A DNA stretch of 64,000 nt from Mycobacterium sp. SMC-4 (GTDB taxonomy: Bacteria; Actinomycetota; Actinomycetes; Mycobacteriales; Mycobacteriaceae), in NCBI RefSeq assembly GCF_025263265.1, contig NZ_CP079869.1:4526001-4590000 (forward strand). Direction: 5' to 3'. The position numbers and the translations under genes were made by a program. Shown in pieces: positions 1 to 64,000 of this stretch (its first letter is position 1; every line of letters starts with the position of its first letter). The notes beneath the pieces were generated by a model. That model saw only the letters and a list, made by a program, of their open reading frames with translations. It did no database searches and was not told the origin of the DNA.

Positions 1-1129
1 ACAGCAGGATGCGTTGCATTTCGCTGCTTCCCGACGACACCGTGGAGGCCTGGGAGTAGCGCCAATGGTCCTCCACCTCCCCGAGGAACCACGCTGCCCT
101 GGGGTCACTGCGCTCCACTTCCGCGGCGATGTCCATCAGCACCTCGGCACTGTCCTGGTCGAGGGTGGTGACCGCGATTCGGTAGGCCGCGGCGTCACCC
201 GGATTGACCCGGCCACTGCTCTGCTGCGCGACGACGCGATAAGCCAGCAACCGGGCGCGCCGGCAGTGCGTCAGCATCCGGATCCAGCGTCCGCGCAGCT
301 CGTCGGACAGCGTGTCCCAGCGTCCCCCGAGGACGGTGGGCGCCGCCGCGAGCAATCGCTCACAGCGCGCGTAGCGTGCGATACCCACCCGTTCGAAAGC
401 CATCACGTCTCCGACGATCGACCAGCCTTCGTCCACGGTGCCCAGCACATCGGCCTCGGTGACCCGCAGGTCGTCAAAGAACACTTCGTTGAGGTGGTGT
501 GGGCCCATCATGCACGGGATCGGACGCACCGTGATGGCCGGATCATCCATCGGCACCAGGAAAATGGTCAGGCCCTGTTGTTTTCGCTCACTCTTGGACG
601 TTCGCGCGAGGAGAAAGCACCACTGTGCCATCGTCGCGTACGACGTCCAGATCTTCTGTCCGCTGACCAACCAGCCGTCGCCGTCTCTGCGTGCGGTGGT
701 ACGCAGTGAGGCCAGATCCGACCCTGCTTCAGGTTCGGAGAAGCCCTGGCACCAGATCACCTTGCCGGCCGCGATCGGCGGCAGGTGGGTGCGCTGCTGC
801 TCGGGGGTGCCGTGGCGCATGATGATCGGCCCCACCCAGTTGACTCCCATGTACTGGGCGCCGCGTGGTTCGTGGTGGGCCCACATCTCCTCACGCACGA
901 CGGTCTGCTCCCACACCGAGGCACCGCCACCGCCGAACTCCTGCGGCCAGGCCAGGCAGAGAAGGTGTCGTTCGGCCAGCGTGCGGCAAAACCGTTGCGC
1001 GATATCGAGATCAGCTGGGTCATCGGTGAAGGCGCCCAGGTAGTGTTCGGGCACCTGCTCGGCGACCAAGGCCCGCAGCTCGCGGCGCAGGTCTTCGGCG
1101 CGTTGACCCATGTCGAAATCCATCGCCAT
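1..1129 (-). CDS. Acyl-CoA dehydrogenase (FadE-like), 3' end cut by window edge
   Basis: FAD-dependent dehydrogenation of an acyl-CoA, the first step of beta-oxidation. 376 codons are visible; the translation runs from MAMDFDMGQRAED to the C-terminal motif GSSEMQRILL, and the SSEMQR stretch is typical of the C-terminal helix of the family, so only about ten residues should be missing. The segment WCQGFSEPEAGSDLAS matches the FAD/substrate-loop signature. The start at 1129 lies 2 bp after the stop of the upstream CoA-transferase; an in-frame ATG at 1123 is an alternative. It is the last visible gene of the leftward operon that begins at 7341. The family is secure; the substrate is unknown but context suggests a cyclic or branched acid. 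Confidence 0.85.
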   Translation of the reverse strand, partial: MAMDFDMGQRAEDLRRELRALVAEQVPEHYLGAFTDDPADLDIAQRFCRTLAERHLLCLAWPQEFGGGGASVWEQTVVREEMWAHHEPRGAQYMGVNWVGPIIMRHGTPEQQRTHLPPIAAGKVIWCQGFSEPEAGSDLASLRTTARRDGDGWLVSGQKIWTSYATMAQWCFLLARTSKSERKQQGLTIFLVPMDDPAITVRPIPCMMGPHHLNEVFFDDLRVTEADVLGTVDEGWSIVGDVMAFERVGIARYARCERLLAAAPTVLGGRWDTLSDELRGRWIRMLTHCRRARLLAYRVVAQQSSGRVNPGDAAAYRIAVTTLDQDSAEVLMDIAAEVERSDPRAAWFLGEVEDHWRYSQASTVSSGSSEMQRILL

Positions 1130-1131
1130 CG

Positions 1132-2298
1132 CTAACTCGATCCGACCGGGTCGACGGCACCCAGACCGAGTTCGGCGAGCACCGCGGCGGTGTCAGCACC
1201 CAGTTCCGGAGCCGGCCCGCGGACCTTGCCGGGGGTCCGGGAGAACCACGTCGGCACCCCGGGGAACCGCACCGGGCCGTGCTGGGTGTCGACCGTTTCG
1301 AACAAGCCGACCGCATCCAGATGGGGATCGTCGAACAGTGCGTCGGGGGTGTTCAGTGGCGCGGCCGGGATCTCCAGTTCCCGGAACAACGCCAGCCACT
1401 CCTCAGTGGTACGTTCGACCAGCGTCTGCGCCACCAGGCCGTAGACGGCGTCGATGTGGTGGGCGCGAGATTCCAACGTGGCGTACAGCTCTGAGGCCCA
1501 GGGCGGCTGCACCGCGCCGACGAACGCATGCCAATGTTTGTCGTTGTAGATCAGCGCGGCGATGTACCCGTCCTTGGTGCGGTATGGACGTCGGTTGGGC
1601 GCCACGGTTCGCGGATACACCGCCGGGCCCAAAGGGGGGTCGAACATGGCGCCGTTGGCATGTTCGACCAGCATGAACGACGCCATCGTCTCGAACATGG
1701 CGACCTCGACTTCTTGTCCCTCGCCGCTACGTTCGCGGTGGAACAGCGCCATCATGGTGGCGTACAGCGCGGTCAGACCGGCGACCTTGTCGGCCATGAT
1801 GGTGCCGACGTAGTCGGCTTGGCCGGTGAGCTGCTGCTGCACCGCGGGCAGACCGCATTCGGCTTGGATGGTGTCGTCGTAGGCAGGGCGATCCCGCTCC
1901 GGGCCGCGGCGCCCGTAGCCGTAGCAGTTGGTGTAGACGATCGCCGGATTCAGCGCCGCTACATCGGCATAACCCAAGCCCAGCTTGGCGATCGCCTTGG
2001 CACGCATCGAGTGGATGAACACGTCGGCGTGTGTGATCAGCGCACGCATCGCAGCCTTGCCCTCGGCCGAGCGCAGATCGAGCACCACGCTGCGCTTGCC
2101 CCGGTTGACGTTGACGAACACCCCGCTCATCCCCGGTGCCGGGCCGACCGAGATGAACCGGGTGTTGTCGCCTTCGGGCGGTTCGACTTTGATCACCTCG
2201 GCGCCCATGTCCGCCATGATCTGGGTGCAGTAGGGGCCCATCACCATGGCGGTGAGGTCGACGACGCGGATCCCCGCCAGCGGTCCGGTGTCAGCCAC
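1132..2298 (-). CDS. CaiB/BaiF-type (family III) CoA-transferase
   Basis: Predicted to move CoA between a CoA-thioester and a free acid. The 388-aa product has the family III N-terminal signature GIRVVDLTAMVMGPYC, the segment GAEVIKVEPPEGD and the loop RPAYDDTIQAECG, where an Asp is the expected catalytic nucleophile. I chose GTG at 2298 because it overlaps the stop of the upstream SDR (shared bases GTGGCTGA), which indicates translational coupling; the longer reading frame to 2412 would run into that SDR gene. It sits between an MFE-2-like SDR and an acyl-CoA dehydrogenase, so it probably activates a ring-opened acid. Substrate not determinable from sequence. Confidence 0.85.
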   Translation of the reverse strand: MADTGPLAGIRVVDLTAMVMGPYCTQIMADMGAEVIKVEPPEGDNTRFISVGPAPGMSGVFVNVNRGKRSVVLDLRSAEGKAAMRALITHADVFIHSMRAKAIAKLGLGYADVAALNPAIVYTNCYGYGRRGPERDRPAYDDTIQAECGLPAVQQQLTGQADYVGTIMADKVAGLTALYATMMALFHRERSGEGQEVEVAMFETMASFMLVEHANGAMFDPPLGPAVYPRTVAPNRRPYRTKDGYIAALIYNDKHWHAFVGAVQPPWASELYATLESRAHHIDAVYGLVAQTLVERTTEEWLALFRELEIPAAPLNTPDALFDDPHLDAVGLFETVDTQHGPVRFPGVPTWFSRTPGKVRGPAPELGADTAAVLAELGLGAVDPVGSS

Positions 2299-3202
2299 GA
2301 CCGGCCATCGCGAAGCTGTACCGGATGTGGTCACCATGTCCGTCGGGAACGACGGGGAACGTGAGGGTCTCGGAGCGGTCGCGAATCGTGTCGAGGTTGT
2401 TCGCGACATCACTCATGGTCCAGGCCCGCCGATACACGCCGGGCGATTCGGTGATCGCCGCGGTGGCCACCCGGCCGGCCAGAGCGACGAACATCTCGCC
2501 GGTCACCGCGCAGCTCTCGTGCGCCAGGTAGCCGACGACCGGCGCGACCAGGTCGGGGTCCATCGGCGGATAGGCCGAGGTGTCGATCCCTGCGGCCATC
2601 CTCGTCACCGCCGCGGGCACGATCACGTTGCTCGTGACGTTGTGCGCCGCTCCCTCCATTGCTGCCACGTTGCTCAATCCGATCACACCGGCCTTGGCGG
2701 CGGCGTAGTTGGCCACCTCGTAGTTGCCATAGAGACCACCGATCGACGACGTCAGCACGAGGCGTCCGTATCCGGCGTCGCACATCAGAGCGAACGCCGG
2801 ACGCACGACGTGAAAGGCGCCCCGTAGATGCACGTCGAGCACCGCGTCGAAGTCGTCGTAGGACATGCTCTTCAGGGGTGCCCGCCGAACGATCCCGGCG
2901 TTGTGCACCAGCACGTCGACCCTGCCGTAGCGCTGGACTGCCGCGTCGATGATCGCCTGTCCCCCTTCCGGGGCGGCCACCGATTCGGTGTTGGCGACTG
3001 CTGTGCCTCCGGCAGTGGTGATTTCGCGGACGACGTCGTGAGCGGGTCCTTCGTCTGCGCCGGCGCCGTCGAGCCCCCCGCCGAGGTCGTTGACGACCAC
3101 CGTGGCGCCTTGGGCAGCCAGCAGCAGCGCATAGGCACGGCCCAGGCCACGTCCGCCGCCGGTGACGACTGCGACCCGTCCGTCGAAGCGCAGGTCAGAC
3201 AC
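2291..3202 (-). CDS. SDR oxidoreductase, MFE-2 / 3-hydroxyacyl-CoA dehydrogenase-like
   Basis: Short-chain dehydrogenase of about 303 aa. The nucleotide site is VTGGGRGLGRAYA near residue 15, followed by VVNDLGGGLDG; this NDLGG stretch is characteristic of the (3R)-hydroxyacyl-CoA dehydrogenase domain of peroxisomal MFE-2 and bacterial relatives. The catalytic Tyr/Lys lie in YEVANYAAAKAGV. Start GTG at 3202 overlaps the monooxygenase stop through GTGTCTGA, the same coupling design as at the next junction; an upstream start at 3235 is less likely. Between a Baeyer-Villiger monooxygenase and a CoA-transferase it could oxidise a hydroxy-acid or hydroxyacyl-CoA intermediate. Confidence 0.8.
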   Translation of the reverse strand: MSDLRFDGRVAVVTGGGRGLGRAYALLLAAQGATVVVNDLGGGLDGAGADEGPAHDVVREITTAGGTAVANTESVAAPEGGQAIIDAAVQRYGRVDVLVHNAGIVRRAPLKSMSYDDFDAVLDVHLRGAFHVVRPAFALMCDAGYGRLVLTSSIGGLYGNYEVANYAAAKAGVIGLSNVAAMEGAAHNVTSNVIVPAAVTRMAAGIDTSAYPPMDPDLVAPVVGYLAHESCAVTGEMFVALAGRVATAAITESPGVYRRAWTMSDVANNLDTIRDRSETLTFPVVPDGHGDHIRYSFAMAGRG

Positions 3203-5054
3203 GGAGTTCCAGGCCTTCGAGATCACCGCTGTCACGCCATGCCGCGATCAACTCGTCGAAGGCGTAGAAGCCCGGTGAATAGAAGTCACCGAGGAAGGAC
3301 CCGTTACCTTCGGCACCGCCACGGCCCTCGTTGTTGTAATAGCCGGGTGTGCAAGACAATTCGAAGGCCGAGTTGTCGATCGCCAGCTCCCGGACGGTGG
3401 CGACCCAGTTGTCCTGTCCCTGCTGGCTGGGCTCGACCGTGGTCGCGCCACGGCTCTGGGCCTCGGCAATGATGTAGGCGATGTGCTTGGCCTGCTGCTC
3501 GAACATCGCGGTGGTGTTCGCCGAGACTCCGCCCTGGATGAACCCCATGAAGAACTGGTTGGGGAACCCGCGGCTGGTCATGCCGTGCAGCGTCTGGTAG
3601 CTGTCCTGCCAGTAGTCGAACAGTGAAAGGCCGTCCCGGCCGACGATGCGGTCGATGGCGTACCGGCGGCTGATCTCGGTGGAGATCTCGAATCCGCTGG
3701 CGAAGATCACGCAGTCGACCTCGTACTCGACGCCGTTGGCGACGACGCCCTTCTCGGTCAGTCTCTCCACGCCCTTGGATTCCGAGACGTCGACCAGCGT
3801 CACGTTCGGTCGGTTGAATGTGGCCAGATAGTGCTCACTGGAACACGGCCGCTTGCACATGAACCGGTAGTAGGGCTTGAGCATCTCAGCGGTCTGAGGA
3901 TCCTCGACGACGGCAGCCACCCGCCGCCGCAACCGTTCCATGATCTTGTAGTCTTCTTCTTCCCGGAACGCCATGATCTGTTCGATGGTCACCGCCGCGG
4001 GATCTTCGGCGCCGGCGATGCGCGCGGTCAGGTTGCGGCCGAGCTCGGTCCAGAAGTCGCACACCAGATCGGGTTCGCCGAATACCACGCCGACAAACGG
4101 CGACCAGTTGTGGAAGTTGCGTTTGCGTTCCTCTTGCCATCCCGGCTGCAGCGAGGCCGCCCACTGGGGGTCGGTGGGGGTGTTGACCCGCTCGTCGACC
4201 GATGACGGTGTCCGCTGGAAAACCAACAGCTGCTCGGCGTCTCGCCCCAGGTGCGGCACCAACTGGATGCCGGTCGCGCCGGTGCCGACGAGTGCAACCC
4301 GCTTGTCGGCCAACTTGTCCAGGCCACCATCGGGGCCACCGCCGGTGTAGTCGTAGTCCCAACGGGCCGAGTGGAACACGTGGCCACCGGCGTCTCGGTA
4401 CTCCTTGATTCCCGGGATACCGGGCAGCTTCGGACGGTTGTAGGAACCCTGGGCCATCACCAAGAACCGAGCCCGGATGTCGTCGCCGCGGTCGGTGCTG
4501 ATCCGCCAGCGCTGCGCGTCGTCGTCCCAGTGCAGTTCGCGCACCTGGGTGGAGAACAGCGCGCCGTCGTAGAGACCGAAGTGCTTACCGATGTTGCGGC
4601 AGTGTTCGAAGATCTCAGCGCCGTCGGCGAACTTCTTCGAGGGCATGAAGTCGAGCTCTTCGAGCAGCGGGATGTAGCAGTACGCGTCGTTGTCACACTG
4701 GATCCCGGGGAAACGGTTCCAGTACCAGACGCCCCCGAAGTCCCCGGCCATCTCGATGACACGGATTCCGGTCACACCCGACTTCTTCAAGTAGGCACCT
4801 GCCAGCAGCCCGGAGAAGCCGCCGCCGAGAATCACCACCTCGACGTCCTCGGTGATCGGATCACGCTCGGTCACCGTCGTGTACGGATCGACTTCGTAGA
4901 ACTCGGCGAAATCGCCCTCCAGTTCCAGGTACTGGTCGGCACCCTCTTCGCGTAAACGTTTGGCCCGCTCTTTGGCGTACTTCTCGCGCAGCGCCGGGAT
5001 ATCGATGTCGGTGGGCGTGTCAGTGGGCCCGCACGCGCTTTCGGTACTCGTCAC
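3195..5054 (-). CDS. Flavin-binding Baeyer-Villiger-type monooxygenase
   Basis: 619-aa FAD/NADPH class B monooxygenase, predicted to insert oxygen next to a ketone to give an ester or lactone. Visible motifs: FAD Rossmann site GGGFSG at residues about 78-82, the BVMO fingerprint-like FHSARWDYD at about 227-235, and the NADP site GTGATGIQ at 257-264. The N-terminal extension of about 70 residues before the FAD site matches longer BVMOs such as those acting on steroids or cyclic ketones. The start is GTG at 5054 with upstream GAAGGAGAG as ribosome site. It follows a Rieske oxygenase, fitting hydroxylation, oxidation to a ketone and ring expansion. The exact substrate is unknown. Confidence 0.85.
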   Translation of the reverse strand: MTSTESACGPTDTPTDIDIPALREKYAKERAKRLREEGADQYLELEGDFAEFYEVDPYTTVTERDPITEDVEVVILGGGFSGLLAGAYLKKSGVTGIRVIEMAGDFGGVWYWNRFPGIQCDNDAYCYIPLLEELDFMPSKKFADGAEIFEHCRNIGKHFGLYDGALFSTQVRELHWDDDAQRWRISTDRGDDIRARFLVMAQGSYNRPKLPGIPGIKEYRDAGGHVFHSARWDYDYTGGGPDGGLDKLADKRVALVGTGATGIQLVPHLGRDAEQLLVFQRTPSSVDERVNTPTDPQWAASLQPGWQEERKRNFHNWSPFVGVVFGEPDLVCDFWTELGRNLTARIAGAEDPAAVTIEQIMAFREEEDYKIMERLRRRVAAVVEDPQTAEMLKPYYRFMCKRPCSSEHYLATFNRPNVTLVDVSESKGVERLTEKGVVANGVEYEVDCVIFASGFEISTEISRRYAIDRIVGRDGLSLFDYWQDSYQTLHGMTSRGFPNQFFMGFIQGGVSANTTAMFEQQAKHIAYIIAEAQSRGATTVEPSQQGQDNWVATVRELAIDNSAFELSCTPGYYNNEGRGGAEGNGSFLGDFYSPGFYAFDELIAAWRDSGDLEGLELRV

Positions 5055-5069
5055 TTCTCTCCTTCACGC

Positions 5070-5124
5070 AGTGATTTCGGCGCGCTAAGCGACGCTGAGG
5101 GTGCTTCAGCGCGCCGAAATCGCT
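5070..5124. repeat. Long intercistronic inverted repeat (17-bp arms)
   Basis: Left arm 5070-5086 and right arm 5108-5124 are reverse complements with a single mismatch (core GATTTCGGCGCGCT); the loop is 21 nt. The right arm reaches into the stop codon of the Rieske gene and the repeat precedes the BVMO ribosome site. There is no downstream U-tract on the leftward transcript, so an intrinsic terminator is doubtful; an mRNA stability or processing hairpin inside the operon is an alternative. Confidence 0.75.
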
Positions 5125-6493
5125 AGAGTTCGCGGGGCTCGCCGGTTCCCATGTACTTGGACAGTTGGTGGTGCAGGTTCACGGTGCTGCGTTCGCGGTA
5201 CGGGTTGGGCAACGTGCCCGGGAACCCTGCCGACTTCATCCCCTGCTGCACGGCAGCCATGTTGGAGAAGTCCTGCGGCAGCACCGAGAGCCAGTTCGGA
5301 GACTCCTTGGGTGTGTACTCCCATTCCGTCTGCGGCTCTTCATCTTTCGGGTACAGCTCCAAGGTGGCCACCTCGAAGATGCACTTGTCGGGATCGTAGC
5401 TGGGATGCGGTCGGGCGCTGTAGCACAACGCGGTCGTCAGCCCCTGCCCGACCTGCAGGTTCGGAAAGATCTGCCACGCCGTGCCGGCCTGCCCGAGGAT
5501 GTCGGCCGGGATGGTCGGCCAGATCACCCCGCGGGCTTCGTCGTCACGGCGGGCCGAGGCCAGCCAGTGCTCGAGCACCTTGTCCGGCGCAGTACCCTCG
5601 GGGAGTTCGTCGACCAGCCGCCTGGCCGCGTTGACCAGTGTCTCGGTGGTGGTCGCGTTGGTCTGCTCCCAGGTGTACATCTGCATCTCCGCGGTCGACA
5701 CGCGCGGATCGTCGCCGGTGCCCAGCCGGATCTTGGACTTGGTGGCTTCCATGTTCTTCGGCGCGTCGTAGCCGATGTTGCTGTGCTTGCCCTGCGCCTT
5801 GGCCCAGCCCTTGAACTCGCCGAACTTGTTGAACTCCGGGTGGGTGGTGAACACATGATAGGTCTCGTTGAACGCTTCCAACGCGACCTTCCAATTGCAG
5901 TCGAAGTACAACCACTTGCGCCATTTGTAGCGCATGTTCTCCAGCCCGAAGGGGTCGAGGATCTTGGCCGCCGGGAACAGGTAGTCGGCCAGCGACTCGG
6001 CGTCGGGGTCCATGTTGATGAACACCCAGCCGCCCCAGGTGTCCACCTGGACCGGCGCAAGGTGGGTGAGCTCCGGCGTGAGTTTGCCGACCCAGTCGTC
6101 CTGCTCGCGGATGTGGGTGCAGGCGCCGTCAAGACCGTAGGTCCAGCCGTGAAATCCGCAGACGAACGATTTACGGGCCCGTCCGCGCGCGTTCTTGGCT
6201 CCGTCGGGGGTGTCGACCAGACGACGGCCACGGTGCCTGCACACATTGTGGTGTGCCCGGAACTCCTTTTCCCCGGTGCGCACCACCAGGATCGAGTCGT
6301 CGAGGACGTCGTAGGTCAGGTAGCTGCCGATCTCGGGGAACTCCTCGACCCGACCTATCTGCTGCCACACCCTGCGCCACAACCGGTCTCGTTCGGCCCG
6401 GGCGTACTCCGGCGAGATGTAGGCATCGACGCTGATGGTCATCGGCTCGGAAAGCTCTTCTGGCGGATCGACCCTCGCTTCGAGATCTGTCAT
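5123..6493 (-). CDS. Rieske non-heme iron oxygenase, alpha (catalytic) subunit
   Basis: 456-aa aromatic-ring-hydroxylating-type oxygenase. The Rieske [2Fe-2S] ligands are C85-x-H87 (VCRHRGR) and C112-x2-H115 (VCGFHGWTYG); the mononuclear iron site is visible as NETYHVFTTHP (His213, His218), with a candidate Asp in YDPDKCIFEV. ATG at 6493 is chosen because it has a perfect AGGAGGA ribosome site and forms a TGATG junction with the SDR stop. No beta subunit, ferredoxin or reductase is visible nearby, so electron transfer must come from elsewhere. Neighbouring SDR and BVMO genes suggest it starts attack on a cyclic compound. Family certain, substrate unknown. Confidence 0.88.
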   Translation of the reverse strand: MTDLEARVDPPEELSEPMTISVDAYISPEYARAERDRLWRRVWQQIGRVEEFPEIGSYLTYDVLDDSILVVRTGEKEFRAHHNVCRHRGRRLVDTPDGAKNARGRARKSFVCGFHGWTYGLDGACTHIREQDDWVGKLTPELTHLAPVQVDTWGGWVFINMDPDAESLADYLFPAAKILDPFGLENMRYKWRKWLYFDCNWKVALEAFNETYHVFTTHPEFNKFGEFKGWAKAQGKHSNIGYDAPKNMEATKSKIRLGTGDDPRVSTAEMQMYTWEQTNATTTETLVNAARRLVDELPEGTAPDKVLEHWLASARRDDEARGVIWPTIPADILGQAGTAWQIFPNLQVGQGLTTALCYSARPHPSYDPDKCIFEVATLELYPKDEEPQTEWEYTPKESPNWLSVLPQDFSNMAAVQQGMKSAGFPGTLPNPYRERSTVNLHHQLSKYMGTGEPREL

Positions 6494-7341
6494 CAGATCC
6501 TCCTCATGGTTTCTCGGAATGACTCGTCTTTGAGGAACAGTGACGTGTTGTCGGCCCCGAGGTGGGTCCACTTCAGGTTCAGCCCACCGTCGACCAGCAG
6601 GGTTTGACCGGTGATGTAGCTGGACAGATCGGACAGCAGGAACAGGATCGCGTTGGCCTGCTCGTCGGCGGTGCCCCGGCGTCCCATCGCGATGGCGGTG
6701 CGGTCGCGTTCGGGATCCTCCTCGACGTAGGTGGCCGAGGCGGCGGTCGCGGTCACCCCCGGCGCCACCGCGTTGACACGTATTCCGTCGCCGGCCAATT
6801 CGACGGCCATCGTGCGTGTCATCGCCACAACGGCGGCTTTGGCTGTGCCGTACGCGATGTGGTACGGCGCGGTGTTCATCCCGCTGATCGACGAGATCGA
6901 GACGATCGAGCCGGGATTGCCGTCGCCGCGGATCTCAGCGGCGACAGCCTGGCTCATGAAGAACGCGGTTTCGAGGTTGGCGGTGAACAGGTCGCGCCAG
7001 TCTTGCCGCGTGACACGGGTGGCCGGCATCCAGGTGGCCGGGGCGGCGCCACCGGCGACGTTGACCAGCCCGTAAAGGTCGCCGTCGGCGGTGCGTACCG
7101 CATCGAGGACGGCTGCGATGCCGTCGTCGGTCGATGCGTCGGCAGCGACCGGCTTGACCGCCAGACCCTGCTCGGCCAGCGGAGCCACATGGGCGTCGAG
7201 GTTGTCCTGGCGCCGGCTGACGGCGACGACAGTGGCCCCGGCCTCGGCAGCTTTGCGGGTCACCGTGGTGCCGATGCCCCCGCCGCCGGCCCCGGACACG
7301 ACGACAATGCGGCCGTCCAGGGACACCGAAACCCCGGTCAC
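6493..7341 (-). CDS. SDR family oxidoreductase
   Basis: Classical short-chain dehydrogenase of about 282 aa. It has the nucleotide motif SGAGGGGIGTTVTRK, the catalytic serine region SIVSISSISG and YxxxK within YHIAYGTAKAAV. The C-terminus ends shortly after the usual LLVDGGLNLKW segment with a short extension. GTG at 7341 or GTG at 7326 can both serve as start; neither has a strong ribosome site. It is the first gene of the leftward operon and its stop overlaps the Rieske start, so it likely oxidises the hydroxylated product of that enzyme. Confidence 0.8.
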   Translation of the reverse strand: MTGVSVSLDGRIVVVSGAGGGGIGTTVTRKAAEAGATVVAVSRRQDNLDAHVAPLAEQGLAVKPVAADASTDDGIAAVLDAVRTADGDLYGLVNVAGGAAPATWMPATRVTRQDWRDLFTANLETAFFMSQAVAAEIRGDGNPGSIVSISSISGMNTAPYHIAYGTAKAAVVAMTRTMAVELAGDGIRVNAVAPGVTATAASATYVEEDPERDRTAIAMGRRGTADEQANAILFLLSDLSSYITGQTLLVDGGLNLKWTHLGADNTSLFLKDESFRETMRRI

Positions 7342-7350
7342 CCGACGCCT

Positions 7351-7362
7351 TTGTCCGGACAA
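7351..7362. promoter_or_regulatory. Perfect 12-bp palindrome, candidate GntR operator 1
   Basis: TTGTCCGGACAA is a perfect palindrome just upstream of the leftward SDR start. Its TGT-N4-ACA form fits the GT...AC symmetry known for GntR-family operators. A related copy lies at 7447-7458 by the rightward start. Assignment to the GntR at 9058 is inference. Confidence 0.55.
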
Positions 7363-7387
7363 ATAACTACACTCTGCATATTGCAGA

Positions 7388-7418
7388 ACACTATTCCGCA
7401 GCACTTTCAGGGCGTCAA
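7388..7418 (-). promoter_or_regulatory. Possible leftward promoter of the oxygenase operon
   Basis: On the minus strand a TTGACG -35-like hexamer (7418-7413) is followed, 19 bp on, by TAGTGT (7393-7388). The small palindrome CTGCA-TAT-TGCAG (7374-7386) and operator 1 lie just downstream. Read by eye only. Confidence 0.35.
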
Positions 7419-7446
7419 GGCCGCATTGCCGACGAACGAACAGCTA

Positions 7447-7475
7447 TTGTCTGGACTAACAGCGCTTGCTAACGT
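7447..7475 (+). promoter_or_regulatory. Rightward promoter overlapping candidate GntR operator 2
   Basis: TTGTCTGGACTA (7447-7458) matches operator 1 at 10 of 12 positions. Its TTGTCT also serves as a -35-like hexamer, 17 bp before TAACGT (7470-7475), which lies 8 nt before the ATG at 7484. That spacing would give an almost leaderless transcript, and a bound regulator would block the -35. Confidence 0.4.
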
Positions 7476-7483
7476 CCGACTCC

Positions 7484-9061
7484 ATGACTGCCCGCTACAC
7501 CGCCCCCAACCCGTCGCCGGCCCCGGGCTGGCAGCTGGCGAGGATGACCTCGCCCAGCAGGTTGTTCGGCGCGAACGGGCTGCGCACGGGTCCGGATGGC
7601 CGGGTCTACATCGCGCAGGTCACCGGGAGTCAGATCAGCGCGCTGGACCTGGGGTCGGGCCGGTTGGACACCATCAGTCCGAAGGGCGGTGACATCGTCG
7701 CCCCCGACGACGTTGCTTTCGGCCCGGACGGCACCTTGTATGCCACCGAAGTGATGGACGGCCGCGTCAGCGCCCGCGATCCCGCCGGACGCAGCCGTGT
7801 GCTACGCGCCGACCTGCCCTGTGCAAACGGCATCACCGTGCATCAGGGCCGGCTGTTCGTCGGCGAATGCCGCGACGGTGGCCGGTTGATGGAGTTGCCG
7901 CTCGGCGGCGGCCAGCCGCGAATTCTGCTGGACAACCTTGCCTCGCCCAACGCGATGGAGGTCGGTCCCGACGGCTGGCTCTATTACCCGCTGATGACCG
8001 CCAACGAGATCTGGCGGATACACCCCGACGGCACGGAAGCCCAGCGGGTGGCCACCGACCTCGGCGTCCCCGACGCGGTGAAATTCGACGCCGAAGGCTT
8101 CATCGTCTCCACCCAGGTGGCCAGTGGTCAGGTGTTGCGCATCGACCCGCGCACCGGTGACAAGTCGGTTCTGGCGCAACTGAATCCCGGACTGGACAAT
8201 CTGACCTTCGCCGACGGCCGACTGTTCGTCTCCAACTTCACCGGTGAGATCACCGAGATCCTTCCGGGGGGCCGGACCCAGACCGTGCTGGCCGGTGGCC
8301 TGAACTGGCCTCTGGACCTGACCGTGGCCGCGGGTCGGCTCCACATCGCCGACGGCACCTACTTCTACGCGGTCACCCCCGACGGCTCCCTCCAGACGGT
8401 GGGGATGCTGTTCACACCCGGCTACCCCGGTTTCCTGCGCGGTGTCACGGCGGTCGGACCGGATGAGTTCGTGGTCACCACCTCAGGTGGACAGGTCGGC
8501 CACTACCGTCCGGCAGCGGGCGAAACCGAGTACCTGGCAGGTGATTTCGATCAACTCTACGGCGTCGCGGTCGACGGTGAGGCCACCGTGTTCGCCGAGC
8601 TGGGCACCGGCCGGGTGCACAGCCTGCGAAACGGCACGCTCGAGACGCTCGCCGACGGACTCGACGCCCCGGTCGGGGTCGCCATCGACCCCGACGGCGT
8701 ACCCTTGGTCGCCGAGTCCGGCGCCGGACGCGTGGTGCGGCTGCGGCCGGGTACCGTCGACACAGTGGTCGGGGATCTGCGACAACCCCAGGGCATCACC
8801 GTCGTCGAGAATCGTCTGTACATCGTCGACGCCGCCGCCAAAGAACTCGTCGAGTTCGACCTGGAAAGCGGTGCGCGTACCACCATCGCCTCCGGGCTGC
8901 CGGTCGGGCCCCCACCGGGCGTCGAGCCCAAGCCGCTGAAAGGGATGCCGCCGTTCTCCGGCCCCCAGGGTCCGTTCGCCGGGATCACCGCAGCTCCCGA
9001 CGGCACGCTCTACCTCTCCGCCGACGGCGACGGCAGCGTGCTGGCGGTCCGCCGCAGATGA
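7484..9061 (+). CDS. SMP-30/gluconolactonase-like (NHL-type) beta-propeller protein
   Basis: 525-aa protein made of repeated blades such as GPDGRVYIAQV, GPDGTLYATEV, GPDGWLYYPLM, DPDGVPLVAES and APDGTLYLSAD. This is the pattern of SMP-30/strictosidine-synthase/NHL propellers, which often hydrolyse lactones or esters. The length fits more than one six-bladed set or a two-domain propeller. No signal peptide is evident. Start ATG 7484 lies just after a promoter-like element. The stop overlaps the GntR start (ATGA). Next to a Baeyer-Villiger enzyme, a lactonase role on the ring-expanded product is attractive but is inference. Confidence 0.65.
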   Translation: MTARYTAPNPSPAPGWQLARMTSPSRLFGANGLRTGPDGRVYIAQVTGSQISALDLGSGRLDTISPKGGDIVAPDDVAFGPDGTLYATEVMDGRVSARDPAGRSRVLRADLPCANGITVHQGRLFVGECRDGGRLMELPLGGGQPRILLDNLASPNAMEVGPDGWLYYPLMTANEIWRIHPDGTEAQRVATDLGVPDAVKFDAEGFIVSTQVASGQVLRIDPRTGDKSVLAQLNPGLDNLTFADGRLFVSNFTGEITEILPGGRTQTVLAGGLNWPLDLTVAAGRLHIADGTYFYAVTPDGSLQTVGMLFTPGYPGFLRGVTAVGPDEFVVTTSGGQVGHYRPAAGETEYLAGDFDQLYGVAVDGEATVFAELGTGRVHSLRNGTLETLADGLDAPVGVAIDPDGVPLVAESGAGRVVRLRPGTVDTVVGDLRQPQGITVVENRLYIVDAAAKELVEFDLESGARTTIASGLPVGPPPGVEPKPLKGMPPFSGPQGPFAGITAAPDGTLYLSADGDGSVLAVRRR

Positions 9062-9798
9062 CCACCGCTGCTGGTGATCACCGCTACCTGCAGGTGGCGC
9101 GCACGCTGCGCAAGGAGATCGTGGACGGCGTGTACCCGGTGGGTTCCCAGCTGCCCACCGAACACGAGCTGTGCCAGCGTTTTGCGGTCAGCCGCTACAC
9201 GGTCCGCGAGGCGTTGCGTCGGCTGCGCGACGACAACCTCGTCGCGTCGCGGCCGCGGGCCGGCACCCTGGTGGTTCCCCGACCCAGCACCAACTCCTAC
9301 GCCCAAGATGTCATGTCGATCGACGACCTGCTGGCGTTCGCCCAGGGTGCGCAGTTCGCGATCGAGACGAACGCCACAGTGACCGTCGACGACGAGTTGG
9401 CCGCGCGCACCGGGCTGCCGCTGGCCACCGAATGGCTTGCGGTCAGCGGTTACCGACGCACCGATGACGACGCCACACCCATGTGCCGAACCGAGTACTA
9501 CATCAACCGCAGTTTCGCCGCGGTGGGCCGGCTGCTGCACCGCCACACCGGCCCCATTTTCCCACTCATCGAGGACCTCTTCGGCGTCAGTATCGTCGAG
9601 GTTCACCAGGAGATCTCGGCCGTCGTGCTGACCGCTGAGCTGGCCCGCGCGTTGAATGCCGAGCCGGCAGACGCGGCACTGCAGATGCAGCGCACCTACA
9701 CCACCTCCGACGCGGAGATCGCACAGGTCACCGTCAACACCCACCCGTCATCGAGATTCCGCCATGCGATGACGATGCGCCGGGTGCGTGACGCCTGA
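9058..9798 (+). CDS. GntR family regulator, HutC subfamily (wHTH + UTRA)
   Basis: 246 aa. The N-terminal winged helix contains the GntR signature: GVYPVGSQLPTEHEL, then FAVSRYTVREALRRL, and a wing at RPRAGTLVV, within about residues 8-72. The remainder (from about residue 85) is a UTRA-type ligand domain with EWLAVSGYRRTDD and the motif CRTEYYINRSFAAVG. The gene overlaps its neighbours on both sides (ATGA and TGATG), so it is co-transcribed with the cluster and probably autoregulated. Likely operators are the two related inverted repeats in the divergent promoter at 7351 and 7447. The inducer is presumably a pathway intermediate such as an acyl-CoA or acid. Confidence 0.85.
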   Translation: MTTAAGDHRYLQVARTLRKEIVDGVYPVGSQLPTEHELCQRFAVSRYTVREALRRLRDDNLVASRPRAGTLVVPRPSTNSYAQDVMSIDDLLAFAQGAQFAIETNATVTVDDELAARTGLPLATEWLAVSGYRRTDDDATPMCRTEYYINRSFAAVGRLLHRHTGPIFPLIEDLFGVSIVEVHQEISAVVLTAELARALNAEPADAALQMQRTYTTSDAEIAQVTVNTHPSSRFRHAMTMRRVRDA

Positions 9799-11300
9799 TG
9801 ACGACGACGCTGGCCGAAGCCCTCCACGAAGCAGCCGCCGACACCCCCGACCGGGTGCTGGTGTGCGACGATGCCACCGCCTTGACCGCCGCCCAATTAC
9901 TCGACCGGGCAACGGCGCTGGCACATGCGCTGTCCCGCCGCATGCCCACCGGCAGTGTCGTGTCCTTCGCCGTGCCGAACTGGCACGAGGCCTGCGTCAT
10001 CTATCTGGGTGCGACGTTGGCCGGGATGGTGGTCAATCCGATCCTGCCGTCCCTGCGCGACCACGAACTGGGGTTCATCCTCGCCGACGCCGACAGCCGG
10101 GCCATCTTCATCCCGCAGGCCTTCGCTGGTCACGACTACGCTGCGATGCTCGAACGCGTGGTCGCCGCCTCCGCACGCCCGCCGGAAGTCGTCGTCGTCC
10201 GCGGTGAAGCCGGTGAGCACACGGCCTTTGCCGACCTACTCGGCGAACCGCACGGCGGCGCGCTGCCCGACCTGGACCCGGCAGCCACCCGGATGATCCT
10301 CTACACCTCGGGCACCACAGGCCGACCCAAAGGCGTTATGCACAGCCATGAGTCGCTGGCGGCGCTGATTGCGCAGCTCGGAGAGTACTGGCGCATCGAC
10401 CCAGGTGACACTTTTCTGGTGCCCTCACCGATCGCTCACATCGGCGGCTCGATCTATTCCTTCGAATGCCCGTTGCTGCTGGGCACCCGGGCGGTGCTGA
10501 TGCCGCGCTGGGATGCCGACACTGCGGTCACGCTGATGCTCGAGCACCGCTGCACCCACATGGCCGGCGCCACGCCGTTTCTGGAGGGTCTGCTGGCAGC
10601 GGCCGAACGCGCCGGCACCCGCCTGCCCGATCTCAAGGTATTCATCTGCGGGGGCGCCTCGGTGCCCCCGTCACTGGTTCGGCGCGCCACGCAGTTCTTC
10701 GCTGCTGCCGAGGTCAGCAGGGTCTACGGGTCCACCGAGGTCCCGGTGACCACCATCGGGGCCCTCGGCGACGTCGACCGCGGCGCCGAGACCGATGGCC
10801 GCCCGGGCATCGCCGACATCCAGATCGTCACCGGCGAGATCCGGGCCCGCGGTCCACAGATGTTCACCGGGTATCTGCACGCCGAGGACAACCGCGACTC
10901 TTTCGACGAGGCAGGCTATTTCCGCACCGGGGATCTGGGCCGGTGGACCGACGACGGCTGCCTGGTGGTGACGGGCCGAGCCAAGGACCTCATCATCCGC
11001 AACGGTGAGAACATCTCACCCAAGGAAGTCGAGGACATCCTGGTGACACACCCGCAGATCGCCGAGATCGCAGTGGTCGGTGTGCCGGATGCGCGAACCG
11101 GGGAACGGGCGTGCGCAGCGATCGTGCCCGCCGGGTTACCCGGCCCCGACGTCGCCGAGCTCAAGGAGTTCCTGATGACGCGAGGGGTCGCGAAGTTCAA
11201 GATCCCCGAGCAGGTGACGCTCGTCGAGGCGCTGCCGAAGAACGACGCCGGCAAGGTTCTCAAGCACCAGCTCAAAGCAACTCTGACCAAGGAGTCCTGA
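9798..11300 (+). CDS. AMP-dependent acyl-CoA synthetase/ligase (FadD-like)
   Basis: 500-aa adenylate-forming enzyme that would activate a carboxylic acid as acyl-AMP and then acyl-CoA. The P-loop-like motif is YTSGTTGRPKGVMHSH (about residues 168-183); further motifs are VYGSTEVP, YFRTGDLGRW and the hinge/A8 region GRAKDLIIRNGENISPKEVE; the A10 lysine is in PKNDAGKVLKHQL. Start ATG overlaps the GntR stop as TGATG. A second ligase lies two genes on, so the cluster activates at least two different acids or one of them is a thioesterification helper. Confidence 0.88.
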   Translation: MTTTLAEALHEAAADTPDRVLVCDDATALTAAQLLDRATALAHALSRRMPTGSVVSFAVPNWHEACVIYLGATLAGMVVNPILPSLRDHELGFILADADSRAIFIPQAFAGHDYAAMLERVVAASARPPEVVVVRGEAGEHTAFADLLGEPHGGALPDLDPAATRMILYTSGTTGRPKGVMHSHESLAALIAQLGEYWRIDPGDTFLVPSPIAHIGGSIYSFECPLLLGTRAVLMPRWDADTAVTLMLEHRCTHMAGATPFLEGLLAAAERAGTRLPDLKVFICGGASVPPSLVRRATQFFAAAEVSRVYGSTEVPVTTIGALGDVDRGAETDGRPGIADIQIVTGEIRARGPQMFTGYLHAEDNRDSFDEAGYFRTGDLGRWTDDGCLVVTGRAKDLIIRNGENISPKEVEDILVTHPQIAEIAVVGVPDARTGERACAAIVPAGLPGPDVAELKEFLMTRGVAKFKIPEQVTLVEALPKNDAGKVLKHQLKATLTKES

Positions 11301-11301
11301 C

Positions 11302-12087
11302 ATGCAGGTAGCCATCGTCACCGGGGCCAGCAGTGGGATCGGATTCGGTTGCGCGAAAACGCTGGCCGAGCAGGGCGTCGCGGTGCTGGGCACCGGTCGC
11401 GATGCTGATCGACTCGGTGAACTCGAGCGCGTGATCGGCGACCCGGACCGCATCACAACCCTGCCGATCGACCTGACCGCCGAAGACGGGCCGCGGCGTA
11501 TCGTCGAGACCGCCCTCGAGAGGTTCGGCCGCATCGACTTCCTGATCAACAACGCCGGAGTCGGCAGCCCGAAACCGTTGCACGAAACCGACGACGAATC
11601 CCTGGACTACTTCCTGGGCCTGATGTTGCGAGCGCCGTTCCGGCTGGCCCGCGAGGTGATCGGTCACATGCGGCCCGGCTCGGCGATCATCAACATCACC
11701 TCGACTTTCGCCGTGGTCGGCGGGCTGCGCGGGGGCGCGTACTCGGCGGCCAAGGGCGGGATGACATCGCTGACCAGCCACATCGCCTGCCAGTATGGGC
11801 CGCAGGGGATTCGGTGCAACGCGGTGGCGCCGGGAGTGACCCTGACACCGATGGTGGCCAGCCGACTGGACGACGAACGGTTCCGCAAGATCAACACCGA
11901 GATGACGCCGTACCCGCGGCTGGGACGGGTCGAAGACATCGCCGCGACGGTCGCGTTCCTGTGTTCGGAGGGCGCCGGCTTCATCAACGGCCAGACCATC
12001 GTCGTCGACGGCGGGTGGAGTTCGACGAAGTACCTGTCCGACTTCGCGCTGAACTCCGAATGGGTTGCGCGCGAGTCGTCGTCGTGA
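11302..12087 (+). CDS. Classical SDR family oxidoreductase
   Basis: 261-aa short-chain dehydrogenase: nucleotide site VTGASSGIGFGCAKTL, the NNAG motif in LINNAGVGSPK, the serine region INITSTFAVVGG and YxxxK in YSAAKGGMT. The C-terminal segment INGQTIVVDGGWSS is standard for the family. It starts 1 bp after the ligase stop and ends with a GTGA overlap into the next ligase, so all three are translated from one message. Probably acts on a hydroxy/keto intermediate; the substrate is unknown. Confidence 0.85.
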   Translation: MQVAIVTGASSGIGFGCAKTLAEQGVAVLGTGRDADRLGELERVIGDPDRITTLPIDLTAEDGPRRIVETALERFGRIDFLINNAGVGSPKPLHETDDESLDYFLGLMLRAPFRLAREVIGHMRPGSAIINITSTFAVVGGLRGGAYSAAKGGMTSLTSHIACQYGPQGIRCNAVAPGVTLTPMVASRLDDERFRKINTEMTPYPRLGRVEDIAATVAFLCSEGAGFINGQTIVVDGGWSSTKYLSDFALNSEWVARESSS

Positions 12088-13553
12088 ACCTGTTCAGCGT
12101 GCTCGACCAGGCCGCGGCCCGCCACGGTGATCGCGGCGCGGTCTATCACGGGCAGCGCCAGGTCCATACCTGGTCCTCGGTCCGCGAGCGAGCGCTGCGG
12201 TTGGCCGCGTCGATCACCGCGCTGGGACCCGGCGCGCGGATCGCGGTGGCCAGTGCGAACTGTCCGCAGATCGTCGAGCTGATGTTCGCAATCTGGGCCG
12301 CCGAGTGCGTCTTCGTCCCGATCAACTACAAGCTGCACCCGCGGGAGATGAAGCAGATCCTCGACGACGCCGACGTGGCGCAGGTGTTCGCCTCAGACGA
12401 GATCGCCGCACACCTGGCCCCGGTGACGGCGGTGCCGATCGAGGTGATCGGTAGCGCCGACTACCAACAACGCTGCACCACAGCGCCGCTGGAGCCACCG
12501 CGGAACACCGATCCGGCGCTGCTGGCCTGGCTGTTCTACACCAGCGGCACCACCGGTCGGTCCAAAGGCGCGATGCTCTCGCATCGCAACCTGATGGCGA
12601 TGACGGTGGCGCACCTGGCTGACTTCGACTCCCCCGACGAGAACTGCAGCCTGGTCCACGGTGCCCCGATGTCGCACGGCTCCGGGCTGTACGTGCCGCC
12701 GTACGTGCTGCGCGCCGCACGGCAGGTGGTGCCGGCTTCCGGCGGTTTCGACCCGCAGGAGTTCCTCGATCTGTGCGAGCACCACCCCGGGTGCAGTGCG
12801 TTTCTGGCGCCCACCATGGTGGCGCGGCTGGTGCAGACCGGGCGACCCAAGCCGGCGAATCTGGTGACGGTCGTCTACGGCGGTGGTCCGATGTATGTCG
12901 AGAGCCTGAAGAAGGCGATGGCCGCGTTCGGCCCGATCTTTGTGCAGCTCTACGGCCAAGGCGAAGCGCCGATGACGATCACCGGCCTGCGCCGTGCCGA
13001 TCATCTCGACGCGACCGACGCGGTGCTCGGCTCGGTGGGCTACCCACGCTCGGGCGTCGACGTCGCGGTGCTCGGCGCCGACGGCCGGCCGGCCCCGGTC
13101 GGCGGCATCGGGGAGATCGTCTGCCGCGGCGATGTGGTGATGTCGGGCTACTGGCGCAACCCGTCGGCGACCGAGGCCACGCTGCGGGACGGCTGGCTGC
13201 ACACCGGGGACATGGGCTCCTTCGACGCGAACGGCTACCTGACACTGCGGGACCGCTCCAAGGACGTGGTGATCAGTGGCGGATCCAACATCTACCCGCG
13301 CGAAGTGGAGGAGGTCCTGCTCGAACATCCCGGTGTGCTCGAGGCAGGCGTGGTCGGCGCGCCCGACCAGGAGTGGGGTGAGGTGGTCGTGGCGTTCGTC
13401 GTCGGCGCGGTGACGGCCGACGAACTGGACACGCACCTGCTCGAACGCATCGCCCGGTTCAAGCGGCCCAAGCGCTACGAGTTCGTCGACGAACTGCCGA
13501 AGAACAGCTACGGCAAGGTCCTCAAACGCGATCTGCGGGCGCGCCTGACCTGA
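12084..13553 (+). CDS. Second AMP-dependent acyl-CoA synthetase/ligase (FadD-like)
   Basis: 489 aa, adenylate-forming family. Motifs: FYTSGTTGRSKGAMLSH, LYGQGEAPMTITG, LHTGDMGSFD, DRSKDVVISGGSNIYPREVE and the A10 lysine in PKNSYGKVLKRDL. The start GTG 12084 overlaps the SDR stop (GTGA); the in-frame extension upstream to 11814 lies inside the SDR gene and is rejected. It differs clearly from the ligase at 9798 (QGEAP versus STEVP at motif A5), which points to a different acid substrate. The last enzyme gene of the rightward operon. Confidence 0.87.
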   Translation: MNLFSVLDQAAARHGDRGAVYHGQRQVHTWSSVRERALRLAASITALGPGARIAVASANCPQIVELMFAIWAAECVFVPINYKLHPREMKQILDDADVAQVFASDEIAAHLAPVTAVPIEVIGSADYQQRCTTAPLEPPRNTDPALLAWLFYTSGTTGRSKGAMLSHRNLMAMTVAHLADFDSPDENCSLVHGAPMSHGSGLYVPPYVLRAARQVVPASGGFDPQEFLDLCEHHPGCSAFLAPTMVARLVQTGRPKPANLVTVVYGGGPMYVESLKKAMAAFGPIFVQLYGQGEAPMTITGLRRADHLDATDAVLGSVGYPRSGVDVAVLGADGRPAPVGGIGEIVCRGDVVMSGYWRNPSATEATLRDGWLHTGDMGSFDANGYLTLRDRSKDVVISGGSNIYPREVEEVLLEHPGVLEAGVVGAPDQEWGEVVVAFVVGAVTADELDTHLLERIARFKRPKRYEFVDELPKNSYGKVLKRDLRARLT

Positions 13554-13649
13554 GCTGTTTGCTTGCGGTTCCGGCCAAAACGGACCCTCGGGTCCAGCCA
13601 CCGTGAGAACATCCCCGATGTCGGGCCACTCTCGCTGGCGGGGAGATCT

Positions 13650-14099
13650 ATGTTTCGTGCGAAGACCGCGGTTGGGGCAGTGTTGCTTTTTCTCGCGACG
13701 TTGCTGTGCGCTCCACCCGTTGCGGCCGCCGAGGGTGACCAGGTCGTCAGCCTGCAGAACGGGCAGGTGCGCTGCCTGCTCAGTGCGAACTACCTGGACC
13801 GCGGTTACGGCGCGGTCGTGTGTGGACTGCCCGACGGCAGACCATTCGGCGATTCGCCGATGTCGACGGGCAAGTACCCGCAGTGGCTGAACCTGGCCAT
13901 CGCGCACGATCAGGGCCAGCAGTACTTCATCGCCGGCACGATCCCGGGCGCACCTGCTGACGACGTCGTCGTCGGGCCGGGCCAGACCTACCAGGCCAAC
14001 GGGTGGACCGTCATGCCCGAGGAGCTGCGGACCCTGATCCGCAACGACCGGTACGGCCGAGTTCTCAACGTCAGTCCCGGAGACGTGCGCATGCGCTGA
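13650..14099 (+). CDS. Exported protein of unknown function
   Basis: 149 aa. A clear signal peptide: positively charged MFRAKTAVG, hydrophobic VLLFLATLLC and an AxA-type site at APPVAAAEGD, so the mature protein starts near residue 27. The mature part has two cysteines close together (VRCLLSAN, VVCGLPDG), suited to one disulfide. I chose ATG 13650 with GGGAG just upstream; the longer frame from 13563 has no sensible start. No family recognised; many mycobacterial secreted proteins look like this. About 96 bp separate it from the ligase operon, so it may have its own promoter. Confidence 0.6.
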   Translation: MFRAKTAVGAVLLFLATLLCAPPVAAAEGDQVVSLQNGQVRCLLSANYLDRGYGAVVCGLPDGRPFGDSPMSTGKYPQWLNLAIAHDQGQQYFIAGTIPGAPADDVVVGPGQTYQANGWTVMPEELRTLIRNDRYGRVLNVSPGDVRMR

Positions 14100-14103
14100 G
14101 AGC

Positions 14104-15177
14104 TCACCACATCACGCCGCGGATCATCTCCGTCGGCGGGATGTCGTCCAGGGCGACCAGGCCGGCCGGTGCGCGGCACACCCAGTCGATGGCGTTGACG
14201 GCGCGCGCAGCCGTCGAGACACAGCCGGCTTCGGTGACGTCGAGAATCGGGTGCGACAGGTGTGTGCTCACCTCGACCCGCGGCTCGCCTTCGACGATGA
14301 CCTTGTGGACCCCGGTCATCCCGTCGGGCGGGAACTCCCACTGCGGGGCAGCTGCTGCGGTCAACCTGTTGATGTGTTCGACGGTGATGACCGGGCCGTC
14401 TCCGATCACCCCTTCGGCAGCGAACCGGACCGCGGCCAGCTGCCCCGGCTCGACCGTGGTCATCCGGCACTCGATGCGCTGATCGGTGTACCACGGCTCG
14501 AACCGCTGCCGGACGTCGTCGAGCTCGATGTTGAGGTGGCCGGCGATGTTGCGGACCAGTCCGCCGAAGATCGACACGATGACTCCGGGCTGAAATGCCA
14601 TCGGGGCTGGATCACCCGGTGCCGTGCCGAATCCCATTGACGTTCCGGTGTATTCGTAGTCGTCGTAGTTCCCGTAGTCGAAGATTTCCTGGACGGTGAT
14701 CGACTCGGCGCGGGTGGCCAGGCTCAGCGCCGAGAAGACTGCAGTGTCACTGGAGTAGCCGGGGTCGATACCGTTGACGTAGAGCGAGGAGTTGCCTTCT
14801 GCACAAGCCTTTTCGAGCGGGTCTCGTAGCCAGGCATCGGCCTGGTGTGGTGTCACCAGCCAGACCATTGACGTGCCAACGACGTTCACACCTGCCGCCA
14901 GCAGCTGTGTCATCTGCTCGATCGCCTCCATCGGCCTCGTCTCACCGAGCGCGGTGTACACCACGCAGTCCGGACGCAGTGCGATCAACGCGCCGATGTC
15001 GTCGGTGGCGATGACTCCGGTCGGTTCGGTGAGCCCGCACAGTTGCGCTGCGTCTCGGCCGATTTTGTCCGGACCCGCCGCGTGCACACCCACCAGCTCC
15101 ACATCCGGACGGCCGATCAGGGCCTTCAACGAATGTTTGCCGACGTTTCCCGTCGAGAATTGCACTACTCTGCGCAT
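14104..15177 (-). CDS. DapB-like NAD(P)-dependent dehydrogenase (paralogue 1 of 3)
   Basis: 357 aa. The N-terminal Rossmann region VVQFSTGNVGKHSLKAL followed by VELVGVHAAGPDKIGRDA is the dihydrodipicolinate-reductase-like N-terminal domain seen in many actinobacterial proteins annotated as dihydrodipicolinate reductase or NAD(P)H-dependent amine dehydrogenase. True lysine-pathway DapB is shorter (about 245-270 aa) and this is not it. Start ATG 15177. Two further paralogues are at 21317 and 22383, on the other side of the TetR gene. The real reaction is unknown; oxidation or reduction of a polyketide-, steroid- or amine-like substrate is possible. Confidence 0.65.
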   Translation of the reverse strand: MRRVVQFSTGNVGKHSLKALIGRPDVELVGVHAAGPDKIGRDAAQLCGLTEPTGVIATDDIGALIALRPDCVVYTALGETRPMEAIEQMTQLLAAGVNVVGTSMVWLVTPHQADAWLRDPLEKACAEGNSSLYVNGIDPGYSSDTAVFSALSLATRAESITVQEIFDYGNYDDYEYTGTSMGFGTAPGDPAPMAFQPGVIVSIFGGLVRNIAGHLNIELDDVRQRFEPWYTDQRIECRMTTVEPGQLAAVRFAAEGVIGDGPVITVEHINRLTAAAAPQWEFPPDGMTGVHKVIVEGEPRVEVSTHLSHPILDVTEAGCVSTAARAVNAIDWVCRAPAGLVALDDIPPTEMIRGVMW

Positions 15178-15196
15178 CGGTGAAACCTGGCTGTCC

Positions 15197-15985
15197 TCAG
15201 TAGTCGGGAATGGGCAATGGCGAATTGTTGGAGTCGATGCCGCCGTCGACGTGGAAGATCGCATTGGTCGCGTAACAGTCGCGAGTGGACAGATACACGC
15301 ACAGGCGCCCCAGATCCGCGACATCGCCGAGGCGATGCAGCGGAGTGCTCTCCATCATCTTGTCCAGCGACCCGGGCATCAGGTCCAGGCTGCTCTGCAG
15401 CCCGTCAGTGGCGAAGGACCCGAGCGCGATCGCGTTCACCCGGATCTTGGGCGCCAATTCCTGGGCCATCGCCCGGGTCAGCGCCTCCAATCCCCCTTTG
15501 GCCGTGCAATAGGCCGTCAGCGCACGGATGCCGAAACGCGCTGATCCCGAGGAGATGTTGATGATCGATCCGTGGCCGGCCTCGATCATGTGCCGCGCCA
15601 CAAGCTGGCTCATGATGAAGGCCGAGGTGACACACCAGTCGAAGGTGTGCCGGAAGTCTTCGTCGGTGATGTCGAGGAACCTCGCGTAGGTCGAGCCACC
15701 GACGTTGTTGACCAGGATGTCGATCCGGCCGAACTGTTCCATCGCGGTGGCGACGACGCGCTCTCCGTCCGGTCGACTCATGGCGTCGGCGACCACGGCC
15801 ACGCCCTTGCCACCTGTTGCCTCGATACCCGAGAGGGTCGCCACGATGTCTGATTCCGTCCGGGCCGTGCCGATGACCGTCGCGCCGGCCTCGGCGAGGA
15901 CGCGCGCGATGCCCTGGCCGACGCCCTTGCCGGCGCCGGTGACGATCGCGACCTGCCCCTGCAGATCGAATTGCTCGAGAGCCAT
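15197..15985 (-). CDS. SDR family oxidoreductase
   Basis: 262-aa short-chain dehydrogenase with VTGAGKGVGQGIARVL, LVNNVGGSTYA, INISSGSARFG and YxxxK in LTAYCTAKGGLEAL. Start ATG 15985 is preceded by GGACGG; an upstream in-frame ATG at 16024 is possible, but it would lie only 3 bp from the palindromic operator. The gene diverges from TetR, and an 18-bp perfect palindrome sits between them, so it is a prime candidate for TetR control together with the DapB-like gene 19 bp downstream. Confidence 0.82.
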   Translation of the reverse strand: MALEQFDLQGQVAIVTGAGKGVGQGIARVLAEAGATVIGTARTESDIVATLSGIEATGGKGVAVVADAMSRPDGERVVATAMEQFGRIDILVNNVGGSTYARFLDITDEDFRHTFDWCVTSAFIMSQLVARHMIEAGHGSIINISSGSARFGIRALTAYCTAKGGLEALTRAMAQELAPKIRVNAIALGSFATDGLQSSLDLMPGSLDKMMESTPLHRLGDVADLGRLCVYLSTRDCYATNAIFHVDGGIDSNNSPLPIPDY

Positions 15986-16026
15986 CACCGTCCTGTCCGT
16001 CGAGGTCCGCTCATTGAATGCCACAA

Positions 16027-16044
16027 TATTGACTTAAGTCAATA
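16027..16044. promoter_or_regulatory. 18-bp perfect palindrome, TetR operator candidate 1
   Basis: TATTGACTTAAGTCAATA is perfectly self-complementary and AT-rich against a GC-rich background. It is centred between the divergent SDR (15985) and TetR (16077) starts. Size and symmetry match TetR-family operators. A degenerate copy lies at 16698-16713. Confidence 0.75.
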
Positions 16045-16076
16045 GCAATCAACCCGTCGTTCAGTAGTCTGTCCGA

Positions 16077-16685
16077 ATGGCACTGGTGGACAGGCCTTCC
16101 GCGCGGGATATCCGACGCCTACAGACCCGAGAACGGTTGTTCGGCGCGGCCGTGGCCGAGTTCTCTCGAACGGGTTTGGCTGCCGCCGACGTTCACGCGA
16201 TCGTGACGGCGGCCGGCGTTGCGCACGGTACATTCTTCTTCCACTTCCCCACCAAAGAGCATGTGTTGCTCGAGCTGGAACGGCGCGAAGAGCAGCGCAT
16301 CGCCAAAGAGCTGACCCGCTTCACCTCGACGAAACGGACCCTCGCCGCGACGTTCGCCGAATCGATCCGCCTGGTTCGTGGACTCGAGCGACGTCTCGGC
16401 GCTGTGTTGTTCAAAGACTTTCTTGCGCTGCATTTCTCTCCGACACGCCCACCGATCGACGAAAGCGCACACCATCCGGTGATCGTCGCGGTCGCCGAGG
16501 AAGTCGACAACTCGAGAGCACTCGGCCATGTCGACCCCGACGTCAATGCGCTGAACACCGCCGTGTTCTTCCTGCTCGGGCTCTACGCGCTGCTGACCAC
16601 GACCCACGAGTGGCCGGGCCAGCAGATGATGCTCGACGACTACGTGCACCGAACTCTTCGCAGCATCGGCGCCGAAACGGATTGA
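16077..16685 (+). CDS. TetR family transcriptional regulator
   Basis: 202 aa. The N-terminal HTH spans about residues 10-56 with RDIRRLQTRERLFGAAVAEF, then GLAAADVHAIVTAAGVAHGTFFFHFPTKEHVL, a textbook TetR recognition segment. The remainder is a helical ligand domain ending with a hydrophobic FFLLGLYALLTT helix. It is divergent from the SDR and directly upstream of the membrane-protein operon; its stop codon overlaps the -35 of that operon's promoter. It very likely represses both sides through 16027-16044 and 16698-16713. The ligand is unknown, presumably a hydrophobic substrate of the P450/membrane system. Confidence 0.88.
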   Translation: MALVDRPSARDIRRLQTRERLFGAAVAEFSRTGLAAADVHAIVTAAGVAHGTFFFHFPTKEHVLLELERREEQRIAKELTRFTSTKRTLAATFAESIRLVRGLERRLGAVLFKDFLALHFSPTRPPIDESAHHPVIVAVAEEVDNSRALGHVDPDVNALNTAVFFLLGLYALLTTTHEWPGQQMMLDDYVHRTLRSIGAETD

Positions 16686-16717
16686 CTCGCGCCGTTCATT
16701 GACTATTGTCAGTCAGT
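16682..16717 (+). promoter_or_regulatory. Promoter of the membrane-protein operon with TetR operator candidate 2
   Basis: TTGACT (16682-16687), a 16-bp spacer and TATTGT (16704-16709) lie 8 bp before ATG 16718, predicting a leaderless mRNA. ATTGACTATTGTCAGT (16698-16713) keeps ATTGACT and GTCA of the palindrome at 16027 and covers the -10. Confidence 0.5.
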
Positions 16718-17446
16718 ATGCGGATGCCTTCACCATCCGGTGGGAGCACCGGGGGCCGGACAGCCACTCCCCCCAAGGGCAGCGGTCTCGACGAGCACAT
16801 GGAGGCGTCAGCGCGGGCGCAACGGCAGGCCGACAAGTGGCTGATCTCGGGAAGCCTGCTGATCGGCACCGCGGTGCTCGGGATCTTCGGCCTGCCGCTG
16901 TTCCTGCGCGGGGTCTACCTGCTGCGCAAGGCGCAACATGACGGCCTGTCCGTGCGCCCGATGTTGGTCACCCTGATCGGCTACCTCGTGATCATCGACG
17001 CCGCGATCAACACCGTGGGCTGGGCCCTCGACCTCGTCGCCAACCACACGCTCCTGGCCCGAGTCCTGTTGAACGGGTGGGGACTGATGTTCGACGGCGG
17101 ATACTTCTGGCACTACAACGAACTATGGATCGGCGGCGCCGCAGGACCCGCCGAGAAGGCCATGGAAGTCGGCATGATCCTCACCGTCTTCACCATGCGC
17201 ATCGCCGCAGGCATCGGCTTTCTCCAGATGAAGCGCTGGGGCCATCAATGGATGATCATCACCTGCTGGATGGGCGTCGTCATCTGGTGCCTGTACGTGT
17301 TCAACATGACCCTGTATGCCGATGTCCGGTTCGCCGGCGTCGTACTCCCGGTTGTCGGATGGTGGCTCTACGACATCTTCTACATCACCCCCTTCCTCGC
17401 AATCCCGTACCTGCATTCGGTGAACCGGGAGATCTTCTCTGACTAA
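16718..17446 (+). CDS. Polytopic membrane protein of unknown family (paralogue A)
   Basis: 242 aa with about six hydrophobic segments (roughly 41-70, 81-108, 113-128, 149-170, 176-200, 205-232). It is a close paralogue of the protein at 20140. From residue 101 to the end nearly every residue is shared, including GWALDLVANH, FDGGYFWHYNELW, MKRWGHQW, YADVR and WWLYDIFYITPFLAIPYLH. Conserved polar residues in or beside membrane segments (D94, H110, D126, H132, E135, H176, D202, D219, H233) could bind metal. It is not recognisably AlkB (no HxxHH boxes), PmoA/PmoC, cytochrome oxidase subunit III or EBP. First gene of a long operon with NorQ/NorD-like activators. Function unknown; a membrane metalloenzyme subunit is my inference. 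Confidence 0.8.
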   Translation: MRMPSPSGGSTGGRTATPPKGSGLDEHMEASARAQRQADKWLISGSLLIGTAVLGIFGLPLFLRGVYLLRKAQHDGLSVRPMLVTLIGYLVIIDAAINTVGWALDLVANHTLLARVLLNGWGLMFDGGYFWHYNELWIGGAAGPAEKAMEVGMILTVFTMRIAAGIGFLQMKRWGHQWMIITCWMGVVIWCLYVFNMTLYADVRFAGVVLPVVGWWLYDIFYITPFLAIPYLHSVNREIFSD

Positions 17447-17537
17447 ATGATGACTGCACTCACTGACGCGAATCAACATATCAACGACCCACGAGACTGG
17501 AGGACCGATGACAAACCCAAGCGATGAGGAGAACTGA
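17447..17537 (+). other. Two possible mini-ORFs between paralogue A and the 35-aa peptide
   Basis: Directly after the TAA of paralogue A a 26-codon frame runs 17447-17527 (starts MMTALTDANQ), but it has low GC at third positions and a poor ribosome site. A 9-codon frame, MTNPSDEEN (17508-17537), has a good GGAGG site and ends 1 bp before the 35-aa gene. Either could be a leader peptide or chance. Confidence 0.2.
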
Positions 17538-17538
17538 C

Positions 17539-17646
17539 GTGGCCGGCTGGATCTTTGAAATACTGCGCTATGTGGCCGCTTGGGGCGGAGCGGGACTGCT
17601 TATCTGGTTTTGGTACTGGATGTTCTCCAACCTCGGCACCTTCTGA
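17539..17646 (+). CDS. 35-aa single-helix membrane micro-protein (A)
   Basis: GTG start at 17539 with GAGGAGAA upstream; stop TGA at 17644-17646. The peptide starts AGWIFEILRYVAAWGG and continues through LLIWFWYWMF to end SNLGTF. It is one tryptophan-rich membrane helix with almost no soluble part. A second such micro-protein (43 aa, 20012) sits beside the other polytopic paralogue, so each large membrane protein is paired with a tiny one. Such peptides are typical accessory subunits of respiratory and other membrane enzyme complexes. Too short for routine gene callers; repetition of the arrangement is the main evidence that it is real. Confidence 0.65.
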   Translation: MAGWIFEILRYVAAWGGAGLLIWFWYWMFSNLGTF

Positions 17647-17660
17647 GTGCGGAGCACCCA

Positions 17661-19193
17661 TTGTCCGAACTCTCCGATGCGCATGCGCTGGTCATCGAGC
17701 GCAGCTGCTCGTTGACCGCCCTGGTACTGAGCGAGGGCCGTCGCACGGGTGCCCGTCTGGTCAGCGGGCAGCACCGTGCCTTCGGTCTGAGTTCGATGCT
17801 CGACACCGTGCATGTCCCCTACCCGGTGACACACCGCGAGTGGACCCGCCGGACGCTGACATGCGGGATCGCCCTTCAATGTTCGCCCTCCAAGGACCGG
17901 CTCACCGACTATCGGCTCAATGAGCTGTCCGGGCGTGAGTTGAGTGCGCTTGTGCTCGTCGAGGCCGCCGTCGCCCTCGGTTGGGTGGCCGACAACTGGC
18001 CGGGTCTGCTCCCCGAGATTCGACGTCTGCTCCCCGAGCTGGACAGCGCACCGGCCGACCTGGACGCCAAGGACATACTCAATCGCGCCGTCACGATGGC
18101 TCGCACGAAGCAGACCTTCGTCATCGACCCCCTCCTGGGTAGCTTGCCGCGGGCATACACGATGCCTCAGGGCCTGTCCGACAAGCTGCGCCGCTCATTC
18201 GGGCGCCTGCCCTGGACGACGAATCAGAAGCGGGCACCGCAGCCGCATTCCGTCCCCGCCGGCGGTGACGGCGGCGTGCGCAATCCCAACCTGCCGCCAC
18301 CGAGCCGCCCACAGGACAACGATCTCGACATCACTCCGGACCACCGCCCCGGTATCCCGTATCCGGAGTGGAACTCGTGGAACGAGAGCTTCATGCCCAA
18401 CCATGTCGCCGTGATCGAGCGAGCGCACAGCAGTAGTTTCGCGCCACCCCGCCCCATTGCCGTCGACATCCGCAAGTGGTTCGAGAAGAACACCCACCGC
18501 GCGATGATGAACCGGCTGGAAGACGGATCCGACATCGACATCGACCAGTACGTCGGTCATTACATCGACGTGATCACCGGCGAGGCGGCCGAACCGAGAA
18601 TCTTCCGCGAGCTGCTGCCCGCCAGCCGTGACGTGACGACGGCGCTGCTCCTCGACGGTAGCTCGTCGCTCGGGGTGCACGGAGGCTCGATCTTCAAGCT
18701 CGAACTGGCCTGCGCCGACGCGCTGTCGCGCGCCATGACCGCCGCCCGGGAGCGGCACGGCATCTTCACCTTCACCGGCAACACCCGCCATCGCGTCGAG
18801 GTCACCTGCCTCAAGGACTTCACCGATCGCCGGTTCGTCCCCCCCGGAAGCCTGGGTCTGGCGACCGGCGGATACACCCGGCTCGGTGCGCCGCTGCGCC
18901 ACATGACCAGCCGCCTGCTCGCCCAGCCGAGCGAGCGACGGCTCTTGATCATCATCGGCGACGGACTGATCTCCGATGAGGGTTACGAGGGGCGATACGC
19001 GTGGGCCGACGCCGCTCACGCCGTCGAGGAGGCCAACGACGCCGGCGTCTCCATCTACTACGTCGGCGTCGGCCCCACCCGGGTCGACCCCCTTCCCGAA
19101 GTCTTCGGGCCACGACGATCTCAGCGGATCCGCCGCGTCGAAGACCTGCCCCGGGTACTGGCCCACGTCCACAGAGAGCTGGTGAGCGCATGA
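17661..19193 (+). CDS. VWA-domain protein, NorD/CoxE-like
   Basis: About 510 aa. The C-terminal von Willebrand A domain carries a MIDAS: D332-x-S-x-S in LLLDGSSSLG, the Thr in GGYTRLGAPL and the Asp region IIGDGLISDEGY. The N-terminal 300 residues are hydrophilic and unassigned. Proteins of this layout (NorD, CoxE, CbbO) work with a cognate MoxR-type AAA+ ATPase, here the next gene, which overlaps by ATGA. The best in-frame start after the 35-aa gene is TTG 17661 (GGAG 7 nt upstream); no ATG or GTG fits. Role by analogy: adaptor that brings the ATPase to a metalloenzyme during activation or metal insertion. Confidence 0.8.
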   Translation: MSELSDAHALVIERSCSLTALVLSEGRRTGARLVSGQHRAFGLSSMLDTVHVPYPVTHREWTRRTLTCGIALQCSPSKDRLTDYRLNELSGRELSALVLVEAAVALGWVADNWPGLLPEIRRLLPELDSAPADLDAKDILNRAVTMARTKQTFVIDPLLGSLPRAYTMPQGLSDKLRRSFGRLPWTTNQKRAPQPHSVPAGGDGGVRNPNLPPPSRPQDNDLDITPDHRPGIPYPEWNSWNESFMPNHVAVIERAHSSSFAPPRPIAVDIRKWFEKNTHRAMMNRLEDGSDIDIDQYVGHYIDVITGEAAEPRIFRELLPASRDVTTALLLDGSSSLGVHGGSIFKLELACADALSRAMTAARERHGIFTFTGNTRHRVEVTCLKDFTDRRFVPPGSLGLATGGYTRLGAPLRHMTSRLLAQPSERRLLIIIGDGLISDEGYEGRYAWADAAHAVEEANDAGVSIYYVGVGPTRVDPLPEVFGPRRSQRIRRVEDLPRVLAHVHRELVSA

Positions 19194-19996
19194 CGTACAA
19201 CCACGACTACTTCGCGAACGGCAATGAAGTTCAGCTGTTCGAACAGGCCTATCGACAGCGACTGCCGGTGATGCTCACCGGGCCCACCGGCTGCGGAAAG
19301 ACCCGGCTGGTCGAGCACATGGGCACCCTGTTGGGCCGCCCCGTGGTGACCATCAGCTGCCACGATGATCTGACCAGCTCCGATCTGGTGGGCCGGTTCA
19401 TCGTCACCGGTGGTGACGTCACCTGGACCGACGGGCCACTCACCCGGGCGGTCAAAGCCGGCGCAATCTGCTATCTCGACGAAGTCGTAGAAGCCCGGCA
19501 TGACTCGCTGGCCGTGCTGCATTCCCTGACCGACCACCGACGCACCCTCTATCTCGATCGGGCGGGTGAAGTCGTGCAGGCACCGGAAACGTTCATGCTC
19601 GTCGCGTCGTACAACCCGGCGTATCGCAGCTCGCTCAAGGAGCTCAAACCGTCGTTTCGGCAGCGCTTCGTCACGCTGCCGATGCATTACCTTCCCCCTG
19701 AGCGTGAAGCCGAGGTGATCGTCGCCGAGGCGGGCGTCGGGTTGCCGACCGCGCAACGGCTGGTCCGGTGCGCCACGGCGGTCCGAACGGCCGACGAGGC
19801 GTTCCACTTCGAGCCGCCCTCGACCCGGGTTCTGGTCACCGCGGCACAGCTGATCGCCGCTGGTGCCACCGAACTGGAGGCCGCGCAGGCCTGTGTGTTG
19901 GCACCGCTATCGAGCGATGGCGCCGTCTCCGAGGGTCTGCAAGAGGTCGCGGCGGCCGCTCTCACCATTTCCGACAGCCCGAATCCACACCGCTAG
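19190..19996 (+). CDS. MoxR-type AAA+ ATPase, NorQ/CbbQ/NirQ-like
   Basis: 268 aa, the usual length of NorQ/CbbQ. Walker A GPTGCGKT at 31-38, Walker B ICYLDEV at about 93-99, sensor-1 region ASYNPAYRSSLKELKPSFRQRF at 139-160 with the arginine finger; SYNP...LKPSFRQRF is typical for this subfamily. In known systems (nitric-oxide reductase, Rubisco activation, CO dehydrogenase maturation) such ATPases pair with a VWA protein to remodel or metallate a target. Here no Nor, Rubisco or Cox target is nearby; the only candidates are the two polytopic membrane proteins and their micro-proteins that flank the pair. The start overlaps the VWA stop. Confidence 0.87.
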   Translation: MTYNHDYFANGNEVQLFEQAYRQRLPVMLTGPTGCGKTRLVEHMGTLLGRPVVTISCHDDLTSSDLVGRFIVTGGDVTWTDGPLTRAVKAGAICYLDEVVEARHDSLAVLHSLTDHRRTLYLDRAGEVVQAPETFMLVASYNPAYRSSLKELKPSFRQRFVTLPMHYLPPEREAEVIVAEAGVGLPTAQRLVRCATAVRTADEAFHFEPPSTRVLVTAAQLIAAGATELEAAQACVLAPLSSDGAVSEGLQEVAAAALTISDSPNPHR

Positions 19997-20011
19997 AAAG
20001 GAATCACCCAG

Positions 20012-20143
20012 ATGGTCGATCAGAAGGAACGAAACCGCAAGAAGGCGCTGATCATCTTCCAGTTAGTAATCTACGGATACCTGCTGACGATGTTCCTCAT
20101 TCAGCTCTACATGTCGTTCACCCGGGGCTGGTGGGACCTGTGA
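20012..20143 (+). CDS. 43-aa single-helix membrane micro-protein (B)
   Basis: ATG 20012 with AAAGGA upstream. The peptide has a basic N-terminus (VDQKERNRKK), one membrane helix (ALIIFQLVIYGYLLTMFLIQLYM) and a short tail ending TRGWWDL, so the predicted topology is N-in, C-out. Its stop overlaps the GTG start of polytopic paralogue B (GTGA), strong evidence for translation. It is unrelated in sequence to micro-protein A but occupies the equivalent place beside a large paralogue. Probably a small subunit of the same complex. Confidence 0.72.
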   Translation: MVDQKERNRKKALIIFQLVIYGYLLTMFLIQLYMSFTRGWWDL

Positions 20144-20874
20144 ACTTCCCGACACCGAAAGGAAAGTCGCAAGGCGGCGCGACAACCTCTGCTGAGCCCG
20201 CCGGCTCGGTGGGCTTGGAGGAGCACCACGAGCAGTCCCGCCTGGCGCAGAGGCGCGCCGACAGATGGATGATCGCCGGCGCAGCCCTCATGGGCGCGTG
20301 GGTTCCCGGAGTTATCGGATTCCCCATCTTCATGCGCGGAGTCTGGCTACAACGCCAGGCGCTGCGAGCGGGTTACTCGGTCCGCCCGATGATCGTCACC
20401 TTGATCGGCTACCTCGTCCTGATCGACGGCATGCTCAACAGCCTCGGCTGGGCGCTGGACCTGGTCGCCAACCACACGCTGATCAACAGGGTGCTGATGG
20501 TTGGGTGGGGTGCGTTGTTCGACGGCGGCTACTTCTGGCACTACAACGAACTGTGGATGGGCGGAGCCGCGGGACCGGGCGAGAAGTCCATGGTGTTCGG
20601 GATGATCCTCACCGTCTTCGCGATGCGGTGTGCCGCGGCGATCGGATTCCTGCAGATGAAGCGCTGGGGCCACCAGTGGATGATCATCACCTGCTGGATG
20701 GGCGTGCTCATCTGGTGCCTGTACGTGTTCAACATGACGCTCTACGCCGACGTGCGATACGCCGGTGTCGTCTTCCCGGTCATCGGCTGGTGGCTCTACG
20801 ACATCTTCTACATCACCCCCTTCCTCGCAATCCCGTATCTGCACACGGTCAATCGCGAGATCTTCACCGACTGA
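20140..20874 (+). CDS. Polytopic membrane protein of unknown family (paralogue B)
   Basis: 244 aa, from GTG 20140. It aligns with paralogue A at an offset of two residues. The C-terminal 140 residues are nearly identical, with the same His/Asp/Glu set (H112, D128, H134, E137, H178, D204, D221, H235); the N-terminal 40 residues differ. Silent-site identity is also high in places, so duplication is recent or maintained by conversion. The motif GLEEHHEQSRLAQRRADRW precedes the first membrane segment, and paralogue A has the similar DEHMEASARAQRQADKW. The two could form a heterodimer with the micro-proteins. Enzyme, channel or transporter cannot be decided from sequence; the NorQ/NorD-like neighbours favour a metalloenzyme. 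Confidence 0.8.
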   Translation: MNFPTPKGKSQGGATTSAEPAGSVGLEEHHEQSRLAQRRADRWMIAGAALMGAWVPGVIGFPIFMRGVWLQRQALRAGYSVRPMIVTLIGYLVLIDGMLNSLGWALDLVANHTLINRVLMVGWGALFDGGYFWHYNELWMGGAAGPGEKSMVFGMILTVFAMRCAAAIGFLQMKRWGHQWMIITCWMGVLIWCLYVFNMTLYADVRYAGVVFPVIGWWLYDIFYITPFLAIPYLHTVNREIFTD

Positions 20875-20891
20875 GGCAATGAGGAGCAATT

Positions 20892-21320
20892 GTGACGTCA
20901 ACCCCGCAGACACCTGAGAGCACCGAAGAGCAGAACCTTCCTCCGGGTACCACGCCCTACTACGCCCGGATGCACAAGTGGATCAAGCGCGCAGTACTGG
21001 TGTGTCTGGTCGCGTTGGTCATCGAGGGTGCGTTCACGCTGCCGTTCATGGCGGTGTACTACGGCTACCCGACCCTGAGTCTCACCCAGATCTGCAGCGA
21101 GTTGCTCAAGGTCCGCTATTCCGACGACGAGTTGGAGTGCCAGGTGCCGTATCCGGCGTTCGGACCGCCCGAAGGTGCCGAGGGTAAGGACACCGCGCGC
21201 GACGAATGGGGTATCCAGCCTGTTCCCCAGTACGATCGGATCGGATTCCGCGAGCTGGTGCGCAGACACGAAGAGCGCGAGGCGCGTCGAGCCGCTGAGC
21301 AACACAGCGCCAATCCGTGA
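20892..21320 (+). CDS. Single-span membrane protein with extracytoplasmic C-terminal domain
   Basis: 142 aa from GTG 20892 (GAGGAGC upstream). Residues 1-30 are polar and end in RMHKWIKR; one hydrophobic helix spans about 33-58; the C-terminal 85 residues hold two cysteines (C68, C83) and a charged end. The positive-inside rule places the C-terminal domain outside the cytoplasm, where the cysteines could form a disulfide or bind a cofactor. No family recognised. It lies 17 bp after paralogue B and overlaps the next dehydrogenase (GTGA), so I take it as a further component of the membrane system. Confidence 0.7.
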
Positions 21321-22372
21321 CCTACCGGGTCGTGCAGTGGACCACCGGCAATGTGGGCAAGAAGTCGGTGCACGCCGTTGCGGCCAACTCCGAGCTGGAA
21401 CTCGTCGGATGTTATGCCTGGTCCGCCGACAAGGTCGGCGTCGACGTGGGTGAACTGTGCGGTGTCGCGCCGCTGGGGGTGCGCGCCACCGACGATGTCG
21501 AGGCGCTGCTGGCACTGCATCCCGACTGCGTCGTGTACAACCCGATGTTCGCCGATGTCGACGATCTGGTGCGCATCCTCGAGCGCGGCATCAACGTGGT
21601 GACCACATCGGAGTTCATCAACGGCCGGGGGCTGGGCCCCGATCGGCAACGTCTGCTCGACGCCGGCCACCGCGGCGGTGCGACGATCTTCGGCAGCGGC
21701 ATCAATCCCGGTTTCATCCAGTTGTTCGCGATCGTCACCGCCGGCCTCTCCGACCGAGTTGACAAGATCAGCATCCTGGAATCCTTCGACACCACCATCT
21801 ACGACTCACCTGCCACCGAGATCCCGATGGGTTTCGGCTATTCGGTCGACGACCCCACGCTGCCCGCCGTCACCGAGAAGGGGTCCGCGATCTTCCGGGA
21901 GGCGGTGCTGCTGGTCGCCGATGCCCTCGGCGTCGCACTCGACGAGGTTCGCTGCGCCGCCGAATACGCAGAAACCACCGAGGATCTACCACTGCCCGGC
22001 GACTGGATCATCGAAAAGGGTTGCGTCGCCGGCATCGACGTACGGTGGAGCGGCATCGTCGACGGTCGTGAGGTCATCGAGATCCGCGGCGTGTGGACCA
22101 AGGGCCAAAGTCTTCAACCGCCATGGTCGACGGCGTTCGGGTACACCGTCACCGTGCACGGCCGTCCCACCATCACCAGCACGCTGCGCTTCGAGCCGCC
22201 TCCCGACTTCGTCGCCGAATCGATCGAGGACTTCGTCATGCTCGGCTTGACCATCACGGCCATGCCCGCCATCACCGCCATCCCCGTGGTCGTCGCGGCA
22301 CCACCGGGCATCGCGACCTACACCGACCTCCCCCTGTTGCTCCCCCGCGGAGTTCTGAACACCACCAGCTGA
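21317..22372 (+). CDS. DapB-like NAD(P)-dependent dehydrogenase (paralogue 2 of 3)
   Basis: 351 aa, start GTG overlapping the previous stop. Rossmann segment [19 protein letters not shown], then [20 protein letters not shown] and [15 protein letters not shown], as in the homologue at 14104. The C-terminal region with [19 protein letters not shown] is shared with actinobacterial proteins loosely called dihydrodipicolinate reductase. It is too long for DapB and sits among P450s, so it is probably a catabolic or biosynthetic oxidoreductase that uses NAD(P)H. Co-transcribed with the membrane system. Confidence 0.65.
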
Positions 22373-22382
22373 AGGAGTCACC

Positions 22383-23441
22383 GTGCACGACAAGACCTAT
22401 CGCGTCATCCAATGGATGACAGGCGACGTCGGCCAGGCAGGACTGCGACACTTCATCGACAATTCCGTCTACGAACTCGTCGCCGTGCTGGTCCACAACA
22501 AGGACAAGGTGGGCAGGGACGCCGGTGAACTCGTCGGCGTCGCACCGGTCGGCCTGGCCGCCACCGACGACGTCGAGGCGGTCATCGCGACCGAGGCCGA
22601 CTGCGTGCTCTACACGCCGGTGATCATGGACGTCGACACCGTGTGCCGACTTCTGCAGTCAGGCAAGAACGTCGTCACCACGAGCGGGTTCTTTCATCCC
22701 TCACCGGACTTCGCGGAGCCTGGACAGTCGATCCGCGTCGCATGCGAAGAAGGTGGCACCTCTTTTCACGGGGGAGGCATCCACCCGGGATACGCGGGCG
22801 ATATCCTGCCGCTCACACTTGCCCGGGTGATGAGTCGGGTCGACTCCATCAACGTCTACGAGGTGGTCAACATCCTCGAAGACGCGCCGATCGACCACGT
22901 CGACTGGATGGGCTTCGGCAAAGACAAGGACAAATTTCTCGCCGAGCCGACGATCCTGGGTCTCGGTCTGCCGTTCTTTGCCCAGTCGATGCACATGATC
23001 GCCGACGGCCTGGGCGTCACCATCGATGAAGTGACTGCCGCCGAAATAGCGGTAGCGACGGCGGCACAGGACATCCCCCACGAGGGAGGTGTGATCCCGG
23101 CCGGTACGGTCGCCGCACAACGGCACGAGTGGACGGCGTGGGTCGGCGGTCAGCCGCTCATCGTCTTTCACGCGATATACGTGAGCGCCCCGCCGGAACA
23201 GCTGGAGCCACCCTGGAACTGGGGCAACACTAGGTACGAGATCGTCATCGACGGAGACCCACCGACCGAAATGACATTGCAGGGCGTGCGACGACCGGAC
23301 GGGACCATCGACCACCCGGGGTACACCTGGACGGCGATGGGCGCCGTCAACGCGATCCCCGACGTCTGTGACGCGGCGCCCGGGTGGGTGACCCACCACG
23401 ACCTCGGGATGGTCCGACCCCGCGGTCTGGTGCGAACATGA
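22383..23441 (+). CDS. DapB-like NAD(P)-dependent dehydrogenase (paralogue 3 of 3)
   Basis: 352 aa, GTG 22383 with AAGGAG at the right distance. N-terminal YRVIQWMTGDVGQAGLRHF and ELVAVLVHNKDKVGRDAGEL match the other two paralogues; the C-terminal half is more divergent (GGGIHPGYAGDILPLTLARV). Tandem placement with 21317 suggests a heteromeric enzyme or two successive steps. The stop overlaps the next start by ATGA. Confidence 0.65.
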   Translation: MHDKTYRVIQWMTGDVGQAGLRHFIDNSVYELVAVLVHNKDKVGRDAGELVGVAPVGLAATDDVEAVIATEADCVLYTPVIMDVDTVCRLLQSGKNVVTTSGFFHPSPDFAEPGQSIRVACEEGGTSFHGGGIHPGYAGDILPLTLARVMSRVDSINVYEVVNILEDAPIDHVDWMGFGKDKDKFLAEPTILGLGLPFFAQSMHMIADGLGVTIDEVTAAEIAVATAAQDIPHEGGVIPAGTVAAQRHEWTAWVGGQPLIVFHAIYVSAPPEQLEPPWNWGNTRYEIVIDGDPPTEMTLQGVRRPDGTIDHPGYTWTAMGAVNAIPDVCDAAPGWVTHHDLGMVRPRGLVRT

Positions 23442-23863
23442 CCGCCGACAATCAGTCGCCGCAGTTGCGCCATGTCGTGTTCGCCGTTGCCGCCGAACGA
23501 CAGACGGCGATGGCACAGATGTTCACTGACCTCGGATTCACCTTCGACACCACCGATCTCACCGAGCTCGGCGTACGGGTCCACCTGGACTGGGACCGCG
23601 GCATCGAGCTGATCAGCCCGATCGCCGAATCCTCGGGCGAAGTCGCCGCATCGGTCAACGATTTCCTCGATCGGCACGGCGACGGCATTTGCACCGTGGT
23701 CGTCCGGGTACCCGATGCGTCAGCTGCCGAGGAAGTCGCCGCACGCTACGGGGCGACGATCCGGTTCCGCCAGAGCTTCGCCGGTGAAGGCTCCTTCCTG
23801 GAAGAGACTGATATGTCGGTACTGGGTCTGCCACTGACCCTATTGGCCACCAACGTGTCATGA
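23438..23863 (+). CDS. VOC (glyoxalase/dioxygenase) superfamily protein
   Basis: 141 aa. The sequence HVVFAVAAERQTAMAQMFTDLGFTF at the start and VHLDWDRGIELISPI after it show the beta-alpha-beta-beta-beta module of the vicinal-oxygen-chelate fold. ATGA overlaps on both sides place it inside the operon between the DapB-like pair and the P450s. It could be an isomerase, epimerase, lyase or binding protein; metal ligands are not obvious. Function unassigned. Confidence 0.6.
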   Translation: MTADNQSPQLRHVVFAVAAERQTAMAQMFTDLGFTFDTTDLTELGVRVHLDWDRGIELISPIAESSGEVAASVNDFLDRHGDGICTVVVRVPDASAAEEVAARYGATIRFRQSFAGEGSFLEETDMSVLGLPLTLLATNVS

Positions 23864-25035
23864 CCGGCCTCGACGCGGTGGCCACGGTCCGCTACGAGGA
23901 CCTCCCGATGACACGGGACCGGGGTGTCGGGTGGTCCATGCTGCGCGAACTCGGCCCGGTCCTGCGCAGCGGTGACGGCTGGTACTACTTCACCCCGCGC
24001 GACGACGTCCTCGCCGCGCTTCGTGACCCCCAGGTGTACTCGTCGCGCACCTCCTACGACGAGATGATCAGCCCGGTTCCGCTGGTTCCCTTGGGTTTCG
24101 ATCCACCCGAGCACACCCGCTACCGACGGATACTGCACCAGCATTTCAGTCCGCAGACGCTGAGTGCGCTGCTTCCCACGCTGCAGCGGCAGGCGATCGA
24201 CATCATCGACGACATCGCCGACCGTCGCGAATGCGAAGTCATCGCCGACCTCGCGGTCCGCTATCCGTCACAGGTGTTCCTGACGCTCTTCGGGCTTCCG
24301 CTCGAGGACCGAGACCGTCTGGTGGCGTGGAAGGACGCCATCATCGCAGTCAGCCTGGCCACCGAGACGGACAGCGTCGACCTGACACCGGCCGCCGAAC
24401 TGTTCGCATACCTCACCGAGGCTGTTGCCGAGCAGCGGCGTTCGCCGCGCGAGGGGATCCTGTCCGACCTGTTGCACCGTGAGGAACCGCTCGATGACGC
24501 CGAAGCGACCGGACTGTCACTGGTCTTCGTCCTCGCCGGTCTGGACACCGTCGCCGCGACCATCGGCATGGCGTTACTGGATCTGGCTCGACGCCCCGAT
24601 CTTCAAGCTTGGTTGCGCGAAAGGCCGTATCTGATAACGGGTTTCGTCGAGGAGATCATCCGACTCGAACCGGCAGCGCCGATCCTCGGCCGCATCACCA
24701 CCCGGCCGGTGATCGTCGCCGAGGTTCATCTCCCGGCCGGATCGCAGGTTCGCCTGCCACTCGGCGCGATCAACCGCGACGGCAGCGACGCTTACTCGAC
24801 CGATGACCTGGTGCTGGACGGCAGGCTGCACAAGCACTGGGGGTTCGGCGGCGGGCCCCTACTTTGCCTCGGCGCGCACCTGGCGCGAATGGAGCTGAAA
24901 CTCGTCGTGGCCGAGTGGTTGTCGCGCATCCCCGACTTCGGTCTGGCCGACGGTTACATCCCGGAGATCACCTGGCCGTCGGCAACATGCGCCCTGCCGT
25001 CACTGCCCCTGCGGCTGGGAAACACATCACCATGA
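23860..25035 (+). CDS. Cytochrome P450 with atypical heme loop
   Basis: 391 aa soluble bacterial P450. The I-helix has AGLDTVAATIG (226-236) with the acid/Thr pair; ExxR is EEIIRLEP; PPEHTRYRR is the usual early motif. The heme-thiolate Cys is C336 in FGGGPLLCLG. In the consensus FxxGxHxC the residue two before Cys is normally His or Arg contacting a heme propionate; here it is Leu, preceded by Pro. All other signature elements are intact, so the gene looks functional but unusual. Overlaps both neighbours by ATGA. The redox partner is not encoded nearby. Substrate unknown; a hydrophobic polycyclic is plausible. Confidence 0.85.
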   Translation: MTGLDAVATVRYEDLPMTRDRGVGWSMLRELGPVLRSGDGWYYFTPRDDVLAALRDPQVYSSRTSYDEMISPVPLVPLGFDPPEHTRYRRILHQHFSPQTLSALLPTLQRQAIDIIDDIADRRECEVIADLAVRYPSQVFLTLFGLPLEDRDRLVAWKDAIIAVSLATETDSVDLTPAAELFAYLTEAVAEQRRSPREGILSDLLHREEPLDDAEATGLSLVFVLAGLDTVAATIGMALLDLARRPDLQAWLRERPYLITGFVEEIIRLEPAAPILGRITTRPVIVAEVHLPAGSQVRLPLGAINRDGSDAYSTDDLVLDGRLHKHWGFGGGPLLCLGAHLARMELKLVVAEWLSRIPDFGLADGYIPEITWPSATCALPSLPLRLGNTSP

Positions 25036-26255
25036 CCGACCGTGCCACCAACATCTTCGACGCCGACCTGCCCACCCTGACCTACGGGCTCACCGACCCG
25101 CCGCAAAAGATCTATCCGCAGTTCCGCACCGCCCAACAGGTGGCACCCGTGGCCTTGGGACCGATAGGCCCCGAGATCCTGTCGTATGAGATGGCGCGCA
25201 CCGTGCTGCGCGACCCGCGCTTCCTGATTCCGCCGGGCATCCACCTGTCCGCGCACGGCATCACATCAGGACCGCTGTGGGACAGGGTGACTCGCAGCAT
25301 CCTGAACATGGAGGGCGAGGAGCATCGGCGACTCCGTGGACTGGTGTCACGCGCGTTCACACCGCGGGCCACCGCCGGCCTACACGACACCATCCACACG
25401 GTGATCAACGAGCTCATCGACACCGCGATCGAAAAACGCGGCCCGTGCGAGTTCGTCGCCGACGTCGCCCGGCCCTACCCGATCCCCATCATCTGCGCGC
25501 TTCTCGGGGCGCCCCGCGAGGACTGGCAGCAGTTCTCGCGATGGGCCGAAGACATCTTCAAGATCGTCAGTTTCGACTGCGACCTGGTGGTCGAGACGCC
25601 GGTCGTGCTGTCGGCATGGGATGCCTTCGACGCCTACATCGACACGATGATCGCCCAGCGGCGTACCCAGCTGACCGACGACCTGCTCTCCGAGCTCATC
25701 CGTGCCGAGGACGCCGGCGACCGACTCGACGCCGCCGAGGTGCGCATGCTGGCGTTCAGCATCCTGCTCGCCGGGACCGACACCACCCGCAGCCAGCTCG
25801 CCGCGTCGATGCAGGTGCTCTGCGAGCACCCCGACCAGTGGGCACTGCTGCGCCGGCAGCCCGAGCTTTCGATGCGCGCCGTCGAGGAGACGATGCGGCA
25901 CTCCCCGTCGATGTGCAGCACCGTGCGTGCCGCCCGTGAAGATGTCACCGTCGGTGGGTTCACCTTCCCTGCAGAGACGTTCGTCGTCGTCAACACCTTC
26001 GCCGCCAACCGGGACCCCACGGTCTACGACGATCCCCAGCGGTTCGACCTCGCCCGCGACGCACCACCGGCGATCTTGACGTTCGGCGGAGGTGTGCACT
26101 ACTGCTTGGGTGCGAATCTGGCCAGGCTCGAACTCAGCGAGGCGCTGAAGATCCTGGCCGAGCGGGTGCCCCGCGCCCGATGTGTGGGTGACGTGCCGTG
26201 GAAACCACTGCTGGGTCTGAGCGGACCCACCAGCCTGCCGATGGAGTTGTGCTGA
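25032..26255 (+). CDS. Cytochrome P450 (canonical)
   Basis: 407 aa. I-helix AGTDTTRSQLA, ExxR in EETMRHSP, and a normal heme loop FGGGVHYCLGANLAR with Cys358. EGEEHRRLRGLVSRAFTPR is the typical C-helix region. The start ATG 25032 overlaps the previous P450 stop; the longer frame from 24864 lies within that gene and is rejected. Two P450s in tandem suggest successive hydroxylations of one substrate or a heteromeric pair. The stop overlaps the ERG2-like start (TGATG). Confidence 0.9.
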   Translation: MTDRATNIFDADLPTLTYGLTDPPQKIYPQFRTAQQVAPVALGPIGPEILSYEMARTVLRDPRFLIPPGIHLSAHGITSGPLWDRVTRSILNMEGEEHRRLRGLVSRAFTPRATAGLHDTIHTVINELIDTAIEKRGPCEFVADVARPYPIPIICALLGAPREDWQQFSRWAEDIFKIVSFDCDLVVETPVVLSAWDAFDAYIDTMIAQRRTQLTDDLLSELIRAEDAGDRLDAAEVRMLAFSILLAGTDTTRSQLAASMQVLCEHPDQWALLRRQPELSMRAVEETMRHSPSMCSTVRAAREDVTVGGFTFPAETFVVVNTFAANRDPTVYDDPQRFDLARDAPPAILTFGGGVHYCLGANLARLELSEALKILAERVPRARCVGDVPWKPLLGLSGPTSLPMELC

Positions 26256-26824
26256 TGGGCTACCGCATCGACCCCGATGTCCTGCACGGTGTGGCCGCGA
26301 AAGCGGCCGGTCTGAGCGCCGACACCGACGAACTGGTCATGCACGCGGTGGAACTGCTCGCCGACGAATACCCCGGTCTGATCGACCCGACGCCGGGCCG
26401 CTGGGTCGGCAGCAAGGCCGGAGGCGTGCTCGGCAAGGTACGGTTCCTGTACTTCAGCGCACGGGAATACGTGGTGATCTTCGGCTCCCCCACCGGTACA
26501 CAAGGATTCTCCGGGCGCTACAAGCACGTCGACATCCACAAGTTCCTGCTCGCCGGCCGGATCGACTCCTACGACCTGGAGTCCGATGACACGAAACCCC
26601 TGCCGCCCCTGCTGCCCGGCGAGCGCACCTGCCTGCAGAGAGGCCATGCGCGCGGCCTGACGATCGCACCGGGTTCCTGGCACATCGAGTACGGTCGCGG
26701 CGCCGTGGTCACCACGCTGCCGTTCGCGATGGTAGACACGTTGATGTTGTCGCTCGAACTCGAATCGGTGCGCCGGTCGACGGCCGAGTTCACCTCGCTG
26801 ATGCGTCGTCGTCTGGGCCGCTGA
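26255..26824 (+). CDS. ERG2 / sigma-1 receptor family protein (C-8 sterol isomerase-like)
   Basis: 189 aa. It has the hallmarks of the eukaryotic ERG2/sigma-1 receptor family in order: the segment SAREYVVIFGSPTGTQGFSGRY (68-89; compare SEYVLLFG...GHSGRY in sigma-1), LLPGE (119-123), and GSWHIEYGRG (140-149) followed by TLPFAMVDTL. E145 in the EYGRG motif corresponds to the ligand-binding Glu of sigma-1. The N-terminal membrane helix of sigma-1 is absent. Fungal ERG2 shifts a sterol double bond; a bacterial member next to P450s suggests isomerisation or binding of a sterol- or terpenoid-like intermediate. Family call by recognition of motifs; reaction inferred. Confidence 0.75.
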   Translation: MGYRIDPDVLHGVAAKAAGLSADTDELVMHAVELLADEYPGLIDPTPGRWVGSKAGGVLGKVRFLYFSAREYVVIFGSPTGTQGFSGRYKHVDIHKFLLAGRIDSYDLESDDTKPLPPLLPGERTCLQRGHARGLTIAPGSWHIEYGRGAVVTTLPFAMVDTLMLSLELESVRRSTAEFTSLMRRRLGR

Positions 26825-26852
26825 CCCACCGCCGACCACAAAGGAGACCCGC

Positions 26853-27515
26853 ATGCGCGTCGTCATCGCCGGTGGCCACGGAAAGATCGCGTTGCTGACC
26901 GAACGCATCCTGGCCGAGCGCGGCGACGCGGTGACCGGGTTCATCCGCAACCCGGACCACGCTGCTGACCTGCAGGCCGCCGGCGCCGAACCCGTCGTTG
27001 TGGACCTGGAGAACACCGACATCGACACGGTGGCCGAACATCTGCGTGGCGCCGACGCGGTGATCTTCGCAGCCGGGGCCGGACCGGGCAGCGGTGCCGC
27101 ACGCAAGGACACCGTCGACCGCGACGCCGCGATCCTGCTCGCCGACGCCGCCGAAGCCGCCGGCGTCGCGCGCTATGTGATGATCTCCTCGATGGGTGCC
27201 GATACGCAGGTTCCCGACGATGCGGCCGACGATGTCTTCGTCGCCTACTTACGCGCCAAGGGTGCCGCCGACGACGAAGTCCGTTCCCGCAGTGCACTGT
27301 CGGTGACCACTGTGCGCCCGGGTGTACTCACCGACGATCCCGGCAGTGGCCGCGTGCAGATCGCCGCGCACACCGGCCGGGGCAGCATTGCGCGCGCCGA
27401 CGTGGCCGCGGTGCTCGTGGCGGTGCTCGATGCGCCCCACACCGGGGGCCTCACCTTCGAGGTGATCGCCGGGGAGACTCCGGTCGCCAAGGCAGTCGCC
27501 GCGCTGACCAAGTGA
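26853..27515 (+). CDS. NAD(P)-binding atypical SDR (NmrA/YwnB-like)
   Basis: 220 aa. N-terminal MRVVIAGGHGKIALLTERIL is an atypical-SDR dinucleotide site (GGxGxI), followed by VTGFIRNPDHAADL and the helix region GVARYVMISSMGAD. Homologues act as NAD(P)H-dependent reductases or epimerases, or as binding proteins. A good ribosome site (AAAGGAG) precedes ATG 26853. It is 28 bp after the ERG2-like gene and is probably the last gene of the operon that starts at 16718; the next gene is convergent. It might instead belong to the core genome, as such proteins are common in mycobacteria. Confidence 0.75.
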   Translation: MRVVIAGGHGKIALLTERILAERGDAVTGFIRNPDHAADLQAAGAEPVVVDLENTDIDTVAEHLRGADAVIFAAGAGPGSGAARKDTVDRDAAILLADAAEAAGVARYVMISSMGADTQVPDDAADDVFVAYLRAKGAADDEVRSRSALSVTTVRPGVLTDDPGSGRVQIAAHTGRGSIARADVAAVLVAVLDAPHTGGLTFEVIAGETPVAKAVAALTK

Positions 27516-27521
27516 ACGGCC

Positions 27522-27965
27522 TCAGGGCGCGAAGACGGCCTTGAATCGCTGCAACGAATCCGCGATATCGCTCTTCAACGCACCGGCCACCACCATGCCG
27601 ATCGGGCCGAACAACGCCGGGCCACCCAGGTGGATGTCGAAGGTCACCGTCGACGCGCTCGGTTGCGCCTCGGAGGGCCTGATCTTGCCGATCAGCTTCA
27701 CCTTGACCCCACCCTTGCCGTTGCCGTTGAGCGTCATGGTCTGCGGCGGCTTGTAGTTCACCACCGTCCATTGCACGCGATTGGGCATCCCCTTGACCTC
27801 GACGATGGACACCAACTCGGTGCCCTTCTCGATCGTGTCGGGCAGCTGGGAGCGCCACATCCGGTGGATCGACAACCACTCCCGGTAGCGCGACAGATCG
27901 GAAGCGCTTTCCCAGGCCTTGTCGGGTGGCAGCGGTACGTCGACGGAGACGGAGAGTTTGGCCAT
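27522..27965 (-). CDS. SRPBCC (START-like) protein, Rv0910-type toxin
   Basis: 147 aa with the SRPBCC/polyketide-cyclase fold pattern: VSVDVPLPPDKAWESASDLSRYREW at the start, the beta-rich middle, and a long C-terminal helix. The order with the next upstream gene and with ctpE matches M. tuberculosis Rv0910-Rv0909-Rv0908, where Rv0910 has been reported as toxin of a pair with antitoxin Rv0909. Start ATG 27965. The gene is 4 bp from the antitoxin-like gene, so they are co-transcribed. Toxicity here is inferred only from this relationship. Confidence 0.72.
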   Translation of the reverse strand: MAKLSVSVDVPLPPDKAWESASDLSRYREWLSIHRMWRSQLPDTIEKGTELVSIVEVKGMPNRVQWTVVNYKPPQTMTLNGNGKGGVKVKLIGKIRPSEAQPSASTVTFDIHLGGPALFGPIGMVVAGALKSDIADSLQRFKAVFAP

Positions 27966-27969
27966 TGCG

Positions 27970-28221
27970 CTAGGAGACCGGCGGGGCGGTGGGCGGTTGC
28001 TGATCGCCGGGTGCCTGCGGCGGCCGCTGCTGGGCGTCACCCGGCTGGTCCGGGTTGTCCTTGGTGACATAGTTGCGGGCTGCGTCCTGCGCCTTATCGA
28101 CATGCTCGGCGAACTTGCCCTGCGTCTTCTGGTCGAAGAAGTCGCCGGCCTTGTCGATCGCATCGGTGGCCTTGTCGGGGTTCTTCGACACCCAATCCTT
28201 CAGTTTGTCCAGGAACGACAT
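27970..28221 (-). CDS. Rv0909-type antitoxin-like small protein
   Basis: 83 aa. The N-terminal half (MSFLDKLKDWVSKN, then DKAGDFFDQKTQGKFAEHVDKAQD) is a charged amphipathic helix region characteristic of the mycobacterial Rv0909-like antitoxin family. The C-terminal third is a disordered Pro/Gln-rich tail (PGDAQQRPPQAPGDQQPP). It precedes its partner by 4 bp and follows ctpE by 10 bp, so the three may share a transcript. Confidence 0.72.
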   Translation of the reverse strand: MSFLDKLKDWVSKNPDKATDAIDKAGDFFDQKTQGKFAEHVDKAQDAARNYVTKDNPDQPGDAQQRPPQAPGDQQPPTAPPVS

Positions 28222-28231
28222 GGCAGCGAGC

Positions 28232-30634
28232 CTACCGCTGCCGCCACAGCCGCCGGCGTTGCCCCAGCACCGCGCCCTGGGCCCACCAGATCACCTCGAC
28301 GGCCAGCGCCCCGGCCAGACCGACACCCAACGCCATCGACGTGACCTGCACGTTCGACGCATCCAGGATGAACAGCTCGCGGGCCGCCGGAATGGAGAAG
28401 ATGACCAGGTAGGCCGACGCCGATATCACGACCAGCGCAACGCGCCACCACTCGTAGGGCCGGGCCACACACGCCAGCACCCACAGCGCCGTCACCAGCA
28501 ACGTGATCAGCGCCGCGGTGGACGCCTGGGTCTGTTCCACCTCCGAGGCACCCCGGCCCTGATAGGCCAGCAGATAGGAGGTGAACGTCGCGGTACCCAC
28601 CACCACTCCGGACGGCAGCGCCGCAGTCATCACCCGCCGAACGAAACCGGGCTGGGCGCGCTCGGTGTTGGGCGCCAGGGACAAGACGAATGCCGGGATC
28701 CCGATGGTGAACCACGCAGCGATGGTGACGTGGATCGGCTGGAACGGGAACAGCAGCGGGTCGGTTCCGAACACCTTCGAGGCCAGCCCGGCCAACCCGA
28801 CCAGCATCGCGAGCAGCACGGAGTACACCGTCTTGGTCAGGAACAGGTTGGAGACACGCTCGATGTTGCCGATCACCCGGCGGCCCTCGCCCACCACGTA
28901 GGGCAGGGTCGCGAACTTGTTGTCCAGCAACACGATCTGGGCCACCGCGCGCGACGCCGAACTGCCCGACCCCATCGCGACGCCGATGTCGGCGTCCTTG
29001 AGGGCGAGCACGTCGTTGACCCCGTCTCCGGTCATCGCCACCGTGTGTCCGCGCGACTGCAACGCGTGCACCATCGCCCGCTTCTGGTCCGGGCGCACCC
29101 GCCCGAATGTGGTGCACTCCTGCATCGTGTCGGCGAGCGCCTCGGGCTGCTCAGGCAGGTGACGCGCGTCCATCGTCTCGCCCTCGAGCCCGAGCGAACC
29201 GGCGACCGCCCCCACCGAAACGGCGTTGTCTCCGGAAATGACCTTGATCGAGACCTGCTGCGAAGCAAAGTAATTCAGGGTTTCCCGGGCATCGGGACGG
29301 ATGCGCTGTTCGAGAACGACCAGCGCGTGCGGGGTGACGGTCCCCGGCGCGGCCGGGTGGTCGACCGACAGGTCACTGGACCCAAGCAGCAACACCCGCA
29401 AACCTGTGGCGCCGATCTGTTCGGCGGTTTCGGCCATCGGCGAGGACGGATCCAGCAGCACATCGGGCGCGCCGATCACCCAGTTGCCATGTGCCTCGTA
29501 GGACGCACCGCTCCACTTCGTGGCGGATTTGAAGGGCGCGGTGGCGGTGCAGGCCCACCCCGGCGGTGCCGGATAGGCCTCGGCGATCGCCGTCATGCTG
29601 GCGTTGGGGCGGGGATCGTCGGCGGCCAATTGTGCCAACACGTTGATGAACTCGCGTTGGTGGTCGTCGTCGGTGGCGCGCAGGTCGCAGACACGCATGC
29701 CGTTCTCGGTCAGCGTGCCGGTCTTGTCGGCGCACACCACATCGACGCGGGCCAAACCCTCGATGGCAGGTAGCTCGTTGACCAGGCATTGCCGCCGCCC
29801 GAGCCGAACCACCCCGACCGCGAACGCAATCGAGGTCATCAGCACCAGCCCCTCGGGCACCATCGGAACCAGCGCCCCGACCATCCGCAACACCGACTGA
29901 CGCCACCCGGCATCGGTGGTGAACAGCTGGGTGTAGATGATCAGCAACCCAGCGGGCACCAACAGGTAGGTGATGAACTGCAGGATCTTGTTGATGCCGC
30001 TGCGCAGTTCGGATTTGACCAGGGTGAACTTGCTGGCTTCCTCGGCGAGCTTGGCGGCGTAGGCTTCCCGGCCCACCTTCGTCGCGCGGTACGCACCGCT
30101 GCCCGCCACCACGAAACTGCCCGACATCACATGGTCGCCGACATCTTTGGCAATCGGGTCGGCCTCACCGGTCAGCAGGGACTCGTCGACTTCGAGGTTG
30201 GTCTCCTCGACGATCTCACCGTCGACGACGATCTGGTCGCCGGGTCCCAGCTCGATCACGTCATCGAGCACCACCTCGCTGGGCAGCAGACGCCCAGACA
30301 CCGGTCCGGCAGCACCCAATCGGCGCACCAACGGCCTGGCTTGCCCGACGATGGCCAGCTTGTCGAGCGTGTTCTTGGCCCGCAGCTCCTGGATGATGCC
30401 GATCGCGCTGTTGGCGATGATGAGCAGACCGAAGGCACCGTTGATGATCGACCCGGTGGCCAACACGATCAGGAACAGCACGCCGAGGATGGCATTGATG
30501 CGGGTCAGAACGTTGCCGCGGACGATCTCCGAGACGCTGCGCGCCGCACGGGTCGGCACATCGTTGCTTTGGCCCGCGGCTACCCGCGCGGCGACCTCGG
30601 CATCGGAGAGCCCCGTGACCAGTGAGGTGCTCAT
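28232..30634 (-). CDS. ctpE: P-type cation ATPase CtpE
   Basis: 800-aa P2-type ATPase. Phosphorylation motif [12 protein letters not shown] (about residue 305), actuator motif [10 protein letters not shown]4 segment [12 protein letters not shown], and the hinge [24 protein letters not shown]. About ten membrane segments, four of them at the C-terminus. The PEGL in M4 resembles Ca2+ pumps, and mycobacterial CtpE has been linked to Ca2+ uptake and envelope integrity. No N-terminal heavy-metal domain is present. Start ATG 30634 overlaps the upstream hydrolase stop (ATGA). Synteny with Rv0908 supports the symbol. Confidence 0.88.
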
Positions 30635-32244
30635 CGAGTGAAGGTCCCTTTTCCGTCCTGGTCGTAGTACTCGAGGGTCAGCCAATCGCCGTCGAAGGTC
30701 GCCTTGGAGATGCTGCCCGGCGGCGCGTTCTCGGTGGCGAGGGCAAAGGTGAACACGTCACCGTCCCAGTGATCCAAAGGCACCACCAGTTTCGGTCCGA
30801 GCGCCAACTCCAGCCCGTCGTCGGTCTCACGCACCCGCGCCGGCCCCCAGAACGAGTTGGAGTACTGACCGACGTAGCTGCTCAACGGGGCAGGCGCAAT
30901 GGGCCGGGCCGGGGGCCGGACGCCGACCAGCGCCCCCACCGGCTTCACCATCTGCAGGAACGCTCCGTGGTAGAGCTCCCACCAGTCCTCCCGGATCTCG
31001 CCGAACTGCACCAGATCGGCGAACTCGGCGGTCAGTGTTTCCGGCACACCCGACGGGGTGGCATTGGTCAAGGCCACGATTGCGACGTCAGCAGACGGCA
31101 GCATGAGGAAGTTGGCGCCCGCGCCGAGTTCGAACGCACCCGAGTGGCTGAGTTGCTGGCGTGCCGCGGCGGTCGTGCCGACATTGAATCCGTAGCCGTA
31201 GAACCCTGATCGCGCGGCCGGGTCGGAGGCCCGGTCCGACACACTCTGCGGGGTCAGCGCCGGTCGCAGCGCCGCAGCATCGACGATCTGCTCGCCCTGA
31301 TAGGTGCCCTCGGCCAGCACCATGGTCAGCCAGCGCGAAAGGTCGTTGACCGAACTGCTCACCCCGCCGGCGGGAGACTCGGCCTGCGGGTCGCGCACGT
31401 AGTCGGTCCGGTACTCGCCGTCGACGCGACGATGCCCCAGGGCACGGTTGGGGGCCACCGTGAAGTCGTCGAACCGCGAACTCGTAGAGGACATCCCCAG
31501 CGGTCGATACAGCACCCGCTCGCTGAGGTCCTCCCAAGACTGACCGGCGGCGGTCGCGACGGCCTCGGCGCCGGCGGTCAGCCCGAAATTGGTGTAGGCG
31601 TACGACACCCGAAAAGGGTCCAGCGGGTAATCGCGCAGCTTTTCCAGCACCAGACGCCGGTCGTAGCCGAGGTCTTCGAGCAGATCGCCGGCATGGTCGG
31701 GGAGCCCGGAGCGGTGGGCGTACATATCGCCGACGGTCACCATCTGGGTGACTGCGCGGTCGGCCAGCGCGAACCACGGCAGGTGATCGACCAGCGGGGT
31801 GTCCCAGCTGATCGCGCCCTGGCCGACCTGGTGAGCCACCACGGTGGCGCCCAGCGGTTTCGACAGCGAGGCCACCTGGAAGACGGTGTCCGGGTCGACC
31901 TGGTTGCCCGGCTGGTCACCCAACGCGATGTTCTTGACCCCGAAACCCTTGTTGTAGACGGTTTCTCCGTCGTGCACGACAGCGACCGCCATTCCGGGCA
32001 GGCCCGACTTCGTCATCAGATCGTCGACCAGTCCGTCGAGCCGGGACACGGCCTCGGCGACCGCGTTCTCCGGCAGGGGCATCGCCGGCACCAGCGGTGG
32101 AGGCAGCTGTTCGGCCGGAGCGGCCGTCGGCGCCTGGCTCGTGGTGGGACCGGCCGGTTCGACAGGATCAGCATGGTCGGCGCCACAACCGGCAAGCAGC
32201 GCGACCACCAAGGCGAGCGTGGCCAACCGGGCCGGGGGCGTCAT
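30631..32244 (-). CDS. Lipoprotein serine hydrolase, beta-lactamase/PBP class C-like (Rv0907-like)
   Basis: 537 aa. Signal peptide and lipobox in [10 protein letters not shown], so the mature protein should be lipidated at Cys21 on the outer face of the membrane. Serine beta-lactamase-like active site: SxxK as SLSK in [11 protein letters not shown], and YxN as YTN in YAYTNFG; HSGAFE is in the position of the third motif. A C-terminal beta-rich domain follows. Likely an esterase or peptidase acting on envelope components rather than a true beta-lactamase. GTG 32253 is an alternative start. Stop overlaps ctpE. Confidence 0.8.
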
Positions 32245-32272
32245 GATCAGCACCGTAGCGCGTCAGGGTGGC

Positions 32273-33388
32273 CTACAGCCGCCACCACGGGTCCAACGTC
32301 GAACGCGGATCCACCCGCGCACCGGGCACCGGAACCGCGATCCGCACCTGCTCGAGGTCGGCGGCGACCAGCAGCCGTTCGGCGGGCTCGGCCCACGGAT
32401 GCGGCGAGAGCCGGAAGGTGGCCCAGTGGATCGGCACCATCAGGCCACTGTCCCGGTCGGTCAGGTCGAGGTGGGCGCGGACCGCTTCCTCGGGGTTCAT
32501 GTGGATGTCGGCGAACGCCGGGTGGTATGCCCCGATGGGCAGCAGCGTCAGGTCGAACGGGCCGTGTTCGACGCCGATCTCGGCGAAGCTCTTGGTGTAT
32601 CCGGTGTCGCCACCGAAGTAGGCGCGGTGACGCGGACCGGCCACCACCCAGGACGCCCACAGGGTGGTGTCGCGACTGAACAACCGGCCGGAGAAGTGCC
32701 GGGCCGGTGTGCAGATCAGGGTGAGGTCGTCGATGCGGTGGGATTCGTCCCAATCCAGTTCGACGATCCGATTTTCCGGGATGCCCCACTTGCGCAGATG
32801 CGCCCCGATCCCCAACGGCACCACGAACGGAGCCCGCTGAGTCTGGGCCAACGCCACGATGGTGTCGATGTCGAGGTGGTCGTAGTGATCGTGACTGATC
32901 AGCACCGCATCCAGGGCCGGCAGCGCCTCGAGTGGCACCGGCACCTCGTGCATGCGCTGCGGACCGACCGTCCGAGACGGCGAGCACCGCCGGCTCCACA
33001 CCGGATCGGCCAGCACCCGGTATCCGTCGACGTCGACGAGCACGCTGGAGTGGCCGTACCAGCTGGCCGCGATGCCGTCGACATCGGGTTCGGCGGCGCT
33101 GGGTTCGGCCATCGGGATCGGCCCTGGTGGCTTACCGGCGGATCCGGCGTTGGCGAGGTCGCGCAACAGTTTGCGCTGCATCTCGCGGTCCATCGTGATA
33201 CCCGACGGCGGTTCGAGATTGGTGAACTTGCCGTCGCGGTAGTGCCGGGAGCGTCGGGCCGCCGGCGCAATCTCCGACGGGGTGGCGCCCAGCGACGCCG
33301 GCGTGCCCTGCAGCGCCCGCAGCACCCACCCACCAGCCAGCGCCGACGCGGTGCCCAGTCCGTAGCGCAGCGCGGTGTGTACGTCCAT
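32273..33388 (-). CDS. Metallo-beta-lactamase-fold hydrolase (RomA/NAPE-PLD-like, Rv0906-like)
   Basis: 371 aa. Metal motif HDHYDHLD (the HxHxDH signature), then TPARHFSGR and FGGDTGYTKSF, and the distal His in PIGAYHPAF; this set is typical of UlaG/NAPE-PLD-like metallo-hydrolases. The N-terminus has a weak hydrophobic stretch (LGTASALAGGWVLRAL) that could anchor it. Start ATG 33388 forms a TGATG junction with echA6. Possible phosphodiesterase or lactonase on lipids; substrate unproven. Confidence 0.82.
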   Translation of the reverse strand: MDVHTALRYGLGTASALAGGWVLRALQGTPASLGATPSEIAPAARRSRHYRDGKFTNLEPPSGITMDREMQRKLLRDLANAGSAGKPPGPIPMAEPSAAEPDVDGIAASWYGHSSVLVDVDGYRVLADPVWSRRCSPSRTVGPQRMHEVPVPLEALPALDAVLISHDHYDHLDIDTIVALAQTQRAPFVVPLGIGAHLRKWGIPENRIVELDWDESHRIDDLTLICTPARHFSGRLFSRDTTLWASWVVAGPRHRAYFGGDTGYTKSFAEIGVEHGPFDLTLLPIGAYHPAFADIHMNPEEAVRAHLDLTDRDSGLMVPIHWATFRLSPHPWAEPAERLLVAADLEQVRIAVPVPGARVDPRSTLDPWWRL

Positions 33389-34122
33389 CACGCTCCCTGG
33401 AACCTCGGCGGCCGCTTCTCGATGCGCGCCACCTGTGCCTCGATGATGTCCTGGCTGGCCCAGGCGCGGTCGAAAAGTTCCCGATGCGCCGGCCACGGTT
33501 CCTCGTAGGCGCCGTCGTCGTTGAGAACCCGTTTGGCGTGCTGCAGCGCCAGCGGCGCGAATCCGGCGATCTCGTGCGCCCAGGCCTGCGCGTCGGCCAG
33601 GGTGCCGATCCGGTTGGCCATCCCGGTCTGCAGGGCCATGTCAGCGCTGAGCCGTTCGGCGGCCAAGAGCATGCCCCGAGCCCGACCGGCACCGACCAGT
33701 GATGTCAGTCGACGGATGCTCCAGTTGTCCAGCGCTATGCCGTATTTGGCAACCGGGAACTGGAAGTACGCGTCGGGTGCCACCACCCGCAGATCGCAGA
33801 TCATCGACAGGATGACACCGGCGCCGATCGCCGGGCCGTTGATGGCCCCGATGACCGGCAGCGGCGCGGCATCGATTGCCAGGTTCAGCGCCCTGGCCTT
33901 GTCGGGCAGCTCATCGGCAACCCCCTGCCCGCCGGACAGGTCCGCCCCCGAACTGAAGACGTGACCCTGCCCGGTGAGCACGATCGCCCGGACGTCCTGT
34001 TCGGCGGCGTGCTCGATCGCCTCGCGCAGGCCGTCGACCAGTTCGGCGTTCAGCGCGTTGCGCCGCTCGGGTCGTTGCAGCTCGAGCGTCATCACATGGC
34101 CGTCCCGGGTGACTCCAATCAT
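33388..34122 (-). CDS. echA6: Enoyl-CoA hydratase/isomerase family protein EchA6
   Basis: 244-aa crotonase. Motifs: [12 protein letters not shown] at the N-terminus, the oxyanion loop [11 protein letters not shown] and [19 protein letters not shown]. The glutamates of true hydratases are not obvious. In M. tuberculosis EchA6 is thought to bind and shuttle acyl-CoAs for mycolate synthesis rather than hydrate them, and the neighbourhood (Rv0904c-Rv0907 order) supports the same orthologue here. The ATG is 9 nt from a TAATAG -10-like element, so the mRNA may be leaderless. Confidence 0.85.
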
Positions 34123-34131
34123 GAACCCACC

Positions 34132-34138
34132 CTATTAG
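34132..34138. promoter_or_regulatory. Shared bidirectional -10 element of echA6 and accD3
   Basis: The only AT-rich stretch in the 26-bp gap is CTATTAG. Read rightward it gives TATTAG 10 nt before GTG 34149; read leftward it gives TAATAG 9 nt before ATG 34122. Both spacings suit leaderless transcription, so two opposing promoters would use the same base pairs. Confidence 0.5.
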
Positions 34139-34148
34139 CCTTTCTGGG

Positions 34149-35621
34149 GTGAGCCGGATCCGCGCCGTGGCGCTGCGCGACGCCGTCCTCGACGAGGGCT
34201 CCTTCGTGTCCTGGGACGGGCCGCCGCTAGCGGTCCCCACCAGCGACGCCTACCAGCGCGAACTGGCCGACGCCACCGCCGCGACCGGCCTCGACGAATC
34301 GGTCATCACCGGCGAAGGCCAGATCTTCGGCCGCCGGGTGGCACTGGTGGTGTGCGAGTTCGAGTTCCTGGCCGGCTCCATCGGCGTCGCCGCGGCCGAA
34401 CGGATCATCACCGCCGTGCAGCGGGCCACCGCCGAGAAACTGCCGCTGCTGGCCTCGCCGAGCTCAGGCGGCACCCGGATGCAGGAGGGCACCGTCGCCT
34501 TCCTGCAGATGGTCAAGATCGCCGCCGCCGTGGAGCTGCACAAGCGTGCCCAGCTGCCCTACCTGGTGTACCTGCGCCACCCCACCACCGGCGGGGTGTT
34601 CGCGTCGTGGGGCTCGCTCGGTCACGTCACCGCGGCCGAACCCGGCGCGCTGATCGGGTTCCTCGGTCCCCGGGTATATGAACACCTCTACGGGGAACCT
34701 TTTCCGGCTGGTGTCCAGACCGCGGAGAACCTGCAGCGCCATGGCGTCATCGACGCCGTGGTGCCGCTGGAGCTGCTGCGCTCCACACTCGACCGCGCCC
34801 TGAAAGTGGTCTGGGACGATCCCGGGCCCGCTCCGCAGGCGCCGGTGTTCGAAGCGCTGCCCGAGGTCGACGCGTGGGAATCGGTGGAGGTGTCCCGACG
34901 CCCCGACCGGCCCGGTGTGGGCTACCTACTGCGCTACGGCTCCACCGAACGGGTGCTGCTGTCGGGCACCGGGCAGGGTGAGGCGGCGACGATGTTGCTG
35001 GCGCTGGCCCGCTTCGGCGGCCAACCGGCGGTGGTGCTCGGCCAGCAGCGCGTGGTCGGCGGGTTGGTCGGGCCGGCCGCCCTGCGCGAGGCCCGGCGCG
35101 GGATGGCGTTGGCGGCGAGCCTGCAGCTGCCGCTGGTGCTGGTGATCGACACGGCCGGGCCGGCGCTGTCGGCCGAGGCCGAGGAGGGCGGACTGGCCGG
35201 CGAGATTGCCCGTTGCCTGGCCGACCTGGTCACCCTGGACACCCCGACGGTGTCGGTGCTGCTCGGACAGGGCAGCGGCGGGCCGGCGCTGGCCATGGTG
35301 CCCGCCGACCGAGTTCTGGTAGCCCTGCACGGGTGGCTGGCACCGTTGCCACCCGAAGGGGCCAGCGCCATCGTCTACCGCGACGTCGACCATGCCCCGG
35401 AATTGGCTGCGGCGCAGGGCATTCGGTCGGCAGATCTGCTGCGCAACGGCATCGCCGACATGGTGATACCCGAGTATTCCGACGCCGCCGACGAACCGCG
35501 GGCATTCACCCAGCGGCTCTCGGACACCATCGGCGCGGAGTTGCACCGACTCCGACAGGCACCGGCCGCACAGCGCCTGGCCATTCGGTTGCAACGCTAC
35601 CGACGTATCGGCCTGCCCTGA
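34149..35621 (+). CDS. accD3: Acyl/acetyl-CoA carboxylase carboxyltransferase AccD3
   Basis: 490 aa. Two crotonase-like carboxyltransferase halves: the N-terminal one with PSSGGTRMQEGTVAFLQM and HPTTGGVFASWGSLGH, the C-terminal one with LVLVIDTAGPALSAEAEEGG and LGQGSGGPALAM. This fused beta/alpha layout and the place next to echA6 match Rv0904c. It should transfer carboxyl from a biotinylated AccA to an acyl-CoA; the partner is not in the window. GTG 34149 is the likely start. Confidence 0.85.
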   Translation: MSRIRAVALRDAVLDEGSFVSWDGPPLAVPTSDAYQRELADATAATGLDESVITGEGQIFGRRVALVVCEFEFLAGSIGVAAAERIITAVQRATAEKLPLLASPSSGGTRMQEGTVAFLQMVKIAAAVELHKRAQLPYLVYLRHPTTGGVFASWGSLGHVTAAEPGALIGFLGPRVYEHLYGEPFPAGVQTAENLQRHGVIDAVVPLELLRSTLDRALKVVWDDPGPAPQAPVFEALPEVDAWESVEVSRRPDRPGVGYLLRYGSTERVLLSGTGQGEAATMLLALARFGGQPAVVLGQQRVVGGLVGPAALREARRGMALAASLQLPLVLVIDTAGPALSAEAEEGGLAGEIARCLADLVTLDTPTVSVLLGQGSGGPALAMVPADRVLVALHGWLAPLPPEGASAIVYRDVDHAPELAAAQGIRSADLLRNGIADMVIPEYSDAADEPRAFTQRLSDTIGAELHRLRQAPAAQRLAIRLQRYRRIGLP

Positions 35622-35627
35622 CTTGGG

Positions 35628-35909
35628 TCAAGGTGCCATCAGCAGCGCCACACCGCCGAACCCGAGTTGCAGCACACACCCACCGAGCGCGATCGGCGCA
35701 GCGCGCTTCTGACGGGCCACCCGCCACACCACCACCGCGATGGTGACGAACAACAGCACCAGCCCGCCGTACTGAAGTTCCCGGACGTCACCCCGGGTCA
35801 GGAACAGCGCCGCCCGCCACAGGAATCCCTGCAACAACAGGAACAGCACGGCGCCACCGAAATCCTTGAGCCGCCAGGTCTCGTCGTTCTCGCTCACATC
35901 GTTCCTCAC
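35628..35909 (-). CDS. Small membrane protein, unknown function
   Basis: 93 aa with three hydrophobic helices (about 18-38, 46-64 and 72-92) after a charged N-terminus. No cofactor or catalytic motif. The start overlaps the stop of the next upstream membrane protein (ATGA), so they form a bicistronic unit convergent with accD3. Unknown family. Confidence 0.6.
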   Translation of the reverse strand: MRNDVSENDETWRLKDFGGAVLFLLLQGFLWRAALFLTRGDVRELQYGGLVLLFVTIAVVVWRVARQKRAAPIALGGCVLQLGFGGVALLMAP

Positions 35910-36352
35910 GCCAGCGCCAGCGCCGTCAGCATCGCCGCGGAGGTCAGTAGCAGCAGCGGCAACCGCAGCAGGCTCTTGCGCGTCCAGCGCACTGCGGCTG
36001 CCTGGTCGATGTCGGCGGGATCCTTACGTTCGAACTCCGCGCCTTTGGGGATCAGGTCGAACACCGACCACAGCCGCATTGTGGCGTGACTGAGCACAGC
36101 GACCAACAGCGCCGTCCCGACCCGGGTATCACCCCAGGTGAGCACCAGCGTGACGACCAGGAGCACTTCGAACGCCAACGGCGCCGGCAACCAGAATCGC
36201 ACCCGTGCGATGCCGCCGTTGCGGGGCTGGATGATGCCGGGACGCCCCGGCCAGTACGGGTCGACGACGACGGCTTCGTAGATCGCGCCGCCCAGCGCGA
36301 CGCAGGACATCAGGGTCGTGACGGCCAGCAGGACGAGCGTCGGGGTGGACAC
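35906..36352 (-). CDS. Membrane protein, unknown function
   Basis: 148 aa, four predicted helices: an N-terminal helix (LVLLAVTTLMSCVALGGAIY), two in the middle (FEVLLVVTLVL, TALLVAVLSHATMRLW) and a C-terminal one (LLLLTSAAMLTALAL). Only a short polar loop (PYWPGRPGIIQPRNGG) is exposed between the first two. No recognised family; possibly DUF1772-like. Divergent from the epoxide hydrolase, with 32 bp between the starts. Confidence 0.6.
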   Translation of the reverse strand: MSTPTLVLLAVTTLMSCVALGGAIYEAVVVDPYWPGRPGIIQPRNGGIARVRFWLPAPLAFEVLLVVTLVLTWGDTRVGTALLVAVLSHATMRLWSVFDLIPKGAEFERKDPADIDQAAAVRWTRKSLLRLPLLLLTSAAMLTALALA

Positions 36353-36384
36353 ACCTACCGATTATCCAAATGCCAGGATGTGTC

Positions 36385-37506
36385 ATGGCCCACATCCAGC
36401 CGTTCCGAATCGCGGTCCCCGACACCGACCTCGCCGATCTGCGGGACCGGCTGCACCGCACACGTTGGCCCGAAGCCGAATGTGTCGAGGACTGGAGCCA
36501 GGGTATCCCGCTGGCCTACACCCGCGAACTCGCCGACTACTGGGCCGACGAATATGACTGGCGCGCAAGGGAAGAGAAGCTCAATCAGTTCGACCAATTC
36601 ACCACCGACATCGATGGCCTGCCCATCCACTTCATCCATCAGCGCTGCGCACGAGACGATGCCTTCCCACTGCTGATCACCCACGGCTGGCCCGGCTCGG
36701 TCGTCGAGTTCAGCAAGGTCATCGGCCCGCTGAACGACGCCGGATTCGACGTGGTGTGCCCGTCGCTGCCGGGATACGGTTTCTCCGGCAAGCCCACCAC
36801 CACCGGATGGGGAATCGAGAAGATCGCCGACGCGTGGGACGAACTGATGGTCCGGCTCGGCTATGCGCGTTACGGCGCGCAAGGTGGCGACTGGGGTGCG
36901 GCGGTGACCACCCAGATCGGTCGCAACCGGCGTCACTGCGTGGCCATCCACACCAACATGCCGTTGGGCCGGCCGCCCAAGAGCCTCGGCGAGCCGACCG
37001 CCGAGGAAGCCGCGGCGTTGGAACGGCTCGCCTACTACCAGCGCTGGGACTCCGGCTACTCCAAACAGCAGTCGACCCGGCCCCAGACCCTCGGCTATGC
37101 ACTCACCGACTCTCCGGTCGGCCAACTGGCCTGGATCGTCGAGAAGTTCTGGTCATGGACCGACTGCGATGGCCATCCAGAGAACGTACTGAGCCGTGAC
37201 GAACTGCTCGACAACGTGATGCTCTACTGGCTGAACAGGACGGCGGCGTCCTCGGCCCGCTTGTACTGGGAGAGCTTCGGCAGCTTCGGCGGCGGAGAAC
37301 CGGTGACGCTGCCCACCGGGGTGGCCGCGTTCCCCCGCGAGATCCTGCGTGCACCACGGCACTGGTGCCAAGACAACTACACCGACATCGTCCGCTGGAC
37401 GGACATGCCCCGCGGCGGACACTTCGCCGCGTTCGAGCAGCCCGACCTGTTCGTCGACGACGTCGCGACGTTCTTCGCCCGATTCGCCGCCGCCGGCCAA
37501 GGTTGA
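36385..37506 (+). CDS. Epoxide hydrolase (EHN domain + alpha/beta hydrolase)
   Basis: 373 aa. The N-terminal EHN domain (FRIAVPDTDLADLRDRLHRTRWP) is diagnostic for the microsomal epoxide-hydrolase type. HGWPGS carries the oxyanion HGxP; the nucleophile Asp is in GGDWGAAV (DWG), and the catalytic His is in RGGHFAAFEQPD. A conserved ring-opening Tyr is probably in the cap. ATG 36385 is preferred over 36370. Hydrolyses epoxides to diols; mycobacteria hold several paralogues. Substrate unknown. Confidence 0.88.
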   Translation: MAHIQPFRIAVPDTDLADLRDRLHRTRWPEAECVEDWSQGIPLAYTRELADYWADEYDWRAREEKLNQFDQFTTDIDGLPIHFIHQRCARDDAFPLLITHGWPGSVVEFSKVIGPLNDAGFDVVCPSLPGYGFSGKPTTTGWGIEKIADAWDELMVRLGYARYGAQGGDWGAAVTTQIGRNRRHCVAIHTNMPLGRPPKSLGEPTAEEAAALERLAYYQRWDSGYSKQQSTRPQTLGYALTDSPVGQLAWIVEKFWSWTDCDGHPENVLSRDELLDNVMLYWLNRTAASSARLYWESFGSFGGGEPVTLPTGVAAFPREILRAPRHWCQDNYTDIVRWTDMPRGGHFAAFEQPDLFVDDVATFFARFAAAGQG

Positions 37507-37515
37507 AAACCAGCG

Positions 37516-39333
37516 CTATGCCAACGAGTCCACCCAGGAACGGTGCAGCGCGGCGTAGTGCCCACCCTGGCGGGACACCAGCTCGCCGGGAGCTCCGTCC
37601 TCGACGATGCGGCCGTGTTCGAGCACCAGCACCCGATCGGCGATCTGCACCGTCGAGAGCCGGTGGGCGATGACCAGCGCGGTGCGATCGGCCAGCACCG
37701 TTGCCAGCGCGCGTTGCACCAGTCGCTCACTGGGGATGTCCAATGACGACGTCGCCTCGTCGAGGATCAGCACCGCAGGGTCGGCCAGGAACGCGCGGGC
37801 GAACGCGACCAGCTGCCGTTGCCCGGCTGACAGCCGACCGCCGCGCTTGGCGACATCGGTGTCGTAACCGTCCGGCAGTGCCTCGATGAACTCCTGTGCA
37901 CCGACGGCTTCGGCCGCAGCGCGGACTTCCTCGTCGGTGGCCTCGGGACGGCCGAACCGGATGTTGTCGGCGACACTGCCGCCGAACATGAAGTTCTCCT
38001 GGGTCACCATGACGATGTGGCGACGCAACTCCGGCTGCGCGATGTCACGCAGATCCACGCCGTCGAGGGTCACCGCCCCGGCGACCGGGTCATAGAAGCG
38101 GGTCACCAGCTTGGCGATCGTGGTCTTGCCCGCGCCGGTGGTGCCCACCAGCGCCACCGTCTGCCCGGCCGGCACCTCCAGGTTCAGGCCGGGTAGCACC
38201 GGTCTGCCCGGCGTGTACGCGAAACGCACGTCGCGCAACGCGATCTCACCGCGCACGCGCGCCAGTTCGGTCGGGCGCGCCGGGTCGGCGATGTCCGGCT
38301 TGCGGGCCAGCACACCGGCCAGTTTCTCCAGCGCCGACGCCGCCGACTGGAACGTGTTGAAGAACTGCGAAATTTCCTGCATCGGCTCGAAGAACATCCG
38401 CAGGTAGAGCAGGAACGCCGTCAGGGTGCCGATCGTCATCTCGCCGTGCAGCACCCGATAGCCGCCGTAGAGCAGCACCACGCCGGTGGTCAGGTTGCCC
38501 ACAAGCTTGACGCCCGGCATGAACACCGCCAGCAGCTGGAAGGTGCGCTCGTTGATGGCGCGGTAGCGATCGGCGAGGTCTTCGAAGATTTCCTGGTTGC
38601 GCGGCTCACGGCGGTAGGCCTGCACCGCCTTGATGCCCGTCATCGTCTCGACGAACTGCACGATCACCAGTGCGGCCCTCTCCCGCACCTCGCGGTAGGT
38701 CTTCGACGACTCCCGGTGAAACCACCACACCAACAGCATCAGCACCGGGAACGCCGCCAGGCACATCAGGCCGAGTTCGACGTCGAGCACCACCAGCAGC
38801 ACCGCGGTGCCGAACAACGTCAGCACCGCGGTGATCAGGCTGTCGAATCCGGTTTCGAGCATGTCCTGAATGGCTTCGACGTCGTTGGTCGAGCGGCTGA
38901 CCACCCGCCCCGACGTGTAGCGATCGTGGAAGGCGATGTCGAGGCGGCCGAAGTGCCGGAAGACCCGTCGGCGCAGCTCGAGCAGAACCTGCTGACCGAT
39001 ACGGCCTGAGCGCCGCAGGAAGAACATCCTGCTGACCGCCTGGACGATCACCACTGCACCCAACGCACCGACGATCGTCATCAGCGTCTGCGCCGACCCG
39101 CCGTCGATCAGCGGCGGGATACCGTGGTCGATGCCCCGCTGCACCAACAGCGGAACCGACAGTCGCGCAATGTTTTCCACCACGACGACGATGGCCAGCA
39201 CGGCCACACTCCACCGGTATGGCCGCAGCAGCGAACCGAGCAGGGCCCGCGCCTCGCGGCGGCGCGGCTGGGTCTCGTCGATCGGCAGGTCGGCGTGTTC
39301 GTCGAACCGGCCGCGCCAGTCCTGCGTCGTCAT
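37516..39333 (-). CDS. ABC exporter half-transporter (canonical ATP site partner)
   Basis: 605 aa: six-helix permease (about 45-330) plus ATPase. Walker A GTTGAGKTT, signature LSAGQRQL, Walker B LILDEATSSLD with the catalytic Glu, and IAHRLST. The signature differs from LSGGQ at one residue. It overlaps the next half-transporter (39330) by ATGA; that one has a degenerate Walker B, so the two probably form a heterodimer like M. tuberculosis Rv1272c/Rv1273c, described as lipid or drug exporters. The frame can be read back to 40902 but that passes through the neighbouring gene and is spurious. Confidence 0.85.
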   Translation of the reverse strand: MTTQDWRGRFDEHADLPIDETQPRRREARALLGSLLRPYRWSVAVLAIVVVVENIARLSVPLLVQRGIDHGIPPLIDGGSAQTLMTIVGALGAVVIVQAVSRMFFLRRSGRIGQQVLLELRRRVFRHFGRLDIAFHDRYTSGRVVSRSTNDVEAIQDMLETGFDSLITAVLTLFGTAVLLVVLDVELGLMCLAAFPVLMLLVWWFHRESSKTYREVRERAALVIVQFVETMTGIKAVQAYRREPRNQEIFEDLADRYRAINERTFQLLAVFMPGVKLVGNLTTGVVLLYGGYRVLHGEMTIGTLTAFLLYLRMFFEPMQEISQFFNTFQSAASALEKLAGVLARKPDIADPARPTELARVRGEIALRDVRFAYTPGRPVLPGLNLEVPAGQTVALVGTTGAGKTTIAKLVTRFYDPVAGAVTLDGVDLRDIAQPELRRHIVMVTQENFMFGGSVADNIRFGRPEATDEEVRAAAEAVGAQEFIEALPDGYDTDVAKRGGRLSAGQRQLVAFARAFLADPAVLILDEATSSLDIPSERLVQRALATVLADRTALVIAHRLSTVQIADRVLVLEHGRIVEDGAPGELVSRQGGHYAALHRSWVDSLA

Positions 39334-41171
39334 CGGAGGTTCTCCGCGATTTCCCGCGGACGCTCGGCCCCATCGTCGAGTACTTCGGCCTGCTCGTCGG
39401 CGGCCAGCAGATGCCGGTACGCGGGCACCTCGGCAAGAAGTTCGGCATGGGTGCCCACGTGGGTGATCGTCCCGTTCTGCAGCAACGCGACCCGGTCGGC
39501 GAGCAGCACCGTCGAGGCCCGATGCGCGACGACGACGCCGGTCACCTCGTGCAGCACCCGGCGCAGCGCCTCCTCGACGACGGCCTCGGTGTGCACGTCC
39601 AACGCCGAGAGCGTGTCGTCGAGCACCAGGATCTTCGGTTGCGCCAGGATCGCCCGGGCCAGCGAAAGTCGTTGCCGCTGACCGCCCGACAGGCTCATGC
39701 CTTGCTCTCCGATACGGGTTTCCAGGCCGAAGGGCAGGTCGTAGACGAACTGGGCGGCGGCCACCTCGATGGCCTGGTGCAGTTCTGCCTCGGACGCGTC
39801 CGGTCGGCCCAGCCTCAGGTTCTCCGCTACCGACATGGAGAACAACGTCGGGTCTTCGAATGCGGTGGCCACCGTCCGGCGCAGCGCGTCGATCGACAGT
39901 TCGCGGATGTCCTGAGCATCGACGCGGATCTCGCCCTCGGTGACGTCGTAGAGCCGCGAGAGCAACCCCACCAGCACCGATTTGCCGGAACCGGTGGCGC
40001 CGACCAACGCCAGCGTCTCCCCCGGCTCGACGGTGACGTTGACGTTCCTGAGGGCCCAACCCTGCGCGCCCGGGAACCGGAACCCGACATCGACCAATTC
40101 GAGCCGGCCGCGTCGCGGCGCCTGGTCGCGCGGACCGTCGGTGATGTCGCGCGGGGTGTCGAAGATCTCGGTGATCCGGTTGGCGGCGGTGAAGGACTCC
40201 TGGGTCATCGACAGCAGGAACCCCAGCGACGCGATCGGCCACACCAGCGACAGCATCATCGTGATGAACGCGACCAGCGTGCCCATCGTCAGCTGTCCCT
40301 GACCTGCGGCGTAGGCACCGAATCCCAGCACGACGATCAGCGTGAGATTCGGGATGATCTCCAGCAGGGTCCAGAACTTGGCCGACACCGCCACCCGGCG
40401 CACCTGTGTGTCGTAAAGGTCGGTGAGCTCGGCGTCGAACCGGCGGTAGACGTGATCCTCCCGGCCGAACGACTTGACCACCCGCAGCCCGTGCGCGGCT
40501 TCCTCGACATGGGTGGCGACGTTGCCGGCCTGGTCCTGCGCGAGCCGGGACAGCCGGGTGTATTCGCGCTGGAAGTGCAGCACCGTCAGGGTGATCGGCA
40601 CGATCGAGACACCGACCACCACACCCAGCGGCCAGTACATCACCAGCAGGATCGCCGTGACGACGGTGATCTGCAGGACATTGAGCAGCAAGAACAGCAT
40701 CCCGAACGACATGAACCGGCGAATGGTGCCCAGATCGTTCATGATCCGCGACAGCAGCTGTCCAGAGTCCCACCGACCGTGAAACGACATCGGCAGGATC
40801 TGCAGCTTCGCGTAGAGGTCCTTGCGGATGTCGGCCTCGACACCCATCGTCGCGCGGGCGACCAGCCAGCGACGGATGAACCACAACACCGCTTCGGCGC
40901 ACCCGATCCCCAGGGCCGCAGAGCCCAGGACCCAGAGTCCTTGTTGATCCTGATTGCGCACCGGACCGTCGATGACGGCTCTGGTCATCAACGGGATGGC
41001 AATCGTGGCCGACAGGCTGGCCAGCGCCACGACGAACATCGCGATCCAGCGCACCCGATAGGGCATCAGATACGGCAACAACCGCCAGAGGTCCGAGCTC
41101 GCTTTCGGCCGATCCTGCGGCGGTGCGATTACCGGGGCCGCGCGCAGCGCGGTCGGTCCAGAGTCAGCCAC
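39330..41171 (-). CDS. ABC exporter half-transporter with degenerate Walker B
   Basis: 613 aa permease-ATPase fusion. Walker A GATGSGKSV, signature LSGGQRQR, Walker B LVLDDTLSALD: the catalytic Glu is replaced by Asp, the hallmark of the degenerate site in heterodimeric exporters; the H-loop is VAHRAST. Start GTG 41171 overlaps the preceding ABC gene (shared GTGGCTGA). Its partner is the gene at 37516. Substrate unknown, likely a lipid or amphipath. Confidence 0.85.
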   Translation of the reverse strand: MADSGPTALRAAPVIAPPQDRPKASSDLWRLLPYLMPYRVRWIAMFVVALASLSATIAIPLMTRAVIDGPVRNQDQQGLWVLGSAALGIGCAEAVLWFIRRWLVARATMGVEADIRKDLYAKLQILPMSFHGRWDSGQLLSRIMNDLGTIRRFMSFGMLFLLLNVLQITVVTAILLVMYWPLGVVVGVSIVPITLTVLHFQREYTRLSRLAQDQAGNVATHVEEAAHGLRVVKSFGREDHVYRRFDAELTDLYDTQVRRVAVSAKFWTLLEIIPNLTLIVVLGFGAYAAGQGQLTMGTLVAFITMMLSLVWPIASLGFLLSMTQESFTAANRITEIFDTPRDITDGPRDQAPRRGRLELVDVGFRFPGAQGWALRNVNVTVEPGETLALVGATGSGKSVLVGLLSRLYDVTEGEIRVDAQDIRELSIDALRRTVATAFEDPTLFSMSVAENLRLGRPDASEAELHQAIEVAAAQFVYDLPFGLETRIGEQGMSLSGGQRQRLSLARAILAQPKILVLDDTLSALDVHTEAVVEEALRRVLHEVTGVVVAHRASTVLLADRVALLQNGTITHVGTHAELLAEVPAYRHLLAADEQAEVLDDGAERPREIAENLR

Positions 41172-43140
41172 TGAGAAGATCTTCCCATTGCGCGCAAGCG
41201 GATAACTCGTCTGCCGACCTGGCCTTCCCGCGACGCGCCACCGTGTGCTGACCGGCAGCCACGCACATGCGCCGTTCGGTGCCGAACTGCGTGCGATACA
41301 ACTCGGCGTAGCGGCCGCCGCGGGCCAGCAACTCGGTGTGGGTACCGCGTTCGACGATGCGGCCGTCCTCGATGACCAGGATCACATCGGCTGCCCTGAC
41401 CGTGGACAGCCGGTGGGCGATGACCAGCGACGTCCGCCCGGCCAGCGCCTCGGCGAGGGCCTGCTGGACCGCGGCCTCCGATTCGGAGTCCAGTGCCGCC
41501 GTCGCCTCGTCGAGCACGACCACCTGCGGGGACGCCAGCAACAAGCGCGCAATGGTCAGGCGCTGCCGCTGCCCACCGGACAGGCGGTAGCCGCGCTCGC
41601 CGACGATGGTGTCCAACCCGTCGGGCATCGCCGCGACGACGTCGTCGAGGCGTGCCCGGCGCAGGGCCTCCCACACCTGCTCATCCGTAGCGCCGGGGGA
41701 TGCCAGCAGCAGGTTCGACCGGATCGACTCGTGGAACAGATGCCCGTCCTGGGTGACGAAGCCGACGGTGTCCTTCAGCGACGCGAACGTCGCGTCCCGC
41801 ACGTCGAGGCCGTTGAGCCGCACAGCGCCGTGGTGTACGTCGTAGAGCCTCGCCAGCAGCGAGGCGATCGTCGACTTTCCCGCGCCGGAGGAGCCCACCA
41901 GCGCCACCATCTGCCCGGGCTCGGCGGTGAACGAGATCCCGTGCAGCACGCGTTCACCGCCGCGGTGGTCGAGCTCGGCGACCTCCTCCAGCGACGCCAG
42001 TGACACCTGGTCGGCGGCCGGGTAACCGAAGCCGACGTCGTCGAACTCCACGCGGACCGGTCCGTCGGGGACGGCGGTGGCCTGTGGGCTTTCCCGGATC
42101 AGCGGAACCAGGTCGAGAACCTCGAAGACCCGCTCGAAACTGACCACGGCAGTGGCCACCTCGACTCGCGCATTGGCCAACGCGGTCAACGGCGCATAGA
42201 GCCGGGTCAGCAGCAACGCCAGCGACACGATCGCGCCGGCCTGCAGCTGACCGCCGAGGGCCAGTGCTCCGCCGAGTCCGTAGACCAGCGCCAGTGCCAG
42301 CGCCGACATCAGCGTCAACGAGTTCATGAACGTCGCCTGCAGCATCGCGCTGCGTACCCCGATGTCGCGAACCCGCGCGGCCCGGTTCCGGAACTCACCG
42401 GACTCGATGACCGGGTCACCGAAGAGCTTGACCAACGTGGCGCCCGGTGCGGAGAACCGCTCGGTCATCTGGGTGTTCATCGTCGCGTTGTGCGCCGATG
42501 CCTCCCGCGACAGCGCGGCCATCTTGGCGCCGATTCGCCGGGCCGGGATCAGGAACAGCGGCATCAGCGCCAGCGACAGCAGCGTGATCTGCCACGAGAT
42601 GCTCAGCATCACCACCAACGTCAACGTCAACGTGACCAGGTTGGCCACCACACCGGACAGCGTGTCGGAGAATGCGCGCTGAGCACCCATGACGTCGTTA
42701 CCCAACCGGCTGACCAGCGCGCCGGTCCGGGTCCGGGTGAAGAATGCGATCGGCATCCGTTGGACATGGTCGAAAACCGCGGTACGCAGGTCCAGGATGA
42801 GCCCCTCACCGATCGTCGACGACAGCCACCGGGTGACCAGCGACAAACCCGCCTCGGCGAGCGCCACCACGGCGATGACCGCCGCCAGCAGCACCACCAC
42901 CCGCACGGCGCCGGCGCCGGTGATCTCGTCGACCACGCGTCCGGCCAACAACGGTGTGGCGACCGTGAGAACCGCGCTGACCACGCTGACCGCCAGGAAC
43001 ACCGACAGTCTGCGGTGGTGTCGGCTCGCGAACCGCCAGATACGCACCAGTAGGCGACGGTCCGCCATCGAGTGCAGATCGCCGCCACGCGCGTGGGTTT
43101 GGCGGTACAACGACTGCCGGGCCACCGTCTCCAGATTCAT
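41164..43140 (-). CDS. ABC exporter, homodimer-type permease-ATPase fusion
   Basis: About 658 aa. Six-helix exporter domain, Walker A GSSGAGKST, signature LSGGQRQR, Walker B VVLDEATAALD with intact Glu, IAHRLST. A hydrophilic C-terminal tail of about 36 residues (MCVAAGQHTVARRG...) follows the ATPase. ATG 43140 chosen; ATG 43068 (MADRRLLVRIWRF) is a close alternative. First of three tandem, overlapping ABC genes on one leftward transcript. Substrate unknown. Confidence 0.83.
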   Translation of the reverse strand: MNLETVARQSLYRQTHARGGDLHSMADRRLLVRIWRFASRHHRRLSVFLAVSVVSAVLTVATPLLAGRVVDEITGAGAVRVVVLLAAVIAVVALAEAGLSLVTRWLSSTIGEGLILDLRTAVFDHVQRMPIAFFTRTRTGALVSRLGNDVMGAQRAFSDTLSGVVANLVTLTLTLVVMLSISWQITLLSLALMPLFLIPARRIGAKMAALSREASAHNATMNTQMTERFSAPGATLVKLFGDPVIESGEFRNRAARVRDIGVRSAMLQATFMNSLTLMSALALALVYGLGGALALGGQLQAGAIVSLALLLTRLYAPLTALANARVEVATAVVSFERVFEVLDLVPLIRESPQATAVPDGPVRVEFDDVGFGYPAADQVSLASLEEVAELDHRGGERVLHGISFTAEPGQMVALVGSSGAGKSTIASLLARLYDVHHGAVRLNGLDVRDATFASLKDTVGFVTQDGHLFHESIRSNLLLASPGATDEQVWEALRRARLDDVVAAMPDGLDTIVGERGYRLSGGQRQRLTIARLLLASPQVVVLDEATAALDSESEAAVQQALAEALAGRTSLVIAHRLSTVRAADVILVIEDGRIVERGTHTELLARGGRYAELYRTQFGTERRMCVAAGQHTVARRGKARSADELSACAQWEDLLSG

Positions 43141-43227
43141 GAATTCACCGTAGAACCTCAACAATGGGTGAGGTCAAAGCCTTCCCTGGTTCAGCGCGGC
43201 GCGCAGTTGTGGGTACTTGCCCGCACC

Positions 43228-44001
43228 ATGACAGAGTTTGCAGGCGTGACAGAGTCCCGACATCGCCTTGCCCGTTGGGAGCGGCGCACCGAATGGCCAC
43301 TGGCCGGTTTGGCGCTGCTGTTCCTCGCCGCCTACAGCATCGAGGTGCTGGCAGAACCGCAGGGCGGCGCCGCGGTCGTGGTTCGCGCCGTCGGCGGGCT
43401 CACCTGGGCGTCCTTCGCCGTCGACTATGTGGTGCGGCTGGCGCTGGCCACCGATCGCTGGCGCTGGTTCTACCGGCACCTGTTCGACCTGGCCATCGTG
43501 GCACTTCCGCTGCTACGTCCCCTGCGATTGCTGCGGCTTGTCACTTTGATCGCCGTGCTCCAACGCGTGGTCGGCGACGCGATCCGCGGCAAGGTGGTGC
43601 TCTACACCGTCACCGGGGCAGTGTTGCTGGTCTACGTCGCGTCGCTGGCCGTGCTGCAGGCCGAGCGGCGCCAACCTGATGCCGACATCACCAGCTTCGG
43701 CGACGCGCTGTGGTGGGCCATGACCACGATCACCACGGTGGGGTACGGCGACGTGACGCCGGTGTCGACCACCGGACGGGTGATCGCGGCCGTGCTGATG
43801 ATCGGCGGGATCAGTCTGGTGGGTTCCATCACAGCCACGTTGGCGTCCTGGATCGTGCAACGCGTCGCCGACGAGGACGCCACCGGCCGGGAAGTCACCA
43901 CCGCGCATATCGACGAACTGCTCACCGAGATCCGTGACCTGCGCGGGGAGGTGACCCGCCTCGGCGGGGCCCCATCGTCACGTGCGGTCCCCGACAACTA
44001 G
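43228..44001 (+). CDS. Voltage-gated-like K+ channel
   Basis: 257 aa. The pore helix and filter are in [18 protein letters not shown], the canonical TVGYGD. Four upstream hydrophobic segments include an arginine-repeat helix ([17 protein letters not shown]) resembling a voltage-sensor S4, so it belongs to the six-helix group rather than the KcsA type. The tail ends in a predicted coiled coil ([19 protein letters not shown]). ATG 43228 selected. Divergent from the ABC operon. Confidence 0.85.
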
Positions 44002-44069
44002 CGGTCCGCCGGCAAATCAGCACTGCCAGGTCCCCCAGCACGGCCGCCGCATCAGGCAAGATTGCGTGC

Positions 44070-44771
44070 ATGGACAGTGCAGTGGGTTCACCCCGGGTGC
44101 TCGTGGTCGATGACGATCCCGACGTGCTCGCCTCACTCGAGCGTGGTCTGCGGCTGTCCGGGTTCGAGGTGGCCACGGCTGTCGACGGTGCCGAAGCGTT
44201 GCGCAGCGCCACCGAGACCAAGCCCGACGCGATCGTGCTCGACATCAACATGCCGGTGCTCGACGGCGTGTCGGTGGTGACCGCGCTGCGCGCGATGGAC
44301 AACGACGTGCCGGTGTGCGTGCTGTCAGCCCGTTCCTCGGTCGACGATCGGGTGGCCGGCTTGGAGGCCGGCGCCGACGACTATCTGGTCAAGCCGTTCG
44401 TGCTGGCTGAGCTGGTGGCGCGGGTCAAGGCGTTGCTGCGCCGCCGCGGGTCGACCGCGACGTTCTCCTCCGAGACGATCGCGGTCGGGCCGCTGGAGGT
44501 CGACATCCCCGGCCGACGCGCCCGCGTCGACGGTGTCGACGTCGACCTGACCAAACGCGAGTTCGATCTGCTGGCGGTACTGGCCGAGCACAAGACCGCG
44601 GTGCTGTCCCGCGCGCAGCTGCTGGAGCTGGTGTGGGGTTATGACTTCGCCGCCGACACCAACGTCGTCGACGTGTTCATCGGATACCTGCGGCGCAAGC
44701 TGGAAGCCAACGGCGCGCCTCGACTTCTGCACACCGTGCGCGGTGTCGGTTTTGTGCTCAGGCAGCAGTAG
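44070..44771 (+). CDS. prrA: Response regulator PrrA (OmpR family)
   Basis: 233 aa. Receiver domain with acidic DDDPD, the phospho-acceptor Asp in [12 protein letters not shown] and Lys in LVKPF; the C-terminal winged helix has [14 protein letters not shown] and [14 protein letters not shown]. Sequence and linkage to prrB, accD3, echA6 and gltA2 fit Rv0903c, the PrrA regulator reported as essential in M. tuberculosis. Start ATG or GTG near 44070. Six bp before prrB, hence co-transcribed. Confidence 0.9.
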
Positions 44772-44777
44772 ACGGCC

Positions 44778-46112
44778 ATGTTGACCCGCATCTTCCGCCG
44801 CACACCGTCCCTGCGTACCCGGGTGGCGTTCGCCACTGCCATCGCGGCCGCGATCGTCTGCGGCATCGTCGGAACGGTGGTGTGGATCGGCATCACCCAG
44901 GACCGCAAGGAGCGGCTGGATCGCCGGCTCGACGAGGCGGCAGGCTTCGCGGTGCCGTTCGTGCCCAGGGGTCTCGACGAGATCCCCAAGTCGCCCAACG
45001 ATCAGGACGCGACGATCACGGTGCGTCGCGGTGGCGCTGTCTCATCCAACTCGAATGTGGTGCTGCCCGAGCTCGAACCGGGCTACGCCGACACCTACAT
45101 CGACGGGGTGCGCTACCGGGTCCGCACCGTCGAGCTGTCCACCCCCGAACCGATGTCGGTGGCCGTCGGCGCCACCTACGACTCGACCATCGCCGACACC
45201 AACAATCTGCACCGGCGGGTGTTGATCATCTGCACACTGGCTGTCGGCGCCGCCACCTTCGGCGGGTGGTTGTTGGCGGCATTCGCGGTGCGACCGTTCA
45301 AGCGGCTTGCCCAGCAGACCCGTTCCATCGACGCCGGCGACGAGCGACCCGACGTGGAGGTGCGCGGCGCCACCGAGGCAGTGGAGATCGCCGACGCGGT
45401 CAACGGGCTGCTGCAGCGCATCTGGAAGGAACAGGACCGCACCAAGTCCGCGCTTGCGTCGGCGCGTGACTTCGCGTCGGTGTCGGCCCATGAGTTGCGC
45501 ACCCCGCTGACGGCGATGCGGACCAATCTGGAAGTGCTCTCGACCCTCGACCTGGCCGAGGAACAGCGCAAGGAAGTCGTCAACGATGTGATTCGCACCC
45601 AGACCCGCATCGAGGCCACGCTCGGCGCGTTGGAGCGGTTGGCCCAGGGCGAGCTCTCCACCGCCGACGACCACGTGCCCGTCGACATCACCGAGCTGCT
45701 CGACCGGGCGGCCCACGACGCCATGCGGGTCTACCCGGATCTGGAGGTGTCGCTGGTGCCGGCGCCGACGGTGATCATCGTCGGGCTGCCCGCCGGTCTG
45801 CGGCTGGCTGTGGACAACGCGATCGCCAACGCGGTCAAGCACGGCGGCGCCAACCGGGTGCAGCTGTCGGCGGTCAGCTCTCGTGCCGGTGTCGAGATCG
45901 CGGTCGACGACGATGGTGTCGGCGTTCCGGAGGAGGAACGCCAGGTGGTCTTCGATCGGTTCTCCCGCGGTTCCACGGCATCGCATTCGGGATCCGGGCT
46001 GGGCTTGGCGTTGGTGGCTCAGCAGGCCGAGCTGCACGGCGGAACCGCGTCGCTGGAGGCCAGCCCGCTGGGTGGGGCCAGGCTGCTGCTGCGGCTACCC
46101 GGGCATACCTAG
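44778..46112 (+). CDS. prrB: Sensor histidine kinase PrrB
   Basis: 444 aa. Membrane helix 1 (about 20-40), a periplasmic domain of about 110 residues, membrane helix 2 (LIICTLAVGAATFGGWLLAAF), a HAMP, the HisKA box SAHELRTPL and the ATP-binding N (DNAIANAVKHGG), G1 (DDDGVGVP) and G2 (GSGLGLAL) boxes. Partner of PrrA. Downstream are 37-bp tandem repeats belonging to the convergent FKBP gene. Confidence 0.9.
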   Translation: MLTRIFRRTPSLRTRVAFATAIAAAIVCGIVGTVVWIGITQDRKERLDRRLDEAAGFAVPFVPRGLDEIPKSPNDQDATITVRRGGAVSSNSNVVLPELEPGYADTYIDGVRYRVRTVELSTPEPMSVAVGATYDSTIADTNNLHRRVLIICTLAVGAATFGGWLLAAFAVRPFKRLAQQTRSIDAGDERPDVEVRGATEAVEIADAVNGLLQRIWKEQDRTKSALASARDFASVSAHELRTPLTAMRTNLEVLSTLDLAEEQRKEVVNDVIRTQTRIEATLGALERLAQGELSTADDHVPVDITELLDRAAHDAMRVYPDLEVSLVPAPTVIIVGLPAGLRLAVDNAIANAVKHGGANRVQLSAVSSRAGVEIAVDDDGVGVPEEERQVVFDRFSRGSTASHSGSGLGLALVAQQAELHGGTASLEASPLGGARLLLRLPGHT

Positions 46113-46117
46113 CTAGC

Positions 46118-46258
46118 GGGTGGCCAGCAGGTCGATGACAAAGATCACGTCATCGGGTGGCCAGCAGGTCGATGACAAAGATCACGTCATCGGGTGGCCA
46201 GCAGGTCGATGACAAAGATCACGTCATCGGGTGGCCAGCAGGTCGATGACAAAGATCA
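46118..46258. repeat. Tandem 37-bp repeat, three full copies plus a 30-bp partial
   Basis: Units at 46118-46154, 46155-46191 and 46192-46228 appear identical (start GGGTGGCCAGCAGGTCG), and the first 30 bp recur at 46229-46258. The unit is the end of the convergent FKBP gene including its stop codon, so the last codons were amplified into the 3' UTR shared with prrB. Confidence 0.95.
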
Positions 46259-46598
46259 GCGTCTTACCGGACAGCCGGTGCCCGCCGCCCGCCGGGCCGT
46301 AGGCCAGCGCCGGTGGCACGACCAGCTGGCGACGACCACCGACCTTCATCCCTGGAATGCCGTCCTGCCAGCCTTGGATGAGCCCGCGCAGCGGGAACTC
46401 GATCGACTCACCGCGGTTCCACGAGCTGTCGAACTCTTCGCCGGTGTCGTACTCCACGCCGACGTAGTGCACCTCGACATTGGCGCCGGCGACGGCCTCG
46501 GGACCGTCGCCGACCACCAGATCGCTGATCACCAGTTCGGCGGGTGGCGGGCCGTCGGGAAACTCGATCTCGGGCTTCTGCCCGGATGGGGAAGTCAT
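46224..46598 (-). CDS. FKBP-type peptidyl-prolyl cis-trans isomerase
   Basis: 124 aa, one FKBP domain without signal peptide, so cytosolic. Motifs VHYVGVEYDTGEEFDSSW, FPLRGLIQGWQDGIPGMKVGGRR, PPALAYG and FVIDLL cover the FK506-binding pocket. Its final codons and TGA lie inside a 37-bp tandem repeat that continues three more times beyond the stop. Catalyses X-Pro isomerisation in folding. Convergent with prrB. Confidence 0.88.
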   Translation of the reverse strand: MTSPSGQKPEIEFPDGPPPAELVISDLVVGDGPEAVAGANVEVHYVGVEYDTGEEFDSSWNRGESIEFPLRGLIQGWQDGIPGMKVGGRRQLVVPPALAYGPAGGGHRLSGKTLIFVIDLLATR

Positions 46599-46618
46599 CA
46601 GGTCAGCCTACGTGTGTT

Positions 46619-46680
46619 CGCGAAAGTGCCCTCACGCTAGTTGTGGTCGCTCGGTGGCGACGCTGAGTGCACTCTCGCGG
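46619..46680. repeat. Imperfect inverted repeat between FKBP and DUF2630 genes
   Basis: The left arm begins CGCGAAAGTGCCCTCA and the right arm ends TGAGTGCACTCTCGCG; they pair over about 20 bp with a few mismatches. The loop itself holds GTCGC/GCGAC. The hairpin lies in the divergent promoter region; its resemblance to other mycobacterial intergenic hairpins is from memory only. Confidence 0.55.
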
Positions 46681-46725
46681 CGGCGACGAGGTGTCGAGAT
46701 CGCGGTACCGGGGCAGACTGCAGGT

Positions 46726-46974
46726 GTGGTCAAAGACGAAGACATCCTCGCCCGGGTGAACGAGCTCGTCGCCGAGGAACAAGAACTGCGGTCCAATCTC
46801 CAGCACGGCGAGGCCGACCAGTCCGAGGAGAACCGGCGGCTGCGCGCTGTGGAGGTCCAGCTCGACCAGTGCTGGGACCTGCTGCGCCAGCGGCGGGCAT
46901 TGCGCGATGCCGGCGGGGATCCGCGCGAAGCGCAGGTACGGCCGGCCGACGAGGTCGAGGGTTACTTGAACTGA
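46726..46974 (+). CDS. DUF2630 family small protein
   Basis: 82 aa, nearly all helical and charged: the start VKDEDILARVNELVAEEQELR, then the middle motif VQLDQCWDLLRQRRALRDAGGDP, which is the signature of the actinobacterial DUF2630 family. Function unknown. Start GTG 46726 with GGGGCAG upstream; earlier in-frame codons run into the hairpin region. Confidence 0.75.
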   Translation: MVKDEDILARVNELVAEEQELRSNLQHGEADQSEENRRLRAVEVQLDQCWDLLRQRRALRDAGGDPREAQVRPADEVEGYLN

Positions 46975-46978
46975 CCCG

Positions 46979-47263
46979 CTACTGCGAACCGTCGGGCGGG
47001 CAGTTGATCGACACGTAAGCCGCCGGCGGTGCAGCGGTGTCGATGCTGGTGACGGTGCACTGGGACAGCGGGATGTTCGACGGTGTGCCGGCCACCCAGT
47101 TGATGTGCACGTTGAATCCCTGATTGGTCAGATCGCGGATGGTGTCACCGGGGGATTCCGATCCGGCCGCCGGTTGTGCCAGCGCACCCGGTGCGACCAT
47201 GGCCGAACCCACCCACAGGGCCGCGACCAGCAGGACAACGATGCGTCGTGTGGTGATTGCCAT
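46979..47263 (-). CDS. Small exported protein, unknown function
   Basis: 94 aa. A signal peptide (ITTRRIVVLLVAALWVG...APGALA-QP) leaves a mature domain of about 65 residues with two cysteines (SQCTVTS, INCPPDG). This size and cysteine pair recur in small secreted mycobacterial proteins. Convergent with DUF2630, 4 bp between stops. No family assigned. Confidence 0.7.
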   Translation of the reverse strand: MAITTRRIVVLLVAALWVGSAMVAPGALAQPAAGSESPGDTIRDLTNQGFNVHINWVAGTPSNIPLSQCTVTSIDTAAPPAAYVSINCPPDGSQ

Positions 47264-47328
47264 CGTGCTCCTCGTCGAAGACCTGCGCTGATCGTCGTGT
47301 CTTTTCTTCGTGGCAGTCGTCCCGGCCG

Positions 47329-47877
47329 TTACCCACCTGGCGGAACAGCGGGAGCGGGGGGCTCCAGCGGCTGGTTCAGCGTGGTCAACGGGCGCTGGCC
47401 CAGTAGTGCACCGTCCAGTCCCCCGGCTTGGTAGGTCTCCCAGAGCCGCCGGAGGTAGTCGGCTGCTCCGACGTCGGCATGCTCGCGCCCCGGTTCCACG
47501 CCGAACATCTCACCCTCGCCCGGCGCGGAGGGCACAAGATGCTGGGGCAACAGGTATTGATTGTTGAGCGGGTTGAGGTTCGGCGGCGCAACAGGGGCCG
47601 TGCCGGGCGCGGACGGAACGGGGTGCTGGCCCAACGCGAGTTCGGCGCCGGGGGGCCCGAACGGCGTCAGCCCCGGCGGCAGCCCGCCGACGCCGACGGG
47701 TGATCCGCTCTGCGCCAGGGGAAACAGGGGGTGCGCCGGCGGGGGTGGTGGTGCGGCGACCGGCGGCGGCGCGGGCGGGGGGTCGACGGGCGGTACCGGT
47801 TGGGCCGCGGCCGTTGGCACCAACGCCAGGATGGCCGACAGCGGGACGAGCATGGCCAGGATCGCAATCGGAGCCAC
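47329..47877 (-). CDS. Proline-rich exported protein
   Basis: 182 aa from GTG 47877. A hydrophobic signal sequence (IAILAMLVPLSAILALVPTAAAQP) precedes a Pro/Ala-rich low-complexity region (PPVDPPPAPPPVAAPPPPP), then a less biased C-terminal part. Starts 1 bp after the stop of the MspA-like gene, so it is co-transcribed with the porins. It may be a wall-spanning accessory of the porins; unproven. Confidence 0.6.
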   Translation of the reverse strand: MAPIAILAMLVPLSAILALVPTAAAQPVPPVDPPPAPPPVAAPPPPPAHPLFPLAQSGSPVGVGGLPPGLTPFGPPGAELALGQHPVPSAPGTAPVAPPNLNPLNNQYLLPQHLVPSAPGEGEMFGVEPGREHADVGAADYLRRLWETYQAGGLDGALLGQRPLTTLNQPLEPPAPAVPPGG

Positions 47878-47878
47878 G

Positions 47879-48586
47879 TCACACCGCCTTCGCCACGCCG
47901 TAATAGGCGACGATGTCATCTGCGGTGTCGGTCGAGCTCGTCAAGATCGCATAAGAGCGCAGAAACGACTGACCGATACAACCGTCGATCTTGATGTGCG
48001 CGTCTTTGACGGTGACCCGCGGGTCGGTGCCGGTAAAATCCTTCTGCGTGAGCTGGACGGTGATCACCTCACCGGGCTGGGGGAACACCTCGATCTGGGC
48101 GGTCACCGGGGTCCGCACAGAGTCGAGTAGGCCGATCGCATTCAGTGACGGCCAAAGGCCTACCGAGCCGTTCAGCTTGACCACATTGAGGCTGATCCCG
48201 CATCCGATCTGGTAGCCCACCTCAAGCGTTCCACCACTCAGTTCCTCGCTGCCGGAACCCTTCACGCTGCCGGTGAAGGTGCCGGCGACGAGGTACTCCC
48301 GCGACGACAGCGCTGTCGTCAACGGAGCCACGGCGACCTGGACCTCGTCCCGCGCGGCGACCGTGAGTTCCCACCCGTCGGGGGTGACCACGGTTCCGGG
48401 CGCAGCGGAGGGCACCGCGCCGTCCGGTGGTGTCGCCAGGCCGGCCACCGGCGCCACGCCGGCATCGGGTTGCGCGCCGGTGTCGGGCTGCGCACCGGCA
48501 TCCGGCTGCGCCGCCACGGTCGGCATCGGAAGAACGAGTACGCACACGGCGGCAATGAGGCTCAATACTCGTGAGGTCACCGACAT
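47879..48586 (-). CDS. MspA-family porin-like protein 1
   Basis: 235 aa. Signal peptide, then an Ala/Pro/Gly linker (about residues 29-50) made of (A)QPD(A/T)G units, then the MspA-like beta domain with REYLVAGTFTGSV, GGTLEVGYQIGCGI, and the C-terminal segment VDGC/IDGCIGQSFLRSYAILTSST. MspA-type proteins form octameric outer-membrane pores; members with the paired cysteines seen here (GCGI, DGCIG) are a separate branch. Paralogue at 48588. Confidence 0.75.
   Translation of the reverse strand: MSVTSRVLSLIAAVCVLVLPMPTVAAQPDAGAQPDTGAQPDAGVAPVAGLATPPDGAVPSAAPGTVVTPDGWELTVAARDEVQVAVAPLTTALSSREYLVAGTFTGSVKGSGSEELSGGTLEVGYQIGCGISLNVVKLNGSVGLWPSLNAIGLLDSVRTPVTAQIEVFPQPGEVITVQLTQKDFTGTDPRVTVKDAHIKIDGCIGQSFLRSYAILTSSTDTADDIVAYYGVAKAV
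48459..48512. repeat. Three 18-bp tandem repeats inside MspA-like gene 1
   Basis: Three imperfect 18-bp units (48459-48476, 48477-48494, 48495-48512; first unit CCGGCATCGGGTTGCGCG) encode the repeated (A)QPD(A/T)G hexapeptide of the N-terminal linker. In-frame length variation would change only the linker. Confidence 0.8.
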
Positions 48587-48587
48587 C

Positions 48588-49259
48588 TCACACCACCGTG
48601 ATCTGACCGGCGTAGGTGACGATGTCGGAGGTATCGGCGGTCGAACTGGTGAAGGTGGCATAAGACTGCATGAAGGACTGGCCGACGCACCCGTCGACCC
48701 GAACCCGGAATCCGTTCACGGTGACGCGCGCGTGATCACCTGTGAAACTCTTCTCCCCCACCGGGACCAGTGTGACGGTGCCCGGCCGCAGGTTCACCTT
48801 GACCTGGCCGGTCAACGGGAACTCGACATTCGGGTCCAGACTGAGCCGCGGAGTGGTGCCCGCGATGCCGAGCAGCTCTACCGGGCCACCGATGATGCCG
48901 CAGCCGATCCGGTACCCGACCACCAGCGAACCGCCCGACAGTTCGGTCCTGCCCGTGCCGCTGACCTCGCCGGTGAACGTGCCGCCCACCAGGTACTCGC
49001 GGGAGGTCAGTGCAGTCGTCAACGGGGGCACCGGTTCGTGGGTCTCGTCCTTGGCTGCGACTGTCAGGTTCCACCCTTCCGGGGTTTCCAGATATCCCGG
49101 GGGTGACGACGGCACCGCTGAGGCCGGCGGGGCCGACTCCACCACCGATTCCGTCACGACGGGCCCGGTATCGGGCGCCGGCTGCGCAACCCCGTGCGCC
49201 GTCACCCCGAACGGGGCCAACACGCCGGCGACCGTCAGCACGACCGACAACACTCGCAT
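48588..49259 (-). CDS. MspA-family porin-like protein 2
   Basis: 223 aa from ATG 49259, after AAAGGCG. Signal peptide (VLSVVLTVAGVLAPFGVTAHGVAQ), a Pro/Ser linker, then the MspA-like domain: TSREYLVGGTFTGEV, GSLVVGYRIGCGIIG and VDGCVGQSFMQSYATFTSST, aligned throughout with the downstream paralogue. ATG 49286 is an alternative start. Tandem, 1-bp spacing to protein 1; the two may assemble into one hetero-oligomeric pore. Confidence 0.75.
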   Translation of the reverse strand: MRVLSVVLTVAGVLAPFGVTAHGVAQPAPDTGPVVTESVVESAPPASAVPSSPPGYLETPEGWNLTVAAKDETHEPVPPLTTALTSREYLVGGTFTGEVSGTGRTELSGGSLVVGYRIGCGIIGGPVELLGIAGTTPRLSLDPNVEFPLTGQVKVNLRPGTVTLVPVGEKSFTGDHARVTVNGFRVRVDGCVGQSFMQSYATFTSSTADTSDIVTYAGQITVV

Positions 49260-49352
49260 GCACCCAACGCCTTTCGACACACCCATTGCATAGCCGATCA
49301 AAGGGTACGGTGTCCTGGCAGCTAATGCCGGGGAACGAGGGGGCAGTTTGTC

Positions 49353-49853
49353 GTGTGCCGAAACGTCATTCGCCGGTCGCGGCCAGGAGGACCGCTCGTC
49401 ATCGCCGCGTCCGGTTTCGCGATGGCCTCGCTGATGGCGGGGCCTTCGGCGTCGGCCCAGCCCGAGCCCGCGGCCCCCGAGGCAGTTGCGGCGTGCACGC
49501 AGTTCGCCCGCGCGCTCGACATGGCCGCGCTGAGTTACTCCGATTTCGCCAACGCACTCGCACTCGGCGACGTTCGCCCGGACTATTCCGACCCCGTCGT
49601 GTCCTCCAGCAATGTGTACGGTCGCACCGGACTGCGCGAAGCGGTGAGCACGGCGGCGAGCGCGTCGCGAACACCTGGACTGGCACCGCAGATCGCGGCG
49701 CCGATGCGGTCCTGGGTGTTGAGCGCGACCAAGCTTGTGGTGCTGATGGGGCTGCATGTCGGCGTCGACCGGTTCAACAGCAACGCTGCCGAGATCAACG
49801 CAGACACCGAGGCCGTGCAACAAGCCTGCGCCGACGCCGGCACACAGGCTTAG
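49353..49853 (+). CDS. Exported alpha-helical protein, unknown function
   Basis: 166 aa from GTG 49353. The N-terminus is basic (RNVIRRSRPGG) followed by a hydrophobic stretch and ASAQPEP, a likely signal peptide cut. The mature part is helical with two cysteines (VAACTQF, QACADAG) that could pair. It resembles small secreted mycobacterial proteins of unknown role. Divergent from the porin operon; 15 bp before the FAD enzyme. Confidence 0.6.
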   Translation: MCRNVIRRSRPGGPLVIAASGFAMASLMAGPSASAQPEPAAPEAVAACTQFARALDMAALSYSDFANALALGDVRPDYSDPVVSSSNVYGRTGLREAVSTAASASRTPGLAPQIAAPMRSWVLSATKLVVLMGLHVGVDRFNSNAAEINADTEAVQQACADAGTQA

Positions 49854-49868
49854 CCGACCACCACCGAC

Positions 49869-51410
49869 ATGGCGCAGCCGCACCTCGACGCCGTCATCAT
49901 CGGCGGGGGACACAACGGTCTGGTCGCGGCCGCATATCTGGCCAAGGCGGGACTCAGCGTCCGGGTGCTCGAACGTCTCGACCAGGTCGGCGGCGCAGCG
50001 GTGTCCGCCAACGCGTTTGAGGGCGTCGACGCCCGACTGTCGCGCTACTCGTATCTGGTGAGCCTGCTGCCCGCACGCATCATCGAGGACCTCGGCGCCC
50101 GGGTCGACCTGGTTCGCCGCCGTTACTCGTCCTACACGCCCGACCCCGCCACCGGCGGTCGCACCGGGTTGCTGATCGGACCGTCGTCGACCTTCGACGC
50201 CATCGGCGCCGCCGAAGACCATCCCCGGTTCGTCGAGTTTTACCGCCGCTGCGGCAGCGTCACCGAGCGACTGTGGCCCACTCTGCTGGAGCCCCTGGGC
50301 ACCCGCAGCCAGATCCGCGCGTCGATGCCGGACGAGCGCGCGTGGGCGATGCTGGTCGACGAACCGATCGGGTGGGCGATTATCGATGCCGTACACAGCG
50401 ACCTGGTCCGTGGCGTCATGGCAACCGACGCGCTGATCGGGACATTCGCCCGGATGGATGAGGCGTCGCTGAAGCAGAACATCTGCCTTCTGTATCACCT
50501 GATCGGTGGCGGCACCGGCGACTGGGATGTGCCGATCGGCGGGATGGGCGCGGTCAGCGGCGCGCTGGGTGCGGCCGCCGCAGGATTCGGTGCCGAGATA
50601 CTGACCGGTGCAGAGGTTTACGCCGTCACACCGGATGGCGAGGTGCATTACCGCCACCGCGACGACGACCACCGTCTGACCGCCGAGCACATCCTGGCCA
50701 ATGTGACGCCCGCTGTGCTGGCCGGGTTGCTCGGCGAACCCGAGCCCGAGCCCGCGCCGGGCTCACAGGTCAAGGTCAACCTACTGTTGCGTCGACTGCC
50801 ACGGCTGCACGATCCCTCGGTCACCGAAGAGCAGGCTTTCGGCGGCACCTTCCACATCAACGAGAACTACCACCGGCTCGACACCGCCTACCGGCAGGCT
50901 GCCGAAGGTCACGTTCCCGATCCGCTGCCGTGCGAAATCTATTGTCACTCACTGGCCGACCCGACCATCCTGTCTGATGCACTGCGCCGGTCAGGCGCCC
51001 ACACCCTGACGGTGTTCGGGCTGCACACTCCACACCACCTGGTGTCCGCACACACTCCCGAACGGTTACGGGATGCCCTCACCGCCGCGGCACTGGCATC
51101 GCTGAACTCGGTGTTGGCCGAACCCATCGAGGACCTGGCGATGAGAGACTCCGCCGGGCGGTTGTGCATCGAAACCAAGACCACCGCCGACCTGGAACAG
51201 ACGTTGGGTATGACCCGCGGCAACATTTTCCACGACGCCTTGTCGTGGCCGTTCGCCGAGGATGACGACGAGTTGGTGACGCCGGCCCAGCGGTGGGGTG
51301 CGGCCACCGCCCACGAGCGAATCCTGTTGTGCGGATCGGGCTCCCGCCGCGGTGGGGCGGTATCGGGAATCGGTGGCCATAATGCGGCCATGGCGGTGCT
51401 GGAGGGTTAA
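49869..51410 (+). CDS. FAD-dependent oxidoreductase, phytoene-desaturase-like (Rv0897c-like)
   Basis: 513 aa. FAD site VIIGGGHNGLVAAAYLAKAG near the N-terminus and the C-terminal GGAVSGIGGHNAAMAVL; overall pattern of the carotenoid/phytoene desaturase-type amine-oxidase superfamily. No carotenoid gene is nearby, so the substrate is unknown. Gene order next to gltA2 matches Rv0897c. Its stop shares the TTAA at 51407-51410 with the convergent MarR gene. Confidence 0.8.
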   Translation: MAQPHLDAVIIGGGHNGLVAAAYLAKAGLSVRVLERLDQVGGAAVSANAFEGVDARLSRYSYLVSLLPARIIEDLGARVDLVRRRYSSYTPDPATGGRTGLLIGPSSTFDAIGAAEDHPRFVEFYRRCGSVTERLWPTLLEPLGTRSQIRASMPDERAWAMLVDEPIGWAIIDAVHSDLVRGVMATDALIGTFARMDEASLKQNICLLYHLIGGGTGDWDVPIGGMGAVSGALGAAAAGFGAEILTGAEVYAVTPDGEVHYRHRDDDHRLTAEHILANVTPAVLAGLLGEPEPEPAPGSQVKVNLLLRRLPRLHDPSVTEEQAFGGTFHINENYHRLDTAYRQAAEGHVPDPLPCEIYCHSLADPTILSDALRRSGAHTLTVFGLHTPHHLVSAHTPERLRDALTAAALASLNSVLAEPIEDLAMRDSAGRLCIETKTTADLEQTLGMTRGNIFHDALSWPFAEDDDELVTPAQRWGAATAHERILLCGSGSRRGGAVSGIGGHNAAMAVLEG

Positions 51411-51826
51411 CAGCCGAGCATTCTGTCCAGGATCCGGCGCAATGTCCTCAATTCGTCGGTCGCGAGGTGTGATACGACTGCCGGTGCCGGATCGTGTACG
51501 GCGTCGACGGCGTCGAGCACCGCCCGCCCCGACGCTGTCAGCGACACCTTCTTGCACCGACGGTTGTCCGGGTCCACTTCGCGGACCACCAACCCGCGGT
51601 CCTGCAGGTCGTTCACCGCCACCGTGGCAGCCGGCGCGTCGATGGCCGCGGCTGCGGCGAGCTCCTTGACCGTCATGGACGAGGCGCGCAACCGCATGAG
51701 AATGCGAATCCTGCTGAACGGCAGGCCGGCTCGTTCGATGACAGCACGCTTCCATCCGTCGCGGTGGTTGTGCACGAATGCCGCGAGGTCGCGCCATACC
51801 TCGTCGGCGAGCGGCTTACCGGACAT
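51407..51826 (-). CDS. MarR family transcriptional regulator
   Basis: 139 aa. Winged helix: SRIRILMRLRASSMTVKELAAAAAIDAPAATVAVNDLQDRGLV, then the wing DPDNRRCKKVSLTASG. ATG 51826 overlaps the MFS gene end by 11 bp. Co-transcribed with the MFS exporter and probably its repressor; a TTGT-N6-ACAA element lies upstream of that gene. Confidence 0.85.
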   Translation of the reverse strand: MSGKPLADEVWRDLAAFVHNHRDGWKRAVIERAGLPFSRIRILMRLRASSMTVKELAAAAAIDAPAATVAVNDLQDRGLVVREVDPDNRRCKKVSLTASGRAVLDAVDAVHDPAPAVVSHLATDELRTLRRILDRMLGC

Positions 51827-53273
51827 GGGCACCACTGACCGGATCCACCGTGCCGGACACCAACGGTGCCAGCCGTTCGGCCGAGCGCACGGCGCGGCCC
51901 GAGGTGGAGAACACACCGAGCGCGAGGATGACCCCACCCAGAGCCGTGCAAACCAACCACAGGGGCCGCGATGCCGCGGCGAACCCGGCTCCTCCGGCAT
52001 CCATCGCCGGACCGGCGACAGCACCGCACAGCGCGACCCCGATACTCACCCCGACCTGACGGCTGGTCGAGGTCACCGCCGATGCCGCCCCGGCACGATC
52101 GGTCGGCATACCGCTGACCGCGGCATTGGTGATCGGGGCGTTGACCATGGCGAAACCGACTCCGAAAACTGCGAATACGATCGTCAGTGACCACACCGGA
52201 GTCGTGGCGCTGAGGAACACCAGCATCGTCGACGCCACGGCGATCAACGTCCCCGAGACCACCAGTGACGGCCGCGCACCGAAGCGGGCCACCAGGCGTC
52301 CCGACAACGGGGAGAACAGCACTGCTCCCACAGCGATCGGCAGGTAGATCAGCCCGGTGTGCATTGCCGAGTATCCGCGCTCCTCCTGCAGATACAACGA
52401 CATCATGAACAAGAATGCGCCCCATGCCGCGAAAGCGCTGACCGCGGTGACCGTCGCCGAGCTGAACGGGATACTGCGAAAGAAGCGTAGGTCCAGAAAC
52501 GGGTCGGTGCGGCGTGACTCGTAGGCTACGAAAGCGACGAACGCGACCGCGGCGGCGACGGCCACACCGAGCACCCGCGGGTCACCCCAGCCGAGCACCG
52601 GCCCTTCGATGAGCGTGTAGACCGTGCCGAACAGGAACACCACCGCCAGCCCCTGGCCGACCGGGTCGACCGAACGCATGGTGACCGACCGGCTCTCCGG
52701 CACGAACACTGCGGTCAGCACCAGCGCCGCCGCGCAGATCGGCAGATTGATCCAGAACACCGATCGCCAACCGACCGAGTCGATGAGCAGGCCACCGACG
52801 ATCGGGCCGAGCGCCATCGAGATGCCGACCACGCCACCCCAGATGCCCAGCGCCCGCGCGCGTTCCTGACGACCGGTGAAGATCTGCGAGATGATAGACA
52901 GCGCAACGGGATTGAGCATCGAACCGCCGATACCCTGAAGCAGTCTGGCAGCGATCAGCGTCTCGACCGTCGGCGCCAGGCTACAGGCCAGGGAACCGAG
53001 CGCGAAGATCGTGAGGCCGGTCTGAAAGACGCGCCGACGGCCCAACCGGTCTCCCGCTGCCCCCGAGAGCATCAACAGCGAAGCCAGGACCAGCGTGTAG
53101 ACATCGACGACCCACTGCATCTGGGCGGTCGACGCCGACAGGTCGCTGCGGATGGTCGGGATCGCGATGTTGACGATGGTCGCGTCCATCGACACGATGA
53201 GCAGGCTCATGCAGCACGACGCCAGGATGATGACCTTGCGCCGGGGTGTCATCGCGGCGACCGTCTCCGTCAC
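51816..53273 (-). CDS. MFS drug exporter, DHA2 (EmrB/QacA) type
   Basis: 485 aa with about 14 membrane helices. Motif D1 ([13 protein letters not shown]), motif A ([10 protein letters not shown]) and motif C-like [10 protein letters not shown]. Start GTG 53273. H+-coupled export of hydrophobic drugs or metabolites is expected. The downstream MarR gene overlaps it, the usual regulator-exporter arrangement. Confidence 0.88.
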
Positions 53274-53280
53274 CCAATGA

Positions 53281-53294
53281 TTGTGAAACTACAA
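53281..53294. promoter_or_regulatory. Possible MarR operator
   Basis: TTGTGAAACTACAA has 4-bp inverted ends (TTGT/ACAA) and lies 8 bp before the MFS start. Short and AT-rich; the match to a MarR site is weak. Confidence 0.3.
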
Positions 53295-53362
53295 CTGTTG
53301 AGCGGGCAAGCACCGTGGGCTGTGACGTTCAGCGCACAACAGGGTGTTTCTGCAGCCGCGGA

Positions 53363-54667
53363 TCAGCGGGTGTCGACGTCGGCGTAGTCGCGCTCGGTGT
53401 AGCCGGTGTAGATCTGCCGCGGGCGGCCGATCTTGTTCGGTTCGCCGTGCATCTCCCGCCAGTGCGCGATCCAACCCGGCAGCCGGCCCAGGGCAAACAG
53501 CACCGTGAACATCCGCGTCGGGAAGCCCATCGCCCGGTAGATCACGCCGGTGTAGTAGTCGACGTTCGGGTAAAGCTTGCGCTCGATGAAGAAGTCGTCG
53601 GTCAGCGCAATCTCTTCGAGCTCCTTGGCAATGTCGAGAAGCTCATCCTTGACGCCGATCTTGCCCAGGATCTTGTCGGCCTGCTCCTTGACGATGCGCG
53701 CCCGCGGGTCGTAGTTCTTGTACACGCGGTGGCCGAAGCCCATGAGCTTGACGTTGTCCTCGCGGTTCTTGACCTTCTTGACGAAGGTGGCGACGTCGTC
53801 GTCGCCCTGCCGGATCTTCTCCAACATCTCCAGCACCGCCTGGTTGGCGCCGCCGTGCAGCGGGCCCCACAGCGCGTTGATCCCGCCCGAGACCGAGGTG
53901 AACAGGTTGGCCTGCGAGGAGCCGACCAGGCGCACCGTCGAGGTCGAGCAGTTCTGCTCATGATCGGCGTGCAGGATGAACAACATGTCCAGTGCCCGCA
54001 CGATCTCGGGATCGACCTCGTAGGGCTCGGCAGGGAGGCCGAAGGTCATCCGCAGGAAGTTCTCGACCAGCGTCAATGAGTTGTCCGGGTACAGGAAGGG
54101 TTGCCCCTCGGACTTCTTGTAGGCATAGGCCGCGATGGTCGGCAGCTTGGCCAGCAGCCGGATCGTGGACAGCTCGACCTGTTTCGGATCGAACGGATCC
54201 AGCGAATCCTGGTAGTAGGCGCTCAGGGCGTTGACCGCACTGGAGAGCACCGGCATCGGGTGCGCGTTGCGGGGGAAGCCGTCGAAGAACCGCTTGAGGT
54301 CCTCGTGCAGCAGGGTGTGCCGCTGGATCTGGGTGGTGAACTTCTCCAATTCCTCGGCGGTCGGCAGCTCACCGTAGATCAGCAGGTAGCTGACCTCGAT
54401 GAACGTCGACTTCTCGGCGAGTTGCTCGATGGGGTAACCGCGGTAGCGCAGGATGCCGGCGTCACCGTCGATGTAGGTGATCGCGCTTTTGGTCGACGCC
54501 GTGTTGACGAAACCGCCGTCGAACGTCGTGTAGCCGCTCTTGGCCAACAACGAGCCGAGCGCGATGCCGTCGGCGCCCTCGGATGCGTTGACGATGTCGA
54601 GTTCGAGCTCCCCACCGGGATACTTCAGGGTGGCGTGCTGCTGCCCGGCTTCGGCGTTATCGGCCAC
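53363..54667 (-). CDS. gltA2: Citrate synthase GltA2
   Basis: 434 aa, type II-sized citrate synthase. Catalytic His in [10 protein letters not shown] and in [14 protein letters not shown], Asp near the C-terminus; the N-terminal part [15 protein letters not shown] is typical of the bacterial hexamer-type enzyme. Condenses acetyl-CoA and oxaloacetate at the TCA entry. Matches Rv0896 by linkage. A second citrate synthase (citA) is 1.6 kb away. Confidence 0.93.
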
Positions 54668-54714
54668 TGCGGTCCCTTCACATGTCTCTGGTTCAACGCG
54701 AAATCTCGGAGTCT

Positions 54715-54731
54715 GACTACAGAAGGTAGTC
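54715..54731. repeat. Inverted repeat upstream of gltA2
   Basis: GACTAC-agaag-GTAGTC: perfect 6-bp arms with a 5-nt loop, 48 bp upstream of the gltA2 start, in the promoter region. Could be an operator or a transcript hairpin; no regulator is assigned. Confidence 0.4.
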
Positions 54732-54771
54732 CCATTGCCGCGGTCCCGCCCGCGGGGGTGCGGGCAGACGG

Positions 54772-55422
54772 TCAGACGGGTTGCCCGATCGCGGCCATTT
54801 CATTCGTGAACTCGGCATATGTCGCCTCGAACGCCTCGACGACGTCGTCGATGGTGATGCTCCTCGCCGTCGGCGCGGCATCGATCACGCCCTCCAGCGC
54901 TGTCATCAGCATCGCGCGCCACACCGATGAGACCAGCTTGACCCGACGATCCGCGGTGGCCACGCCCATACGCCGAGCCAGCGCCACCTCGATCGGGTTG
55001 GTCCGGTACTCCGCCGACGCCAGACGCAGAGTCGGCGAGGTCATCACGATCCGCAGGATCTGCAGCAGACGCTCCGAGCACAGTCCGTCGGGGCGAGCCA
55101 GCTTGGTGGCCTGGGCCATCTCTATCCAGGCGCGCCGCATCGCTTCGAAGTGCCCGAGGTGCAGTGGCTGGTGCATCAGTTCCGCGGCGGCCATGTCGAG
55201 AACTTCGTCGATGAGCGCCATCGCGACGGCGTCCTTGGTGGCGAAGTAGCGACTGAAGGTCCGTGGCGAGACATCGGCGACCGCGGCGATCTGGTCGACG
55301 GTGGTGCCGTCGAATCCCTGGCTGTCGCACAGTCCCACTGCTGCATTGATCAGCGTGGCGCGCGTCTGGCGTTTCTTACGCTCCCGCAAACCCAGCGTGC
55401 GTTCCCCCCGGCTGTCGATCAT
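54772..55422 (-). CDS. TetR family transcriptional regulator
   Basis: 216 aa from ATG 55422. HTH at about 15-62: KKRQTRATLINAAVGLCDSQGFDGTTVDQIAAVADVSPRTFSRYFATKDAV, a classic TetR motif; the C-terminal helical ligand domain follows. It transcribes towards gltA2, 104 bp upstream of it. Its target is unknown; autoregulation or control of gltA2 is possible but not shown. Confidence 0.85.
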   Translation of the reverse strand: MIDSRGERTLGLRERKKRQTRATLINAAVGLCDSQGFDGTTVDQIAAVADVSPRTFSRYFATKDAVAMALIDEVLDMAAAELMHQPLHLGHFEAMRRAWIEMAQATKLARPDGLCSERLLQILRIVMTSPTLRLASAEYRTNPIEVALARRMGVATADRRVKLVSSVWRAMLMTALEGVIDAAPTARSITIDDVVEAFEATYAEFTNEMAAIGQPV

Positions 55423-55535
55423 GCCCCCGATGTTATCGGGCAGGGATATGAAATCAGTGAGAAACCGGCGGACACCGACATTTGACATCGCCTGTAACCA
55501 CTCAGCACGCGCGGCCTCGCTCCCGGGTGTGCGGA

Positions 55536-56192
55536 CTAGGGCTGCAGTCGTTCGACGATCGTCCCGCGGACCCGAATTCGGTTGTGCACACGGTTCTCTC
55601 GACCCTGCCAGAATTCCACCACGTCCGGCGCGATCAGATATCCGCCCCAATTCGGAGGCACCGGAACCTCGGCGACGTCGGCGAACCTCTCGGTCACGTC
55701 GGCCAGCTGCTCGAGCAACGCGGCCCGCGACGCGATCGGTGAGCTCTGTGCCGAGGCCCAAGCGCCCAGCTGCGAACCACGCGGGCGTTTGGACCAGTAG
55801 TCCGCAGTCACGTCCTGCGACACCTTGGTCACCGGGCCGCGCAGGTGCACCTGGCGGCCCAAACCGAACCACGGGAACGTCGCCGACGCATACGGCACCG
55901 CCGCCAGCTGCCGGCCCTTGTCCGAGTCGTAGTTCGTGTAGAAGGAGATGCCCGAATCCTCGACGCTCTTGCACAACACGCTGCGTGTGACAGGGCGGCC
56001 GTCACCGTCGACGGTGCCGACCACCATCGCGTTGGGCTCGGCCAGGCCAGCGGCCTGCGCGTCACCGATCCAACTGTTGAGCAGCGCCACCCACCCGTCG
56101 GCGAGCCAGTCGGTGTCGAGGTCGATGCTGCCGTCCTTCTCCACCGATCCGTACTCGACGCGCATCCGTGCCAGATGATCAGAATCAACCAC
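55536..56192 (-). CDS. pdxH: Pyridoxine/pyridoxamine 5'-phosphate oxidase PdxH
   Basis: 218 aa, FMN enzyme that makes pyridoxal 5'-phosphate. Motifs: [25 protein letters not shown] (FMN/PLP binding), [16 protein letters not shown], and the C-terminal [15 protein letters not shown] (family signature W-Q-x-R-x2-R-x-H-x-R). GTG 56192. Divergent from citA. Confidence 0.92.
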
Positions 56193-56263
56193 GTGACAAA
56201 CGCTACGCCGGCGGTTGGCCGGTCCGGGTCTCAGCGGCCGCGGCTCGGTGTAAGAATCTGGCC

Positions 56264-57382
56264 ATGACTGCGGTGCCGACGGACTTCACACCCGGCCTCT
56301 CCGGTGTGGTGGCATTCGAGACCGAGATCGCCGAACCCGACAAGGACGGCGGGGCGCTGCGCTACCGCGGCGTCGACATCGAGGACCTGGTCGCGCAACG
56401 AGTCACTTTCGGTGACGTGTGGGGGTTGCTCGTCGACGGCCGGTTCGGCGACGGTCTGCCGCCCGCCGAACCGTTTCCGCTACCCATCCACAGCGGCGAC
56501 GTGCGGGTCGACGTGCAGGCCGGACTGGCGATGCTGGCACCGATCTGGGGTTACCAGCCGATCCTCGACATCGACGACACGACGGCTCGCGACCAGCTGG
56601 CCCGGGCCTCGGTCATGGCGCTGTCCTACGTCGCGCAGTCAGCACGCGGCATCTACCAGCCGGCGGTCCCCCAGCGCACCGTGGACGAATGCGACACCGT
56701 CACCGCGCGCTTCATGACCCGCTGGCAGGGCGACCCCGACCCGCGGCATGTCGAGGCCATCGACGCGTACTGGGTCAGTGCGGCCGAGCACGGCATGAAC
56801 GCCTCCACCTTCACCGCCCGCGTCATCGCATCGACCGGGGCCGACGTCGCCGCGGCGCTGTCGGGAGCGATCGGCGCCATGAGCGGTCCGCTGCACGGTG
56901 GCGCACCTGCCCGGGTCATCCCGATGATCGAGGAGGCCGAGCGCACCGGCGACGCCCGAGCGGTGGTCAAGGGCATCCTCGACCGCAACGAGAAATTGAT
57001 GGGCTTCGGGCACCGCGTCTACCGCGCCGAGGACCCGCGCGCGCGGGTGCTGCGCGCGACTGCCCAGCGGCTGCAAGCACCCCGGTACGAGGTGGCCGCG
57101 GCGCTCGAGCAGGCCGCGCTGGCCGAGTTGCGCGAACGCCGGCCGGACCGAGCCATCGAGACCAATGTCGAGTTTTGGGCTGCGGTGATCCTCGACTTCG
57201 CCCACGTACCGGCGACGATGATGCCCGCGATGTTCACCTGTGGACGCACGGCCGGGTGGTGTGCCCACATCCTGGAGCAGAAGCGGCTGGGCAAGCTGGT
57301 CCGACCGTCGGCGATCTACGTCGGCCCGCAGCCACGTAGCCCGGAATCCGTCGAGGGTTGGGAGCTGTTGACCCGGCCATGA
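56264..57382 (+). CDS. citA: Citrate synthase CitA (second, smaller)
   Basis: 372 aa. Catalytic region [14 protein letters not shown] and [16 protein letters not shown]-terminal [16 protein letters not shown]. Lacks the longer N-terminal extension of GltA2. Corresponds to Rv0889c. ATG 56264 is preceded by TAAGAAT at a distance fitting a leaderless transcript. Stop overlaps the next start (ATGA). May act as an alternative citrate or methylcitrate synthase. Confidence 0.9.
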
Positions 57383-57996
57383 CCGCCGAACGTGCAGTAT
57401 TCGGCTCCGCCGCGAACGATTTCGTCGACCTGGTACGCACCATCCCACACCAGCGGTGGGGCGACCCCGGGCTGGGCGAATGGACCGTACGCGATCTGAT
57501 CGGCCACGCCTCGCGCTCGCTGATCACGGTGTACACCTACCTGAGCACACCAGCGCAGCGCGAGGACATCGTCGATGCCACAAACTATTACGTCACCGTC
57601 GCGTCCATCTCTGCCGAGATGGGTGCGCAGGCGATCGTCGACCGTGGCCGCCAAGCGGGTCGTGACCTGGGTGCAGATCCCGCCGGCACGGTCGCGGCGC
57701 TGGCATCCCGGGCAGTGGCCGCGGTGGCCGCAGTCGAGGACGACCCGCTCATCGAAGTGATCGGCGGCCACGGCATACGGCTGAGCAGTTATCTGCCCAC
57801 CCGGACCTTCGAGCTCGCCGTGCACGGGTTGGACATCGCGCGCGCCGTCGGGATCGACCACACTCCGCCCGCCGCCGTGTTGGCCGAGACCGCCGCATTG
57901 GCCGCCCGGATCGGCGTCGCTCTCGGACAGGGGCCGGCCGTGGTGCTCGCACTTACCGGCCGCGCCGACCTACCGACCGGATTCTCGGTCGTCTGA
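57379..57996 (+). CDS. DinB/MDMPI-type mycothiol-dependent protein
   Basis: 205 aa. The N-terminal DinB-like four-helix pattern is AANDFVDLVRTIP...WTVRDLIGHASR, with the His of GHASR at the usual metal position, and THELAVHGLDIARA-like FELAVHGLDIARAVG near the C-terminus supplies another His/Asp pair. This is the mycothiol maleylpyruvate isomerase N-terminal domain family. It starts inside the citA stop (ATGA). Function unknown; probably thiol-related. Confidence 0.75.
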   Translation: MTAERAVFGSAANDFVDLVRTIPHQRWGDPGLGEWTVRDLIGHASRSLITVYTYLSTPAQREDIVDATNYYVTVASISAEMGAQAIVDRGRQAGRDLGADPAGTVAALASRAVAAVAAVEDDPLIEVIGGHGIRLSSYLPTRTFELAVHGLDIARAVGIDHTPPAAVLAETAALAARIGVALGQGPAVVLALTGRADLPTGFSVV

Positions 57997-58067
57997 TGCG
58001 ATGACGGCGATGAGTTTCTGATCGCATCGGTGTCAGTACCGTCGATCCCAACGTCGAAGGAGTGACC

Positions 58068-58529
58068 GTGACCGTCAATGCCGAAGCCAACACCCCCATG
58101 CTGGTACCGCACCTGGTCGTCGATGATGCCGCCGCCGCGCTGGACTTTTATGCCAAGGCCTTCGGCGCCGAGGAGATGGTGCGCATGCCCGGCCCCAGCG
58201 GCAAGCTGATCCACGCTGCCATGCGCGTCAACGGTGCCATGGTGTTCCTCAACGACGATTTCCCGGAGTTCAACGGGGGCAAGGCGAGCACCCCCACTGC
58301 CCTGGGCGGCGCCTCGGTGACCATCCATCTGCACGGCCCCGATGTCGACGGCCGTTTCCAGCGCGCACTGGAGGCCGGCGCCACCGTGGTCAACCCGCTG
58401 GAGGACCAGTTCTGGGGCGACCGTTACGGAGTTCTGCGCGACCCGTTCGGCCACCACTGGTCGCTGGCCGAGACGGTCCGCGAGGTCGACATGAACGAAG
58501 TGCTCGTGCAGATGAACGCCGGCGGCTGA
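58068..58529 (+). CDS. VOC family protein (PhnB-like, Rv0887c-like)
   Basis: 153 aa. PhnB-type glyoxalase fold: HLVVDDAAAALDFYAKAFGAEEMVRM, then AMVFLNDDFPEF, ASVTIHLHGPDVDGRFQRAL and YGVLRDPFGHHWSLAE. GTG 58068 is taken because AAGGAG lies at the right distance; GTG 58062 is too close to it. Function unknown. Orthologue position is next to fprB, from which it is separated here by the hydrogenase operon. Confidence 0.8.
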   Translation: MTVNAEANTPMLVPHLVVDDAAAALDFYAKAFGAEEMVRMPGPSGKLIHAAMRVNGAMVFLNDDFPEFNGGKASTPTALGGASVTIHLHGPDVDGRFQRALEAGATVVNPLEDQFWGDRYGVLRDPFGHHWSLAETVREVDMNEVLVQMNAGG

Positions 58530-58548
58530 CTGACCGGGAGGTGGCTGC

Positions 58549-58564
58549 GCGCACGGCCGTGCGC
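58549..58564. repeat. 16-bp perfect palindrome after the VOC gene
   Basis: GCGCACGGCCGTGCGC is perfectly self-complementary, 20 bp past the VOC stop and just before the DosR-like box. It may act as a terminator hairpin or an operator; no loop bases or U-tract are present. Confidence 0.55.
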
Positions 58565-58566
58565 TA

Positions 58567-58586
58567 CGTGGGACCTTCGCCTCTAG
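58567..58586 (+). promoter_or_regulatory. Possible DosR-type box upstream of the hydrogenase operon
   Basis: The 20-bp window contains GGGACCTTCGCCTC, sharing GGGAC, the two central T and parts of the right half with the DosR consensus. M. smegmatis group 3b hydrogenase is known to be DosR- and hypoxia-controlled. Only about half the positions match, so this needs scoring. Confidence 0.35.
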
Positions 58587-58619
58587 AGACACCTCGGGCC
58601 ACGGCTCACGCTGAATGAG

Positions 58620-59762
58620 GTGAAGACGCAGTCGATGGACCCCGGCGACAGCGCCGTGATCGACCGTGCCGGGCTGGACCGCCTGATCGCCGTGCTGCGC
58701 GAAGGCGGATACCGGGTCATCGGTCCGCAGCTGCGTGACGACGCCATCGTCCTCGACGAGCTGCATGACGGCGACCAACTGCCCGCAGGCTGGGGCGTAC
58801 ACACCGCGCCGGGAACCTACCGGCTGCAGCGCCGCGACGACGCAGCGGTCTTCGCCCATTCCGCCGGTCCGGGTTCGTGGAAGTCGTTCGTGCATCCGCC
58901 GCGCCGCAAGATCGCCGCGCTCGGACCGGACCTGCAGCCACAGGCCTGTGACGACGTCGTCACACCGACCGCCTTTCTCGGAGTACGCGGCTGCGATCTC
59001 GCCGCGATCGCCACGTTGGCCCGTGTTCTCGGCGGTGGCTCCCACCCTGAGCCCGCGTTCACCGCCCGGCTTGGCGCACTGTTCGTCGTCGCGGTCAACT
59101 GCACCGAGCCGGGTGGTGTGTGCTTCTGCTCCTCGATGGGAACGGGACCCGGTGTCGCCGCGGGTTACGATCTCGCGCTGACCGAGAGCATCGACACCGA
59201 TGGGCACCGCTTCGTCGTCGACATCGGCAGCGACGCCGGCGCTTCGGTGATCGCCGCGATTGCGGCTCAGCCCGCAGAGCCGGCCCAGGTCGAGTCCGCC
59301 CGCGCCGCAGTGGCGGATGCAGCCGGCCGGATGGGCCGTGCCATGCCCGACGTCGACATCCCGGCGGTGCTGCGCGACGCGCGTGAATCCCCGCTCTGGG
59401 AGGACGTTGCCGCCCGCTGCCTGACGTGCGCCAACTGCACGATGGTCTGCCCCACGTGCTTTTGCACCACCACCGAGGACGTGACGGACCTGACCGGCGA
59501 CCACGCCGAACGCTGGCAGCACTGGGCGTCGTGCTTCGAGCTGGACTTCTCCTATCTGCACGGCGGCAGTGTGCGGACCTCGGGAGCACACCGCTACCGG
59601 CATTGGCTCAGCCACAAACTGGGCACCTGGCACGACCAGTTCGGCAGCTCCGGCTGCGTCGGATGTGGCCGATGCATCGCGTGGTGCCCCACCGGAATCG
59701 ACCTCACCGCCGAAATGGCCCGGCTCGCCGAGGAAAGGATCACCGATGATCGACAGCGGTGA
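58620..59762 (+). CDS. hyhB: Group 3b [NiFe]-hydrogenase beta subunit (4Fe-4S, HyhB)
   Basis: 380 aa. Two ferredoxin-type clusters near the C-terminus: CLTCANCTMVCPTC and CVGCGRCIAWCPTG; further cysteines in VRGCDL and VCFCSS. The length and layout match the beta (HydB-like) subunit of cytosolic bidirectional NADP-linked hydrogenases. It passes electrons between the flavin subunit and the small subunit. GTG 58620 assumed; ATG 58635 is possible. The following gene overlaps by 17 bp. Confidence 0.82.
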   Translation: MKTQSMDPGDSAVIDRAGLDRLIAVLREGGYRVIGPQLRDDAIVLDELHDGDQLPAGWGVHTAPGTYRLQRRDDAAVFAHSAGPGSWKSFVHPPRRKIAALGPDLQPQACDDVVTPTAFLGVRGCDLAAIATLARVLGGGSHPEPAFTARLGALFVVAVNCTEPGGVCFCSSMGTGPGVAAGYDLALTESIDTDGHRFVVDIGSDAGASVIAAIAAQPAEPAQVESARAAVADAAGRMGRAMPDVDIPAVLRDARESPLWEDVAARCLTCANCTMVCPTCFCTTTEDVTDLTGDHAERWQHWASCFELDFSYLHGGSVRTSGAHRYRHWLSHKLGTWHDQFGSSGCVGCGRCIAWCPTGIDLTAEMARLAEERITDDRQR

Positions 59763-60228
59763 GCTCGACCATTTCACGATCACGGCGTCGTTGAACCCGG
59801 CCACCCGCCAAGCCCTGGCCAGCGCCGGCCGACCGGTGAGCTACCCGTGCGGACAGCGCCTGTTCTCCGAAGGTCAACCCGCCGAACGGCTGTGGCTGAT
59901 CCGCAGCGGCCAGGTCATGCTCGACAGCTGTGTGCCCGGACGCGGCGCCGTCGCGGTGCAAACCTTGGGTCCTGGAGATCTGCTGGGCTGGTCGTGGCTG
60001 GTGGCGCCATATCGGTGGCAGTTCGGCGCCCGGACCACCCAAGCGGTCGAGGCCATCGAGTTCGATGCGGCAACCCTGATCGAGCTCGCCGAGGCCGACC
60101 CGGAGATCGGCCATGCGATGACCCGGATGTTGCTCGGCGTCGTACTCGATCGGCTCCAGGCCACCCGGGCGCGCCTGCTCGACCTGTACAGCTCCCCCAC
60201 CGAGCACGCCGACGGGAGTCGCCGATGA
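59746..60228 (+). CDS. Stand-alone cyclic-nucleotide-binding (Crp-like) domain protein
   Basis: 160 aa: a cNMP beta-roll (FSEGQPAERLWLIRSGQVML, then LGPGDLLGWSWL) ending in the C-helix, with no helix-turn-helix after it. So it can sense a ligand but not bind DNA on its own. Its phosphate-binding cassette lacks an obvious RExx pair, so cAMP binding is uncertain. ATG 59746 overlaps HyhB. The M. smegmatis group 3b operon has a similar gene at this place (from memory). Confidence 0.75.
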   Translation: MIDSGELDHFTITASLNPATRQALASAGRPVSYPCGQRLFSEGQPAERLWLIRSGQVMLDSCVPGRGAVAVQTLGPGDLLGWSWLVAPYRWQFGARTTQAVEAIEFDAATLIELAEADPEIGHAMTRMLLGVVLDRLQATRARLLDLYSSPTEHADGSRR

Positions 60229-61073
60229 CCCTCGCCGTGCCGACCGGCCGGACCGCCCACGCCGACACGATGCTGCCCCACCGGGTTGTCGGTCGGGTGG
60301 TCCATACCGCCGATACGGTGACGCTGCTGCTCGAACCGACCCGGCAGCCGACGCCGCCCTTCCAGGCCGGGCAGTTCATGATGCTCTATCGTCACGGCGT
60401 CGGCGAGATCGCCATCTCGATCAGCGGAATCCGCGCCGACGACGGGCTTTTGGAGCACACCATCCGGGCGGTCGGGGCGGTCAGTCGGGCTCTGCACGAC
60501 ACCCCCGTCGGCGAACTGATCGGCGTGCGGGGGCCATTCGGCACCAGCTGGCAACCGGAGTCGGTGACCGGGCGCGACCTGGTGATCGTCGCCGGCGGTG
60601 TCGGCCTGGCGCCACTGCGGCCAATGGTGCTCAGCGCGCTGAGGGCGCGCGCGGACTACCGGCGCATCGTGCTGATCACCGGGGCCCGGAGCCCGGCCGA
60701 CATACTGTTCCGGAACGATCAAACCCGTTGGGCTACAACAGGGCTTGAACTACACCAGACTGTCGACCAACCCACGCCCGAGTGGCCGGGCTCGGTCGGA
60801 TTCGTCACCGAGCCGCTGGCCCGCGTGAGCCTGGATCCCGTCCGCACCACGGCGTTTCTGTGTGGGCCCGAACCGATGATGCAGTTCTGCGCCCGAACCC
60901 TGATAGCCAAAACCGTTGCACCAGAGGACATTCTTATTTCACTGGAACGCAATATGCAATGCGGTGTCGAGCGCTGCGGCCACTGTCAGCTCGGCCCACT
61001 GCTGCTGTGCCGAGACGGCCCCATCGTCGACTACGCCACGGCGCAGCCGCTGCTGTCGGTTGCGGGGTTGTGA
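60225..61073 (+). CDS. hyhG: Group 3b hydrogenase FAD/NAD(P)-binding gamma subunit (HyhG)
   Basis: 282 aa. Ferredoxin-reductase fold: FAD site in the first half, nucleotide-binding [23 protein letters not shown], and a [2Fe-2S] cluster at the C-terminus in [19 protein letters not shown]. Exchanges electrons between NAD(P)H and the iron-sulfur subunits. Overlaps the Crp-like gene (ATGA) and HyhS (TGATG). The longer upstream frame lies within the Crp-like gene and is rejected. Confidence 0.87.
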
Positions 61074-61837
61074 TGGGCGCCCCCACCCTGGCCGTATGGA
61101 AGTTCACCTCCTGCGACGGTTGCCAACTCAGCCTCCTGGACTGCGAGGACGAGCTGCTGACATTGGCCGAAGAAGTTCACATCGCGCACTTCCTGGAGGC
61201 GTCCAGCGCGGTGACACCGGGGCCCTACGAGGTGTCGCTGGTGGAGGGCTCGATCAGCACACCCGAGGAGCAGCAGCGCATCGCCGAGATCAGGGAGCAG
61301 TCCGCCATCCTGGTGGCCATCGGCGCCTGCGCCACCCACGGGGGGATCCAGGCACTGCGCAACTTCGCCGACGTCGCCGACTATCTGTCGGTGGTCTACG
61401 CTTCACCGCAATACATTTCGACGCTCGAAACCTCCACCCCGATCTCGGCGCACGTGCCGGTCGACTACGAGCTACGCGGCTGCCCGATTGATCGTCACCA
61501 GCTCCTCGGCACCCTGGCCGCGCTGCTGGCCGGCCGCAAACCCGACCTTCCCGACACCAGTGTCTGCACCGAGTGCAAACGCAGAGGCACGACCTGCATC
61601 ACGGTGTCCCAGGGCATCGCCTGCCTGGGTCCGGTCACCCATGCCGGCTGCGGAGCGCTGTGCCCGACCTACGGGCGCGGCTGCTTCGGTTGTTTCGGAC
61701 CCATGACCGCGCCCAATGTGGGTGCCCTGCTGCCGATCCTGCGGATCAACGGCATGCCGACCGACGCCATCGACCGCGCCTTCGCCACCTTTGCCGCGGC
61801 GGCCCCCGAGTTCGCCGAACGCAGTCGCGATGAGTGA
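61073..61837 (+). CDS. hyhS: Group 3b [NiFe]-hydrogenase small subunit (HyhS)
   Basis: 254 aa, the group 3 size without Tat signal, so cytosolic. Proximal cluster in [20 protein letters not shown] and RGCPI; distal cysteines in [11 protein letters not shown] and [21 protein letters not shown] 61073 at a TGATG junction. Transfers electrons from the NiFe site. Confidence 0.9.
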
Positions 61838-63122
61838 CCGCAGTAGACGACTCCGGGTCAACGCGCTGGCTCGGGTCGAAGGCGAAGGGGCGCTTCGGGT
61901 GGTGATCTCGGGTGACACTGTCGAACGCGCCGAACTCGCCATCTACGAACCACCGCGGTTCTTCGAGGCGTTCCTGCGCGATCGCGCCCACACCGAGCCA
62001 CCCGACATCACCGCCCGCATCTGCGGCATCTGCCCGGTCGCCTACCAAGTCAGCGCCTGCAACGCGATCGAGCAGGTGTGCGATGTGGCACTCGACCCGC
62101 CGCTCGCGGCGCTGCGCAGGTTGCTGTACTGCGGTGAGTGGATCTCCAGTCACACCCTGCATATTCATCTGTTGCACCTGCCCGACTTCCTCGGCTACCC
62201 CGATGCCATCGCGCTGGCCGCCGAACACCGCGAACTCGTCGAGCACGGACTGGCGGTCAAGAAGGCTGGCAACGCGATTCTCGAACTGATCGGCGGCCGC
62301 CCGATCCACCCCATCAACGTCCGCGTCGGTGGCTTCTACTCGACACCGGCTCCCGCAGATCTGGTGCCGATTACCGAGCAGCTCAGCCGCGCCCGTGATT
62401 ACGCGATCGACACCGCGCGCCACCTGGCCGGCCTGGAGTTCCCCGACAGCGATCTCGACCACCACCTCGTCGCACTCACCCAGCCCGACCGGTACGCGAT
62501 CGAGGGCGGCGATGTACACACCACCACCGGCCTCACCTTCCCCGCCGACCAGTTCTGCGAGCATGTCGTCGAACACCAGGTGGCGCACTCCACCGCGCTG
62601 CATGCCCGACTCGACGGAGACCGCTACCTGACCGGTCCACTGGCTCGGTACTCCCTGAACTCCGAGCACCTTTCACCGCTGGCCCGGCAGGTCGCGACCG
62701 ACGTCGGGCTGGGGCCGCAATGTCGCAACCCGTTCCGCAGCATCCTGGTTCGCGCGGTCGAAGTCGTCTACGCCCTCGACGAGGCGCTGCGCCTGATCGC
62801 CGACTACGAGCGTCCCGCACGGCCCGCCGTCCCGGTGGCTCCGCGGGCCGGCATCGGACACGGTGTCAGCGAGGCCCCCCGTGGCCTGCTCTACCACCGC
62901 TACGAACTCGACGAGGCCGGAATCATCCGCGCCGCCGCCATCATCGCACCGACGTCGCAGAACCAATCGGTCATCGAAGACGATCTACGCCGGGTCACCC
63001 AGGCCAACCTGGTACTCGACGACGCTGAGCTGATCCGGTTGTGCGAGCACACCATTCGCAACTACGACCCGTGCATCTCCTGTGCAGCACACTTTCTCGA
63101 GCTGGAACGGATCCACCTATGA
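61830..63122 (+). CDS. hyhL: Group 3b [NiFe]-hydrogenase large subunit (HyhL)
   Basis: 430 aa. L1 motif [10 protein letters not shown] (C65, C68) and L2 motif DPCISCAAH (C415, C418) give the four nickel cysteine ligands. A Tyr replaces the His that ends L1 in groups 1 and 2, as I recall for group 3b. Nine residues (FLELERIHL) follow the expected protease cleavage after H421. Overlaps HyhS by 8 bp. Oxidises or evolves H2 with NAD(P). Confidence 0.92.
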
Positions 63123-63670
63123 GCCGACCGCGCGCGGTGGTGATCGGTATCGGCAACCGCTTGCGCAGCGACGACGCGATAGGCCCCATCGTCGCGGCGC
63201 GCCTCGACGCGCTGGAGTTGCCCGGACTGCTGGTGACCGTCTGCGACGGCGAGCCTGCAGGGCTGATCGACACCTGGGCCGGTGTCGACCTGGCGGTAAT
63301 CATCGACGCCATACGATGCGACCCACCCACCCCGGGCCGGATCCGGCGCGCCACCGTCGAGATGTTGCGCGGTACCCCGGCAGCCACCGGCTCACACGCC
63401 GTGAACATCCCCGAGGCGTTCCGGTTGGGCCGCGCACTCGGGCAGCTTCCCGGTGAACTCGTGATCATCGCTGTCGAAGCCGGCAGTCTCGCTCGCGGCT
63501 GCCGGCTCACCCAGCCGGTCGCGGCCGCCGCGCCCGGGGTTCTGCGCGCGGTGTTTCAGGAGATCGCGCGGGTGGGGATTGCCGAACCTATCGGCGCAAC
63601 AGGCCGGCCAGCAGACGCTCATGCAATGGCGGGTCCGACGCAGTTGCCGCCACCGCGACCAGATCGGTGA
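63119..63670 (+). CDS. Hydrogenase maturation protease (HyaD/HycI family)
   Basis: 183 aa. N-terminal VVIGIGNRLRSDDAIGPIVA is the protease signature (G-x-G-N-x4-D-D), with the metal-binding Asp in VIIDAIRC and His in GSHAVN. It should remove the nine-residue tail of HyhL after nickel loading. ATGA overlap with HyhL. The last 83 bp overlap the convergent fprB end; the C-terminal extension after the protease fold is Pro-rich and may be non-essential. Confidence 0.88.
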   Translation: MSRPRAVVIGIGNRLRSDDAIGPIVAARLDALELPGLLVTVCDGEPAGLIDTWAGVDLAVIIDAIRCDPPTPGRIRRATVEMLRGTPAATGSHAVNIPEAFRLGRALGQLPGELVIIAVEAGSLARGCRLTQPVAAAAPGVLRAVFQEIARVGIAEPIGATGRPADAHAMAGPTQLPPPRPDR

Positions 63671-64000
63671 TCGAGGTGAACTTGTCCCGTGGACGCCGCC
63701 CGCCGCCCCGGGTCACTTCGGCGTCGTCGATCGCGCGCCAGCCGCGCGCGTCGATCATCTCCGGGTGTCGGGCGCGCACCGCACGCTCGAGCGCGGCAGG
63801 CTTGTGGACCGGATCCACCAGCACCCCGCTGTTGTAGTCGTCGACCAGGGTATGCACCGTCTGGGCAGCGCATGACTTGTTGGTCCCGATGAAACCGGTG
63901 GGTCCGCGTTTGATCCAGCCGGCCACGTAACTGCCTAGGACCGGGTGACCGGTGGCGGGATCGACGACGCGGCCCCCCTCATTGGGCACCACGGCGGCTT
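63588..64000 (-). CDS. fprB: Ferredoxin-NADP reductase FprB, C-terminal part only
   Basis: Cut by the window edge; about 137 C-terminal codons are visible. The stretch VPNEGGRVVD...PVLGSYVAGWIKRGPTGFIGTNKSCAAQTVHTL is the adrenodoxin-reductase-type FAD C-terminus of mycobacterial FprA/FprB. The gene extends rightward out of the window. Position next to the VOC gene and citA fits Rv0886. It overlaps the hydrogenase protease gene tail-to-tail by 83 bp. Confidence 0.8.
   Translation of the reverse strand, partial: AAVVPNEGGRVVDPATGHPVLGSYVAGWIKRGPTGFIGTNKSCAAQTVHTLVDDYNSGVLVDPVHKPAALERAVRARHPEMIDARGWRAIDDAEVTRGGGRRPRDKFTSITDLVAVAATASDPPLHERLLAGLLRR

Follow-up and report, generated by a model that had tools for sequence, protein, structure and literature searches.

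The closest described relatives of the locus analyzed here are the NorQ and NorD proteins of denitrifiers, an AAA+ ATPase and its VWA partner, which accompany NorB and NorC. According to PMC9976466 and PMC13036017, NorQD inserts iron into nitric oxide reductase, and the MIDAS site is proposed to bind the NorQD target. A mycobacterial MoxR ATPase found in a CO-dehydrogenase cluster is treated in PMC12657314. Two families of membrane proteins are also relevant. One is the EXPERA superfamily (EBP, TMEM97/sigma-2, TM6SF): acidic residues 80 and 108 of EBP are proposed to act in catalysis, and the most conserved acidic position of the superfamily is D108 of EBP, corresponding to D56 of TMEM97 (PMC4263179). 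The other is the AveC-like family, whose Streptomyces member is described as carrying out spiroketalization and dehydration (PMC13303154).

We have analyzed a window of 64,000 nucleotides from Mycobacterium sp. SMC-4. It contains a cassette of seven genes on the forward strand, in the place and order given by an initial annotation, as recomputed reading frames confirm. Gene A (16718-17446) codes for a 242 aa membrane protein considered EXPERA-like from its similarity to B, the protein that was modelled. It is followed by pep1 (17539-17646), a single-span peptide of 35 aa, and by a NorD-like VWA protein (17661-19193) of 510 aa, counted from an inferred TTG start. AAA (19190-19996) codes for a NorQ-like ATPase of the MoxR class with 268 aa, pep2 (20012-20143) for a second single-span peptide, of 43 aa, B (20140-20874) for a 244 aa protein of the same predicted type as A, and C (20892-21320) for a single-span protein of 142 aa with two cysteines after the span. 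The pairs VWA/AAA, pep2/B and C/next gene overlap by four bases, so they look translationally coupled. From A to position 23441 neighbouring genes either overlap by four bases or lie 10 to 92 bases apart, a spacing compatible with a single transcript. We have not found a description of this cassette in the literature, as judged by titles and the start of abstracts.

The cassette is conserved far beyond chance. We have used the best 80 of 283 relatives of B in public genomes, which are 80-93% identical; these nearest matches place the window with Mycolicibacterium. The order A-pep1-VWA-AAA-pep2-B-C is complete in 79 of these 80 loci, both micro-peptides included, and pep1 is present in all 79 loci which reach it; the single exception, L069, starts inside VWA at a contig edge. 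Presence of the peptides was scored at E<0.05, and at a stricter limit pep2 of L079 drops out. The distance between A and pep1 is variable: it is at least 600 bases in 32 of 79 loci. Five of the eight loci inspected have gaps of 681-831 bases, and in all five this space holds a TetR gene.

The assignment of the ATPase and VWA proteins to the NorQ/NorD type, already proposed in the initial annotation, is sound. AAA matches PF07728 (AAA_5, E=2.5e-37) and PF08406 (CbbQ_C, E=5.6e-21), both over the Pfam cut-off, and its best match among solved structures is NorQ (9qh4, E=1.1e-77). The Walker A motif GPTGCGKT and a CYLDE box are present in the AAA protein of all 80 loci. The VWA protein is just over the cut-off for PF00092 (24.9 against 23.8 bits), and the DxSxS motif of the MIDAS site is found in 79 of 80 loci with a loose pattern and in 72 with the usual setting. 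Its VWA domain is related to NorD (9qhd_G, phmmer E=3.9e-30), but the match is confined to residues 229-509, so the N-terminal part either differs from that of NorD or is too diverged.

Other features are also shared with the denitrifier system. The pair adjoins a membrane-protein gene, and AAA is 49-54% identical to three NorQ-like plasmid copies, two of which adjoin genes for cytochrome c and a heme-copper-oxidase-like protein, while the third does not. On the other hand, the membrane protein is EXPERA-like, and neither NorB/NorC nor any other classical client (cNOR, Rubisco, CO dehydrogenase) was detected among the 47 ORFs of the window scanned with Pfam, in agreement with what had been stated before. 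Other arrangements of NorQ-like ATPases were also found. In L145 (7308-10153) a further one precedes a VWA gene, and neither AveC-like nor A/B proteins are matched there. In L120 (10510-11493) and L170, both from genome G124, a NorQ-like ATPase lies beside an RPE65-type carotenoid-oxygenase-like protein; ferredoxin-like ORFs can be seen by eye in this stretch, and no VWA gene was matched.

Proteins A and B have 71% identity, and their final 140 aligned residues agree at 120 positions (86%): the similarity is high, although the earlier wording, nearly identical, was a little strong. The AlphaFold model of B has a pLDDT of 89.6, and its best VIA structure matches are EBP and TMEM97; one of the matched entries, 7mfi, is titled as bound to cholesterol. 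The fold of A and B is thus probably similar to that of EBP, a human sterol isomerase, and of the sigma-2 receptor. For these two membrane paralogues, structure prediction supports about six helices and an EXPERA-like core.

The helix arrangement predicted for B and the conserved acidic residues appear to be shared with the superfamily, and weak PF05241 (EBP) matches appear in 17 of 90 A/B homologues (best E 8.1e-5). Some features are different: the family is bacterial, it has two extra N-terminal helices compared with the TMEM97 match, and it is adjoined by single-span partners and an ATPase pair. Sequence scores are also below the Pfam limit where they are shown (19.2-19.3 bits against a gathering cut-off of 25.7). 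A and B themselves do not match PF05241, nor does any of 198 genomes scanned, one A/B genome among them. The 120 protein rows listed bear the names hypothetical protein or uncharacterized protein or, among UniRef names, emopamil-binding or EXPERA domain-containing protein. No confident match of A or B to a transporter or channel family, a result which would have counted against the initial annotation, was obtained.

The resemblance to TMEM97 could also mean that A and B form a non-catalytic carrier or sensor of lipids or sterols, whose assembly the ATPase pair would maintain. The best matches include TMEM97, a matched structure is titled as cholesterol-bound, and C and the two peptides resemble accessory subunits. 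We consider this quite unlikely, as many polar residues are constant even in distant homologues, in the manner of an active site, and the neighbouring genes are mostly for enzymes. It overlaps with the binding half of the explanation that we prefer, an enzyme or binding protein of EXPERA type driven by the ATPase pair.

The conserved residues were surveyed in 90 A/B homologues, 51 close and 39 distant. The initial annotation had proposed a fixed set of eight metal ligands (H110, D126, H132, E135, H176, D202, D219 and H233 in A numbering). All eight are present in both A and B and are retained in 40 to 51 of the 51 close homologues, but only D126 (D128 of B) is stable in the distant ones, where 37 of 39 keep it. 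H132 is replaced by Asp in 29 of these 39, H176 by Leu in 34, and H233 by Tyr in 32, with His in five; D202 is still Asp in 16, and E135 and D219 are mostly changed. The H110 column is mostly Asp or Asn, with a His one column earlier in 33 of 39. A His occupies position 112 in 50 of the 51 close homologues and position 111 in 33 of the 39 distant ones, and a small alignment shift could unite both. A different set is practically invariant: D96, D107, D128 and E148 (B numbering) are retained in 89, 89, 88 and 89 of the 90 homologues, and R82, P83, N100, W104, Y131, N136, K149, W176, Y195 and others in at least 88. This carboxylate-rich set appears compatible with acid-base chemistry, and fits a metal site less naturally. 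The three-residue spacing of D128 and Y131 is the same as that of D108 and Y111 in EBP; since VIA gives alignment ranges only, D128 has been matched to EBP D108 by offset only.

These residues bear directly on the alternative of a metalloenzyme, in which the carboxylates and a His near 111/112 would coordinate one or two metal ions, delivered by the ATPase pair, the product being a membrane oxygenase or reductase. The nearest solved structures of both proteins of the pair belong to NorQ and NorD, described as iron inserters (PMC9976466, PMC13036017). P450 and Rieske genes are present in the region, the four carboxylates are retained in 88-89 of 90 homologues, and a His is common at 112 or 111. 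Yet this His is at no single fixed column in the whole family, and the top VIA matches are EBP and TMEM97. EBP is a sterol isomerase and not an oxygenase. Furthermore, the AveC-like family, also linked to these ATPases, has no invariant His in 26 sequences. We regard a metalloenzyme as rather unlikely. The initial proposal of a membrane complex served by a NorQ/NorD-type pair is thus retained as regards the tie between the pair and the membrane proteins, while its metallo-oxygenase or reductase activity loses ground.

The distribution of these genes was surveyed in 200 Mycobacteriales genomes, scoring the best 12-14 candidates per genome in each search. A/B proteins are found in 16 genomes (33 copies) and close copies of the ATPase in 20 (45 copies), counted at E<=1e-30; more distant MoxR ATPases exist and were left out. 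All 16 genomes with A/B also hold the specific ATPase, 76-92% identical, and by coordinates 31 of the 33 A/B copies have a close AAA gene on the same strand at a distance of no more than 5 kb. This co-inheritance, which the initial annotation had proposed to survey, supports a chaperone-client relation. The two exceptions, L140 and L141, contain pep2-B-C with no match to A, VWA or AAA, and their genomes carry the pair elsewhere; it may act on these clusters in trans. L140 also has a pep1-like ORF, recognized by eye. The solitary clusters point to a core composed of pep2, B and C, and probably also of pep1.

In the genus of G001, the genome which contains locus L001, 118 genomes were sampled and 63 match the A/B profile, a few of them through fragments. 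The class of G124 gives matches in only two of 249 genomes, G124 and one weak case. A relative with 35% identity is found in the Mycobacterium branderi plasmid pJCM12687 (L171, 7729-8690), with no annotated ATPase within 8 kb on the plasmid. Upstream of it, an 82 aa ORF has two hydrophobic stretches and, by eye, resembles a peptide fused to the membrane span of C. Widespread homologues free of the ATPase, which would have spoken against the link, do not appear in our sample: the exceptions are two of 33 copies and this plasmid relative.

The neighbours of the 45 close AAA genes reveal a second partner. AveC-like proteins (PF17198) adjoin 28 of them, only one gene lies beside neither AveC-like nor A/B proteins, and the AveC-adjacent ATPases are 47-53% identical to that of the window. 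A quick tree of 42 chosen rows, with the root placed by choice on the three NorQ-like plasmid rows, places the A/B-linked ATPases, with the long-branched row of G124 among the 12, on one side of a branch (SH-aLRT 99) and the AveC-linked ones on one side of another (25 rows, an RPE65-linked one included, SH-aLRT 96): the type of partner follows the ATPase lineage. A VWA gene is also present in the AveC stretches fetched. Both partners are membrane proteins next to related ATPases, but we find no sequence relation between them: hhalign gives E values of 0.096 and 0.14 on 30 and 29 columns, A and B have no Pfam match to PF17198, and a moderate AlphaFold model of the AveC-like protein gives no EXPERA match. 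Not all AveC-like proteins have such a neighbour: 32 of 53 matches are near an AAA gene, but none is close to the other 21, which include some weak or partial matches. AveC-like genes with AAA/VWA pairs occur in two broad settings (L122-L124, L142-L144, L146-L169): ALDH and P450 genes are frequent in the first, Rieske or ALDH genes in the second. L141 contains a diverged AveC-like gene with 26% identity (9521-10573), separated by about 2 kb from its solitary pep2-B-C cluster.

The genes around the cassette are mostly metabolic. A TetR-family regulator (16077..16685, PF00440) precedes A, and a TetR match is found in 78 of 80 loci. Downstream, also on the forward strand, are two DapB/2,4-diaminopentanoate-dehydrogenase-like genes (21317..22372, the one overlapping C, and 22383..23441; both PF19328, matched in 37 and 51 of 80 loci), a 159 aa ORF which carries a putative VOC label only, a CYP143-like P450 (23860..25035, PF00067; structure 8amo, E=6e-142), a second P450 (24864..26255, PF00067) of uncertain start which overlaps the first, and an ERG2/sigma-1-receptor-like gene (26198..26824, PF04622; 5hk1, E=1.1e-17), also of uncertain start. 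With flanks reaching 8 kb or the contig edge, the P450 queries match in 55 and 43 of the 80 loci, the DapB queries in 56, 51 and 37, and ERG2 in 27; for the first P450, many of these matches reach an identity of only about 30%. Upstream, both strands carry genes of the SDR, AMP-binding, Rieske, FMO and CoA-transferase types. We infer that the region encodes an oxidative pathway for a hydrophobic compound, perhaps similar to a sterol or terpenoid, and that A, B and C would perform one of its steps in the membrane. The ERG2 family includes eukaryotic sterol isomerases, as does the EXPERA superfamily, and finding both in one locus is suggestive only. The window also contains an FMO-like protein (3195-5054) which matches neopentalenolactone/pentalenolactone D synthase strongly, yet under the cut-off (690.6 against 1100 bits), a 4Fe-4S dicluster protein (58620-59762) and a nickel-dependent-hydrogenase-like protein (61716-63122).

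Such a neighbourhood raises the question of whether the pair acts instead on some other protein encoded here, for example a P450, A and B being mere neighbours. Up to 55 of the 80 loci have P450 matches in their vicinity, many of them with an identity of only about 30%, and P450 genes are also near many AveC-linked ATPases. However, P450 and DapB genes come and go, while 31 of the 33 A/B copies remain next to the ATPase, and VWA and AAA are flanked by A/pep1 on one side and pep2/B/C on the other; we consider this very unlikely. The metabolic setting also makes a conflict or anti-phage system built on the MoxR/VWA pair extremely improbable: weak PADLOC matches (IetA, RtcR, mad8) concern the ATPase and cover only parts of its P-loop domain, and A, VWA, B and C have none at E<=0.01.

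Gene content, order, conservation and the co-inheritance of ATPase and membrane proteins are read directly from the genomes. The explanation that we prefer, to which we give about an even chance, goes further. A and B would assemble with C, pep1 and pep2 into a membrane complex, in which D96, D107, D128 and E148 of B may perform acid-base chemistry on a sterol- or isoprenoid-like molecule, or bind it. The NorQ-like ring and its NorD-like adaptor would dock on this complex through the MIDAS site of the VWA protein and spend ATP on its assembly, opening or activation, in analogy to the action of NorQD on nitric oxide reductase. The probabilities given to this and the rival readings overlap because lipid binding figures in two of them.

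The tie between the pair and a membrane protein of predicted EBP-like fold, in a cassette carried by many mycobacteria, suggests a new kind of client for the NorQ/NorD chaperone family. The A/B profile is common (63 of 118 genomes in the genus of G001), yet the proteins listed bear uninformative or domain-only names. More generally, we propose tentatively, with somewhat less than an even chance of being right, that NorQ/NorD-type MoxR/VWA machines of Actinomycetota have a second, unrecognized line of work: assembling or driving small membrane enzymes which perform no redox chemistry and belong to two unrelated families, the EXPERA-like one (A/B with C and the two peptides) and the AveC-like one. 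Metal insertion into oxidoreductases would then not be their only task. If this is true, MoxR/VWA chaperones would gain a new client class, the EBP/sigma-2 fold would have a bacterial relative, encoded near an ERG2/sigma-1-like gene, and the cassette would provide a tractable model for an AAA+ ring acting on a small membrane enzyme.
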